Below are positions 1 through 64,000 of a DNA stretch of 64,000 bases, piece by piece; position 1 is the stretch's first letter, and each line of letters opens with the position of its first letter. This stretch comes from Arenicola marina. Lineage: Eukaryota; Annelida; Polychaeta; Arenicolidae. The stretch spans positions 32,792,186 to 32,856,185 of the forward strand of contig OZ025258.1 of assembly GCA_964019135.1 (NCBI GenBank), given 5' to 3'. The position numbers were made by a program, and so were the translations under genes. Under the pieces are notes generated by a model. It was not told where the DNA came from. It searched no databases and saw nothing but the letters and a program-made list of their open reading frames with translations.

Positions 1-3000
1 TGTGGAGAGAGGGACGAGACTATGTGGAGAGAGGGACGAGGCTCTGTGGAGAGAGGGACGAGGCTCTGTGGAGAGAGGGACGAGGCTCTGTGGAGAGAGG
101 GACGAGGCTCAGTGGAGAGAGGGACGAGGCTCTGTGGAGAGAGGGACGAGGCTCTGTGGAGAGAGGGACGAGGCTCTGTGGAGAGAGGGACGAGGCTCTG
201 TGGAGAGAGGGACGAGACTCTGTGGAGAGAGGGACGAGGCTCAGTGGAGAGAGGGACGAGGCTCTGTGGAGAGAGGGACGAGGCTCTGTGGAGAGAGGGA
301 CGAGGCTCTGTGGAGAGAGGGACGAGGCTCTGTGGAGAGAGGGACGAGGCTCTGTGGAGGGAGGGACGAGGCTCAGTGGAGAGAGGGACGAGGCTCTGTG
401 GAGAGAGGGACGAGACTCTGTGGAGAGAGGGACGAGACTCTGTGGAGAGAGGGACGAGGCTCAGTGGAGAGAGGGACGAGGCTCTGTGAAGAGAGGGACG
501 AGGCTCTGTGGAGAGAGGGACGAGGCTCTGTGGAGAGAGGGACCAGGCTCTGTGGAGAGAGGGACGAGGCTCTGTCGAGAGAGGGACGAGGCTCAGTGGA
601 GAGAGGGACGAGACTCTGTGGAGAGAGGGACGAGGCTCTGTGGAGAGAGGGACGAGGCTCTGTGGAGAGAAGGACGAGGCTCAGTGGAGAGAGGGACGAG
701 GCTCTGTGGAGAGAGGGACGAGGGTCTGTGGAGAGAGGGACGAGGCTCTGTGGAGAGAGGGACGAGGCTCTGTGGAGAGAGGGACGAGGCTCTGTGGAGA
801 GAGGGACGAGGCTCAGTGGAGAGAGGGACGAGGCTCTGTGGAGAGAGGGACGAGGCTCTGTGGAGAGAGGGACGAGGCTCTGTGTAGCGAGGGACGAGGT
901 TCAGTGGAGAGAGGGACGAGGCTCAGTGGAGAGAGGGACGAGGCTCTGTGGAGAGAGGGACGAGGCTCTGTGAAGAGAGGGACGAGACTCTGTGGAGAGA
1001 GGGACGAGGCTCAGTGGAGAGAGGGACGAGGCTCAGTGGAGAGAGGGAAGAGGCTCAGTGGAGAGAGGGACGAGGCTCAGTGAAGAGAGGGACGAGGCTC
1101 TGTGGAGAGAGGGACGAGGCTCTGTGGAGAGAGGGACGAGGCTCAGTGGAGAGAGGGACGAGGCTCTGTGGAGAGAGGGACGAGACTCTGTGGAGAGAGG
1201 GACGAGGCTCTGTGGAGAGAGGGACGAGGCTCTGTGGAGAGAGGGACGAGGCTCTGTGGAGAGAGGGACGAGACTCTGTGGAGAGAGGGACGAGACTATA
1301 TGGAGAGAGGGACGAGGCTCTGTGGAGAGAGGGACGAGGCTCTGTGGAGAGAGGGACGAGACTCTGTGGAGAGAGGGACGAGGCTCTGTGGAGCGAGGGA
1401 CGAGGCTCAGTGGAGAGAGGGACGAGGCTCAGTGGAGAGAAGGACGAGGCTCTGTGGAGAGAGGGACGAGACTATGTGGAGAGAGGGACGAGGCTCTGTG
1501 GAGAGAGGGACGAGGCTCTGTGGAGGGAGGGACGAGGCTCTGTGGAGAGAGGGACGAGGCTCAGTGGAGAGAGGGACGAGGCTCTGTGGAGAGAGGGACG
1601 AGGCTCTGTGGAGAGAGGGACGAGGCTCTGTGGAGAGAGGGACGAGGCTCTGTGGAGAGAGGGACGAGGCTCTGTGGAGAGAGGGACGAGGCTCAGTGGA
1701 GAGAGGGACGAGGCTCTGTGGAGAGAGGGACGAGACTCTGTGGAGAGAGGGACGAGACTCTGTGGAGAGAGGGACGAGGCTCAGTGGAGAGAGGGACGAG
1801 GCTCTGTGGAGAGAGGGACGAGGCTCTGTGGAGAGAGGGACGAGGCTCTGTGGAGAGAGGGACGAGGCTCTGTGGAGAGAGGGACGAGGCTCTGTCGAGA
1901 GAGGGACGAGGCTCAGTGGAGAGAGGGACGAGACTCTGTGGAGAGAGGGACGAGGCTCTGTGGAGAGAGGGACGAGGCTCTGCGGAGAGAAGGACGAGGC
2001 TCAGTGGAGAGAGGGACGAGGCTCTGTGGAGAGAGGGACGAGGCTCTGTGGAGAGAGGGACACAGCTCAATGGAGAGAGGGACGAGACTCTGTGGAGAGA
2101 GGGACGAGGCTCTGTGGAGAGAGGGACGAGGCTCTGTGGAGAGAGGGACGAGGCTCAGTGGAGAGAGGGACGAGGCTCTGTGGAGAGAAGGACGAGGCTG
2201 AGTGGAGAGAGGGACGAGGCTCTGTGGAGAGAGGGACGAGGCTCAGTGGAGAGAGGAACGAGGCTCTGTGGAGAGAGGGACGAGACTATGTGGAGAGAGG
2301 GACGAGGCTCTGTGGAGAGAGGGACGAGGCTCTGTGGAGAGAGGGACGAGGCTCTGTGGAGAGAGGGACGAGGCTCAGTGGAGAGAGGGACGAGGCTCTG
2401 TGGAGAGAGGGACGAGGCTCTGTGGAGAGTGGGACACAGCTCAATGGAGAGAGGGACGAGACTCTGTGGAGAGAGGGACGAGGCTCTGTGGAGAGAGGGA
2501 CGAGGCTCTGTCGAGAGAGGGACGAGGCTCTGTGGAGAGAGGGACGAGGCTCTGTCGAGAGAGGGACGAGGCTCAGTGGAGAGAGGGACGAGACTCTGTG
2601 GAGAGAGGGACGAGGCTCTGTGGAGAGAGGGACGAGGCTCTGTGGAGAGAGGGACGAGGCTCTGTGGAGAGAGGGACGAGGCTCTGTGGAGAGAGGGACG
2701 AGGCTCTGTGGAGAGAGGGACGAGGCTCTGTGGAGAGAGGGACGAGGCTCAGTGGAGAGAGGGACGAGGCTCTGTGGAGAGAGGGACGAGGCTCTGTGGA
2801 GAGAGGGACGAGGCTCTGTGGAGAGAGGGACGAGGCTCTGTGGAGAGAGGGACGAGGCTCTGTGGAGAGAGGGACGAGGCTCAGTGGAGAGAGGGACGAG
2901 GCTCTGTGGAGAGAGGGACGAGGCTCTGTGGAGAGAGGGACGAGGCTCAGTGGAGAGAGGGACGAGGCTCTGTGGAGAGAGGGACGAGGCTCTGTGGAGA

Positions 3001-6000
3001 GAGGGACGAGGCTCTGTGGAGAGAGGGACGAGGCTCTGTCGAGAGAGGGACGAGGCTCAGTGGAGAGAGGGACGAGGCTCTGTGGAGAGAGGGACGAGGC
3101 TCTGTGGAGAGAGGGACGAGGCTCTGCGGAGAGAAGGACGAGGCTCAGTGGAGAGAGGGACGAGGCTCTGTGGAGAGAGGGACGAGGCTCTGTGGAGAGA
3201 GGGACACAGCTCAATGGAGAGAGGGACGAGACTCTGTGGAGAGAGGGACGAGGCTCTGTGGAGAGAGGGACGAGGCTCTGTGGAGAGAGGGACGAGGCTC
3301 TGTGGAGAGAGGGACGAGGCTCTGTGGAGGGAGGGACGAGGCTCAGTGGAGAGAGGGACGAGGCTCTGTGGAGAGAGGGACGAGACTCTGTGGAGAGAGG
3401 GACGAGACTCTGTGGAGAGAGGGACGAGGCTCAGTGGAGAGAGGGACGAGGCTCTGTGAAGAGAGGGACGAGGCTCTGTGGAGAGAGGGACGAGGCTCTG
3501 TGGAGAGAGGGACCAGGCTCTGTGGAGAGAGGGACGAGGCTCTGTCGAGAGAGGGACGAGGCTCAGTGGAGAGAGGGACGAGACTCTGTGGAGAGAGGGA
3601 CGAGGCTCTGTGGAGAGAGGGACGAGGCTCTGTGGAGAGAAGGACGAGGCTCAGTGGAGAGAGGGACGAGGCTCTGTGGAGAGAGGGACGAGGGTCTGTG
3701 GAGAGAGGGACGAGGCTCTGTGGAGAGAGGGACGAGGCTCTGTGGAGAGAGGGACGAGGCTCTGTGGAGAGAGGGACGAGGCTCAGTGGAGAGAGGGACG
3801 AGGCTCTGTGGAGAGAGGGACGAGGCTCTGTGGAGAGAGGGACGAGGCTCTGTGTAGCGAGGGACGAGGTTCAGTGGAGAGAGGGACGAGGCTCAGTGGA
3901 GAGAGGGACGAGGCTCTGTGGAGAGAGGGACGAGGCTCTGTGAAGAGAGGGACGAGACTCTGTGGAGAGAGGGACGAGGCTCAGTGGAGAGAGGGACGAG
4001 GCTCAGTGGAGAGAGGGAAGAGGCTCAGTGGAGAGAGGGACGAGGCTCAGTGAAGAGAGGGACGAGGCTCTGTGGAGAGAGGGACGAGGCTCTGTGGAGA
4101 GAGGGACGAGGCTCAGTGGAGAGAGGGACGAGGCTCTGTGGAGAGAGGGACGAGACTCTGTGGAGAGAGGGACGAGGCTCTGTGGAGAGAGGGACGAGGC
4201 TCTGTGGAGAGAGGGACGAGGCTCTGTGGAGAGAGGGACGAGACTCTGTGGAGAGAGGGACGAGACTATATGGAGAGAGGGACGAGGCTCTGTGGAGAGA
4301 GGGACGAGGCTCTGTGGAGAGAGGGACGAGACTCTGTGGAGAGAGGGACGAGGCTCTGTGGAGCGAGGGACGAGGCTCAGTGGAGAGAGGGACGAGGCTC
4401 AGTGGAGAGAAGGACGAGGCTCTGTGGAGAGAGGGACGAGACTATGTGGAGAGAGGGACGAGGCTCTGTGGAGAGAGGGACGAGGCTCTGTGGAGGGAGG
4501 GACGAGGCTCTGTGGAGAGAGGGACGAGGCTCAGTGGAGAGAGGGACGAGGCTCTGTGGAGAGAGGGACGAGGCTCTGTGGAGAGAGGGACGAGGCTCTG
4601 TGGAGAGAGGGACGAGGCTCTGTGGAGAGAGGGACGAGGCTCTGTGGAGAGAGGGACGAGGCTCAGTGGAGAGAGGGACGAGGCTCTGTGGAGAGAGGGA
4701 CGAGACTCTGTGGAGAGAGGGACGAGACTCTGTGGAGAGAGGGACGAGGCTCAGTGGAGAGAGGGACGAGGCTCTGTGGAGAGAGGGACGAGGCTCTGTG
4801 GAGAGAGGGACGAGGCTCTGTGGAGAGAGGGACGAGGCTCTGTGGAGAGAGGGACGAGGCTCTGTCGAGAGAGGGACGAGGCTCAGTGGAGAGAGGGACG
4901 AGACTCTGTGGAGAGAGGGACGAGGCTCTGTGGAGAGAGGGACGAGGCTCTGCGGAGAGAAGGACGAGGCTCAGTGGAGAGAGGGACGAGGCTCTGTGGA
5001 GAGAGGGACGAGGCTCTGTGGAGAGAGGGACACAGCTCAATGGAGAGAGGGACGAGACTCTGTGGAGAGAGGGACGAGGCTCTGTGGAGAGAGGGACGAG
5101 GCTCTGTGGAGAGAGGGACGAGGCTCAGTGGAGAGAGGGACGAGGCTCTGTGGAGAGAAGGACGAGGCTGAGTGGAGAGAGGGACGAGGCTCTGTGGAGA
5201 GAGGGACGAGGCTCAGTGGAGAGAGGAACGAGGCTCTGTGGAGAGAGGGACGAGACTATGTGGAGAGAGGGACGAGGCTCTGTGGAGAGAGGGACGAGGC
5301 TCTGTGGAGAGAGGGACGAGGCTCTGTGGAGAGAGGGACGAGGCTCAGTGGAGAGAGGGACGAGGCTCTGTGGAGAGAGGGACGAGGCTCTGTGGAGAGT
5401 GGGACACAGCTCAATGGAGAGAGGGACGAGACTCTGTGGAGAGAGGGACGAGGCTCTGTGGAGAGAGGGACGAGGCTCTGTCGAGAGAGGGACGAGGCTC
5501 TGTGGAGAGAGGGACGAGGCTCTGTCGAGAGAGGGACGAGGCTCAGTGGAGAGAGGGACGAGACTCTGTGGAGAGAGGGACGAGGCTCTGTGGAGAGAGG
5601 GACGAGGCTCTGTGGAGAGAGGGACGAGGCTCTGTGGAGAGAGGGACGAGGCTCTGTGGAGAGAGGGACGAGGCTCTGTGGAGAGAGGGACGAGGCTCTG
5701 TGGAGAGAGGGACGAGGCTCAGTGGAGAGAGGGACGAGGCTCTGTGGAGAGAGGGACGAGGCTCTGTGGAGAGAGGGACGAGGCTCTGTGGAGAGAGGGA
5801 CGAGGCTCTGTGGAGAGAGGGACGAGGCTCTGTGGAGAGAGGGACGAGGCTCAGTGGAGAGAGGGACGAGGCTCTGTGGAGAGAGGGACGAGGCTCTGTG
5901 GAGAGAGGGACGAGGCTCAGTGGAGAGAGGGACGAGGCTCTGTGGAGAGAGGGACGAGGCTCTGTGGAGAGAGGGACGAGGCTCTGTGGAGAGAGGGACG

Positions 6001-9000
6001 AGGCTCTGTCGAGAGAGGGACGAGGCTCAGTGGAGAGAGGGACGAGGCTCTGTGGAGAGAGGGACGAGGCTCTGTGGAGAGAGGGACGAGGCTCTGCGGA
6101 GAGAAGGACGAGGCTCAGTGGAGAGAGGGACGAGGCTCTGTGGAGAGAGGGACGAGGCTCTGTGGAGAGAGGGACACAGCTCAATGGAGAGAGGGACGAG
6201 ACTCTGTGGAGAGAGGGACGAGGCTCTGTGGAGAGAGGGACGAGGCTCTGTGGAGAGAGGGACGAGGCTCTGTGGAGAGAGGGACGAGGCTCTGTGGAGG
6301 GAGGGACGAGGCTCAGTGGAGAGAGGGACGAGGCTCTGTGGAGAGAGGGACGAGACTCTGTGGAGAGAGGGACGAGACTCTGTGGAGAGAGGGACGAGGC
6401 TCAGTGGAGAGAGGGACGAGGCTCTGTGAAGAGAGGGACGAGGCTCTGTGGAGAGAGGGACGAGGCTCTGTGGAGAGAGGGACCAGGCTCTGTGGAGAGA
6501 GGGACGAGGCTCTGTCGAGAGAGGGACGAGGCTCAGTGGAGAGAGGGACGAGACTCTGTGGAGAGAGGGACGAGGCTCTGTGGAGAGAGGGACGAGGCTC
6601 TGTGGAGAGAAGGACGAGGCTCAGTGGAGAGAGGGACGAGGCTCTGTGGAGAGAGGGACGAGGGTCTGTGGAGAGAGGGACGAGGCTCTGTGGAGAGAGG
6701 GACGAGGCTCTGTGGAGAGAGGGACGAGGCTCTGTGGAGAGAGGGACGAGGCTCAGTGGAGAGAGGGACGAGGCTCTGTGGAGAGAGGGACGAGGCTCTG
6801 TGGAGAGAGGGACGAGGCTCTGTGTAGCGAGGGACGAGGTTCAGTGGAGAGAGGGACGAGGCTCAGTGGAGAGAGGGACGAGGCTCTGTGGAGAGAGGGA
6901 CGAGGCTCTGTGAAGAGAGGGACGAGACTCTGTGGAGAGAGGGACGAGGCTCAGTGGAGAGAGGGACGAGGCTCAGTGGAGAGAGGGAAGAGGCTCAGTG
7001 GAGAGAGGGACGAGGCTCAGTGAAGAGAGGGACGAGGCTCTGTGGAGAGAGGGACGAGGCTCTGTGGAGAGAGGGACGAGGCTCAGTGGAGAGAGGGACG
7101 AGGCTCTGTGGAGAGAGGGACGAGACTCTGTGGAGAGAGGGACGAGGCTCTGTGGAGAGAGGGACGAGGCTCTGTGGAGAGAGGGACGAGGCTCTGTGGA
7201 GAGAGGGACGAGACTCTGTGGAGAGAGGGACGAGACTATATGGAGAGAGGGACGAGGCTCTGTGGAGAGAGGGACGAGGCTCTGTGGAGAGAGGGACGAG
7301 ACTCTGTGGAGAGAGGGACGAGGCTCTGTGGAGCGAGGGACGAGGCTCAGTGGAGAGAGGGACGAGGCTCAGTGGAGAGAAGGACGAGGCTCTGTGGAGA
7401 GAGGGACGAGACTATGTGGAGAGAGGGACGAGGCTCTGTGGAGAGAGGGACGAGGCTCTGTGGAGGGAGGGACGAGGCTCTGTGGAGAGAGGGACGAGGC
7501 TCAGTGGAGAGAGGGACGAGGCTCTGTGGAGAGAGGGACGAGGCTCTGTGGAGAGAGGGACGAGGCTCTGTGGAGAGAGGGACGAGGCTCTGTGGAGAGA
7601 GGGACGAGGCTCTGTGGAGAGAGGGACGAGGCTCAGTGGAGAGAGGGACGAGGCTCTGTGGAGAGAGGGACGAGACTCTGTGGAGAGAGGGACGAGACTC
7701 TGTGGAGAGAGGGACGAGGCTCAGTGGAGAGAGGGACGAGGCTCTGTGGAGAGAGGGACGAGGCTCTGTGGAGAGAGGGACGAGGCTCTGTGGAGAGAGG
7801 GACGAGGCTCTGTGGAGAGAGGGACGAGGCTCTGTCGAGAGAGGGACGAGGCTCAGTGGAGAGAGGGACGAGACTCTGTGGAGAGAGGGACGAGGCTCTG
7901 TGGAGAGAGGGACGAGGCTCTGCGGAGAGAAGGACGAGGCTCAGTGGAGAGAGGGACGAGGCTCTGTGGAGAGAGGGACGAGGCTCTGTGGAGAGAGGGA
8001 CACAGCTCAATGGAGAGAGGGACGAGACTCTGTGGAGAGAGGGACGAGGCTCTGTGGAGAGAGGGACGAGGCTCTGTGGAGAGAGGGACGAGGCTCAGTG
8101 GAGAGAGGGACGAGGCTCTGTGGAGAGAAGGACGAGGCTGAGTGGAGAGAGGGACGAGGCTCTGTGGAGAGAGGGACGAGGCTCAGTGGAGAGAGGAACG
8201 AGGCTCTGTGGAGAGAGGGACGAGACTATGTGGAGAGAGGGACGAGGCTCTGTGGAGAGAGGGACGAGGCTCTGTGGAGAGAGGGACGAGGCTCTGTGGA
8301 GAGAGGGACGAGGCTCAGTGGAGAGAGGGACGAGGCTCTGTGGAGAGAGGGACGAGGCTCTGTGGAGAGTGGGACACAGCTCAATGGAGAGAGGGACGAG
8401 ACTCTGTGGAGAGAGGGACGAGGCTCTGTGGAGAGAGGGACGAGGCTCTGTCGAGAGAGGGACGAGGCTCTGTGGAGAGAGGGACGAGGCTCTGTCGAGA
8501 GAGGGACGAGGCTCAGTGGAGAGAGGGACGAGACTCTGTGGAGAGAGGGACGAGGCTCTGTGGAGAGAGGGACGAGGCTCTGTGGAGAGAAGGACGAGGC
8601 TCAGTGGAGAGAGGGACGAGGCTCTGTGGAGAGAGGGACGAGGCTCAGTGGAGAGAGGGACGAGGCTCTGTGGAGAGAAGGACCAGGCTCAGTGGAGAGA
8701 GGGACGAGGCTCTGTGGAGAGAGGGACGAGGCTCAGTGGAGAGAGGGACGAGGCTCTGTGGAGAGAGGGACGAGACTATGTGGAGAGAGGGACGAGGCTC
8801 TGTGGAGAGAGGGACGAGGCTCTGTGGAGAGAGGGACGAGGCTCTGTGGAGAGAGGGACGAGGCTCTGTGGAGAGAGGGACGAGGCTCTGTGGAGAGAGG
8901 GACGAGGCTCAGTGGAGAGAGGGACGAGGCTCTGTGGAGAGAGGGACGAGACTCTGTGGAGAGAGGGACGAGACTCTGTGGAGAGAGGGACGAGGCTCAG

Positions 9001-12000
9001 TGGAGAGAGGGACGAGGCTCTGTGGAGAGAGGGACGAGGCTCTGTGGAGAGAGGGACGAGGCTCTGTGGAGAGAGGGACGAGGCTCTGTGGAGAGAGGGA
9101 CGAGGCTCTGTGGAGAGAGGGACGAGGCTCAGTGGAGAGAGGGACGAGGCTCTGTGGAGAGAGGGACGAGGCTCTGTGGAGAGAGGGACGAGGCTCAGTG
9201 GAGAGAGGGACGAGGCTCTGTGGAGAGAGGGACGAGGCTCTGTGGAGAGAGGGACACAGCTCAATGGAGAGAGGGACGAGACTCTGTGGAGAGAGGGACG
9301 AGGCTCTGTGAAGAGAGGGACGAGGCTCTGTGGAGAGAGGGACGAGGCTCAGTGGAGAGAGGGACGAGGCTCTGTGGAGAGAAGGACGAGGCTGAGTGGA
9401 GAGAGGGACGAGGCTCTGTGGAGAGAGGGACGAGGCTCAGTGGAGAGAGGAACGAGGCTCTGTGGAGAGAGGGACGAGACTATGTGGAGAGAGGGACGAG
9501 GCTCTGTGGAGAGAGGGACGAGGCTCTGTGGAGAGAGGGACGAGGCTCTGTGGAGAGAGGGACGAGGCTCAGTGGAGAGAGGGACGAGGCTCTGTGGAGA
9601 GAGGGACGAGGCTCTGTGGAGAGTGGGACACAGCTCAATGGAGAGAGGGACGAGACTCTGTGGAGAGAGGGACGAGGCTCTGTGGAGAGAGGGACGAGTC
9701 TCTGTCGAGAGAGGGACGAGGCTCTGTGGAGAGAGGGACGAGGCTCTGTCGAGAGAGGGACGAGGCTCAGTGGAGAGAGGGACGAGACTCTGTGGAGAGA
9801 GGGACGAGGCTCTGTGGAGAGAGGGACGAGGCTCTGTGGAGAGAAGGACGAGGCTCAGTGGAGAGAGGGACGAGGCTCTGTGGAGAGAGGGACGAGGCTC
9901 AGTGGAGAGAGGGACGAGGCTCTGTGGAGAGAAGGACGAGGCTCAGTGGAGAGAGGGACGAGGCTCTGTGGAGAGAGGGACGAGACTCTGTGGAGAGAGG
10001 GACGAGACTCTGTGGAGAGAGGGACGAGGTTCAGTGGAGAGAGGGACGAGGCTCTGTGGAGAGAGGGACGAGGCTCTGTGGAGAGAGGGACGAGGCTCTG
10101 TGGAGAGAGGGACGAGGCTCTGTGGAGAGAGGGACGAGGCTCTGTGGAGAGAGGGACGAGGCTCAGTGGAGAGAGGGACGAGGCTCTGTGGAGAGAGGGA
10201 CGAGGCTCTGTGGAGAGAGGGACGAGGCTCAGTGGAGAGAGGGACGAGGCTCTGTGGAGAGAGGGACGAGGCTCTGTGGAGAGAGGGACGAGGCTCAGTG
10301 GAGAGAGGGACGAGGCTCAGTGGAGAGAAGGACGAGGCTCTGTGGAGAGAGGGACGAGACTATGTGGAGAGAGGGACGAGGCTCTGTGGAGAGAGGGACG
10401 AGGCTCTGTGGAGGGAGGGACGAGGCTCTGTGGAGAGAGGGACGAGGCTCAGTGGAGAGAGGGACGAGGCTCTGTGGAGAGAGGGACGAGGCTCTGTGGA
10501 GAGAGGGACGAGGCTCTGTGGAGAGAGGGACGAGGCTCTGTGGAGAGAGGGACGAGGCTCTGTGGAGAGAGGGACGAGGCTCAGTGGAGAGAGGGACGAG
10601 GCTCTGTGGAGAGAGGGACGAGACTCTGTGGAGAGAGGGACGAGACTCTGTGGAGAGAGGGACGAGGCTCAGTGGAGAGAGGGACGAGGCTCTGTGGAGA
10701 GAGGGACGAGGCTCTGTGGAGAGAGGGACGAGGCTCTGTGGAGAGAGGGACGAGGCTCTGTGGAGAGAGGGACGAGGCTCTGTCGAGAGAGGGACGAGGC
10801 TCAGTGGAGAGAGGGACGAGACTCTGTGGAGAGAGGGACGAGGCTCTGTGGAGAGAGGGACGAGGCTCTGCGGAGAGAAGGACGAGGCTCAGTGGAGAGA
10901 GGGACGAGGCTCTGTGGAGAGAGGGACGAGGCTCTGTGGAGAGAGGGACACAGCTCAATGGAGAGAGGGACGAGACTCTGTGGAGAGAGGGACGAGGCTC
11001 TGTGGAGAGAGGGACGAGGCTCTGTGGAGAGAGGGACGAGGCTCAGTGGAGAGAGGGACGAGGCTCTGTGGAGAGAAGGACGAGGCTGAGTGGAGAGAGG
11101 GACGAGGCTCTGTGGAGAGAGGGACGAGGCTCAGTGGAGAGAGGAACGAGGCTCTGTGGAGAGAGGGACGAGACTATGTGGAGAGAGGGACGAGGCTCTG
11201 TGGAGAGAGGGACGAGGCTCTGTGGAGAGAGGGACGAGGCTCTGTGGAGAGAGGGACGAGGCTCAGTGGAGAGAGGGACGAGGCTCTGTGGAGAGAGGGA
11301 CGAGGCTCTGTGGAGAGTGGGACACAGCTCAATGGAGAGAGGGACGAGACTCTGTGGAGAGAGGGACGAGGCTCTGTGGAGAGAGGGACGAGGCTCTGTC
11401 GAGAGAGGGACGAGGCTCTGTGGAGAGAGGGACGAGGCTCTGTCGAGAGAGGGACGAGGCTCAGTGGAGAGAGGGACGAGACTCTGTGGAGAGAGGGACG
11501 AGGCTCTGTGGAGAGAGGGACGAGGCTCTGTGGAGAGAAGGACGAGGCTCAGTGGAGAGAGGGACGAGGCTCTGTGGAGAGAGGGACGAGGCTCAGTGGA
11601 GAGAGGGACGAGGCTCTGTGGAGAGAAGGACCAGGCTCAGTGGAGAGAGGGACGAGGCTCTGTGGAGAGAGGGACGAGGCTCAGTGGAGAGAGGGACGAG
11701 GCTCTGTGGAGAGAGGGACGAGACTATGTGGAGAGAGGGACGAGGCTCTGTGGAGAGAGGGACGAGGCTCTGTGGAGAGAGGGACGAGGCTCTGTGGAGA
11801 GAGGGACGAGGCTCTGTGGAGAGAGGGACGAGGCTCTGTGGAGAGAGGGACGAGGCTCAGTGGAGAGAGGGACGAGGCTCTGTGGAGAGAGGGACGAGAC
11901 TCTGTGGAGAGAGGGACGAGACTCTGTGGAGAGAGGGACGAGGCTCAGTGGAGAGAGGGACGAGGCTCTGTGGAGAGAGGGACGAGGCTCTGTGGAGAGA

Positions 12001-15000
12001 GGGACGAGGCTCTGTGGAGAGAGGGACGAGGCTCTGTGGAGAGAGGGACGAGGCTCTGTGGAGAGAGGGACGAGGCTCAGTGGAGAGAGGGACGAGGCTC
12101 TGTGGAGAGAGGGACGAGGCTCTGTGGAGAGAGGGACGAGGCTCAGTGGAGAGAGGGACGAGGCTCTGTGGAGAGAGGGACGAGGCTCTGTGGAGAGAGG
12201 GACGAGGCTCTGTGGAGAGAGGGACGAGGCTCTGTCGAGAGAGGGACGAGGCTCAGTGGAGAGAGGGACGAGGCTCTGTGGAGAGAGGGACGAGGCTCTG
12301 TGGAGAGAGGGACGAGGCTCTGCGGAGAGAAGGACGAGGCTCAGTGGAGAGAGGGACGAGGCTCTGTGGAGAGAGGGACGAGGCTCTGTGGAGAGAGGGA
12401 CACAGCTCAATGGAGAGAGGGACGAGACTCTGTGGAGAGAGGGACGAGGCTCTGTGAAGAGAGGGACGAGGCTCTGTGGAGAGAGGGACGAGGCTCAGTG
12501 GAGAGAGGGACGAGGCTCTGTGGAGAGAAGGACGAGGCTGAGTGGAGAGAGGGACGAGGCTCTGTGGAGAGAGGGACGAGGCTCAGTGGAGAGAGGAACG
12601 AGGCTCTGTGGAGAGAGGGACGAGACTATGTGGAGAGAGGGACGAGGCTCTGTGGAGAGAGGGACGAGGCTCTGTGGAGAGAGGGACGAGTCTCTGTCGA
12701 GAGAGGGACGAGGCTCTGTGGAGAGAGGGACGAGGCTCTGTCGAGAGAGGGACGAGGCTCAGTGGAGAGAGGGACGAGACTCTGTGGAGAGAGGGACGAG
12801 GCTCTGTGGAGAGAGGGACGAGGCTCTGTGGAGAGAAGGACGAGGCTCAGTGGAGAGAGGGACGAGGCTCTGTGGAGAGAGGGACGAGGCTCAGTGGAGA
12901 GAGGGACGAGGCTCTGTGGAGAGAAGGACGAGGCTCAGTGGAGAGAGGGACGAGGCTCTGTGGAGAGAGGGACGAGGCTCAGTGGAGAGAGGGACGAGGC
13001 TCTGTGGAGAGAGGGACGAGACTATGTGGAGAGAGGGACGAGGCTCTGTGGAGAGAGGGACGAGACTATGTGGAGAGAGGGACGAGGCTCTGTGGAGAGA
13101 GGGACGAGGCTCTGTGGAGAGAGGGACGAGGCTCTGTGGAGAGAGGGACGAGGCTCAGTGGAGAGAGGGACGAGGCTCTGTGGAGAGAGGGACGAGGCTC
13201 TGTGGAGAGAGGGACGAGGCTCTGTGGAGAGAGGGACGAGGCTCTGTGGAGAGAGGGACGAGACTCTGTGGAGAGAGGGACGAGGCTCAGTGGAGAGAGG
13301 GACGAGGCTCTGTGGAGAGAGGGACGAGGCTCTGTGGAGAGAGGGACGAGGCTCTGTGGAGAGAGGGACGAGGCTCTGTGGAGAGAGGGACGAGGCTCTG
13401 TGGAGGGAGGGACGAGGCTCAGTGGAGAGAGGGACGAGGCTCTGTGGAGAGAGGGACGAGACTCTGTGGAGAGAGGGACGAGACTCTGTGGAGAGAGGGA
13501 CGAGGTTCAGTGGAGAGAGGGACGAGGCTCTGTGGAGAGAGGGACGAGGCTCTGTGGAGAGAGGGACGAGGCTCTGTGGAGAGAGGGACGAGGCTCTGTG
13601 GAGAGAGGGACGAGGCTCTGTGGAGAGAGGGACGAGGCTCAGTGGAGAGAGGGACGAGGCTCTGTGGAGAGAGGGACGAGGCTCTGTGGAGAGAGGGACG
13701 AGGCTCAGTGGAGAGAGGGACGAGGCTCTGTGGAGAGAGGGACGAGGCTCTGTGGAGAGAGGGACGAGGCTCTGTGGAGAGAGGGACGAGGCTCTGTCGA
13801 GAGAGGGACGAGGCTCAGTGGAGAGAGGGACGAGGCTCTGTGGAGAGAGGGACGAGGCTCTGTGGAGAGAGGGACGAGGCTCTGCGGAGAGAAGGACGAG
13901 GCTCAGTGGAGAGAGGGACGAGGCTCTGTGGAGAGAGGGACGAGGCTCTGTGGAGAGAGGGACACAGCTCAATGGAGAGAGGGACGAGACTCTGTGGAGA
14001 GAGGGACGAGGCTCTGTGGAGAGAGGGACGAGGCTCTGTGGAGAGAGGGACGAGGCTCAGTGGAGAGAGGGACGAGGCTCTGTGGAGAGAAGGACGAGGC
14101 TGAGTGGAGAGAGGGACGAGGCTCTGTGGAGAGAGGGACGAGGCTCAGTGGAGAGAGGAACGAGGCTCTGTGGAGAGAGGGACGAGACTATGTGGAGAGA
14201 GGGACGAGGCTCTGTGGAGAGAGGGACGAGGCTCTGTGGAGAGAGGGACGAGGCTCTGTGGAGAGAGGGACGAGGCTCAGTGGAGAGAGGGACGAGGCTC
14301 TGTGGAGAGAGGGACGAGGCTCTGTGGAGAGTGGGACACAGCTCAATGGAGAGAGGGACGAGACTCTGTGGAGAGAGGGACGAGGCTCTGTGGAGAGAGG
14401 GACGAGTCTCTGTCGAGAGAGGGACGAGGCTCTGTGGAGAGAGGGACGAGGCTCTGTCGAGAGAGGGACGAGGCTCAGTGGAGAGAGGGACGAGACTCTG
14501 TGGAGAGAGGGACGAGGCTCTGTGGAGAGAGGGACGAGGCTCTGTGGAGAGAAGGACGAGGCTCAGTGGAGAGAGGGACGAGGCTCTGTGGAGAGAGGGA
14601 CGAGGCTCAGTGGAGAGAGGGACGAGGCTCTGTGGAGAGAAGGACGAGGCTCAGTGGAGAGAGGGACGAGGCTCTGTGGAGAGAGGGACGAGGCTCAGTG
14701 GAGAGAGGGACGAGGCTCTGTGGAGAGAGGGACGAGACTATGTGGAGAGAGGGACGAGGCTCTGTGGAGAGAGGGACGAGACTATGTGGAGAGAGGGACG
14801 AGGCTCTGTGGAGAGAGGGACGAGGCTCTGTGGAGAGAGGGACGAGGCTCTGTGGAGAGAGGGACGAGGCTCAGTGGAGAGAGGGACGAGGCTCTGTGGA
14901 GAGAGGGACGAGGCTCTGTGGAGAGAGGGACGAGGCTCTGTGGAGAGAGGGACGAGGCTCTGTGGAGAGAGGGACGAGACTCTGTGGAGAGAGGGACGAG

Positions 15001-15628
15001 GCTCAGTGGAGAGAGGGACGAGGCTCTGTGGAGAGAGGGACGAGGCTCTGTGGAGAGAGGGACGAGGCTCTGTGGAGAGAGGGACGAGGCTCTGTGGAGA
15101 GAGGGACGAGGCTCTGTGGAGGGAGGGACGAGGCTCAGTGGAGAGAGGGACGAGGCTCTGTGGAGAGAGGGACGAGACTCTGTGGAGAGAGGGACGAGAC
15201 TCTGTGGAGAGAGGGACGAGGCTCAGTGGAGAGAGGGACGAGGCTCTGTGGAGAGAGGGACGAGGCTCTGTGGAGAGAGGGACGAGGCTCTGTGGAGAGA
15301 GGGACCAGGCTCTGTGGAGAGAGGGACGAGGCTCTGTCGAGAGAGGGACGAGGCTCAGTGGAGAGAGGGACGAGACTCTGTGGAGAGAGGGACGAGGCTC
15401 TGTGGAGAGAGGGACGAGGCTCTGTGGAGAGAAGGACGAGGCTCAGTGGAGAGAGGGACGAGGCTCTGTGGAGAGAGGGACGAGGCTCTGTGGAGAGAGG
15501 GACGAGGCTCTGTGGAGAGAGGGACGAGGCTCAGTGGAGAGAGGGACGAGGCTCTGTGGAGAGAAGGACGAGGCTCTGTGGAGAGAAGGACGAGGCTCAG
15601 TGGAGAGAGGGACACGGCTAAATGGAGA
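1..15628. repeat. 22-bp minisatellite/satellite array with 2,970-bp higher-order period
   Basis: About 710 head-to-tail copies of a 22-bp unit reading gtggagagagggacgaggct + ct. Common variants are aggctcagtgg, gagactctgtgg, gctctgtcgag and the rarer gggacacagctcaatgg. The array is already running at base 1 and ends in degenerate units at about 15600-15628. The variants are not random: the same order of variant units returns every 2,970 bp (135 units) through about the first 8.6 kb, and then at 2,948 and 3,014 bp, showing unit-number changes. Long stretches of the first three periods show no difference I could find. The strand is purine-rich (GA) on + and pyrimidine-rich on -. No gene is supported inside it. 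Confidence 0.97.
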
Positions 15629-16655
15629 ACGGAACTTTCAGTATATTAAACCCAGTATATTGCTCCATGAAAATAGAATAGCCGTTAAATTTAATGCCGG
15701 AGTGATAATATGACACGCTAAAACATCACAAAATAGCGGCGATCATTGGATGTTGCATGACGTAATTGTAGGTTCCCGTTTGAACAGCTGGAGAGCAGTA
15801 CGCATCAGACGGACAGTCATGATATTACTTTTGTTAAAAACATCGCAGGAAAAATGTCTATTCTAGATAGGATAAAACCAACATATCGAACACCTGCCAG
15901 TTACCTCCTTTCTCCCAAATGTCAATTCATCTGAATATCTACATACACCCTACACCTGTCTACATTTTTAGCGTGATCAACAGTTGCATCTACGTCACTG
16001 TGCGAGAAAGTTACGGTTTTGTTCGTTGAGTTGACGGCTGAGTTCTTTTTTACAGGTTTCGTGACAAATACTTACCACACGTTCCTAAATATGAGCCATA
16101 TATTTTGCATGATCCCTTAGATTGCTTAATAATGTACTCTTCTCTAGATTTATTATATTAATTTTGCGAATTAATTTAACCCGAAACTGGCCTTTAACAG
16201 TCGAACATAGTAATCAGTCGACACTTAGGTGATCTAATACAAATACAACCAAATTCGCTACTGTAGCACACTCGCATAGGATATGGTACGTATCTTCAAC
16301 TTTAATTGTCAGATCACAAACAATCTGAGGTTGTCTGATTGCTGCAGTTATCCGCGAAAAGGGCTATGAGAGTGGGTCCTCTGTATAACACCTATATACT
16401 CTCTGGTATACATCCAGTGTTAACATTGAATAATTTATTCGTTAATTTTGTCGGGCAGCTGATTTAATTATTAAAGACATGACATCAATGGCTTCGACCT
16501 CTCTTTGCTTGAATACATTTATGTACAGCTGATATTTACTCCGAATCCGAAAACGTCTCATCGGGGTTGTTACGCGAAATGAAAGTCCTAAGCCTATGCT
16601 TGAAATGGACTTTGAATATGCATGCATGTTACCTTAAGAGCTCGCTTGCTCTCGC
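15629..16655. other. Unique DNA, no gene seen
   Basis: AT-rich non-repetitive sequence between the 22-bp array and the next minisatellite. The longest open frames are short and have no recognisable motif or signal peptide. I see no tRNA, TIR or LINE remnant. Confidence 0.6.
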
Positions 16656-17236
16656 TATTATTGACAGGTTTGATTCTCTTAAGGATTGTGGTGTTATATG
16701 TTATTGACATGTTGGATGTGCTTAAGGACTGTGGTGTTATATGTAATGACATGTTCGATATGCTTAAGGACTGTGGTGTTATATGTTATTGACATGTTGG
16801 ATGTGCTTAAGGACTGTGGTGTTATATGTTATTGACAGGTTCGATGCTCTCAAGGACTGTGGTGTTATATGTTATTGACATGTTCGATGTGCTCAAGGAC
16901 TGTGGTGCTATATGTTATTGATATGTTCGATGTGTTCAAGGACTGTGGTGTTATATGTTCATGACATGCTCGAAATGATTAAGGACTGTGGTGTTATATG
17001 TTATTGACATGTTCGATGTGGTGTTATATGTTATTGGGATGTTCGATGTGTTCAAGGACTGCGGTGTTATATGTTATTGGGATGTCCGATGTGTTCAAGG
17101 ACTGCGGTGTTATACGTTATTGACATGTTCGATGTGCTCAAGGACTGTGGTGCTATATGTTATTGACATGTTCGGTGTGCTCAAGGACTGTGACGTTATA
17201 TGTTATTGACATGTTCGATGTTCTCAAGGACTGTGG
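16656..17236. repeat. 43-bp minisatellite (about 13 copies)
   Basis: Imperfect tandem copies of a 43-bp unit with core aaggactgtggtgttatatg followed by ttattgacatgttcgatgtgc. Some copies lose a few bases: near 16740 'gtaatgac' replaces 'gttattgac', and one copy around 17015 is shortened. Short forward open frames here only reflect the repeat. The unit is unrelated in sequence to the 43-bp repeat at 32232-36905 despite the equal length. Confidence 0.93.
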
Positions 17237-17360
17237 ATGGTATTGATATCGCTGCTGTTGTGTAGGCCGGTGTAACACAGAACCCAATATGCCATACACG
17301 AAAGGAGACCGTTCTGACATGGAGTTGTGAAGCTGGTCCTTTATTTAACAATATCTGAGA

Positions 17361-17600
17361 TACACCGTCTGTCCGGGACTTGCCAGTCCGTGAAGCGGGA
17401 TACACCGTCTGTTTGGGACTTGCCAGACTGTGAAGCGGGATACACCGTCTGTTTGGGACTTGCCAGACTGTGAAGCGGGATACACCGTCTGTCTGGGACT
17501 TGCCAGGCCGTGAAGCGGGATACACCGTCTGTCTGGGACTTGCCAGGCCGTGAAGCGGGATACACCGTCTGTCTGGGACTTGCCAGACCGTGAAGCGGGA
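17361..17600. repeat. 40-bp minisatellite (6 copies)
   Basis: Six exact-length 40-bp units starting at 17361, 17401, 17441, 17481, 17521 and 17561, each beginning tacaccgtctgt and ending gtgaagcggga. Units differ by a few substitutions (tttgggactt or tctgggactt; cagactg, caggccg or cagaccg). The minus-strand open frames across it are repeat artefacts. Confidence 0.95.
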
Positions 17601-18350
17601 TACCGGACTCGCCCGTTGTCCAGCCTTATCGTCAGTCAGCGCGTTTCCTGAGCAAGAGTGACACAAGTCAGGGCATGACATTCAAAATGACGGTATTACA
17701 TACACTTTCAATCAAATATCGAGATCATTCTCCAAACACACAGGGGGCATTGACCTTATGTCGGGATAAGATAAAACTTTCAAGTCACTCATAAACATGA
17801 ACATGAATATAATCGCGACTTAACATTGTCGAGGAAGAGTGGATACTTAATTGTCTAGGTTAGAATACTAGTTTTATTAGAATTTATTCGAATTATTAGA
17901 CATGTAAAAAATGGCTCATTGACATTAGACGGCGAGCTTGGGGTACGGCTCGATAGATTTACTTGACACTTACCGAGTAAAATAAATTCCTTGCGCAGTC
18001 CCAAAGGCGCGGTCGCAATACATGTCATAGCCACGGGTAATAAACGCCCTTCTCAGCTGAAATGACAAGCAAACAAGCTTCTCCAACCCACTCGGGGTCG
18101 CCATGTTGTTATCATGGAACTTACAGCACTAAAGCACATCACAAACATAGTCGGATCGAATTCGATATGGCTAGTCAACTTCTCGTTGACCAACCATGAT
18201 CCAGTTCAATGCGATCATGTCAAGTTACATCGACGACATAAACGACGTACCTGTCTGCCGTCAATCGCCGCCACTCCCTCCTCCCTCCACCTACGGCTAG
18301 GACTGACTTACCTCATGGCCAGGGTGACCGCTCACTGTGAATTACTAGTG
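17601..18350. other. Unique DNA downstream of Ly6 gene L1
   Basis: Lies 3' of the proposed last exon of L1. It should hold the L1 3'UTR and polyadenylation site, but I could not place them with confidence. No other gene is recognised. Confidence 0.5.
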
Positions 18351-21064
18351 TTAACATGTCTTACCATCCGTGGGGCTTGTCTGGGTCAAGGCGGCTTGGC
18401 CCTCACACCCTGTAAAAAGAAGAAATGTGTCAAAATAATAACTACGACGACGTGAACCATGTGCAGTCAATCTCACTTATTGGTCTATTCGGCACTGCCA
18501 ATTTTTAACTCAAATTTCTTGTTCACACTCGTCAGTGGCTGATTTCACGCACGCAGTTTAGCCGACTACGAAGCTTAATCGGCTGAAGTTACCATGTAAA
18601 TGATGGAAGATTGTAAATTATGTACATGAAATAATAGGACACCATGTCGCCGGGTAAACTATATACGTGAAATAGGCCAAACTGAAGGCTTGTCCATCCA
18701 CGATACTTTCAACAGGAATAACTACTTCCGATAGCTCCTTACAGCATAGTTTATTTATTTTTTATTTTTTATTTTTCATTCATTTTCTGTGACAAGATGG
18801 CGTCAATGCACTAACGTGTTGCAAAAGTTTACTGCATAGTGTTTCAGTGGCTGCGAGGAGCACTGTGCCGTATTTGCCGCACGGACGCAATGCATGCTTG
18901 ACGAGGTAGTTCCACTTACCAGTTTGCAAGATGAGGCGAGTGACGTCGTTGTTACAGTTCTCGCCATAGCAAGCAAATTCGCATACGTTCGGTTTAGAAC
19001 AGACCACATATCCTAGTCTCAATTCGTCATCCAAGCTGCTCACAGGCGCACACCTCTTTGTGAATCTAAGCCTGCAAACATATGTTCATTTTGGTAAGAG
19101 AGCATATCCAGATTTCTGGGGTCGTGTACCGCGGGATACTTGGTGGTAAAAATACATCGTAATACCTAAAATAATCAAGCAAATTATTTTAGCGTTATAC
19201 AAAGAAGCGTTAATAACACAATACGACAATAAGTGTTCCTACATGCCCAGGGCAATACAACTGTTCCTAGATGCCCGGGGCGATACAAGTGTTCCTACAT
19301 GCCCGGGGCAATACAAGTGTTCCTACATGCCCGGGGCGATACAAGTGTTCCTACATGCCCGGGGCAATACAAGTGTTCCTACATGCCCGAGGCGATACAA
19401 GTGTTCCTACATGCCCGGGGCGATACAAGTGTTCCTACATGCCCGGGGCGATACAAGTGTTCCTACATGCCCGGGGCAATACAACTGTTCCTAGATGCCC
19501 GGGGCAATACAAGTGTTCCTACATGCCCGGGGCGATACAACTGTTCTTACATGCCCGGGGCGATACAAGTGTTTCTAGATGCCCGGGGCAATACAACTGT
19601 TCCTACATGCCCGGGGCAATACAAGTGTTCCTAGATGCCCGGGGCAATACAAGTGTTCCTACATGCCCAGGGCAATACAAGTGTTCCTACATGCCCGGGG
19701 CGATACAAGTGTTCCTACATGCCCAGGGCAATACAAGTGTTCCTACATGCCCGGGGCGATACAAGTGTTCCTACATGCCCGGGGCAATACAAGTGTTCCT
19801 ACATGCCCGGGGCAATACAACTGTTCCTACATGCCCGGGGCAATACAAGTGTTCCTACATGCCCAGGGCAATACAAGTGTTCCTACATGCCCGGGGCAAG
19901 ACAAGTGTTCCTACATGCCCGGGGCAATACAAGTGTCCCTACATTGCCCAGGGCAATACAAGTGTCCCTACATGCCCGGGGCAATACATGTGTTCCTACA
20001 TGCCCGCAGCAATACAAGTGTTCCTACATGCCCGGGGCAATACAAGTGTCCCTACATTGCCCAGGGCAATACAAGTGTTCCTACATGCCCGTGGCAATAC
20101 AAGTGTTCCTACATGCCCGGGGCAATACAAGTGTCCCTACATGCCCGGGGCAATACATGTGTTCCTACATGCCCGCGGCAATACAAGTGTTCCTACATGC
20201 CCGGGGCAATACAAGTGTTCCTACATTGCCCAGGGCAATACAAGTGTTCCTACATGCCCGGGGCAATACAAGTGTTCCTACATTGCCCAGGGCAATACAA
20301 GTGTTCCTACATTGCCCGAGGCAATAGGGTAAGCGTGCTTACGTTCCGGAGGCAGCATTACAGGCGACCTTGGCTAAGCAATAGTGGTTCTCTGAGTTGC
20401 ATTCCTCGTCCAGACAGTCTTCTTCGCTATAGACGTTCCTGCATGTCTTACAGGTAATTCCTGGAATACATCGAAGAAGATCACACTGTGTTGAATATAA
20501 TAACAATGGAAATACATAGATTTGCTTCTCCCGGTCGCTGCCTACAATGCGACTGGTAGGGTTTAAGGTGTCTTACAGCGTCAGGTCTCACAACAATGGC
20601 TTCTGAGCGTAACGACAAAAGCGTCTACATAGACAACATTTCGTTTTTAATCTTCAAATAACTTGACCATAAGGAAGAGACTAGCAGTAAACCATAGACG
20701 CCATGAATGGCGGGTTGTGGACTGTGGTAAATATGACAGAGAAACATTCCCCTTGGCAAAGAAAAGTTGATCTATTACCGTAACGGATATACAGTCGCCG
20801 GGGGCCGATGCGAAACACTGCATTACTGGGATAAATCAATGCTACATAGAAGTCTTCATATAATTATTCACGCAATAGCAAAACTTTGTAATGTGATGAA
20901 ATTGAAGACGAAAGGTTCAGCTGTAATAATTCAGTCGGTTCAAAAATTGGATCCTCTCTAGTGTTAATAGACTGGCGCTACCATGGAGACCAGAACTTAC
21001 CCACGCTGAGTCCTATGGAGACCAACACGACCAGAGACCCCAGAAGGGCGGCTGAACACTTCAT
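18351..21064 (-). CDS. L1: secreted Ly6/uPAR (three-finger) domain protein, four coding exons
   Basis: Coding exons on the minus strand are 21064-21001, 20460-20343, 19071-18920 and 18409-18351, flanked by GTAAGT/GTAAGC donors and AG acceptors (the last is cttctttttacag). Phases are 1, 2, 1 and the total is 393 nt, giving 130 residues plus TAA. Residues 1-21 form a signal peptide (MKCSAALLGSLV then VLVSIGLSV). Exon 2 opens the LU domain with ITCKTC and ends CNAASG. Exon 3 carries the three-finger ending CEFACYGENCNN, with the family's C-x4-C-N. The last exon is short and polar (CEGQAALTQTSPTDGKTC), so the product looks secreted, not GPI-anchored. A different terminal exon cannot be excluded. 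The protein is more diverged from L3-L7 than they are from one another. LU domains usually bind receptors or ion channels extracellularly; no specific partner can be inferred. Intron 2 holds a 28-bp minisatellite. Confidence 0.8.
19229..20329. repeat. 28-bp minisatellite inside L1 intron 2 (about 39 copies)
   Basis: Tandem copies of ggggcaatacaagtgttcct + acatgccc, with variants aactgttcct, ggcgatac, cattgcccag and gtgtcccta. It fills most of the 1.27-kb intron between L1 exons 2 and 3 and stops about 13 nt from the exon 2 donor (GTAAGC, 20342-20337). Because 28 is 1 mod 3, all three forward frames are open, giving repeat-only open frames of up to 353 codons that are not genes. Confidence 0.95.
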
Positions 21065-21439
21065 GTTGAATCTGTTGCCTGTCTGTAAGTGAAGTAAGAA
21101 ACTCAGTCACATCTATGGACGTTGGAGCTTAGTCACTTGAAAGAGATCATGCAGTTATTATCTAACAATATAGATCAAGCAAATAACATACATACAAATG
21201 GCAAACCAGCATCGCATGAGCGAAATTCATTACAAATGCATAACATTACTCTTCGCAGTTATACTTTTCGATCGTAAATACTAAGAACAACAATCAAAAG
21301 CGCTAAATATCGATCAAAGACTTTGAACGAATAGGCGATGGTCAGTATGATACCGTTAGAAAAAAAGTAGTCTGCATGTAAGAACACACATGAATGTATC
21401 AGCGTATTCTTAGTGCTAGCGGAAATAATATCAACTGAC

Positions 21440-21462
21440 CTCGTACGGCAGAAGTCCCGAGG
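21440..21462 (-). promoter_or_regulatory. L1 probable transcription start and non-coding first exon
   Basis: Downstream of the TATA box the minus strand reads to TACGAG followed by a donor GTCAGT (exon end at 21440). A good acceptor, cttacttcacttacag, lies just before the ATG exon (exon start 21082, ATG at 21064). This suggests a short untranslated exon joined to the signal-peptide exon. The 5' edge is estimated from the usual 25-30 nt TATA-to-start spacing. Confidence 0.4.
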
Positions 21463-21488
21463 ATACGATCTCTGGTAATGTGATGGCA

Positions 21489-21496
21489 TTTTTATA
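21489..21496 (-). promoter_or_regulatory. TATA box of L1
   Basis: The minus strand reads gggagggTATAAAAAtgcc, a canonical TATA box with a G-rich 5' flank. It is 425 nt upstream of the L1 ATG and on the same strand, with the proposed untranslated exon 30-50 nt downstream. Confidence 0.55.
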
Positions 21497-21975
21497 CCCT
21501 CCCCGAGAACGCATGTTGACGTCATGGTAAGTGGGCTGATGGACAGAGGTCGATCAGCAGTGTCAGCTCCCGTGATAGCTATTGATTACGCTTCAGAGCA
21601 GCCTACCCTATCCACCCTAAAACTGAAGTGCACACGTATGATTTTGAAATACGGCTCATTTACTTTCTATTGACCATAGATGAAATATGTTCAATAGGAG
21701 GTGGTTAGGGAGATATTCTTCGTCTCTTTTTGGGTATCTTTTGACAGGATGTTTAGGCGAGTGACGTCAGATATTGTCAGCCGCTGCAGCTGTTGCCAGG
21801 GGTGACACATCTCAAGTGCCGTGTTTTGCTTCCCCTTCGGACGACGCTTGTAAATAGCTCAATCACAGAGACTCGGACCAAAATAAATCGATATGAAATA
21901 GAAGATTCAGTTGACCCGTGGACGACCTCACTAACCCAATGTTTCTGCTAACGCAGGTCTGATTTTGGGGTGCGC
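21497..21975. other. Unique DNA upstream of L1
   Basis: Presumed 5' flank of L1. No coding sequence is recognised. The motif gacgtca occurs at about 21519-21525, close upstream of the TATA box, but I do not claim a bound site. Confidence 0.4.
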
Positions 21976-23776
21976 ATCCTCCATACATTACACCCGCTCT
22001 CCATACACAACACCCGCCTTCTATGCACCACACCCTCCTTTCATACACTACACCCGCTGTCCATAACTACACCCGCCCTCCATACACAACACCCGCTTTC
22101 TATACACTACACCCTCCTTCCATACACTACACCCGCTCTCCATACACTGCACCCGTCCTCCATACACTACACTCGTCGTCCATGCACTACACCCGCCTTC
22201 CATACTCCACACCCGTTCTCCATCCACTATACCCGTCCTCTATCCACTACACCCGTCCTCCATCCGCTACACCCATCCTCCATACACTACACTTGTTCTT
22301 CATACATAACACCCTTATTTCATACATTACACGTGTCCTCCATACACTACATCCTACTTCCATGCACTACCCCCGGACTCTATACACTACATAGTCCTTC
22401 ATCCAGTACGCTGGTATTTCAGACATTACGCCCGTCCTCCATACACTACACTTGTTCTTCATACATAACACTCTGATTTCATACAATGCACGTGCCCTCC
22501 ATACAATACATCCGACTTCCATGCATTAAACCCGGACTCTATACACTACATAATCCTTCATCCAGTATGCTGGTATTTCATACACTACACCCGTCCTCCG
22601 TACACTAAACCCGTCCTCCATACACTACACCCGTCCTCCATACCCTACGCCCGTCCTACATACACTACACCCGCTTTCCATACACTACACCCGTCCACCA
22701 TACCCTACGCCCGTCCTCCATGCATTACACCCGCCTTTCATACACTACACCCGGCCTCCATACACTACACCCGCTTTCCATACACTTCTCCCATCTTCTA
22801 TACTCTGTCCTTGCCTTCCATAATCTGTCCACACCTGCCATATATTTCGTGCCCGCCTTCCCTACTCTGTCCCCGCCTTCCGTACTCTGTCCCCGCCTTT
22901 CATACTCTATTCCCGCCTTCCATACTCTGTCCTTGTCTTCCATACTCTGCTCCCGTCTTCCATACCCTGCCCCCCGCCTTCCATACTCTGCCCCTGCCTT
23001 CCATACTCTGCCCCTGCCTTCCATACTCTGTACCCGCCTTCCATACTCTGTCCCCACCTTCTATAATCTATTCCCGCCTTCTATACTCTGTCCCTGCCTT
23101 CCATATTCTGCCCCTGGTTTTCATACTCTGCCCCCGCCTTCCAGACTCTGTCCCCGCCCTCCATACTCTTGTCCCGCCTTCCATACTCTATCCCCGCCTT
23201 CCATACTCTATTTCCGCCTTCCATACTCTGCCCCTGCCTTCCATACTCTGTACCCGCCTTCCATACTCTGTCTCCGCCTTCTATAATCTATTCCCGCCTT
23301 CCATACTCTGCCCCTGCCATCCATACTCTGCCCCCGCTTTCCATACTCTGTCCCTACCTTCTATAATCTATTCCCGCCTTTTATACTCTGTCCCTGCCTT
23401 CCATATTCTGCCCCTGCTTTTCATACTCTGCCCCCGCCTTCCAGACTCTGTCCCCGCCCTCCATACTCTTGTCCCGCCTTCCATACTCTATCCCCGCCTT
23501 CCATACTCTATTTCCGCCTTCCATACTCTGCCTCCTCCTTCCATACTCTGTCCCCGCCTTCCATACCCTACCTCCGCCTTCCATACTCTGTCCCCGCCTT
23601 CCATACTCTGCCTCCGCCTTCCATAATCTGCCCCGCCTTCCATACTCTGCCCCTGCCTTTCATACTCTGTCCCCGCCTTCCCTACTCTGTCCCCGCCTAC
23701 CATACTTTGTCCCCGCCTACCATACTCTGTCCCCGCCTTCCATACTTTATCCACGCCTTCCATAGTCTGTCCCCTT
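21976..23776. repeat. 20-bp minisatellite array, two subfamilies (about 90 copies)
   Basis: Two contiguous blocks of the same 20-bp unit length. About 21976-22790 uses ccatacactacacccgtcct; about 22790-23776 uses ccatactctgtccccgcctt. The two consensus units share the frame ccata.-ct-.-cccg-ct, so they look like diverged subfamilies of one array. The second block contains a roughly 300-bp duplication: the segment around 23059-23220 returns at 23359-23520, including the rare units 'cttgtcccgcc' and 'tatttccgcc'. Open frames on both strands are repeat artefacts. Confidence 0.94.
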
Positions 23777-24687
23777 ATGTACTCCGTCCTCGCAATGCAT
23801 GTTTTGTGCGTAAGCTATGTGGTGTCGTTGGTAATTGTGTTGTTTGTTAATTGTTTTTAGCAACTCCCAATTTACTGAAAGTAATAGTTACACGGTCTAC
23901 ATCCCTCGTATATAGGATATGTAAACCTACGCGAGACTTACAATACACTGCGGTTGTGGCGTTTTGTAACCGCGATTTGCCATGGTATATGACCATCGTA
24001 TACCTTGATAAATGACCATGCTGTACGATGATAAATGACCATGCTATTACCATGGCTCATCGTGGTAGTTTGCCAATAGTAATATGAATAGTACTAAGTT
24101 GTAACTTGAATGAAAATTTAATATATTCTGTGAAACATTAATATTAGCAATGTGACATATTGCACTAGTTCTCCAAACCAGAAGCAGTTTAGTACAAGAT
24201 GTCTGTGCGTGCACAGTTACAGCATATATATACGCTATGTGGGTTGTTTCGTACAAACGGTATGAGCAAGTACGCTTGCTGAACCGCAATTGTCAGCGTA
24301 ATTTTGGACATGTATTCAAAAGAAAGCAAAGCATTTACGTAATTAGTAGAGTAGAATTAAGTAATCTTATGCTGATTTTCCCTCATTGAATAATACCTTG
24401 GTGCATATATAAACCATAGATATATACATGTTACACTTAATTTATTTATACTCATATCACGTATTAACAATATATGGGAATAACAGTAATGCAAATGGCT
24501 AAGTTAAGCCCACTATTTTGATCATCAAGACGAACTGGATGAAACGGCAGACGATTTTCTGCAACAGATAACGTAATGAAATGCCCCATAAACATAGTGT
24601 ATTACGTAAAGCATTGAACGATACAGGTATATGTAATAATGATGTTTCCATAGTCAATTCGAGTCGAGTGGAATTGTGCAACAGTTT
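23777..24687. other. Mostly unique DNA with a short degenerate repeat
   Basis: No gene recognised. Around 23980-24055 there are three or four imperfect copies of a segment containing ataaatgaccatgct, next to ccatggta motifs like those in the 24-bp array that follows. The rest is AT-rich. Confidence 0.5.
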
Positions 24688-25141
24688 ACCATGTAAATAT
24701 ACCACAGTATACATTGGTAAATATACCACAGTTTACCATGGTAAATATGCCACAGTTTACCATCGTAAATATACCACAGTTTACCATGGTAAATATACCA
24801 CAGTTTACCATGGTAAATATACCGCAGTTTACATTGGAAAATATACCAGGTTACATTGATAACAGTTTACATTGGTAAATATACCACAGTTTACATTGGT
24901 ATATATACCACAGTTTAGATTAATACCATAGTGTTTCATGGAACAATATACCACAGTTTAACATGATAATTGTAGCACAGTTTGCCATGGTAATTGTAGC
25001 ACAGGTTGCCATGATAATTGTAGCACAGTTTGCCATGGTAATTGTAGCATACTTTGCCATGGTAATTGTAGCACAGTTTGCCATGGTAATTGTAGCACAG
25101 TTTGCCATGGTAATTGTAGCACAGTTTGCCATGGTAATTTG
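24688..25141. repeat. 24-bp minisatellite array, two subfamilies
   Basis: The left half (24688-24955) is built from ccatggtaaatataccacag + ttta, with ccatcg and cattgg variants. The right half (24955-25141, about 8 copies) is built from ccatggtaattgtagcacag + tttg. The shared skeleton ccatggtaa...cacagttt shows common origin with a sharp switch of subfamily. The core ccatgg is palindromic. Confidence 0.93.
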
Positions 25142-28100
25142 CATTATCCGTGACCACGATCTATCAGTAAATGTATCAGATATGGCAACAGCAGAATGAA
25201 CTTTTATTGGACAATATCTTTCACAATATTGTCTTCTGGTATTTATAATGCAGTTATTTCTCTAAAGAGGAAGCCCTTTTTCGGTGCCAACCCCTGCTGA
25301 GAACCCCCAATGACCTTTGTGCACCTCTTCATTTCCAAGGTATCATACCAATCACACTAGTATCGAGGAGAGAGATGCGTCCAGAGGGCTCCGTGATATT
25401 GGAGATTAGAAAGCTAGACCTACAGAAAGATGGCATTTGATAGGGTACTGCATCCCAGGTAACCATATCGTGTGGCACGTTTCGTGGCACCCACGTTACA
25501 TCGCAAGGTAACCACGATGTTGTATGGCAGTTTGAACATTGCTACTAAGTTGCGAAATAACCAGCAAACACGCCGTCTATGCCTCATCCATACCACTTTC
25601 GGCTGCGTTAAATTTATATAATTGCCCGTTATTCTCGTTATATCGTTATTGATTCTAGAATATCCATATATGCCACGCTTCGCGTGAAAAAGACAGCAGT
25701 GAGTACAGCGTGCTCAGATAAGACACATTTTTATTCGTTTAAAGATCCCTACGACTCTCGATCCCTGTGGACTGTCTTTCTTCCAGGCCGCATTATACCA
25801 AAACTCACACGAGTGGCAATAATTCGATAGGCAAGAAATCCTTATAAATCACATCGCTAAGGAGTACCAAGCGTAGAGCCGCAGTACGCATGCGCGAATT
25901 TGAAATACAGCTGGCGCAATTCGCGGTACACAAATGCACCTGAACATTTTACAAATTAATCCAAAACAGTCCGTGAGGCATGTCTTGAAACTAGTTTATT
26001 ATACGAAAATTATATATGAAAGCTCAATGTGAGTTTATTATGCGAAAATAATTCGTTTACATTCGTTTGCCACGTGGTCAGCACGTGGTTGGTTGTCTGC
26101 TGTGTATTTAAACATACATCGTACAACGAATGTTTAAATACACAGCAAAAACTATTATAATCGTTGCCATCGTTTTAAGAACCGTATAACTGGGACGTAT
26201 GACGTTGATATGGACATGTCTAATTCATGCCCTGTGGTAACCACATGGCAGTTCATCACTTCCCCAAAACACCCCATTTCGGTACGTGGCTGCAACGTAA
26301 TGTGATAGCAAGGTTATACCCTCAATTAGTTCAATATAGCCCCAAATACCTCAATTCAACCGGGCACAACATCCGGTGATAGTAGAGCCCGAGTCACGTT
26401 ATAACCGCCTCATTTAAAATGATCGCCTTTTCACCGAAATATGTCATCTTGAAGACTTCTACCAGATTATCTGCGGCATAGCGAGCTATAACTCTGTACA
26501 GTCACTGCGGGATTTGATCGAGACCTCACGAGACAGTAATTACTTATATGCTCCAGCATGAACGGCCTGTACGTGCTACCTACCTTCCGGTTGTTTAATT
26601 GCCTTCACTCACTTCACACACCAAATCGGCTAAATCTATCATTGGATGCATAACTATCCACTGTTCTGTGCATATCTGAATTATAACCATCAGAGTAGAT
26701 TTATATAATATATGAGAGGTTAGGCAGTTGATAAACCAGAATGCGGTTGTCTCACTGGTGACTGTCAGTGTCAGGTGATCGTATGTGCTGCTCGGGTTTT
26801 TCCATGTCGTATGACGTAATAATAATCATGACTCACATGTTTTCGAGTCATTTTTTTTCTGCTTTGGTCTAGGCATTTCTAACTATAAAATAATAATAAT
26901 GAGAGATAAGACATTGATCTCTTCATGAGGAATGCGGTTCGTTCGATCAGACCTTTGAATGCGACGTATTTCGAGGATAATCATAGTTTACCTTTCTGCG
27001 ACACACGGATCGAGCAACTGTTCTCGCCTGATCAGTCCATATAAGGAGCGTTCCAACGTAACCATAGATACCGCGCGCAGACATTAGTTTCATGATAACA
27101 TACTTCATAATGCGACGAGAAACCCCACAAACTATATCAGCACATCAGCCGTGATGCCGTCACGTCGAGAGTCTAGTGGGTCTTCAATCGACATTGTGGT
27201 TAAAATGATCCCTGATTACCAATATAACGAAATGAAACGATGATAATATTACTTTGATTTTGTAAACTGACTAATGGAGGCTCGAGAAATACAACTGGAC
27301 GCTGTCTAACGGGGAAAATTCTGCCTTAGCATTTGTATCAGGGGTTGACAGCCCGCCTGACATTGACATCAAACAGCCGCATTCGAATTTATCAACTGTC
27401 TAACCACTCATATATTACATAAACCAATTTCGATGGTTCTAACTCTGATACACGCATTGAATTCGGTGGTTCGTTTTGCATCTAGGGGTATCTTTTTCAG
27501 ATATCGCTCTTTCAAAACACGGTGCTTAAAACACGGAGTAAATTGGTGCTTACAGTACGCAAGGACGGTTTTATTTCCATTCCGGCCAAAGATTTATATT
27601 ATTATCTAGAAAGCACACCTAATATAATATATTACATTCCTGTCGTTTTTCAAGATCCACTTTGCCCCCGGCCGACAGCGGTATCGGCGAAGGAACGGAG
27701 ATCGTCCAAAGGAATTGGTTTACACCCCTGCTAAAACGTTCATACTGTTACAAAGACGATATCTTCTTTTGTTTTTCACACAGGCAAGTTAAGTTGTACT
27801 GAATTCGATGCATCTTTCGTGTGGCAAACGTGTCTGTCCCGGGACACCACAGAACACTGTCGCGGCGCTGCTACTTATAACAAAGCATCGCGAAGCACAC
27901 AGACTGATGACGTGTACCACTTAGTTGTAATCCTGGGGTTAATTGATATCACGGGCAAGGCTAAGATACTTCATTTGGCAGTCTGGCATGCGTAGAATAT
28001 AGACAAAAGAATTTTTTGATGATTCAAGGACTGATTCTTGTTTGTATTTTGAACTCTTTAGGTTTGGCGGGAAAGAGCTTGATATGCAACATTAAGTATG

Positions 28101-28625
28101 TAAAGTAGAAATATCACGCTTTTATGAACCGTTTCTGATTTCATGTTGTCAGTGAAGTAACTGTCTGTTCGTACTCATCATATCGGACGATTCCCGAGGC
28201 AGTCGCAAACCAGGATAAGTTCTGTTGTGCATACGATACCAAGTTCTAGCAGGCCTACTTCTCTTTGCATCAATGAACAGAACTGGACGCAGTATCATCG
28301 TGCTTACAACATATTTATTCCACAGGACTCGAGCAATACAAATGGTCTTCGTCTTGTCCGCCAGAGGTCGCCGCAGGTGTCGTCACCACTGGTTTACCAG
28401 TCGTTTCTATAACCAAACACTTCACCGGGTCATGTATCGCTATTTATTGACTTAAGTTATATAGTTTTAGACGAACAATTCCGGTAGAGCCTTAGTCGCT
28501 GTTCCGAAATACAACGTTGGTTATGGTTTAGTTGACTTAATACTACAGTCGTTTTCTGTAATTTGCGATAGCCGTGAAAAAGCTGTCGAAGATTTATTTC
28601 TATCTGTGGTGCTCACCCGCAGCAA
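25142..28625. other. Unique DNA, no recognised gene
   Basis: About 3.5 kb without a supported coding exon. Open frames such as 27522-27734 (+) and 28225-28455 (+) are short and carry no motif I know. The stretch contains a perfect 18-bp inverted repeat at 26098-26147 and a local direct repeat (agtttattat-cgaaaat) near 25993-26050. Confidence 0.5.
26098..26147. repeat. Perfect 18-bp inverted repeat (stem-loop)
   Basis: The left arm tgctgtgtatttaaacat (26098-26115) and the right arm atgtttaaatacacagca (26130-26147) are exact reverse complements around a 14-nt loop. It could be the relic of a small foldback element or a cruciform-forming site. No target duplication or transposon end is evident nearby. 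Confidence 0.8.
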
Positions 28626-29150
28626 TCAACGCCCAGGCCTGCGTGATACGTGGCTGTGTAACTGATCCACAAGGATGTCCATCTGGATGAGGTCCTCTCT
28701 GTTGTCTCTCGGGGTTGAAGCTGCAATGAGAAACCCGCACCCACCCACCCACCTACAGTTCTGTGGCCAGAGGGAACGATAGGTATCAGTGGATCGCTTC
28801 GCATATCTCAGTCAGGGATAGAATGAGGAAGGTGACTCCACTCACCTGCTCCGTGGAGCGTGGCTCCGCACTTACCGTGAAGGCATAGAACCCACTTCGC
28901 AGACCGGCAGCAGCGGTCCGCAGAAACTAGACATCACGGAATGAGGGTTACCTACCCGCCACGCCCCACTGGATTCACCACACGGCACCGCCCCCCCCCC
29001 CCACCACCAACCAACCCACCCCCTCGCTTAGTCCCCACACAGCACCTGAGCCTCCTGGCGTCCCGTCCGGTCCCTCGGGAATGAGGTCCACGGCAGGGGG
29101 CGTGGTCGGCTCCGGGGGTTCCACCTCAGTTGGCTCCGGCGTGGGCCCCA
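28626..29150 (-). CDS. Putative 3' exons of a gene with a Pro/Thr/Glu-rich stalk (possibly the 3' part of Ly6 gene L2)
   Basis: Three minus-strand candidate exons join in one frame, all in phase 1. 29150-29046 (after ttgtacag) encodes a P/T/E-rich segment including GPTPEPTEVEPPEPTTPP. 28926-28876 (weak acceptor tctag, strong donor GTAAGT) encodes VSADRCCRSAKWVLCLH. 28720-28626 (after ctcattgcag) encodes STPRDNREDLIQMDILVDQL and a basic tail, then TGA. The stalk-like composition and phase 1 entry would fit a continuation of an LU exon 3, which in this cluster always ends in phase 1. That LU part would lie in the gap or further upstream. The donor after the first exon (GTGCTG) and the acceptor of the second are weak, so the model may be wrong. 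Confidence 0.35.
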
Positions 29151-29164
29151 CTGTACAAGCTGCG

Positions 29165-29700
29165 GCGGTAGTCAGACAACCTCTATTAATTACATTGCTC
29201 CCCAGATACAGCCTTAGATCTTACTGTCACAGACACCACTATTAATAACATTGCTCCCTAGATATAGCCCGAGATCTTACCGTCACTGACACCACTATTA
29301 AAAACATTCCTCCCTAGATATAGCCCCAGATCTTACCGTCACTGACACCACTATAATAACATTGCTCCCCAGATATAGCCCAAGAAGTTACCGTCACTGA
29401 CACCACCTATTAATAACATTGCTCCCCAGATATAACCCCAGATCTTACCGTCGCTGACACCACTACTAATAACATTGCTCCCTAGATATAGCCCCAGATC
29501 TTACCGTCACTGACACCACTATAATAACATTGCTCCCCAGATATAGCCCAAGAAGTTACCGTCACTGACACCACCTATTAATAACATTGCTCCCCAGATA
29601 TAACCCCAGATCTTACCGTCGCTGACACCACTACTAATAACATTGCTCCCTAGATATAGCCCCAGATCTCACCGTCACTGACACCACTATTAAATACATT
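29165..29700. repeat. About 57-bp tandem repeat (about 9 copies)
   Basis: The unit contains ttgctccctagatatagccc, then cagatcttaccgtcactgac and accactattaataaca. A composite of three units of about 170 bp is itself repeated: the block with 'caagaagttaccg', then 'cgtcgctgac', then 'cactactaat' starts near 29350 and again near 29520. On the minus strand each unit shows GTGTCAGTGACG followed by GTAAGATC, which resembles a 5' splice site. Confidence 0.88.
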
Positions 29701-30069
29701 CGTATTACTTAAAGCTGTTTCATGCTGATCTACTTATTAATGTCCTTTAGCTCAGATATTTGAGGATTTTATTCCTGACATTATAATCTCTATGAATATG
29801 TCTTGTCCATGCACCCGAAAATCATCAGTCGTGATCGGGGCATGCACTGCCGTCAATCCTATTAGGTGTTCACCCATGTGCCAACTCGGAGGCTCCGAAA
29901 CCTTCGACAGTGTGTGAACGCAATCACCAGGCTGATCGCACTAACAAACTACAGATAACGGGCTGTATTTATAGGAATGGTGTTAAACAAATTATGCACG
30001 TAAGACGAGCTCTCTTGTAGTCTCTCACACTCCTGGCGGCGATATTCTAAGTATTGTCACTTGGGGTTT
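29701..30069. other. Unique DNA left of the assembly gap
   Basis: No Ly6 exon or other coding signal recognised on either strand. Confidence 0.45.
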
Positions 30070-30269
30070 NNNNNNNNNNNNNNNNNNNNNNNNNNNNNNN
30101 NNNNNNNNNNNNNNNNNNNNNNNNNNNNNNNNNNNNNNNNNNNNNNNNNNNNNNNNNNNNNNNNNNNNNNNNNNNNNNNNNNNNNNNNNNNNNNNNNNNN
30201 NNNNNNNNNNNNNNNNNNNNNNNNNNNNNNNNNNNNNNNNNNNNNNNNNNNNNNNNNNNNNNNNNNNNN
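30070..30269. other. Assembly gap (200 N)
   Basis: Exactly 200 N, a typical placeholder length, so the true size is unknown. It falls within Ly6 gene L2, between its signal-peptide exon on the right and whatever lies to the left. Confidence 0.99.
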
Positions 30270-30334
30270 TGAAGAATGCGTCTGTGTGGCAGGGACTTTG
30301 CAACGCGACAAGTCCGTAATTAAGTGTGACTCAC

Positions 30335-30407
30335 CAGGCGGCTTTTGTGGGCAAGCTGTAAAGCAAAAGAAAGAATGACATCTAAACAAAGTCAGAAAAA
30401 ATGACAT
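30335..30407 (-). CDS. L2: signal-peptide exon of a Ly6 gene, cut by the gap
   Basis: Minus-strand exon from ATG (30407) to the donor GTGAGT just below 30335, phase 1. It encodes MSFFLTLFRCHSFFCFTA followed by CPQKPPG. The ending matches the same exon of L3 (DCPEKPPG) and L4 (DCPQQPPG), including the conserved Cys near the cleavage site. An in-frame ATG further upstream (30452) would lengthen it by 15 residues. LU exons 2 and 3 are not visible; they must lie in the gap or have been lost. The start of the L3 last-exon region follows after about 150 nt, without the 43-bp minisatellite found at the corresponding place between the other copies. Confidence 0.6.
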
Positions 30408-30561
30408 ATGAACAAAGTCAGTAACAATGACATATAAACAGCGTGATACCATTGCCAGCTTAGGGTAGGCATTCGGTTGTGAAACATCACCGCAGCTCTA
30501 AACAGATATATCGAACTGTACATGACTGCAGAGAGAAGAAGGTCCTCGTGTGTCTTGTATT

Positions 30562-32052
30562 TCAGTCACTATGTATGAGCACGTTACAACAATGCCCATG
30601 CAGAAACATGATCAGCAGGACCGGGGCCAGTAAGTTATAGACAATTCCACGCTCATGTGTTAATTCGAAGGCGTTATTATTGAGAACTCTTGTAAAGAAC
30701 GGGTCCATGGGCTGTATTCATAACTGCCACTTAGGCTACGCCACTAGAGTTAACGCTAAGTGGAAGATTTGCCGAGCAATTATCCTGTTTAAAATACATA
30801 AGTAGTCACTCAAGAAGGAGACTTTCTGAATTCAGGAAGTGCAAAAATTATATTAAAGACGATATCTTAATCATGAACAACACCACAACGAGCTGGTCAG
30901 GCTAAGACGAAAATGGACTTTTACTGCGTAACTTAAGAGGAGATTATGAACACGGCCTGAGCATTGTCTGTGCCCTGCAGGAACTCACCGATCACGGTGT
31001 CGATGTACTGTGCGGTGTTGTCGTTACAGCCCTCGCTGTCGCAATAGTAAGCACACTTCGACGTGTCGCCATTTTCGCAGTCGCCATTGTCCAGCGCTGG
31101 GGCAACGGAGGACCCCACACATCCCTTCTTTATCAAACTTGTGCTGAAATACATGTCAAAATATTCGCCAACTTTCCCATCGCCAAGTGAATCTGGATCT
31201 AAGACGTAACATGACACTACGAGAAAACTGTCCGAACATCAACATTTTCACAAATTATTCTACTAAACTTACTGCTACCAACAAGGACCAAATCCGTACA
31301 TATTTCCTGTCATGACGTATTTGAACAGCTGCTAATCGATTTGTATGCTAACAATGATGTTCGGAGAGTCTTCGTGGCGACTATAGGCGACCATCACTCA
31401 AACAATCGTCGACATGGGCACGTAAGTGGGTCATGCAATTAAGTCACCTTAATTGTTGCACATGGCAGTTGGGATGAAACGTGCGGGTTAATGAGCCTGG
31501 CCTGGTTTGCTGGCGCTTACCCTCCACTTTGGCATCGGATGCTGGTCCGACACACTTGGCTGGGGTTGCACTGCTCCAACGGACCCTGGTCACAGGTGGC
31601 CTCGTCCGGGGCGTCTTTGCACGATCGACACTTAATGCCTGAAAAAATCGTAACCACATGTCGGCGCTCAGCTCTTTTTCCGGTGTTTAGTTTATGGTAT
31701 TACATTAAAGTAAGATAGAAGAGATATATAACAAGAGGTAATTGTCTCACATTGAGTGGGTGAGGTGGGGTGGCGGGGTGGACATGTTATTAGGAGGCGA
31801 TTCTCGCTTAAGTAAATAATAGAGGATGACAGCAATATTGTGAATTGTAATCATTCTACTTGAAGAATGTAAGTTTTTGATTAATGCATCTGTCTGGCAG
31901 GGACTTTGTTCCGTAATAACGTATGACTCACCAGGCGGTTTCTCAGGGCAATCTGCAAAGCCAAAAAAAAATGACATATAAATAAGGTCAGAAACAATGA
32001 GAACGACGGTGACACTTACAAACAATAATATTACTGTGTGAAACACTGCCAT
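30562..32052 (-). CDS. L3: Ly6/LU domain protein, four exons, apparently intact
   Basis: Exons on the minus strand are 32052-31932, 31638-31521, 31143-30989 and 30686-30562; phases 1, 2, 1; 519 nt, 172 residues plus TGA. Exon 1 encodes a long hydrophobic leader (MAVFHTVILLF...) ending DCPEKPPG. A shorter start within it (MSFFFGFA) is also possible. Exon 2 begins IKCRSCKDAPDEATC and ends RCQSG. Exon 3 runs TSLIKKGCVGSS to SKCAYYCDSEGCNDN, with the family's C-x4-C-N. With the exon 1 Cys, the mature part has 12 cysteines. Exon 4 has Asn-rich sequence and a hydrophobic run LLAPVLLIMFL, then HGHCC and stops soon after, which looks like a GPI-anchor signal. The acceptor of exon 4 (ctttacaagag) is not ideal, but the reading frame is kept in L4 and L5. 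It is the first full gene of the tandem group, with near-identical introns to L4. Confidence 0.8.
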
Positions 32053-32165
32053 CTTTAATACACCGAAGACTGCATTGATAGTATGTAGTGCTGCGTTCAA
32101 CATTGTTGAGAGAACTAGAATATCCTGGGAAGGCGGCAAAAAGTATCGTTTTTCACACCGATACA

Positions 32166-32173
32166 TATTTATA
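32166..32173 (-). promoter_or_regulatory. TATA box of L3
   Basis: The minus strand reads gcgcTATAAATAtgtat, about 114 nt upstream of the L3 ATG. The same position in the L4 copy (35158-35165) reads TACAAATA. Confidence 0.5.
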
Positions 32174-32231
32174 GCGCTACAACGAATCATTGTACCTCCA
32201 TATCTTAGTAGCGGTGAAGCCCTACTCACGC

Positions 32232-33350
32232 TCAAAATGCTTGGCGGCTATGAGACTGACAGGTGGGAGGTAACTCACAGAGCATGACGGCTATGAGACT
32301 GACAGGTGGGAGGTAACTCACAGAGCATGGCGGCGATAAGACTGACAGGTGGGAGGTAACTCCCAGAGCATGGCGGCTATGAGGCTGACAGGCGGAAGGT
32401 AATTCACAGAGCATGGCGGCTATGAGGCTGACAGGTGGGAGGTAACACACAGAGCATGGTGGCTAAAGGACTGACAAGCGGGAGGCAACACACCGAGCAT
32501 GGCGGCTATGAGACTGACAGGTGGGAGGTAACTCACAGAGCATGACGGCTATGAGGCTGACAGGTGAGAGGTAACTCACAGAGCATGGCGGCTATGAGAC
32601 TGACAGGTGGGAGGTAACTCACAGAGCATGACGGCTATGAGACTGACAGATGGGAGGCAACTCACAGAGCATGGCGGCGATAAGACTGACAGGTGGGAGG
32701 TAACTCCCAGAGCATGGCGGCTATGAGGCTGACAGGTGGAAGGTAACTCACAGAGCATGGCGGCTATGAGGCTGACAGGTGGGAGGTAACACACAGAGCA
32801 TGGCGGCTAAAGGACTGACAAGCGGGAGGCAACACACCGAGCATGGCGGCTATGAGACTGACAGGTGGGAGGTAACTCACAGAGCATGACGGCTATGAGA
32901 CTGACAGATAGGAGGCAACTCACAGAGCATGGCGGCGATAAGACTGACAGGTGGGAGGTAACTCCCAGAGCATGGCGGCTATGAGGCTGACAGGTGGAAG
33001 GTAACTCGGAGCATGGCGGCTATGAGACTGACAGGTGGGAGGTAACTCAGAGCATGGCGGCTATGAGGCTGACAGGTGAGAGATAACGCACAGAGCATGG
33101 CGGCTATGAGGCTAACAGGTGGAAGGTAACTCAGAGCATGGCGGCTATGAGACTGACAGGTGGGAGATAACTCAGAGCATGGCAGCTATGAGACTGACAG
33201 GCGCGAGGTAACTCACAGAGCATGGCGGCTATGAGACTGACAGGTGGGAGGTAACTCAGAGCATGGCAGCTATGAGACTGGCAGGCGCGAGGTGACTCAC
33301 AGAGCATGGCGGCTATGAGGCTGACAGGTGGGAGGTAACGCACAGAGCTG
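32232..33350. repeat. 43-bp minisatellite between L3 and L4 (about 26 copies), derived from a Ly6 splice-donor junction
   Basis: The unit on + is catggcggctatgagactga + caggtgggaggtaactcacagag, with variants acggctatg, ggcgataag, gaggctgac, cccagag and shortened cagagcatg. Parts of the array are duplicated as blocks (32232-32560 resembles 32580-32930). On the minus strand each unit reads CTCATAGCCGCCATGCTCT then GTGAGTTACC. Gene L6 reads CTCATCGAAGCCACGCTCT then GTGAGTTACC at its exon 3 end and intron start (38908-38955). The repeat therefore carries a copied exon end plus donor site. It sits between the L3 promoter and the L4 last exon. Confidence 0.93.
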
Positions 33351-33462
33351 GTAGGAAAGCTGACTACATACATCGGCTCTACTTAGCGGCGTCATGAGGC
33401 CTTCGGCGTGATACCATTGCCAGCTTAGGGTAGGCATTCGGTTGTGAAACATCACCACAGCT

Positions 33463-35045
33463 CTAAACAGATATATCTAGAAGGCGACCTGTACATGACT
33501 GCAGAGGGAAGAAGGCGCGCGTGTGTCTTGTATTTCGGTCACTATGTATGAGCACGTTGCAACAATGCCCATGCAGAAACATGATCAGCAGGACCGGGGC
33601 CAGTAAGTTAAAGAGAATTCCACGCTCATGTGCTAATTCAAAGGCGTTATTATTGAGGGCAACTCTTGTAACGAACGGGTCCAGGGGCTGTATTCATAAT
33701 CGCCACTTAAGCTACATCACTAGACTTAGCGCTAAGTGGAAGATTTGTCGAGCAATTATCGTGTTCAAAATACATAAGTAGTCACCCAAGAAGGAGATTT
33801 TCTGAATTCAGAAGTGCTCAAATTATATTAAAGAAGATTTCTTAATCATGAACACCACAACAAGCTGGTGAGGCGAAGACGAAAATGGACTTTTCGTGCG
33901 TAACTTACGAGGGAATTATGAATACGGCCTGACCATTTTCTGTGCTCTGGAGCAACTCACCGATCACGGTGTCGATGTACTGTGCGGTGTTGTCGTTACA
34001 GCCCTCGCTGTCGCAATAGTAAGCACACTTCGACGTGTCACCATTTTCGCAGTCGGCTTTGTCCAGCGCTGGGGCAACGGAGGACCCCACACATCCCTTC
34101 TTTATCAAACTTGTGCTGAAATACATGTCAAAATATTCGCCGACTTTCCCATCGCCAAGTGAATCTGGATCTAAGACGTAACATGACACTACGAGAAAAC
34201 TGTCCGAACATCAACATTTTCACAAATTATTCTACTAAACTTACTGCTACCAACAAGGACCAAATCCGTACATATTTCCTGTCATGACGTATTTGAACAG
34301 CTGCTAATCGATTTGTATGCTAACAATGCAGGACCCGATGTTCGGAGAGTCTTCGTGGCGACTATAGGCGACCATCACTCAAACAATCGTCGACATGGGC
34401 ACGTAAGTGGGTCATGCAATTAAGTCACCTTAATTGTTGCACATGGCAGTTGGGATGAAACGTGCGGGTTAATGAGCCTGGCCTGGTTTGCTGGCGCTTA
34501 CCCTCCACTTTGGCATCGGATGCTGGTCCGACACACTTGGCTGGGGTTGCACTGCTCCAACGGACCCTGGTCACAGGTGGCCTCGTCCGGGGCGTCTTTG
34601 CACGATCGACACTTAATGCCTGAAAAAAGCGTAACCACATGCCGGCGCTCAGCTCTTTTTCCGGTGTTTAGTTTATGGTATTACATTAAAGTAAGATAGA
34701 AGAGATATATAACAAGAGGTAATTGTCTCACATTGAGTTGGTGAGGTGGGGTGGCGGGGTGGACATGTTATTAGGAGGCGATTCTCGCTTAAGTAAATAA
34801 TAGAGGATGACAGCAATATTGTGAATTGTAATCATTCTACTTGAAAAATATAAGTTTTTGATTAATGCATCTGTCTGGCAGGGACTTTCCAACGCGATAG
34901 TTTCGTAATTACGTATGACTCACCAGGCGGTTGCTGAGGGCAATCTGCAAAGCAAAAGAAAAAAGGATATATAAACAAAGTCAGAAACAATGAGAACGAC
35001 TGTGACACTTACAAACAATAATATTGCTGTGTGAAACACTGCCAT
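33463..35045 (-). pseudogene. L4: Ly6/LU gene copy with damaged signal exon (probable recent pseudogene)
   Basis: Exons corresponding to L3 are 35045-34924, 34619-34502, 34115-33961 and 33662-33463. Exons 2-4 are intact in frame: IKCRSCKDAPDEATC, then TSLIKKGCVGSS to SKCAYYCDSEGCNDN, then an Asn-rich segment, LLAPVLLIMFL and a longer tail ending DISV-TAG. Exon 1 is 122 nt against 121 in L3; the extra base lies in its T-rich stretch. Translation from the conserved ATG (MAVFHTAILLF) therefore leaves the frame before the Cys-containing end, and the frame that reaches DCPQQPPG has no ATG. The TATA box seen in L3 is changed to TACAAATA. Introns and flanks are otherwise almost the same as L3, so the loss is recent. 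Expression from another start, or a sequencing error, remains possible. Confidence 0.6.
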
Positions 35046-35229
35046 CTTTAATACACCTCAGACTGCATTGATAGTATGTAGTGCTGCGTTCAACATTATT
35101 GAGAGAACTAGAATATCCTGGAAAGGCGGCAAAAAGTATCGTTTTTCACACCGATACATATTTGTAGCGCTATAAGGAATCATTGCACCTCCATATCTTA
35201 GTAGCGATGAAGCCCTACTCACACTCGAA

Positions 35230-36905
35230 ATGCATGGCGGCTATGAGACTGACAGGTGGGAGCTAACTCACAGAGAATGGCGTCTATGAGGCTGACAGGT
35301 GGGAGGTAACTCACAGAGTATGACGGCTATGAGACTGACAGGTGGGAGGTAACTCACAGAGCATGGCGTCTATGAGGCTGACAGGCGGGAGGTAACTCAC
35401 AGAGCATGACGGCTATGAGACTGACAGGTGGGAGGTAACTCACAGAGTATGACGGCTATGAGACTGATAGGAGGGAGGTAACTCAGAGAGCATGGCGGCG
35501 ATAAGACTGACCGGTGGGAGGTAACTCACAGAGCATGGCGGCTATAAGACTGACAGGTGGGAGGTAACTCACAGAGCATGGCGGCTATAAGACTGACAGG
35601 TGGGAGGTAACTCACAGAGTATGACGGCTATGAGACTGACAGGTGGGAGGTAACTCACAGAGCATGGCGTCTATGAGGCTGACAGGTGGGAGGTAACTCA
35701 CAGAGCATGACGGCTATGAGACTGACAGGTGGGAGGTAACTCACAGAGTATGACGGCTATGAGACTGACAGGTGGGAGGTAACTCAGAGAGCATGGCGGC
35801 GATAAGACTGACCGGTGGGAGGTAACTCACAGAGCATGGCGGCTATAAGACTGACAGGTGGGAGGTAACTCACAGAGCATGACGGCTATGAGACTGACAG
35901 GTGGGAGGTAACTCACAGAGCATGACGGCTATGAGACTGACAGGTGGGAGGTAACTCACAGAGCATGACGGCTATGAGACTGACGGATGGGAGGTAACTC
36001 AGAGAGCATGGCGGCTATGAGACTGACAGGTGGGAGGTAACTCACAGAGCATGGCGGCTATGAGACTGACAGGTGGGAGATAACACAGAGCATGGTGGCT
36101 ATGAGGCTGACAGGTGGGAGGTAACTCAGAGAGCATGGCGGCTATGAGACTGACAGGTGGGAGGTAACTCACAGAGCATGGCGGCTATGAGACTGACAGG
36201 TGAAAAGTAGCTCACAGAGCATGGCGGCTATGAGACTGACAGGTGGGAGGTAACTCACAGAGCATGGCGGCTATGAGACTGACAGGTGGGAGGTAAATCA
36301 CAGAGCATGGCGGCTATGAGACTGACATGTGGGAGGTAACTCACAGAGCATGGCGGCTATGAGACTGACGGATGGGAGGTAAATCACAGAGCATGGCGGC
36401 TATGAGACTGACATGTGGGAGGTAACTCACAGAGCATGACGGCTATGAGACTGACGGATGGGAGGTAAATCACAGAGCATGGCGGCTATGAGACTGACAT
36501 GTGGGAGGTAACTCACAGAGCATGGCGGCTATGAGACTGACAGGTGGAAGGTAACTCAGAGAGCATGGCGGCTATGAGACTGACAGGTGGGAGGTAACTC
36601 ACAGAGCATGGCGGCTATGAGGCTGACAGGTGGGAGATAACACAGAGCATGGCGGCTATGAGGCTGACAGGTGGGAGGTAACTCAGAGAGCATGGCGGCT
36701 ATGAGACTGACAGGTGGGAGGTAACTCACAGAGCATGGCGGCTATGAGACTGACAGGTGAAAAGTAGCTCACAGAGCATGGCGGCTATGCGACTGACAGG
36801 TGGGAGGTAACTCACAGAGCATGGCGGCTATGAGACTGACAGGTGGGAGGTAACTCAGAGAGCATGGCGGCTATGAGACTGACAGGTGGGAGGTAACGCA
36901 CAGAG
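35230..36905. repeat. 43-bp minisatellite between L4 and L5 (about 39 copies), same family as 32232-33350
   Basis: Same 43-bp unit and orientation as the L3/L4 array, with its own local variants (gagtatgac, gcgtctatg, acggatggg, gtgaaaagtagctc, gacatgtgg). Several multi-unit blocks are repeated: the segment around 36000-36240 recurs around 36545-36790. Every unit again carries the GTGAGTTACC donor on the minus strand. The following 36905-37020 segment is nearly the same as 33350-33462, so the array travelled with the gene duplication but its copy number changed. Confidence 0.94.
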
Positions 36906-37020
36906 CTGGTAGGAAAGCTGACTATATACATCGGCTCTACTTAGCGGCGTCATGAGGCCTTCGGCGTGATACCATTGCCAGCTTAGGGTAGGCATTCGGT
37001 TGTGAAACATCACCGCAGCT

Positions 37021-38631
37021 CTAAACAGATATATCTGCAAGGCGACCTGTACATGACTGCAGAGGGAAGAAGGCCCGCGTGTGTCTTGTATTTCGGTCAC
37101 TATGTATGAGCACGTTGCAACAATGCCCATGCAGAAACATGATCAGCAGGACCGGGGCCAGTAAGTTAAAGACAATTCCACGGTCATGTGGTAATTCAAA
37201 GGCGTTATTATTGAGGACAACTCTTGTAACGAACGGGTCCAGGGGCTGTATTCATAGTCGCTAATTGGGCTACGCCACTAGACTTGCTAAGTGGAAGATT
37301 TGTCGAGCAATTATCGTGTTCAAAATACATAAGTAGTCACCCAAGAAGGAGATTTTCTGAATTCAGAAGTGCTCAAATTATATTAAAGAAGATGTCTTAA
37401 TCATGAACACCACAACAAGCTGGTGAGGCGAAGACGAAAATTGACTTTTCCTGCGTTACTTACGAGGGGATTATGAATACGGCCTGACCATTATCTGTGC
37501 TCTGGAGCAACTCACCGATCACGGTGTCGATGTACTGTGCGGTGTTGTCGTTACAGCCCTCGCCGTCGCAATAGTAAGCACACTTCGACGTGTCACCATT
37601 TTCGCAGTCGGCTTGGTCCAGCGCTGGGGCAACGGAGGACCCTACACATCCCTTCTTCATCACACTTGTGCTGAAATACATGTCAAAAGATTCGCTAACT
37701 TTCCCACGCCATATTAATATGGATCTAAGACGTTTCATGACACTACGAGAAAACTGTCCGAACATCAACATTTTCACGAATTATTCTACTAAACTTACTG
37801 CTACCAACAAGGACCAAATCCGTACATATTTCCTGTCATGACGTATTTGAACAGCTGCTAATCGATTTGTATGCTAACAATGCAGAACCCGATGTTTGGA
37901 GATTCTTCATGGCGACTTTAGGCGACCATCACTCAAACAATCGTCGCCATGGATACGTAAGTGGGTCATGCAGTTAGGTCACCTTAATTGTTGGAGATCG
38001 CAGTTGGGATGCACCGTGCGGGTTAATGAGCCTAGCATGGTTAGCTGGCGCTTACCCTCCACTTTGGCATCGGATGCTGGTCTGACACACTTGCTTGGGG
38101 TTGCACTGCTCCAAAGGACCCTGGTCACAGGTAGCCTCGTCCGGGGCGTCCGTGCATGACCGACAACTAATTACTGGAACAACGCGTAACCACATGTCGG
38201 AGCTCAGCTCTTCTTCCGGTGTTTAGTTTATGGTATTAAACAAAAATTAAGATCAACGGAATGCATGACAATTGGGAATTTTCATCGTTACATTGTTTGG
38301 TTGAGGTGAGGTGGGCGGGTTATTACAGGGGCATGCATCGAATATCAGCGAATACCGAATAGCGAGTGAGGGCCCGATCGTAAATTGTAATCATTCAACT
38401 TCAATAAATTCATGGTTTATTAAAAATGTTTGATCAATACATCTCTCCGACGGAGACTTGTCAACATAACAGTTTGGTATGGAATTGAGACTCACTTGGT
38501 TTGGCGCACGCTGGGAAGGCAAGAAAGAAAATAGCTTGTTGATATATGGACAAGTTAGAAACAATAATAACAACGGCGACAGATAGGAACAACATATTAG
38601 TGTGGGAGAACCAGAAACCCAACGACATCAT
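37021..38631 (-). CDS. L5: Ly6/LU domain protein, four exons, apparently intact
   Basis: Exons are 38595-38496 (or from 38631), 38173-38056, 37670-37516 and 37220-37021; phases 1, 2, 1; 573 nt, 190 residues plus TAG. The nearest ATG gives MLFLSVAVVIIVSN... ending FLAFPACAKP. An in-frame upstream ATG (38631) adds MMSLGFWFSHTN, so the leader length is uncertain. Exon 2 is ISCRSCTDAPDEATC to RCQSG. Exon 3 is TSVMKKGCVGSS to SKCAYYCDGEGCNDN. Exon 4 keeps Asn-rich sequence and the hydrophobic run LLAPVLLIMFL, but reads past the stop used in L3 (CGA for TGA) to add about 25 residues ending LADISV. Exon 4 has one more codon than L3 near its start, a frame-keeping indel typical of coding sequence. 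The protein differs from L3/L4 by conservative changes, mainly in exons 1 and 2. Confidence 0.8.
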
Positions 38632-38738
38632 TGATACCACTTCGTGCTGTCATCAATGTTATGGAAATGACTATAAAATGCTAGCTAGGGATGAGCAGGG
38701 AAGACTACCCTTGCTAACATAGATACACATCTATAACT

Positions 38739-39812
38739 CTATAAAAAATCATTTGAAGTAAACAATGAGGCGAAACTGCGGTATGCAGAAGATACTGCTT
38801 AAAGTAATAAGTACAAACCCTCCATAGCGCACACTTCTCATCAACCCATCATAACGCAAACAAAATCATGGTTCTCGCCTATTAGTCTGAATTAATATAC
38901 CCGTGAGAACTGACAGGTCGGCGGTAACTCACAGAGCGTGGCTTCGATGAGACTGGCGGTATCGTCGTTACAGCCATCGCTGTCACAGACCATGCTGCAC
39001 TTCTTGTTGTCCGAACTGTCACACGTCACGACATTGACTGCCGGGCCTTCACCCACACACCCCTTGCTTATCTCACTGGCCCTGCAAGGTCAGCAAAGGA
39101 GATTCAGAGGCAGCTGGAACATTTGGGTGATCAATCCAGAGGCAGAGGAGGTAAAAGTTTGAAAACTTTTGGGTCCACTTTGCATGAGATGAAAGCTTAG
39201 GATGGGGGGTGTGGTGGCGGGGACTGTTAGGAAACTGACGACGAGCGTACCCAAATAAGGAGCAGTGAAGCGGGGGAGGGGGCACACCTAAATATACAGC
39301 ACAATTTACGTTTAATTGGGCCTCTATGCTCGCAGTTTTAGACACGTGACCCCCCCCCCCCCATACACCCATTCCCTATATCCGCCAGCGCTATTCACGC
39401 ATATTCGTGTGTATGCATGTCGTCTATTTACCCTCCGGAGGTACACCGCATTTTCGTCCGACACACTTGGTAGTCTTTGCATTGCACTAGTTGTCCCTGC
39501 CCGTCACAAGTACTCTCATCGGCAGAGGCATCGCAGCTGCGACACTTGGGTCCTGAAAAGATAATTGTGTTGCCATTGGAATCACATGCGGTGTATGTGA
39601 ATGCAGAGCACTGGCTATGATGTGTTCAATTAAACGACTATACTAGCGTGCCATGTCATTGTAAAAGAGAGTTTAATTACAGGATCAGTTTGTTGGTGTC
39701 TCAAAGAAGACTACGTTAACTGGCGGCATAGCGGCCACGGCATAGAGAACTCACCAACATCTTTGACCGCACACGCTGCAAGAAATAATAAGAAAGTCAG
39801 TAATGTCATCAT
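38739..39812 (-). CDS. L6: secreted Ly6/LU domain protein
   Basis: Firm exons are 39812-39755, 39552-39432 and 39081-38933; phases 1, 2, 1. Exon 1 is a compact signal peptide, MMTLLTFLLFLAA, then CAVKDV. Exon 2 is PKCRSCDASADESTC to RCTSG and has donor GTAAAT. Exon 3 starts after cttgcag with ASEISKGCVG and contains KKCSMVCDSDGCNDD, then SLIEATL. The terminal exon is uncertain. The candidate 38794-38739 (after tttaagcag) keeps the phase and gives SSAYRSFASLFTSNDFL then TAG, which would make the protein 127 residues without a clear GPI tail. This is the clearest signal-peptide exon of the cluster and shows that the leader and the first Cys are encoded together. The exon 3 end plus donor of this gene is the best match to the 43-bp minisatellite unit. 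Confidence 0.78.
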
Positions 39813-40584
39813 TACAGGAGCAGCCAGCAATAATTAGTAGTACTAGTAATGTTATGACTACTACTACCGCTACCACCATATAATAAATATAATTTTATTA
39901 AAGTTCATAATATTTTTAATAATAAAGATACAAGTTTCGAAAATGAGTAGTATTTGCATCCATTTATCGAGCAAAGAGCTTTAAATTGACAGCTAATATT
40001 CTACAGCTAGAAAGTAACATTTCAAACGACGAGAAGTGTGACTCATGCAAATGTCTAATGAGTGGCATATGTGTTACTGCGTCTGATTTAGACGTCCAGG
40101 TTTCGCCCCGAATGAGATATGGGAGGCCAAGGCCCTGGCGCCATGAATAAAGTTAGGTCACATTAGTTCTTTGCCTCAGGACGCTAAAAACAATAGCTGG
40201 ATAAGTTGATCGTACGGAGGGGAGATGCATTCAAACTCGGTTAACGCATAACGGTAAAGTGAGAAAATAAATGGACCTGGACGATGTATGTGTCTTTAGG
40301 CCACTATGAAAATAGTGGGGTTGGGTGTGAATGGTAGATAAGTATACGGTTGATGGTGGTGCATGATCGGGTAAGCTGCCAGTCACCAATATAACAATCT
40401 GTAGCTGTAGGCTGTAGCTGTAGCTGCCAGCCAATTTTCATTATCCGCCCTGGGCCGCAAGGATAATGAAACTGAAGGGCTGCAACAGGTTGATGAAGGT
40501 TTCATAAAATGTCTAACGCCATGCAAAACTCGTTCTATTACTATTACTGCGAGTTGAATTTAAATCCAACTTTACCTCACATAT
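39813..40584. other. Unique DNA between L6 and the LINE
   Basis: Presumed promoter side of L6 plus unclassified sequence. I could not place a TATA box for L6. From about 40380 the sequence (gctgtagctgtagctgccag) may be the 5' untranslated part of the LINE, but no boundary is visible. Confidence 0.4.
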
Positions 40585-42213
40585 GTGCTGGGCGTTAACA
40601 TGTCTCCTTGCTTCTTTGGCCAAACTTTCTTATACAACGTTCAAAGTTATCTCGATAACTTGGGACATGATTTTACTGTATATGCTTTGAGTGAGACGTG
40701 GTTTAACGATGTTAACGAAGATCTCTATGGCTTTGATGGTTATTCTGCAGTTAATAATTACCGTAGTGACCGACGAGGAGGTGGTGTCTCACTGTTTGTG
40801 AAGGAAGGTGTTAATTTTACTCGCAGAGATGAATTAGAAGTGTTTGATGCGAATATGGAAGCTTTGTTTATTGAAATTGACAAATGTGCAACCACTAATG
40901 ATAAAGAAGTTATTATAGGAGTGATATATCGCCCACCCGATACGCATATTGAGTCTTTTAACGAGCTATTGACAGAGGTGCTACATAAATTAGTCTCTGA
41001 GGAAAAAACCATCTACCTAACTGGCGATTTTAACATTAATCTTTTAAATAATTCAACACACAGACCTACGACTGACTTCGTTAATACCATGTTTAGTCAT
41101 TCTTTAATGCCAACTATTAGTAAGCCAACTAGAGTCACAAGTAAAACTGCAACCCTAATTGATAATATATTTACAAATGAGAGTGATATTAAGTCTTTTC
41201 AGGGTATTATGTACACTGACATCACGGATCACTTTCCTATATTTTATGTATCAAAGCATATTGAAGTGGATACACATGTTAAAGTTTGTAGTAAAAGAAA
41301 ATATTCAAATGAAAATAAGGAAGCCTTTTGTAACAGGTTGTCAGAGTATAACTGGGGTAGGGTATTGGAATGCTCGAACACCCAAGATGCATTTACTGAG
41401 CTACATGGTGCTATTGATAAGTTTCATAAAGAATGTTTCCCAGTTATTGTGTCGAAATCAAAATATAAAAATAGAAAGCCATGGCTTTCAAGTGGGCTTA
41501 AAAAATCTATAGCTTTAAAGAATAAACTTTATCTGAGATGCAAAAAAACGAAGAATGATACTTATATGCAAGAATATAAGAAGTATAAAAACATGCTGCT
41601 TATTACTATCAGAAATGCGGAGAAACTGTATTACCAGAACTTAATTAAGCAGAACCAAAATAATTTATTCAAAACCTGGAACACCAGTAAGGAGGTCATT
41701 AACAGGAACAAATCTAGGCACACACAAACGACATTTCTCTCTAATGGCACAGCTCTTTCTTACCGAAATCAAGTCGCTAACGGATTTAATGACTTTTTTG
41801 TTAACATTGGTAAAACTCTGAGTAAGTCTATTCCCAAATCTAAGGACTCCCCCTTAACGTTTCTGCCTAATACTCTTGTTAACAGTTTCTTTCTAGATCC
41901 GGTTAACGAAGAAGAAGTCAGACAGGTGATAGGATCTTTAAAAAACAGTTCTTCAGGGTGGGACTCGTTGACGGCCAAAACCATTAAGCCTGCTATAAAT
42001 ACAATTATAGAACCTCTGACTCATGTAATTAATATGTCGTTCAAAGAGGGACATTTCCCGAGTGAGCTAAAACTAGCTAGAGTAATTCCCATCTTTAAAG
42101 GAGGTAACGATAAACTTTTTAGCAACTACCGTCCCATTTCTATTCTTCCTACTTTTTCAAAGGTCTTTGAACAGTTAATGTACAAACGACTGATGAAGCA
42201 CATGAAGATGTAA
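40585..42213 (+). CDS. LINE ORF2 fragment: AP-type endonuclease plus start of reverse transcriptase
   Basis: 542-codon open frame. Residues about 30-225 form an apurinic-type (EEP) endonuclease: SETW at 36-39, GGGVSLFVKEG at 65-75, GVIYRPPD at 112-119, TGDFNINLL at 146-154, TLIDNIFTN at 190-198 and TDHFPIF at 214-220. A linker follows, and the reverse transcriptase begins with IPIFKGG and NYRPISILP (from 514). The frame then ends at MKHMKM-TAA, before the palm motifs, so the catalytic core of the reverse transcriptase and any 3' domain are missing. Full ORF2 proteins of this group are near 900-1000 residues. In life the protein would nick target DNA and copy the element RNA. The N-terminus may also lack some residues. 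Confidence 0.9.
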   Translation: MLGVNMSPCFFGQTFLYNVQSYLDNLGHDFTVYALSETWFNDVNEDLYGFDGYSAVNNYRSDRRGGGVSLFVKEGVNFTRRDELEVFDANMEALFIEIDKCATTNDKEVIIGVIYRPPDTHIESFNELLTEVLHKLVSEEKTIYLTGDFNINLLNNSTHRPTTDFVNTMFSHSLMPTISKPTRVTSKTATLIDNIFTNESDIKSFQGIMYTDITDHFPIFYVSKHIEVDTHVKVCSKRKYSNENKEAFCNRLSEYNWGRVLECSNTQDAFTELHGAIDKFHKECFPVIVSKSKYKNRKPWLSSGLKKSIALKNKLYLRCKKTKNDTYMQEYKKYKNMLLITIRNAEKLYYQNLIKQNQNNLFKTWNTSKEVINRNKSRHTQTTFLSNGTALSYRNQVANGFNDFFVNIGKTLSKSIPKSKDSPLTFLPNTLVNSFFLDPVNEEEVRQVIGSLKNSSSGWDSLTAKTIKPAINTIIEPLTHVINMSFKEGHFPSELKLARVIPIFKGGNDKLFSNYRPISILPTFSKVFEQLMYKRLMKHMKM

Positions 42214-42260
42214 TGTACATGTTTTTTAGATGCAATAAACCTATTATTAAAAAATTTTAA
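40585..42260 (+). mobile_element. 3'-truncated non-LTR retrotransposon (LINE, CR1/L2-like by motif order)
   Basis: Boundaries are approximate. The left limit is the ORF start and the right limit lies just past AATAAA-like sequence (gcaataaacc) and an A-rich stretch at about 42230-42260. Loss of the 3' part with the 5' part kept is the reverse of the usual 5' truncation, so a later deletion or insertion is likely. No target-site duplication could be recognised. Assignment to CR1/L2-like rests on motif wording only. Confidence 0.75.
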
Positions 42261-42347
42261 AAGTAACAATTTTAGCGCTTACAAGCCTTTCAGATCTTAT
42301 GAGCTCTTTCAGCCAGTCGCCTTCTTTGCACCATATCGGTACATATC

Positions 42348-43410
42348 TATGAGGCGCCATGAGGGTCCAAAGTCGATGTTGAATGCGTTCAATATTGAAC
42401 GCGTAAGTGGCACTGACGCGTTCAATATCAAACGTGAAAGCCGCCTTACGCGTCTAATATTGAACGTGTCAGTGCCACTTACGCGTAAGCTGGCGTTCAC
42501 GCACCCTGGCCTACGCGTAGGTAAGGCTGACTTACGCTTACAAATATAACATGGTCTATATCTTGTCTTCTAACACGCACGTTGACCCCCCTAAAGAAAA
42601 AAAAACTGTTTTCACCAAAAATGTCTTCGTTTGTCATACATTTTATGATTTAAACCATACAAGTCTTCTTTGATGCAGCGAATTTACAATATGTAAGTCT
42701 AATATTATTCAATAAATAGATTTTCCCATCACTTGTTCCATAATTTGGATTTACCTGCTTATCAACTTATCAACTTTAGGGTCAACTTTAGGGTCAACTT
42801 ATCAACTTTAGGGTCTATAAAGTAAAAAGTTCGATTACGGGTGTGTGAGGCTTATGGCATAATATACTTTTTTCTATTACGTGCCCCCCCCCCCTTCTCC
42901 CCCCATCACAGCAATTGATGACGGTACGAACCTGAAAATAACAGCCGACATCGTTGCTTCGCTGATGTTTGAAGAATACAAAACATTGCACAGGCAGCCC
43001 TCAAATTTTGACTTTACGTCACGAACGAATTGAGTGGCCATCTTTTTTCAACGTAAATTGAAAGGATTTACCGATATATAATTAGCGGGGAAAATGAAAG
43101 CGTGATTCTGATTGGATGACCAGGTTACGCGTTAATCACCGTAACTTACGCTTCTGTCAGGGTGTGTGAAGGCTAGCTTACGCGCGTAAAAAGACTAACG
43201 CGTTCAATATTGAACTCGTAAGTGGGTTTTCACGTTCGATATTGCACGTGAAAGCCGACTTACGCGTTCGAACGCGTAAATGGCACTAACACGTTCAATA
43301 CTGAACACGTAAGTCGCCTTTCACGTGCGATATTGAACGCGTAAGCCTCCCTTCACGTTTGATATTGAACGCGTTCAAACGTCGACTTTTGACCCTAATG
43401 GGGCCTCATA
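42348..43410. mobile_element. Non-autonomous DNA transposon with long terminal inverted repeats (about 1.06 kb)
   Basis: The left end begins tatgaggcgccatgagggtc and the right end, reverse-complemented, begins tatgaggccccattagggtc. Both continue into caaaagtcga-like sequence. Both arms (about 200-270 bp each) are then filled with short palindromic units around gttcaatattgaac and acgcgtaagtggcac. The middle (about 42560-43140) is unique and has no transposase frame. The flanks carry similar sequence, atatcggtacata (42333-42345) and ttatcggtatatc (43412-43424), which may be a diverged target duplication. The superfamily cannot be set from the ends alone. Confidence 0.7.
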
Positions 43411-44475
43411 CTTATCGGTATATCGTGGCCAAGAAACGGCACGCGTACCTTGGAAACTAGGCAGCGAGGAGAGCCATTTAAATCGATAACCACAATTCTT
43501 TTGTGTGTGACGTCATGTTTCGTTGTTCTACGCCATGTAATTATGGCAACGATTGCTTATTGAAGAGGCCACAGGGTGGTTTGGGTCAGATTACAGGATT
43601 TTAGTGGCATTCAGATGCTATTGTAATATTAATTGTAATTATATTAATTAATAGTCTCGCTCGCCAAGACTTTCGGTTTACTTATTTCTGGGACAATTTA
43701 CGGCTGAGAAACTACCGTTTTTTTGCATTTCCTACGAAAAAGCCATTATGACGTCACAAGGATCTTCCCGTTGACAACGATGGCGCAACGCTTAAAACAG
43801 AAAACTTGCAAAGAAGGAAGAAATTTGTCTTTTAGTGATCATAAAGGGATACGAAAACATCCAGCTGGTCTGCTTTTACCTTTACCATGTGGTTTTATGA
43901 CGCAGCAGTGTGCTGTTACTGCATGCACTGCAAATTTTGACAGCGGAATGGTTAAGTAAGTCGATCACTTGCTCTCGCCAATTTTCTTAACGCGGAGGAA
44001 CGCGACACTCTATGACGTCACTTCCTGATTGGAGAACTCGGGAGAGGCCGGATGCAACTCCAAATATTTTAACGTATACCTCCCATAGCCATGTTTAGTG
44101 ACATGGGACTCATATTCTCTATTTAGAAATAAACCTGGAAAGAGATTTCTTACAGCTGCCTATACTTCAACATGTGTTTGTTTGTCCTCAAAACTGAAGT
44201 CTCACAGCCCGATCGCGAGAACTGTATAGCCCTATAATGAGAGACCCCATCTGAATATATATTTTCAAATCGCACCGCCCCCCCCCCCCCATCCGCCCCC
44301 TCCCACCCAACTCAGACCCAATTTCCTTCCCCCGACTTGTCTTAAATGAGAGGGGCTCATGTGGACTATAATTACTGCGGTTAAGACTGATGACGTAGGT
44401 GTTAATTGTTTGCCCGTTCTTTCGTTTAAGGTGAGTAGAATTATTCGGGAAATAAGGACGGTGTTGGCTGCTCAC
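43411..44475. other. Unique DNA left of L7, no gene confirmed
   Basis: A forward frame at 43723-43959 (78 codons) has no known motif. The terminal exon of L7 should lie here if the gene is complete, but no acceptor with a convincing tail was found. A poly-C run lies at about 44277-44290. Confidence 0.45.
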
Positions 44476-44630
44476 ATAGGACGGTGTTGATCTGATCCAC
44501 GTCGTCACCGTTACACCCGTCGGAATCACAGTAGGTCATACACTTGGAGTTGGTAGAGTCTGTACACGTGGGACCTCCATTGATGTCAGTAGCGGTTTTA
44601 GAGCCAATGCAACCTTTCTTTACCATGACG
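44476..44630 (-). CDS. L7: C-terminal LU exon (exon 3) of a Ly6 gene, isolated
   Basis: 155-nt minus-strand exon between acceptor gattactttccag and donor GTGAGC, the same length and phases (2 in, 1 out) as exon 3 of L3-L5. It encodes VMVKKGCIGSKTATD, a GGPTC segment, then SKCMTYCDSDGCNGDD and DQINTVL, with the family's C-x4-C-N. Exons 1 and 2 should lie to the right. Only 330 nt of unique DNA remain there before a 55-bp minisatellite that runs to the window edge, and no LU exon is present in that piece. So either an intron of over 19 kb is filled by the array, or the gene has been broken. Confidence 0.75.
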
Positions 44631-44959
44631 CTGGAAAGTAATCGTCGCACATGTATGTCAAGGTCACAACGGTAAGGAAAAATGGCGCACTGGGTAATTT
44701 TCGTCAACAATGGCATTATATTGATATGCAAAATGCTTATATTTGAACACTGATTGTTTTCACCTATACCCATAACACCTCCCCCCCCCACCCAACCCCA
44801 CTCCGCCACCCCCACCCCCGGCCCCCGCCTTGGCATCACACAGAAAAATGCATATTTATATATTACACATTAACACATGGCGGTATAGGGGCTCGGCGTC
44901 ATTCGATGTCGACACAAGATGCTGAGTACTTGTGACCAGTCCCCCTTTCCTCTCCCTCG
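44631..44959. other. Intron-side DNA of L7, with C-rich tract
   Basis: Holds poly-C and CCACCCC-type runs (about 44780-44825) and no exon. The segment 44653-44670 (gtatgtcaaggtcacaac) resembles atatgttgaggtcacaac in the adjacent 55-bp repeat (15 of 18 bases). Confidence 0.55.
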
Positions 44960-47900
44960 ACCGAAAGACCCACTTGACGACGGTCTGGCAGATATGTTGA
45001 GGTCACAACCTACCCAATGGTGAGACACTTGACCACGGCCTCGCAGGTATGTTGAGGTCACAAGCTACCCATTGGTGAGACACTTGACGACGGACTGGCA
45101 GATATGTTGAAGTCACAACCTACTCATTGGTGAGACACTTGACGACGGTCTGGCAGGTATGTTGAGGTCACAACCTACCCATTGGTCAGACATTTGACGA
45201 CGGTCTGGGAGATATGTTGAGGTCACAACCTACCTATTGGTGAGACACTTGACGACGGTCTGGCAGATATGGTGAGGTCACGACCTACCCATTGGTGAGA
45301 CACATGACGACGGACTGGCCGATATTTTGAGGTCACAACCTACCCATTAGTGAGACACTTGACGACGGTCTGGCAGATATGTTGAGGTCACACCCTACTC
45401 ATTGATGAGACACTTGACGACGGTCTGGCAGGTATGTTGAAGTCAAAACTTACCCATTGGTGAGGCACTTGACGACGGTCTGGCAGATATGTTGAGGTCA
45501 GAACCTACCCATTGGTGATACACTTGACGACGGTCTGGCAGATATGTTGAGGTAACAACCTACCCAATGGTGAAACACTTGACGACGGTCTGGCAGATAT
45601 GTTGAGGTCACACCCTACCCATTGGTGAGACACTTGACGACGGTCTGGCAGATATGTTGAGGTCACAACCTACCCATTGGTGAGACACTTGACGACGGTC
45701 TGGCAGATATGTTGAGGTCACAGGCTACCCATTGGTGAGACACTTGGCGAGGGTGTGGCAGATATGTTGAGGTCACAACCTACCCATTGGTGAGACACTT
45801 GACGACGGACTGGCAAATATGTTGAGGTCACAACCTACCCATTGGTGAGACACTTGACGACGGTCTGGCAGATATGTTGAGGTCACAAGCTACCCATTGG
45901 TGAGACACTTGACGACGGACTAGCAGATATGTTGAGGTCACAACCTTCCAATTGGTGTGACACTTAACGACGGTCTGGCAGATATGTTGAGGTTACAACG
46001 TACCCATTGGTGAGACACTTGACGACGGTCTGGCAGATATGTTGAGGTCACAACCGTCCCATTGGTGAGACACTTGACGACGGTCTGGCAGATATGTTGA
46101 GGTCACAACCTACCCATTGGTGAGACACTTGACGACGGTCTGGCAGATATGTTGAGGTCACAACCTACCCATTGGTGAAACACTTGACGACGGTCTGGCA
46201 GATATGTTGAGGTCACAACCTACCCATTGGTGAGACACTTGACGACGGTCTGGCAGATATGCTGAGGTCACAACCTACTCATTGGTGAGACACTTGACGA
46301 CGGTCTGGCAGATATGTTGAAATCACAACCTGCCGATTGATGAGACACTTGACGACGGTCTGGCAGGTATGTTGAGGTCACAACCTACCCATTGGTGAGA
46401 CACTGGACGACGGTCTGGCAGATATGTTGAGGTCACAACCTACCCATTGGTGAGACACTTGACGACGGTCTGTCTCAACCTATGATGAGGTCACAACCTA
46501 CCCATTGGTAAGACACTTGACGACGGTCTGGCAGATATGTTGAGGTCACAACCTACCCATTGGTGAGACACTTGACGACGGTCTGGCAGATATGTTGAGG
46601 TCACAGCCTACCCATTGGTGAGACACTTGACGACGGTCTGTCTCAACCTATGTTGACGTCACAACCTACCCATTCGTAAGACACTTGACGACGGTCTGGC
46701 AGATATGTTGAGGTCACAACCTACCCATTCGTGAGACACTTGACGACGGTCTGGCAGATATCTTGTTACAACCTACCCAATGGTGAGACACTTGACGACG
46801 GTCTGGCAGATATGTTGAGGTCACAACCTACCCATTGGTGAGACACTTGACGACGGTCTGGCAGATATGTTGAAGACACAACCTACCCATTGATGAGACA
46901 CTTGACGACGGTCTGGCAGGTATGTTGAGGTCACAACCTACCCATTGGTGAGACACTTGACGACGGTCCGGCAGATATGTTGATGTAACAACCTACCCAT
47001 TGGTGAGGTACTTGACGACGGCCTGTCTCAACCTATGTTGAGGTCACAACCTACCCATTGGTGAGACACTTGACGATAGCCTGGCAGATATGTGGAGGTC
47101 ATAACCTACCCATTGGTGAGACACTTGGCGACGGTCTGACAGATATGTTGAGGTCACAACCTACCCATTCGTGAGACACTTGACGACGGTCTGGCAGATA
47201 TGTTGAAGTCACAACCTATCCATTGATGAGACACTTGACGACGGTCTGGCAGGTATGTTGAGGTCACAACCTACCCATTGGTGAGACACTGGACGACGGA
47301 CTGGCAGATATGTTGAGGTCACAACCTACCCATTGGTGAGACACTTGACGACGGTCTGTCTCAACCTATGTTGAGGTCACAACCTACCCATTGGTAAGAC
47401 ACTTGACGACGGTCTGGCAGATATGTTGAGGTCACAACCTACCCATTGGTGAGACACTTGACGACGGTCTGGCAGATATTTTGAGGTCACAGCCTACCCA
47501 TTGATGAGACACTTGACGACGGTCTGGCAGATATGTTGAGGTCACAACCTACCCATTCGTGAGACACTTGACGACGGTCTGGCAGATATATTGAGGTCAC
47601 AACCTACCCATTGGTGAGACACTTGACGACGGTCTGGCAGATATGTTGAGGTCACAACCTACCCATTGGTGAGACACTTGACGACGGTCTGGCAGACATG
47701 TTGAGGTCACAACCTACCCATTTGTGAGACACTTGACGACGGTCTGGCAGATATGTTGAGGTCACAACCTAACCATTGATGGGACACTTGACGATAGCCT
47801 GGCAGATATGTGGAGGTCATAACCTACCCATTGGTGAGACACTTGGCGACGGTCTGACAGATATGTTGAGGTCACAACCTACCCATTCGTGAGACACTTG

Positions 47901-50900
47901 ACGACGGTCTGGCAGATATGTTGAAGTCACAACCTATCCATTGATGAGACACTTGACGACGGTCTGGCAGGTATGTTGAGGTCACAACCTACCCATTGGT
48001 GAGACACTTGACGACGGACTGGCAGATATGTTGAGGTCACAACCTACCCATTCGTGAGACACTTGACGACGGTCTGTCTCAACCTATGTTGAGGTCACAA
48101 CCTACCCATTGGTAAGACACTTGACGACGGTCTGGCAGATATGTTGAGGTCACAACCTACCCATTCGTGAGACACTTGGCGACGGTCTGGCAGATATGTT
48201 GAGGTCACAACCTACCCATTGATGGGACACTTGACGACGGTCTGGCAGATATGTTGAGGTCGCAACCTACCCATTGGTGAGACACTTGACGACGGTTTGG
48301 CAGATATGTTGAGGTCACAACCTACCCATTGGTGAGACACTTGACGACGGTCTGTCTCAACCTATGATGAGGTCACAACCTACCCATTGGTGAGACACTT
48401 GACGACGGTCTGGCAGATATGTTGAGGTCACAACCTACCCATTGGTAAGACACTTGACGACGGTCTGGCAGATATGTTGAGGTCACAACCTAGCCATTGG
48501 TGAGACACTTGACGACGGTCTGGCAGATATGTTGAGGTCACAACCTACCCATTCGTGAGACACTTGACGACGGTCTGGCAGATATGTTGAGGTCACAACC
48601 TACCCAATTCGTGAGACACTTGACGACGGTCTGGCAGATATCTTGTCACAACCTACCCACTGGTGAGACACTTGACGACGGTCTGGCAGATATGTTGAGG
48701 GCCCAACCTATCCATTGGTGAGACACCTGACGACGGTCTGGCAGATATGTTGAGGTCACAAGCTACCCATTGGTGAGAGACTTGACGAGGGTGTGCAGAA
48801 ATGTTGAGGTCACAACCTACCCATTGGTGAGACACTTGACCACGGTCTGGCAGATATGTTGAGGTCATAACCTACCCATTGGTGAGACACTTGACGACGG
48901 TCTGGCAGATATGTTGAGGTCACAACCTACCCATTGGTGAGAAACTTGACGATGGCCTGGCAGATATGTTGAGGTCACAACCTACCCATTGGTGAAACAC
49001 TTGGCGACGGTCTGGCAGATATGTTGAGGTCGCAACCCAACCATTAGTGAGACACTTGACGACGGTCTGGCAGATATGTTGAGGTCACAACCTACCCATT
49101 GGTGAGACACTTGACGACGGTCTGGCAGATATGTTGAGGTCACAACCTACCCATTGGTGAGACACTTGACGACGGTGTGGCAGATATGTTGAGGTCACAA
49201 CCTACCCATTCCTGAGACACATGACGACGGTCTGGCAGATATGTTGCGGTGACAACCTACCCATTGGTGAGACACTTGACGACGGTCTGGCAGATATGTT
49301 GAGGTCACAACCTACCAATTGGTGAGACACTTGACGACGGTCTGGCAGATATGTTGAGGTCACAACCTACCCATTGGTGAGACACTTGACGACGGTCTGG
49401 CAGATATGTTGAGGTTACAACCTACCCATTGGTGAGACACTTGACGACGGTCTGGCAGATATGTTGAGGTCACAACCTACCCATTGGTGAGACACTTGAC
49501 GACGGTCTGGCAGATATGTTGATGTCACAACCTACCCCTTGGTGAGACACTTGACGACGGTCTGGCAGATATCTTGTCACAACCTACCCACTGGTGAGAC
49601 ACTTGACGACGGTCTGGCAGATATGTTGAGGTTACAACCTACCCATTGGTGAGACACTTGACGACGGTCTGGCAGATATGTTGAGGTCACAACCTACCCA
49701 TTGGTGAGACACTTGACGACGGTCTGGCAGATATGTTGAGGTCACAACCTACCCCTTGGTGAGACACTTGACGACGGTCTGGCAGATATCTTGTCACAAC
49801 CTACACACTGGTGAGACACTTGACGACGGTCTGGCAGATATGTTGAGGTCACAAGCTACCCATTGGTGAGACACTTGACGACGGTCTGGCAGATATGTTG
49901 AGGTCACACCCACCCATTGGTGAGACAGTTGACGACGGTCTGGCAGATATGTTGAGGTCACAACCTATCCATTAGTGAGACACCTGACGACGGTCTGGCA
50001 GATATGTTGAGGTCACAAGCTACCCATTGGTGAGACACTTGACGAGGGTGTGCAGATATGTTGAGGTCACAACCTGCCCATTTGTGAGACACTTGACCAC
50101 GGTCTGGCAGATATGTTGAGGTCATAACCTACCCATTGGTGAGACACTTGACGACGGTCTGACAGGGATGTTGAGGTCACAACCTACCCATTGGTGAGAC
50201 ACTTGACGATGGTCTGGCAGATATGTTGAGGTTACAACCTACCCATTGGTGAGACACTTGACGACGGTCTGGCAGATATGTTGAGGTCACAACCTACCCA
50301 TTGGTGAGACACTTGACGACGGTCTGGCAGATATGTTGAGGTCACAACCTACCCCTTGGTGAAACACTTGACGACGGTCTGGCAGATATCTTGTCACAAC
50401 CTACACACTGCTGAGACACTTGACGACGGTCTGGCAGATATGTTGAGGTCACAAGCTACCCATTGGTGAGACACTTGACGACGGTCTGGCAGATATGTTG
50501 AGGTCACACCCACCCATTGGTGAGACAGTTGACGACGGTCTGGCAGATATGTTGAGGTCACCACCTATCCATTAGTGAGACACCTGACGACGGTCTGGCA
50601 AATATGTTGAGGTCACAAGCTACCCATTGGTGAGACACTTGACGAGGGTGTGCAGATATGTTGAGGTCACAACCTGCCCATTTGTGAGACACTTGACCAC
50701 GGTCTGGCAGATATGTTGAGGTCATAACCTACCCATTGGTGAGACACTTGACGACGGTCTGGCAGGGATGTTGAGGTCACAACCTACCCATTGGTGAGAC
50801 ACATGACGATGGCCTGGCAGATATGTTGAGGTCACAACCTACCCATTGGTGAGACACTTGGCGACGGTCTGGCAGATATGTTGAGGTCACTGTCTAACCA

Positions 50901-53900
50901 TTGGTGAGACACTTGACGACGGTCTGGCAGATATGTTGAAGTCACAACCTACCCATTCGTGAGACACTTGACGACGGTCTGGCAGATATGTTGAAGTCAC
51001 AACCTAACCATTCCTGAGACACTTGACGACGGTCTGGCAGGTATGTTGAGGTCACAACCTACCCATTGGTGAGACACTTGACGACGGTCTGGCAGATATG
51101 TTGAGGTCACAACCTACCCATTGGTGAGACACTTGACGACGGTCTGGCAGATATGTTGAGGTCACAACCTACCCATTGGTGAGACACTTGACGACGGTCT
51201 GGCAGATATGTTGAGGTCACAACCTACCCATTGGTGAGACACTTGACGACGGTCTGGCAGATATGTTGAGGTTACAACCTACCCATTGGTGAGACACTTG
51301 ACGACGGTCTGGCAGATATGTTGAGGTCACAACCTACCCCTTGGTGAGACACTTGACGACGGTCTGGCAGATATCTTGTCACAACCTACCCACTGGTGAG
51401 ACACTTGACGACGGTCTGGCAGATATGTTGAGGTTACAACCTACCCATTGGTGAGACACTTGACGACGGTCTGGCAGATAAGTTGAGGTCACAACCTACC
51501 CCTTGGTGAGACACTTGACGACGGTCTGGCAGATATCTTGTCACAACCTACCCACTGGTGAGACACTTGACGACGGTCTGGCAGATATGTTGAGGTCACA
51601 AGCTACCCATTGGTGAGACACTTGACGACGGTCTGGCAGATATGTTGAGGTCACACCCACCCATTGGTGAGACAGTTGACGACGGTCTGGCAGATATGTT
51701 GAGGTCACAACCTATCCACTAGTGAGACACCTGACGACGGTCTGGCAGATATGTTGAGGTCACAAGCTACCCATTGGTGAGACACTTGACGAGGGTGTAC
51801 AGATATGTTGAGGTCACAACCTGCCCATTTGTGAGACACTTGACCACGGTCTGGCAGATATGTTGAGGTCATAACCTACCCATTGGTGAGACATTTGACG
51901 ACGGTCTGGCAGGGATGTTGAGGTCACAACCTACCCATTGGTGAGACACTTGACGATGGCCTGGCAGATATGTTGAGGTCACAACCTACCCATTGGTGAG
52001 ACACTTGGCGATGGTCTGGCAGATATGTTGAGGTCACTGCCTAACCATTGGTGAGACACTTGACGACGGTCTGGCAGATATGTTGAAGTCACAACCTACC
52101 CATTCGTGAGACACTTGACGACGGTCTGCCAGATATGTTTAAGTTACCACCTACCCATTGATGAGACACTTGACGACGGTCTGGCATGTATGTTGAGGTC
52201 ACAACCTACCCATTGGTGAGACACTTGACGACGGACTGGCAGATATGTTGAGGTCACAACCTACCCATTGGTGAGCCACTTGACGACGGTCTGTCTCAAC
52301 CTATGTTGAGGTCACAACTTACCCATTGGTGAAACACTTGACGACGGTCTGGCAGATATGTTGAGGTCACAACCTACCCATTGGTGAGACACTTGACGAC
52401 GGTCTGGCAGATATGTTGAGGTCACAGCCTACCCGTTGGTGAGACACTTGACGACGGTCTGGCAGATATGTTGAGGTCACAACCTACCCATTGGTGAGAC
52501 ACTTGACGACGGTCTGGCAGATATGTTGCGGTCACAACCTACCCATTGGTGAGACGCTTGACGACGGTCTGGCAGATATGTCGATGTCACAACCTACCCA
52601 TTCGTGAGACACTTGACGACGGTCTGGCAGATATGTTGATGTCACAACCTATCCATTGGTGAGACACTTGACGACGGTCTGGCAGATATGTTGAAGTCAC
52701 AACCTACCCATTGGTGAGACACTTGACGAGGGTGTGGCAGATATGTGGAGGTCACAACCTACCCATTGGTGAGACACTTGACGACGGTCTGGCAGATATG
52801 TTGAGGTCACAACCTACCCATCGGTAAGACACTTGACGACGGTCTGGCAGATGTGTTGAGGTCACAACCTACCCATTGGTGAGGCACTTGACGACGGTCT
52901 GGCAGACATGTTGAGGTCACAACCTACCCATTGGTGAGACACTTGACGACGGTCTGTCTCAACCTATGTTGAGGTCACAACCTACCCATTGGTGAGACAC
53001 TTGACGACGGACTGGCAGATATGTTGAGGTCACAACCTACGCATTCGTGAGACACTTGACGACGGTCTGTCTCAACCTATGTTGAGGTCACAACCTACCC
53101 ATTCGTGAGACACTTGACGACGGTCTGGCAGATATGTTGAGGTCACAACTTACCCATTGGTGAGACACTTGACGACGGTCTGGCAGGTATGTTGAGGTCA
53201 TAACCTACCCATTGGTGTGACACTTGACGACGAACTGGCAGATATGCTGAGGTCACAACCTACCCATTGGTGAGACACTTGACGACGGTCTGGCATATAT
53301 GTTGAGGTCACAACCTACCCATTGGTGAGACACTTGACGACGGACTGGCAGATATGTTGAGGTCACAACCTACCCATTGGTGAAACACTGGACGACGGTC
53401 TGGCAGATATGTTGAGGTCACAACCTACCCATTGGTGAGACACTTGACGACGGTCTGGCAGATATGTTGAGGTCGTAACCTACCCATTGGTGAGACACTC
53501 GACGACGGTCTGGCAGATATGTTGAGGTCACAAGGTACCCATTGGTGAGACATTGACGACGGTCTGGCAGATATGTTGAGGTCACAACCCACCCATTGGT
53601 GAGACACTTGACGACGGTCTGGCAGATATGTTGAGGTCACAAGCTACCCATTGGTGAGACACTTGACGACGGTCTGGCAGATATGTTGAGGTCACACCCA
53701 CCCATTGGTGAGACACTTGACGACGGTCTGGCAGATATGTTGAGGTCACCACCTATCCATTAGTGAGACACCTGACGACGGTCTGGCAAATATGTTGAGG
53801 TCACAAGCTACCCATTGGTGAGACACTTGACGAGGGTGTGCAGATATGTTGAGGTCACAACCTGCCCATTTGTGAGACACTTGACCACGGTCAGGCAGAT

Positions 53901-56900
53901 ATGTTGAGGTCATAACCTACCCATTGGTGAGACACTTGACGACGGTCTGGCAGGGATGTTGAGGTCACAACCTACCCATTGGTGAGACACATGACGATGG
54001 CCTGGCAGATATGTTGAGGTCACAACCTACCCATTGGTGAGACACTTGGCGACGGTCTGGCAGATATGTTGAGGTCACTGTCTAACCATTGGTGAGACAC
54101 TTGACGACGGTCTGGCAGATATGTTGAAGTCACAACCTACCCATTCGTGAGACACTTGACGACGGTCTGGCAGATATGTTGAAGTCACAACCTAACCATT
54201 CCTGAGACACTTGACGACGGTCTGGCAGGTATGTTGAGGTCACAACCTACCCATTGGTGAGACACTTGACGACGGTCTGGCAGATATGTTGAGGTCACAA
54301 CCTACCCATTGGTGAGACACTTGACGACGGTCTGGCAGATATGTTGAGGTCACAACCTACCCATTGGTGAGACACTTGACGACGGTCTGGCAGATATGTT
54401 GAGGTCACAACCTACCCATTGGTGAGACACTTGACGACGGTCTGGCAGATATGTTGAGGTTACAACCTACCCATTGGTGAGACACTTGACGACGGTCTGG
54501 CAGATATGTTGAGGTCACAACCTACCCCTTGGTGAGACACTTGACGACGGTCTGGCAGATATCTTGTCACAACCTACCCACTGGTGAGACACTTGACGAC
54601 GGTCTGGCAGATATGTTGAGGTTACAACCTACCCATTGGTGAGACACTTGACGACGGTCTGGCAGATAAGTTGAGGTCACAACCTACCCCTTGGTGAGAC
54701 ACTTGACGACGGTCTGGCAGATATCTTGTCACAACCTACCCACTGGTGAGACACTTGACGACGGTCTGGCAGATATGTTGAGGTCACAAGCTACCCATTG
54801 GTGAGACACTTGACGACGGTCTGGCAGATATGTTGAGGTCACACCCACCCATTGGTGAGACAGTTGACGACGGTCTGGCAGATATGTTGAGGTCACAACC
54901 TATCCACTAGTGAGACACCTGACGACGGTCTGGCAGATATGTTGAGGTCACAAGCTACCCATTGGTGAGACACTTGACGAGGGTGTACAGATATGTTGAG
55001 GTCACAACCTGCCCATTTGTGAGACACTTGACCACGGTCTGGCAGATATGTTGAGGTCATAACCTACCCATTGGTGAGACATTTGACGACGGTCTGGCAG
55101 GGATGTTGAGGTCACAACCTACCCATTGGTGAGACACTTGACGATGGCCTGGCAGATATGTTGAGGTCACAACCTACCCATTGGTGAGACACTTGGCGAC
55201 GGTCTGGCAGATATGTTGAGGTCACTGCCTAACCATTGGTGAGACACTTGACGACGGTCTGGCAGATATGTTGAAGTCACAACCTACCCATTCGTGAGAC
55301 ACTTGACGACGGTCTGCCAGATATGTTTAAGTTACCACCTACCCATTGATGAGACACTTGACGACGGTCTGGCATGTATGTTGAGGTCACAACCTACCCA
55401 TTGGTGAGACACTTGACGACGGACTGGCAGATATGTTGAGGTCACAACCTACCCATTGGTGAGCCACTTGACGACGGTCTGTCTCAACCTATGTTGAGGT
55501 CACAACTTACCCATTGGTGAAACACTTGACGACGGTCTGGCAGATATGTTGAGGTCACAACCTACCCATTGGTGAGACACTTGACGACGGTCTGGCAGAT
55601 ATGTTGAGGTCACAGCCTACCCATTGGTGAGACACTTGACGACGGTCTGGCAGATATGTTGAGGTCACAACCTACCCATTGGTGAGACACTTGACGACGG
55701 TCTGGCAGATATGTTGCGGTCACAACCTACCCATTGGTGAGACGCTTGACGACGGTCTGGCAGATATGTCGATGTCACAACCTACCCATTCGTGAGACAC
55801 TTGACGACGGTCTGGCAGATATGTTGATGTCACAACCTATCCATTGGTGAGACACTTGACGACGGTCTGGCAGATATGTTGAAGTCACAACCTACCCATT
55901 GGTGAGACACTTGACGAGGGTGTGGCAGATATGTGGAGGTCACAACCTACCCATTGGTGAGACACTTGACGACGGTCTGGCAGATATGTTGAGGTCACAA
56001 CCTACCCATCGGTAAGACACTTGACGACGGTCTGGCAGATGTGTTGAGGTCACAACCTACCCATTGGTGAGGCACTTGACGACGGTCTGGCAGACATGTT
56101 GAGGTCACAACCTACCCATTGGTGAGACACTTGACGACGGTCTGTCTCAACCTATGTTGAGGTCACAACCTACCCATTGGTGAGACACTTGACGACGGAC
56201 TGGCAGATATGTTGAGGTCACAACCTACGCATTCGTGAGACACTTGACGACGGTCTGTCTCAACCTATGTTGAGGTCACAACCTACCCATTCGTGAGACA
56301 CTTGACGACGGTCTGGCAGATATGTTGAGGTCACAACTTACCCATTGGTGAGACACTTGACGACGGTCTGGCAGGTATGTTGAGGTCATAACCTACCCAT
56401 TGGTGTGACACTTGACGACGAACTGGCAGATATGCTGAGGTCACAACCTACCCATTGGTGAGACACTTGACGACGGTCTGGCATATATGTTGAGGTCACA
56501 ACCTACCCATTGGTGAGACACTTGACGACGGACTGGCAGATATGTTGAGGTCACAACCTACCCATTGGTGAAACACTGGACGACGGTCTGGCAGATATGT
56601 TGAGGTCACAACCTACCCATTGGTGAGACACTTGACGACGGTCTGGCAGATATGTTGAGGTCGTAACCTACCCATTGGTGAGACACTCGACGACGGTCTG
56701 GCAGATATGTTGAGGTCACAAGGTACCCATTGGTGAGACATTGACGACGGTCTGGCAGATATGTTGAGGTCACAACCCACCCATTGGTGAGACACTTGAC
56801 GACGGTCTGGCAGATATGTTGAGGTCACAAGCTACCCATTGGTGAGACACTTGACGACGGTCTGGCAGATATGTTGAGGTCACACCCACCCATTGGTGAG

Positions 56901-59900
56901 ACAGTTGACGACGGTCTGGCAGATATGTTGAGGTCACCACCTATCCATTAGTGAGACACCTGACGACGGTCTGGCAAATATGTTGAGGTCACAAGCTACC
57001 CATTGGTGAGACACTTGACGAGGGTGTGCAGATATGTTGAGGTCACAACCTGCCCATTTGTGAGACACTTGACCACGGTCTGGCAGATATGTTGAGGTCA
57101 TAACCTACCCATTGGTGAGACACTTGACGACGGTCTGGCAGGGATGTTGAGGTCACAACCTACCCATTGGTGAGACACATGACGATGGCCTGGCAGATAT
57201 GTTGAGGTCACAACCTACCCATTGGTGAGACACTTGGCGACGGTCTGGCAGATATGTTGAGGTCACTGTCTAACCATTGGTGAGACACTTGACGACGGTC
57301 TGGCAGATATGTTGAAGTCACAACCTACCCATTCGTGAGACACTTGACGACGGTCTGGCAGATATGTTGAAGTCACAACCTAACCATTCCTGAGACACTT
57401 GACGACGGTCTGGCAGGTATGTTGAGGTCACAACCTACCCATTGGTGAGACACTTGACGACGGTCTGGCAGATATGTTGAGGTCACAACCTACCCATTGG
57501 TGAGACACTTGACGACGGTCTGGCAGATATGTTGAGGTCACAACCTACCCATTGGTGAGACACTTGACGACGGTCTGGCAGATATGTTGAGGTCACAACC
57601 TACCCATTGGTGAGACACTTGACGACGGTCTGGCAGATATGTTGAGGTTACAACCTACCCATTGGTGAGACACTTGACGACGGTCTGGCAGATATGTTGA
57701 GGTCACAACCTACCCCTTGGTGAGACACTTGACGACGGTCTGGCAGATATCTTGTCACAACCTACCCACTGGTGAGACACTTGACGACGGTCTGGCAGAT
57801 ATGTTGAGGTTACAACCTACCCATTGGTGAGACACTTGACGACGGTCTGGCAGATAAGTTGAGGTCACAACCTACCCCTTGGTGAGACACTTGACGACGG
57901 TCTGGCAGATATCTTGTCACAACCTACCCACTGGTGAGACACTTGACGACGGTCTGGCAGATATGTTGAGGTCACAAGCTACCCATTGGTGAGACACTTG
58001 ACGACGGTCTGGCAGATATGTTGAGGTCACACCCACCCATTGGTGAGACAGTTGACGACGGTCTGGCAGATATGTTGAGGTCACAACCTATCCACTAGTG
58101 AGACACCTGACGACGGTCTGGCAGATATGTTGAGGTCACAAGCTACCCATTGGTGAGACACTTGACGAGGGTGTACAGATATGTTGAGGTCACAACCTGC
58201 CCATTTGTGAGACACTTGACCACGGTCTGGCAGATATGTTGAGGTCATAACCTACCCATTGGTGAGACATTTGACGACGGTCTGGCAGGGATGTTGAGGT
58301 CACAACCTACCCATTGGTGAGACACTTGACGATGGCCTGGCAGATATGTTGAGGTCACAACCTACCCATTGGTGAGACACTTGGCGATGGTCTGGCAGAT
58401 ATGTTGAGGTCACTGCCTAACCATTGGTGAGACACTTGACGACGGTCTGGCAGATATGTTGAAGTCACAACCTACCCATTCGTGAGACACTTGACGACGG
58501 TCTGCCAGATATGTTTAAGTTACCACCTACCCATTGATGAGACACTTGACGACGGTCTGGCATGTATGTTGAGGTCACAACCTACCCATTGGTGAGACAC
58601 TTGACGACGGACTGGCAGATATGTTGAGGTCACAACCTACCCATTGGTGAGCCACTTGACGACGGTCTGTCTCAACCTATGTTGAGGTCACAACTTACCC
58701 ATTGGTGAAACACTTGACGACGGTCTGGCAGATATGTTGAGGTCACAACCTACCCATTGGTGAGACACTTGACGACGGTCTGGCAGATATGTTGAGGTCA
58801 CAGCCTACCCATTGGTGAGACACTTGACGACGGTCTGGCAGATATGTTGAGGTCACAACCTACCCATTGGTGAGACACTTGACGACGGTCTGGCAGATAT
58901 GTTGCGGTCACAACCTACCCATTGGTGAGACGCTTGACGACGGTCTGGCAGATATGTCGATGTCACAACCTACCCATTCGTGAGACACTTGACGACGGTC
59001 TGGCAGATATGTTGATGTCACAACCTATCCATTGGTGAGACACTTGACGACGGTCTGGCAGATATGTTGAAGTCACAACCTACCCATTGGTGAGACACTT
59101 GACGAGGGTGTGGCAGATATGTGGAGGTCACAACCTACCCATTGGTGAGACACTTGACGACGGTCTGGCAGATATGTTGAGGTCACAACCTACCCATCGG
59201 TAAGACACTTGACGACGGTCTGGCAGATGTGTTGAGGTCACAACCTACCCATTGGTGAGGCACTTGACGACGGTCTGGCAGACATGTTGAGGTCACAACC
59301 TACCCATTGGTGAGACACTTGACGACGGTCTGTCTCAACCTATGTTGAGGTCACAACCTACCCATTGGTGAGACACTTGACGACGGACTGGCAGATATGT
59401 TGAGGTCACAACCTACGCATTCGTGAGACACTTGACGACGGTCTGTCTCAACCTATGTTGAGGTCACAACCTACCCATTCGTGAGACACTTGACGACGGT
59501 CTGGCAGATATGTTGAGGTCACAACTTACCCATTGGTGAGACACTTGACGACGGTCTGGCAGGTATGTTGAGGTCATAACCTACCCATTGGTGTGACACT
59601 TGACGACGAACTGGCAGATATGCTGAGGTCACAACCTACCCATTGGTGAGACACTTGACGACGGTCTGGCATATATGTTGAGGTCACAACCTACCCATTG
59701 GTGAGACACTTGACGACGGACTGGCAGATATGTTGAGGTCACAACCTACCCATTGGTGAAACACTGGACGACGGTCTGGCAGATATGTTGAGGTCACAAC
59801 CTACCCATTGGTGAGACACTTGACGACGGTCTGGCAGATATGTTGAGGTCGTAACCTACCCATTGGTGAGACACTCGACGACGGTCTGGCAGATATGTTG

Positions 59901-62900
59901 AGGTCACAAGGTACCCATTGGTGAGACATTGACGACGGTCTGGCAGATATGTTGAGGTCACAACCCACCCATTGGTGAGACACTTGACGACGGTCTGGCA
60001 GATATGTTGAGGTCACAAGCTACCCATTGGTGAGACACTTGACGACGGTCTGGCAGATATGTTGAGGTCACACCCACCCATTGGTGAGACACTTGACGAC
60101 GGTCTGGCAGATATGTTGAGGTCACCACCTATCCATTAGTGAGACACCTGACGACGGTCTGGCAAATATGTTGAGGTCACAAGCTACCCATTGGTGAGAC
60201 ACTTGACGAGGGTGTGCAGATATGTTGAGGTCACAACCTGCCCATTTGTGAGACACTTGACCACGGTCAGGCAGATATGTTGAGGTCATAACCTACCCAT
60301 TGGTGAGACACTTGACGACGGTCTGGCAGGGATGTTGAGGTCACAACCTACCCATTGGTGAGACACATGACGATGGCCTGGCAGATATGTTGAGGTCACA
60401 ACCTACCCATTGGTGAGACACTTGGCGACGGTCTGGCAGATATGTTGAGGTCACTGTCTAACCATTGGTGAGACACTTGACGACGGTCTGGCAGATATGT
60501 TGAAGTCACAACCTACCCATTCGTGAGACACTTGACGACGGTCTGGCAGATATGTTGAAGTCACAACCTAACCATTCCTGAGACACTTGACGACGGTCTG
60601 GCAGGTATGTTGAGGTCACAACCTACCCATTGGTGAGACACTTGACGACGGTCTGGCAGATATGTTGAGGTCACAACCTACCCATTGGTGAGACACTTGA
60701 CGACGGTCTGGCAGATATGTTGAGGTCACAACCTACCCATTGGTGAGACACTTGACGACGGTCTGGCAGATATGTTGAGGTCACAACCTACCCATTGGTG
60801 AGACACTTGACGACGGTCTGGCAGATATGTTGAGGTTACAACCTACCCATTGGTGAGACACTTGACGACGGTCTGGCAGATATGTTGAGGTCACAACCTA
60901 CCCCTTGGTGAGACACTTGACGACGGTCTGGCAGATATCTTGTCACAACCTACCCACTGGTGAGACACTTGACGACGGTCTGGCAGATATGTTGAGGTTA
61001 CAACCTACCCATTGGTGAGACACTTGACGACGGTCTGGCAGATAAGTTGAGGTCACAACCTACCCCTTGGTGAGACACTTGACGACGGTCTGGCAGATAT
61101 CTTGTCACAACCTACCCACTGGTGAGACACTTGACGACGGTCTGGCAGATATGTTGAGGTCACAAGCTACCCATTGGTGAGACACTTGACGACGGTCTGG
61201 CAGATATGTTGAGGTCACACCCACCCATTGGTGAGACAGTTGACGACGGTCTGGCAGATATGTTGAGGTCACAACCTATCCACTAGTGAGACACCTGACG
61301 ACGGTCTGGCAGATATGTTGAGGTCACAAGCTACCCATTGGTGAGACACTTGACGAGGGTGTACAGATATGTTGAGGTCACAACCTGCCCATTTGTGAGA
61401 CACTTGACCACGGTCTGGCAGATATGTTGAGGTCATAACCTACCCATTGGTGAGACATTTGACGACGGTCTGGCAGGGATGTTGAGGTCACAACCTACCC
61501 ATTGGTGAGACACTTGACGATGGCCTGGCAGATATGTTGAGGTCACAACCTACCCATTGGTGAGACACTTGGCGACGGTCTGGCAGATATGTTGAGGTCA
61601 CTGCCTAACCATTGGTGAGACACTTGACGACGGTCTGGCAGATATGTTGAAGTCACAACCTACCCATTCGTGAGACACTTGACGACGGTCTGCCAGATAT
61701 GTTTAAGTTACCACCTACCCATTGATGAGACACTTGACGACGGTCTGGCATGTATGTTGAGGTCACAACCTACCCATTGGTGAGACACTTGACGACGGAC
61801 TGGCAGATATGTTGAGGTCACAACCTACCCATTGGTGAGCCACTTGACGACGGTCTGTCTCAACCTATGTTGAGGTCACAACTTACCCATTGGTGAAACA
61901 CTTGACGACGGTCTGGCAGATATGTTGAGGTCACAACCTACCCATTGGTGAGACACTTGACGACGGTCTGGCAGATATGTTGAGGTCACAGCCTACCCAT
62001 TGGTGAGACACTTGACGACGGTCTGGCAGATATGTTGAGGTCACAACCTACCCATTGGTGAGACACTTGACGACGGTCTGGCAGATATGTTGCGGTCACA
62101 ACCTACCCATTGGTGAGACGCTTGACGACGGTCTGGCAGATATGTCGATGTCACAACCTACCCATTCGTGAGACACTTGACGACGGTCTGGCAGATATGT
62201 TGATGTCACAACCTATCCATTGGTGAGACACTTGACGACGGTCTGGCAGATATGTTGAAGTCACAACCTACCCATTGGTGAGACACTTGACGAGGGTGTG
62301 GCAGATATGTGGAGGTCACAACCTACCCATTGGTGAGACACTTGACGACGGTCTGGCAGATATGTTGAGGTCACAACCTACCCATCGGTAAGACACTTGA
62401 CGACGGTCTGGCAGATGTGTTGAGGTCACAACCTACCCATTGGTGAGGCACTTGACGACGGTCTGGCAGACATGTTGAGGTCACAACCTACCCATTGGTG
62501 AGACACTTGACGACGGTCTGTCTCAACCTATGTTGAGGTCACAACCTACCCATTGGTGAGACACTTGACGACGGACTGGCAGATATGTTGAGGTCACAAC
62601 CTACGCATTCGTGAGACACTTGACGACGGTCTGTCTCAACCTATGTTGAGGTCACAACCTACCCATTCGTGAGACACTTGACGACGGTCTGGCAGATATG
62701 TTGAGGTCACAACTTACCCATTGGTGAGACACTTGACGACGGTCTGGCAGGTATGTTGAGGTCATAACCTACCCATTGGTGTGACACTTGACGACGAACT
62801 GGCAGATATGCTGAGGTCACAACCTACCCATTGGTGAGACACTTGACGACGGTCTGGCATATATGTTGAGGTCACAACCTACCCATTGGTGAGACACTTG

Positions 62901-64000
62901 ACGACGGACTGGCAGATATGTTGAGGTCACAACCTACCCATTGGTGAAACACTGGACGACGGTCTGGCAGATATGTTGAGGTCACAACCTACCCATTGGT
63001 GAGACACTTGACGACGGTCTGGCAGATATGTTGAGGTCGTAACCTACCCATTGGTGAGACACTCGACGACGGTCTGGCAGATATGTTGAGGTCACAAGGT
63101 ACCCATTGGTGAGACATTGACGACGGTCTGGCAGATATGTTGAGGTCACAACCCACCCATTGGTGAGACACTTGACGACGGTCTGGCAGATATGTTGAGG
63201 TCACAAGCTACCCATTGGTGAGACACTTGACGACGGTCTGGCAGATATGTTGAGGTCACACCCACCCATTGGTGAGACAGTTGACGACGGTCTGGCAGAT
63301 ATGTTGAGGTCACCACCTATCCATTAGTGAGACACCTGACGACGGTCTGGCAAATATGTTGAGGTCACAAGCTACCCATTGGTGAGACACTTGACGAGGG
63401 TGTGCAGATATGTTGAGGTCACAACCTGCCCATTTGTGAGACACTTGACCACGGTCAGGCAGATATGTTGAGGTCATAACCTACCCATTGGTGAGACACT
63501 TGACGACGGTCTGGCAGGGATGTTGAGGTCACAACCTACCCATTGGTGAGACACATGACGATGGCCTGGCAGATATGTTGAGGTCACAACCTACCCATTG
63601 GTGAGACACTTGGCGACGGTCTGGCAGATATGTTGAGGTCACTGTCTAACCATTGGTGAGACACTTGACGACGGTCTGGCAGATATGTTGAAGTCACAAC
63701 CTACCCATTCGTGAGACACTTGACGACGGTCTGGCAGATATGTTGAAGTCACAACCTAACCATTCCTGAGACACTTGACGACGGTCTGGCAGGTATGTTG
63801 AGGTCACAACCTACCCATTGGTGAGACACTTGACGACGGTCTGGCAGATATGTTGAGGTCACAACCTACCCATTGGTGAGACACTTGACGACGGTCTGGC
63901 AGATATGTTGAGGTCACAACCTACCCATTGGTGAGACACTTGACGACGGTCTGGCAGATATGTTGAGGTCACAACCTACCCATTGGTGAGACACTTGACG
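44960..64000. repeat. 55-bp minisatellite/satellite array with 3,188-bp higher-order period
   Basis: About 345 copies of a 55-bp unit: ggtctggcagatatgttgag + gtcacaacctacccattggt + gagacacttgacgac. The first part (about 45-50.4 kb) has variable units, including a shortened 'tctgtctcaacctatg' type and an 'atatcttgtcac' type. From about 50.4 kb the order of variant units recurs every 3,188 bp (about 58 units): the same landmark lies at 53425, 56613, 59801 and 62989. The array continues past the window edge. The 71-codon minus-strand frames repeating at that spacing are artefacts. Confidence 0.97.

Follow-up and report, generated by a model that had tools for sequence, protein, structure and literature searches.

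The 43-bp tandem repeats found in two introns of a modular gene of the annelid Arenicola marina are very probably minisatellites of the type known as mirages, which arose at the 5' splice site of a related coding exon (exon B of modules of a type designated here D2'), were displaced from that exon in modules D3 and D4, and persist most likely as a mere by-product. On this reading the repeat is a tandemly expanded segment comprising the last 23 bases of the coding exon plus the first 20 bases of the intron, with the 5' splice site among them, and it originated at the donor of exon B in a three-finger-like module of the D2' type. The source of a minisatellite is seldom visible, and in this gene family the base pairs that gave rise to the repeats still stand at their original position and in frame. 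The source junctions adjoin arrays of 2 to 410 copies, with array-free sisters alongside, and the nine gene copies of each of two types serve as natural replicates, so that the birth, growth and displacement of intronic minisatellites become testable in this cluster.

The 43-bp unit and the exon junction

The window, i.e., the whole stretch of DNA that was analysed, comprises 64,000 nucleotides of A. marina contig OZ025258.1 (C11 below). The 43-bp unit, extended by five bases, was compared at every ungapped offset with both strands of the window outside the arrays, and it matched the minus strand at 38908-38955 at 41 of 48 bases, the runner-up site reaching 24 of 48. When 21.6 kb of unique sequence from the window was dinucleotide-shuffled 200 times, the highest score was 30. 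BLAST aligned the unit with the same exon junction over 52 bp at 86.5% identity (E 8e-12), and among the other array units tested in this way only the 26-bp unit at 30368 had a non-array partner in the window at E <0.7. The match covers the final 23 bases of the exon and the initial 25 of the intron, and the reading frames agree (SLIEATL in module D2, SLIAAML in the unit). Both the match and the frame are as given in the original prediction, and the similarity survives the shuffle check that it called for. The notion that an unrelated minisatellite resembles the exon junction by chance has in its favor only the divergence at 7 of the 48 positions, and the margin over the shuffles, together with the overlap of exon and array in nine paralogues, makes it vanishingly improbable. 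The claim that the minisatellite was made from an exon/5' splice-site junction of the gene family is thereby upheld, and is strengthened by the whole-genome data described below. The figure of about 65 copied 5' splice sites is too high, because GT is intact in only 48 of the 63 full-length units of the two arrays and GTGAGT in 35 (11 of 25 in the D4 intron, 24 of 38 in the D3 intron). The pyrimidine-rich stretch ending in CAG that had been noticed in the unit is present, its AG being intact in 63 of 63.

Modules of a single gene

A splice-phase model joins 12 exons belonging to four modules into one open frame of approximately 400 residues (Table 1). The arrays had been pictured as lying beside separate tandem Ly6 genes, which is rejected, because the exon phases link the modules into a single frame within one gene and the arrays lie inside its introns. 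Three D3-type modules are seen in the window gene, where a 200-base run of N follows, and five in the next gene. The translation of each module has CxxC near its start and CN at its end, as judged by eye. No match to the LU (Ly6/uPAR) family was found above the curated cut-off; sub-threshold matches were to UPAR_LY6_2 (E 1.3), Toxin_TOLIP (E 0.71) and QVR (E 2.7), and in PDB to activin receptor 2B (E 0.027). All four are three-finger folds, and with matches that are only sub-threshold the modules are called "LU-like". As a separate observation, a retroelement open reading frame was noted, with best matches at about 46-48% identity.

Table 1. Features of the modular gene and its minisatellites in the window, in descending order of position
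Feature	Position	Strand	Basis or remark
55-bp array, second donor-junction minisatellite	44971..64000	-	part of a 410-copy, 22.6-kb array
Exon B, module D1	44476..44630	-	splice-phase model
Exon A, module D2	39432..39552	-	splice-phase model
Exon B, module D2	38933..39081	-	splice-phase model; tblastn
Array-free sister junction, module D2 ("L6"), exon B end and donor	38908..38955	-	41/48 match; shuffles
Exon C (linker), module D2	38496..38510	-	splice-phase model
Exon A, module D3	38056..38173	-	splice-phase model
Exon B, module D3, host of 39-copy array intron	37516..37670	-	splice-phase model; own junction differs from unit
Intron block of ~606 bp between D3 exon B and its array	36907..37515	-	holds dispersed element
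43-bp array, 39 copies	35232..36906	-	intron from exon B to exon C of module D3; TRF
Exon C (linker), module D3	34924..34944	-	splice-phase model
Exon A, module D4	34502..34619	-	splice-phase model
Exon B, module D4, host of 26-copy array intron	33961..34115	-	splice-phase model
43-bp array, 26 copies	32242..33348	-	intron from exon B to exon C of module D4; TRF
Exon C (linker), module D4	31932..31952	-	splice-phase model
Exon A, module D5	31521..31638	-	splice-phase model
Exon B, module D5; intron without array	30989..31143	-	splice-phase model
Exon C (linker), module D5	30335..30355	-	splice-phase model

The parent junction

The exon junction originally proposed as the source, "L6", is a junction of the right family and an array-free sister of the parent, and we have rejected it as the parent itself. 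A search of the whole genome (867 Mb) with D2 as query found nine D2'-type modules on C11, 80-81% identical to the query, and by coordinates the exon match overlaps a 43-bp array in 9 of 9; in the two that were read as sequence, the array is contiguous with the authentic exon boundary. In the first-read copy, ...AGTGCCAGTCTCATAGCCGCCATGCTCT|GTGAGTTACCTCCC runs straight into the array. The 43 bases at the exon end match the unit at 42 of 43 positions in this copy, at 41 in the second and at 37 in D2. A better match to an unrelated sequence elsewhere in the genome had been named as the outcome that would overturn the proposal; a better match does exist, but it falls on a related exon and therefore supports the origin of the 43-bp unit from an exon junction.

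The exon end itself varies within the D2' type (SLIAAML in one copy, SLVSAML in another). One might suppose that history ran the other way, a pre-existing minisatellite having supplied or overwritten the exon end, and in D2' the exon end is itself the opening unit, so that homogenisation of the array could extend to it. Array-free modules nevertheless hold homologous ends in frame (SLIEATL in D2, QYIDTVI in D3, QINTVL in D1), and the two cysteines of the 55-bp unit sit at the same place in array-free modules; the reverse direction is already disfavoured, and we judge it highly improbable. In the D2' modules the real exon itself constitutes the first unit, with the copies continuing into the intron, so that the first donor can still define the exon.

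The initial duplication may have come about by slippage or end-joining between short direct repeats approximately one period apart, and later changes in copy number by unequal exchange. At the D2 junction there is a single unit, and a partial copy with a gap recurs 43 bp further along (CAGTCTCA / CAGTTCTCA). This direct repeat needs a one-base gap; when 8-mers were compared without gaps, the spacing of +43 was outside the three best, and among 2897 random positions 80 have an exact 4-mer match at that spacing. How the D2' arrangement gave rise to that of D3 and D4 can only be inferred, because both 43-bp arrays of the window sit off the exon boundary, approximately 606 bp from their host exon B, and the junction of the host exon differs from the unit. 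Either the insertion of a block or exchange between modules would later have parted the array from its exon in D3 and D4. Within the 606 bp that separate the two, about 250 bp (approximately positions 29-283 of the block) match a dispersed element with inverted ends at 37244-37259 and 37469-37484.

Other arrays at donor junctions

Four further kinds of donor in this family also have tandem copies of their junctions, and the units of 55, 33 and 26 bp span the exon/intron boundary as the 43-bp unit does. An origin of the 55-bp array at an exon A donor was predicted from the window alone and was afterwards found outside it, where the array begins at the donor of D1 exon A (C11:32859806-32859684). 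Copy number is unstable between paralogues: the 55-bp array has 410 copies in the D1 exon A intron versus 7.4 in a paralogue, and the 33-bp array, at another exon B donor, has 181, 48, at least 23 and 2.2+13 copies. A 26-bp array at another exon A donor has 14 and 20 copies, and the fifth donor family is an 84-bp duplication in two copies. No array was found at D2 in both copies read, at the last D3-type module of both gene copies read, or at the type II D1' exon A in the one copy read. Two array-free sisters, D2 and another exon A, hold one unit and a partial second; in the latter a 9-bp sequence, GTGGTCTGT, recurs at a spacing of 27, and its relatives hold the 26-bp array. Such array-free sisters may be contracted instead of ancestral.

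Among the exons of the gene family, a tandem copy follows closely on 11 of 71 donors, as compared to 0 of 69 acceptors in the same exon set and 35 of 2911 random positions, or 35 of 1716 (2%) for positions not inside an array. Because the 11 donors belong to five families whose paralogues are not independent, they were recounted as 5 of 71, for which the binomial figure against the 2% background is only 0.015. In a control of 9.3 kb from an unrelated, fn3-rich gene, none of the 9 candidate donors listed had a tandem copy, and TRF detected a single array (28 bp, 3 copies), in which an acceptor boundary is triplicated; donors are therefore not the only boundary affected in this genome, and a donor-only rule for the whole genome was dropped. 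A tentative generalization, which we consider possible but rather less than probable, is that minisatellites in this genome arise repeatedly at splice boundaries, and most of all at 5' splice sites: donors would be copied several-fold more often than random positions, selection would not see the downstream copies as long as the first donor defines the exon, and some arrays would grow to as much as tens of kilobases, homogenise and feed back on the coding end of the parent exon. If this is true, a large class of intronic minisatellites gains a traceable origin.

Possible roles of the arrays

Three roles had been suggested for the arrays, i.e., decoy donors, recombination substrate and by-product. 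As functional decoys, the copied donors would bind U1 or compete in splicing and so control the transcript or make it variable. The 9-mer of the authentic donor does recur exactly many times downstream in the same intron (264 times in approximately 410 units of the 55-bp array, 25 times in approximately 37 units from a single D2' array, and 24 and 11 times in the window arrays), and splicing from a later donor of the largest 33-bp array would keep the frame open for approximately 51 units. However, the donor is not preserved: only two of the 43 unit positions are less conserved than its G (0.84), and of 192 units counted across eight arrays 122 have GTGAGT intact. With periods of 43, 55 and 26, splicing from the next donor would change the frame, and read-through of the 55-bp array stops at once. 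Amphioxus mirages are, moreover, reported with regular splicing in the accessible text of PMC3087553 and PMC3902484. A decoy function, as read from these sequences, seems improbable. The 33-bp read-through frame was not adopted as hidden coding sequence, since its main variants alter the amino acid. The arrays remain a natural case in which one donor is chosen among hundreds of identical ones.

As recombination substrate, the arrays would owe their maintenance to unequal exchange and would in turn promote it, with changes in the number of modules and genes. Module number does differ between gene copies (three D3-type modules seen versus five), and relatives switch across an array: in module W3 the closest relative is X4 for the block preceding the array (98.4%) but X1 and X2 for the block following it (98.5%), and X4 in turn is nearest to X3 in the part beyond the array (98.3%). 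W3 and X4, however, also show a switch of this kind in the array-free intron from exon A to exon B (85.8% on one side, 96.4% on the other), which indicates that exchange is not specific to arrays, and no break of the gene-pair repeat could be placed inside a 43-bp array. The recombination role thus receives limited support, and we regard it as doubtful, though a good deal less so than the decoys. Most probably the minisatellite-rich region has produced the arrays as a tolerated by-product, which is the simplest reading of the three.

Comparison with known systems

Intron gain by tandem genomic duplication of AGGT sites (reviewed in PMC3443670) resembles the present case, as far as the accessible text goes, in that tandem duplication copies splice signals; in Arenicola no new intron was seen and an existing one is lengthened. 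Intron 1 of earthworm metallothionein genes contains minisatellites in a repetitive region of 10-19 kb (PMC12783039), which are likewise very large and lie in an annelid intron of tandemly duplicated genes; the accessible part of that report mentions no splice junction in the unit. In human segmentally duplicated genes, internal tandem repeats occur at exon-intron boundaries, with means of 30-bp units, 4 copies and 160 bp (PMC2812944). In the sections of that paper available to us these resemble the Arenicola arrays as boundary minisatellites of recently duplicated genes whose paralogues differ in copies, but they are linked to the formation of new introns, whereas the Arenicola repeats lengthen existing introns and can be very large. 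Among the matches listed, the only published boundary minisatellites are those of amphioxus and the smaller ones of human duplicated genes.

The closest likeness, judging from the accessible portions of PMC3087553 and PMC3902484, is to the mirage minisatellites of amphioxus, where two haplotypes of BflGb6 have 6 and 3 units. In both cases the unit spans an exon/intron boundary, includes a copied splice site, adjoins the real boundary and varies in copy number. Arenicola differs in scale (up to 410 copies and 22.6 kb), in having five junction families within one gene family, and in the displacement of some arrays from the exon; both boundaries are affected in the amphioxus paper, but only donors in the LU-like exons examined here. 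The host group reported for mirages is the cephalochordates and the present host is an annelid, but the host group is not a structural criterion. A mitochondrial fragment with the gene order ND3-ND2-COX1-COX2, in which a tRNA-Asn-like stretch was read by eye between COX1 and COX2 and ARAGORN found no tRNA, shows an annelid-type arrangement, and amphioxus was rejected as the host on that basis; probes for the group of the host with PF14830 and PF01353 matched neither this genome nor the control genomes. Junction segments have been copied head to tail, so that the intron repeats can be traced to the splice junction of their origin, and the Arenicola arrays are the amphioxus "mirage" phenomenon, in an annelid and on a larger scale.

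Modular architecture of the gene

The minus strand carries five modules (D1 to D5), each with an exon A of ~120 bp and an exon B of ~150 bp, joined by way of a short linker exon C. The original prediction had these as separate tandem genes of the Ly6 family; because the exon phases are compatible and the 12 exons of D2 to D5 form a single open frame of ~400 residues, they are better regarded as modules of one gene. By eye, every module exhibits a cysteine pattern resembling those of three-finger (LU) domains, and we refer to the modules as "LU-like" because their matches in curated-family searches were weak and all fell under the cut-off. A run of ~200 N downstream of D5 may conceal additional exons. 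The surroundings are rich in repeats, with TRF arrays accounting for ~45% of a 200-kb region that includes the window.

Table. Arrays, displaced copies and neighbouring features (window positions unless a contig, C11 or C20, is named)
Feature	Location	Remarks
43-bp array	32242-33348	26 copies, TRF
43-bp array	35232-36906	39 copies, TRF
D1 exon A	just beyond window edge	
22-bp array	C11:32777748-32807798	30 kb, ~1366 copies; window 1-15613 lies inside it
Run of N	~30070-30270	~200 N
Open frame, 549 aa	40564-42213	endonuclease domains of non-LTR retroelement; strand opposite to gene
33-bp array (L022-L021)	C11:32883659 down to 32877607	181 units
~330-bp insert (L009)	C11:32753428-32753770	ends apparently inverted (TTACCAGGCCTG...); interrupts a 33-bp donor array, leaving 2.2 and 13 copies on its two sides
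Part of the 3' end of an exon B, copied together with its 33-bp repeat (L021)	C11:32875830-32875900	in a later intron; second displaced donor array
28-bp segment, three times (L044)	C20:20687900-20687982	unrelated gene; spans acceptor boundary (CAG|ACA) before fn3 exon

The parent junction of the 43-bp unit

Of the two 43-bp arrays in the window, one is in the intron between exons B and C of D3 and the other in that of D4, with ~606 bp between D3 exon B and the D3 array. When the 43-bp unit, extended by five bases, was slid along both strands of the entire window, the best place outside the arrays was 38908-38955 on the minus strand (41/48 matches; runner-up, 24/48), compared with a maximum of 30 in 200 dinucleotide shuffles of unique sequence. 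The predicted similarity between array and splice junction thus survives shuffling, and it extends from coding sequence across the exon/intron boundary into the start of the intron. Among the 63 full-length units, AG is kept in all 63, GT in 48 and GTGAGT in 35.

The junction at 38908-38955 is that of D2 (the predicted gene L6), which had been named as the source, and this part of the prediction was not borne out. In the 867-Mb genome, where the window lies at C11:32792186-32856185, the listed matches to the 43-bp array all fall within C11:32.20-32.83 Mb (40 of 48 candidates scored). With the 221-bp D2 exon B junction as a query, nine D2-type copies were found at 100% (rounded) and nine copies of a related type, D2', at 80-81%, the two alternating along the chromosome except in two places. 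Both D2-type copies that were read are array-free; the D2' exon match overlaps the 43-bp array match, by coordinates, in 9/9 copies. In one D2' copy (L039) the junction reads AGTGCCAGTCTCATAGCCGCCATGCTCT|GTGAGTTACCTCCC and passes straight into the array, and a second (L043) is likewise directly continuous with its array. These two copies match the unit at 42/43 and 41/43 positions, respectively, as compared to 37/43 for D2; the better matches found elsewhere in the genome are to a related exon. From this contiguity and higher identity we infer that D2' is the parental type and D2 its sister. At the level of whole genes, nine copies of type I and nine of type II, mostly alternating, occupy C11:32.20-32.86 Mb; the type I copies, all nine of which match the 221-bp query at 100% (rounded), are spaced 61-77 kb apart, with a single 130-kb gap.

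Other arrays that begin at donors

The exon A donor of D1 was proposed from the window alone as the source of the 55-bp array and was then seen in flanking sequence, where the junction reads ...CAGACCGTCGTCCGGTGTCTCACCAATGG|GTAGGTTGTGACC and leads into an array of 410 copies spanning 22.6 kb; the neighbouring gene has 7.4 copies. D1 exon A was found in nine copies (95-100%), in eight of which it is 4.84-7.88 kb away from D2 exon B, as against 28.6 kb for the copy of the window. A 33-bp array of 181 copies begins at the donor of another exon B, and its paralogues have 2.2 copies plus 13 beyond an insert, 48 copies and, for an array that reaches the edge of its locus, at least 23. Another exon A donor begins a 26-bp array (14 and 20 copies), and a further one has a two-copy 84-bp duplication. 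The 181-unit array keeps the exon frame, with exon B read-through open for 616 codons and four stops in that frame over the ~1990 codons of array (repeat peptide ~SKYMSALFQAL); in the three other copies read, stops follow after 56, 56 and 94 codons.

Authentic donors recur many times farther along their own intron (264 exact 9-mers in the 55-bp array), yet only two positions of the 43-bp unit are less conserved across its arrays than the donor G. We found no sign that the copies would be kept for splicing.

Frequency of tandem copies at donors and acceptors

Automatic placement over the 200 kb and two additional pieces gave 72 exons of type A or B, for which 71 donors and 69 acceptors could be located. 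A 30-bp junction copy (>=70% identity, within 150 bp) was present downstream of 11 of the 71 donors and upstream of none, and 0/69 acceptors had one on either side (best identity, 0.60; Fisher, donors versus acceptors, 0.0006). Random positions in the 200 kb (n=2911) had copies on both sides, inside arrays, in 1195 cases, downstream only in 35 and upstream only in 52, so that the downstream-only background is 1.2% of all positions and 2.0% of the 1716 outside arrays. The donor rate is 7.6-fold over this 2.0% (binomial, 2e-7). Because the 11 donors represent five families of non-independent paralogues, the true strength is nearer the weaker figure obtained by counting families (5/71 against 2.0%; binomial, 0.015). 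As a control, 9.3 kb of an fn3-rich gene on another contig, a single locus that says little on rates, had a tandem copy at 0/9 listed candidate donors, and its sole TRF array consists of three copies of a 28-bp segment that straddles an acceptor boundary. Boundary duplications therefore occur in an unrelated gene too, and not at donors alone.

Probable displacement and origin of the arrays

Beyond the array, the D3 intron can be aligned to that of D2 with a score of 50, where 100 shuffles reached 26 at most. The block before the array gives no alignment with the D2 intron, 75 of 100 shuffles reaching its score; most of it is present in D5 without an array, and ~250 bp of it matches a dispersed element with inverted ends that recurs at non-homologous sites in the cluster. 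Given these alignments, the dispersed element and the parallels in the 33-bp family (Table), array and exon were probably parted either by insertion or by exchange between modules. Before the array, the closest relatives among the modules compared are W3 with X4 (98.4%); after it, W3 is closest to X1 and X2 (98.5%) and X4 to X3 (98.3%). This difference between the two sides suggests an exchange within the array or close to it, which gives limited support to the recombinational role originally suggested. Such exchange is not special to arrays, since a comparable switch of relatives occurs in an array-free intron.

In two array-free sisters, a single unit is followed by part of another. In D2, CAGTCTCA in the exon is followed by CAGTTCTCA in the intron 43 bp further, which is weak evidence on its own because the repeat needs a one-base gap, +43 falls outside the three best spacings in an ungapped 8-mer test, and 80/2897 random positions have an exact 4-mer match at that distance. 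The stronger case is another exon A, in which GTGGTCTGT recurs exactly 27 bp on and whose relatives have a 26-bp array there. A first copy could have arisen by slippage or end-joining between short direct repeats, for which the sister repeats would be the needed substrate; as remnants of a contracted array, they would look the same here.

Comparison with known systems

In a mitochondrial fragment of the host, COX1 has an open frame under genetic codes 5 and 9, the gene order is ND3-ND2-COX1-COX2, and a tRNA-like sequence with GTT in its anticodon loop can be read by eye in the stretch before COX2. This arrangement follows the ground pattern of annelids and differs from the amphioxus order, so the host is probably an annelid. 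Among the matches listed from the open-licence literature, we recognised no other report of donor-junction minisatellites. Passages of published work do describe amphioxus "mirages" (PMC3087553, PMC3902484), boundary repeats in human duplicated genes (PMC2812944), tandem duplication as a source of intron gain (PMC3443670) and large minisatellites in earthworm introns (PMC12783039).
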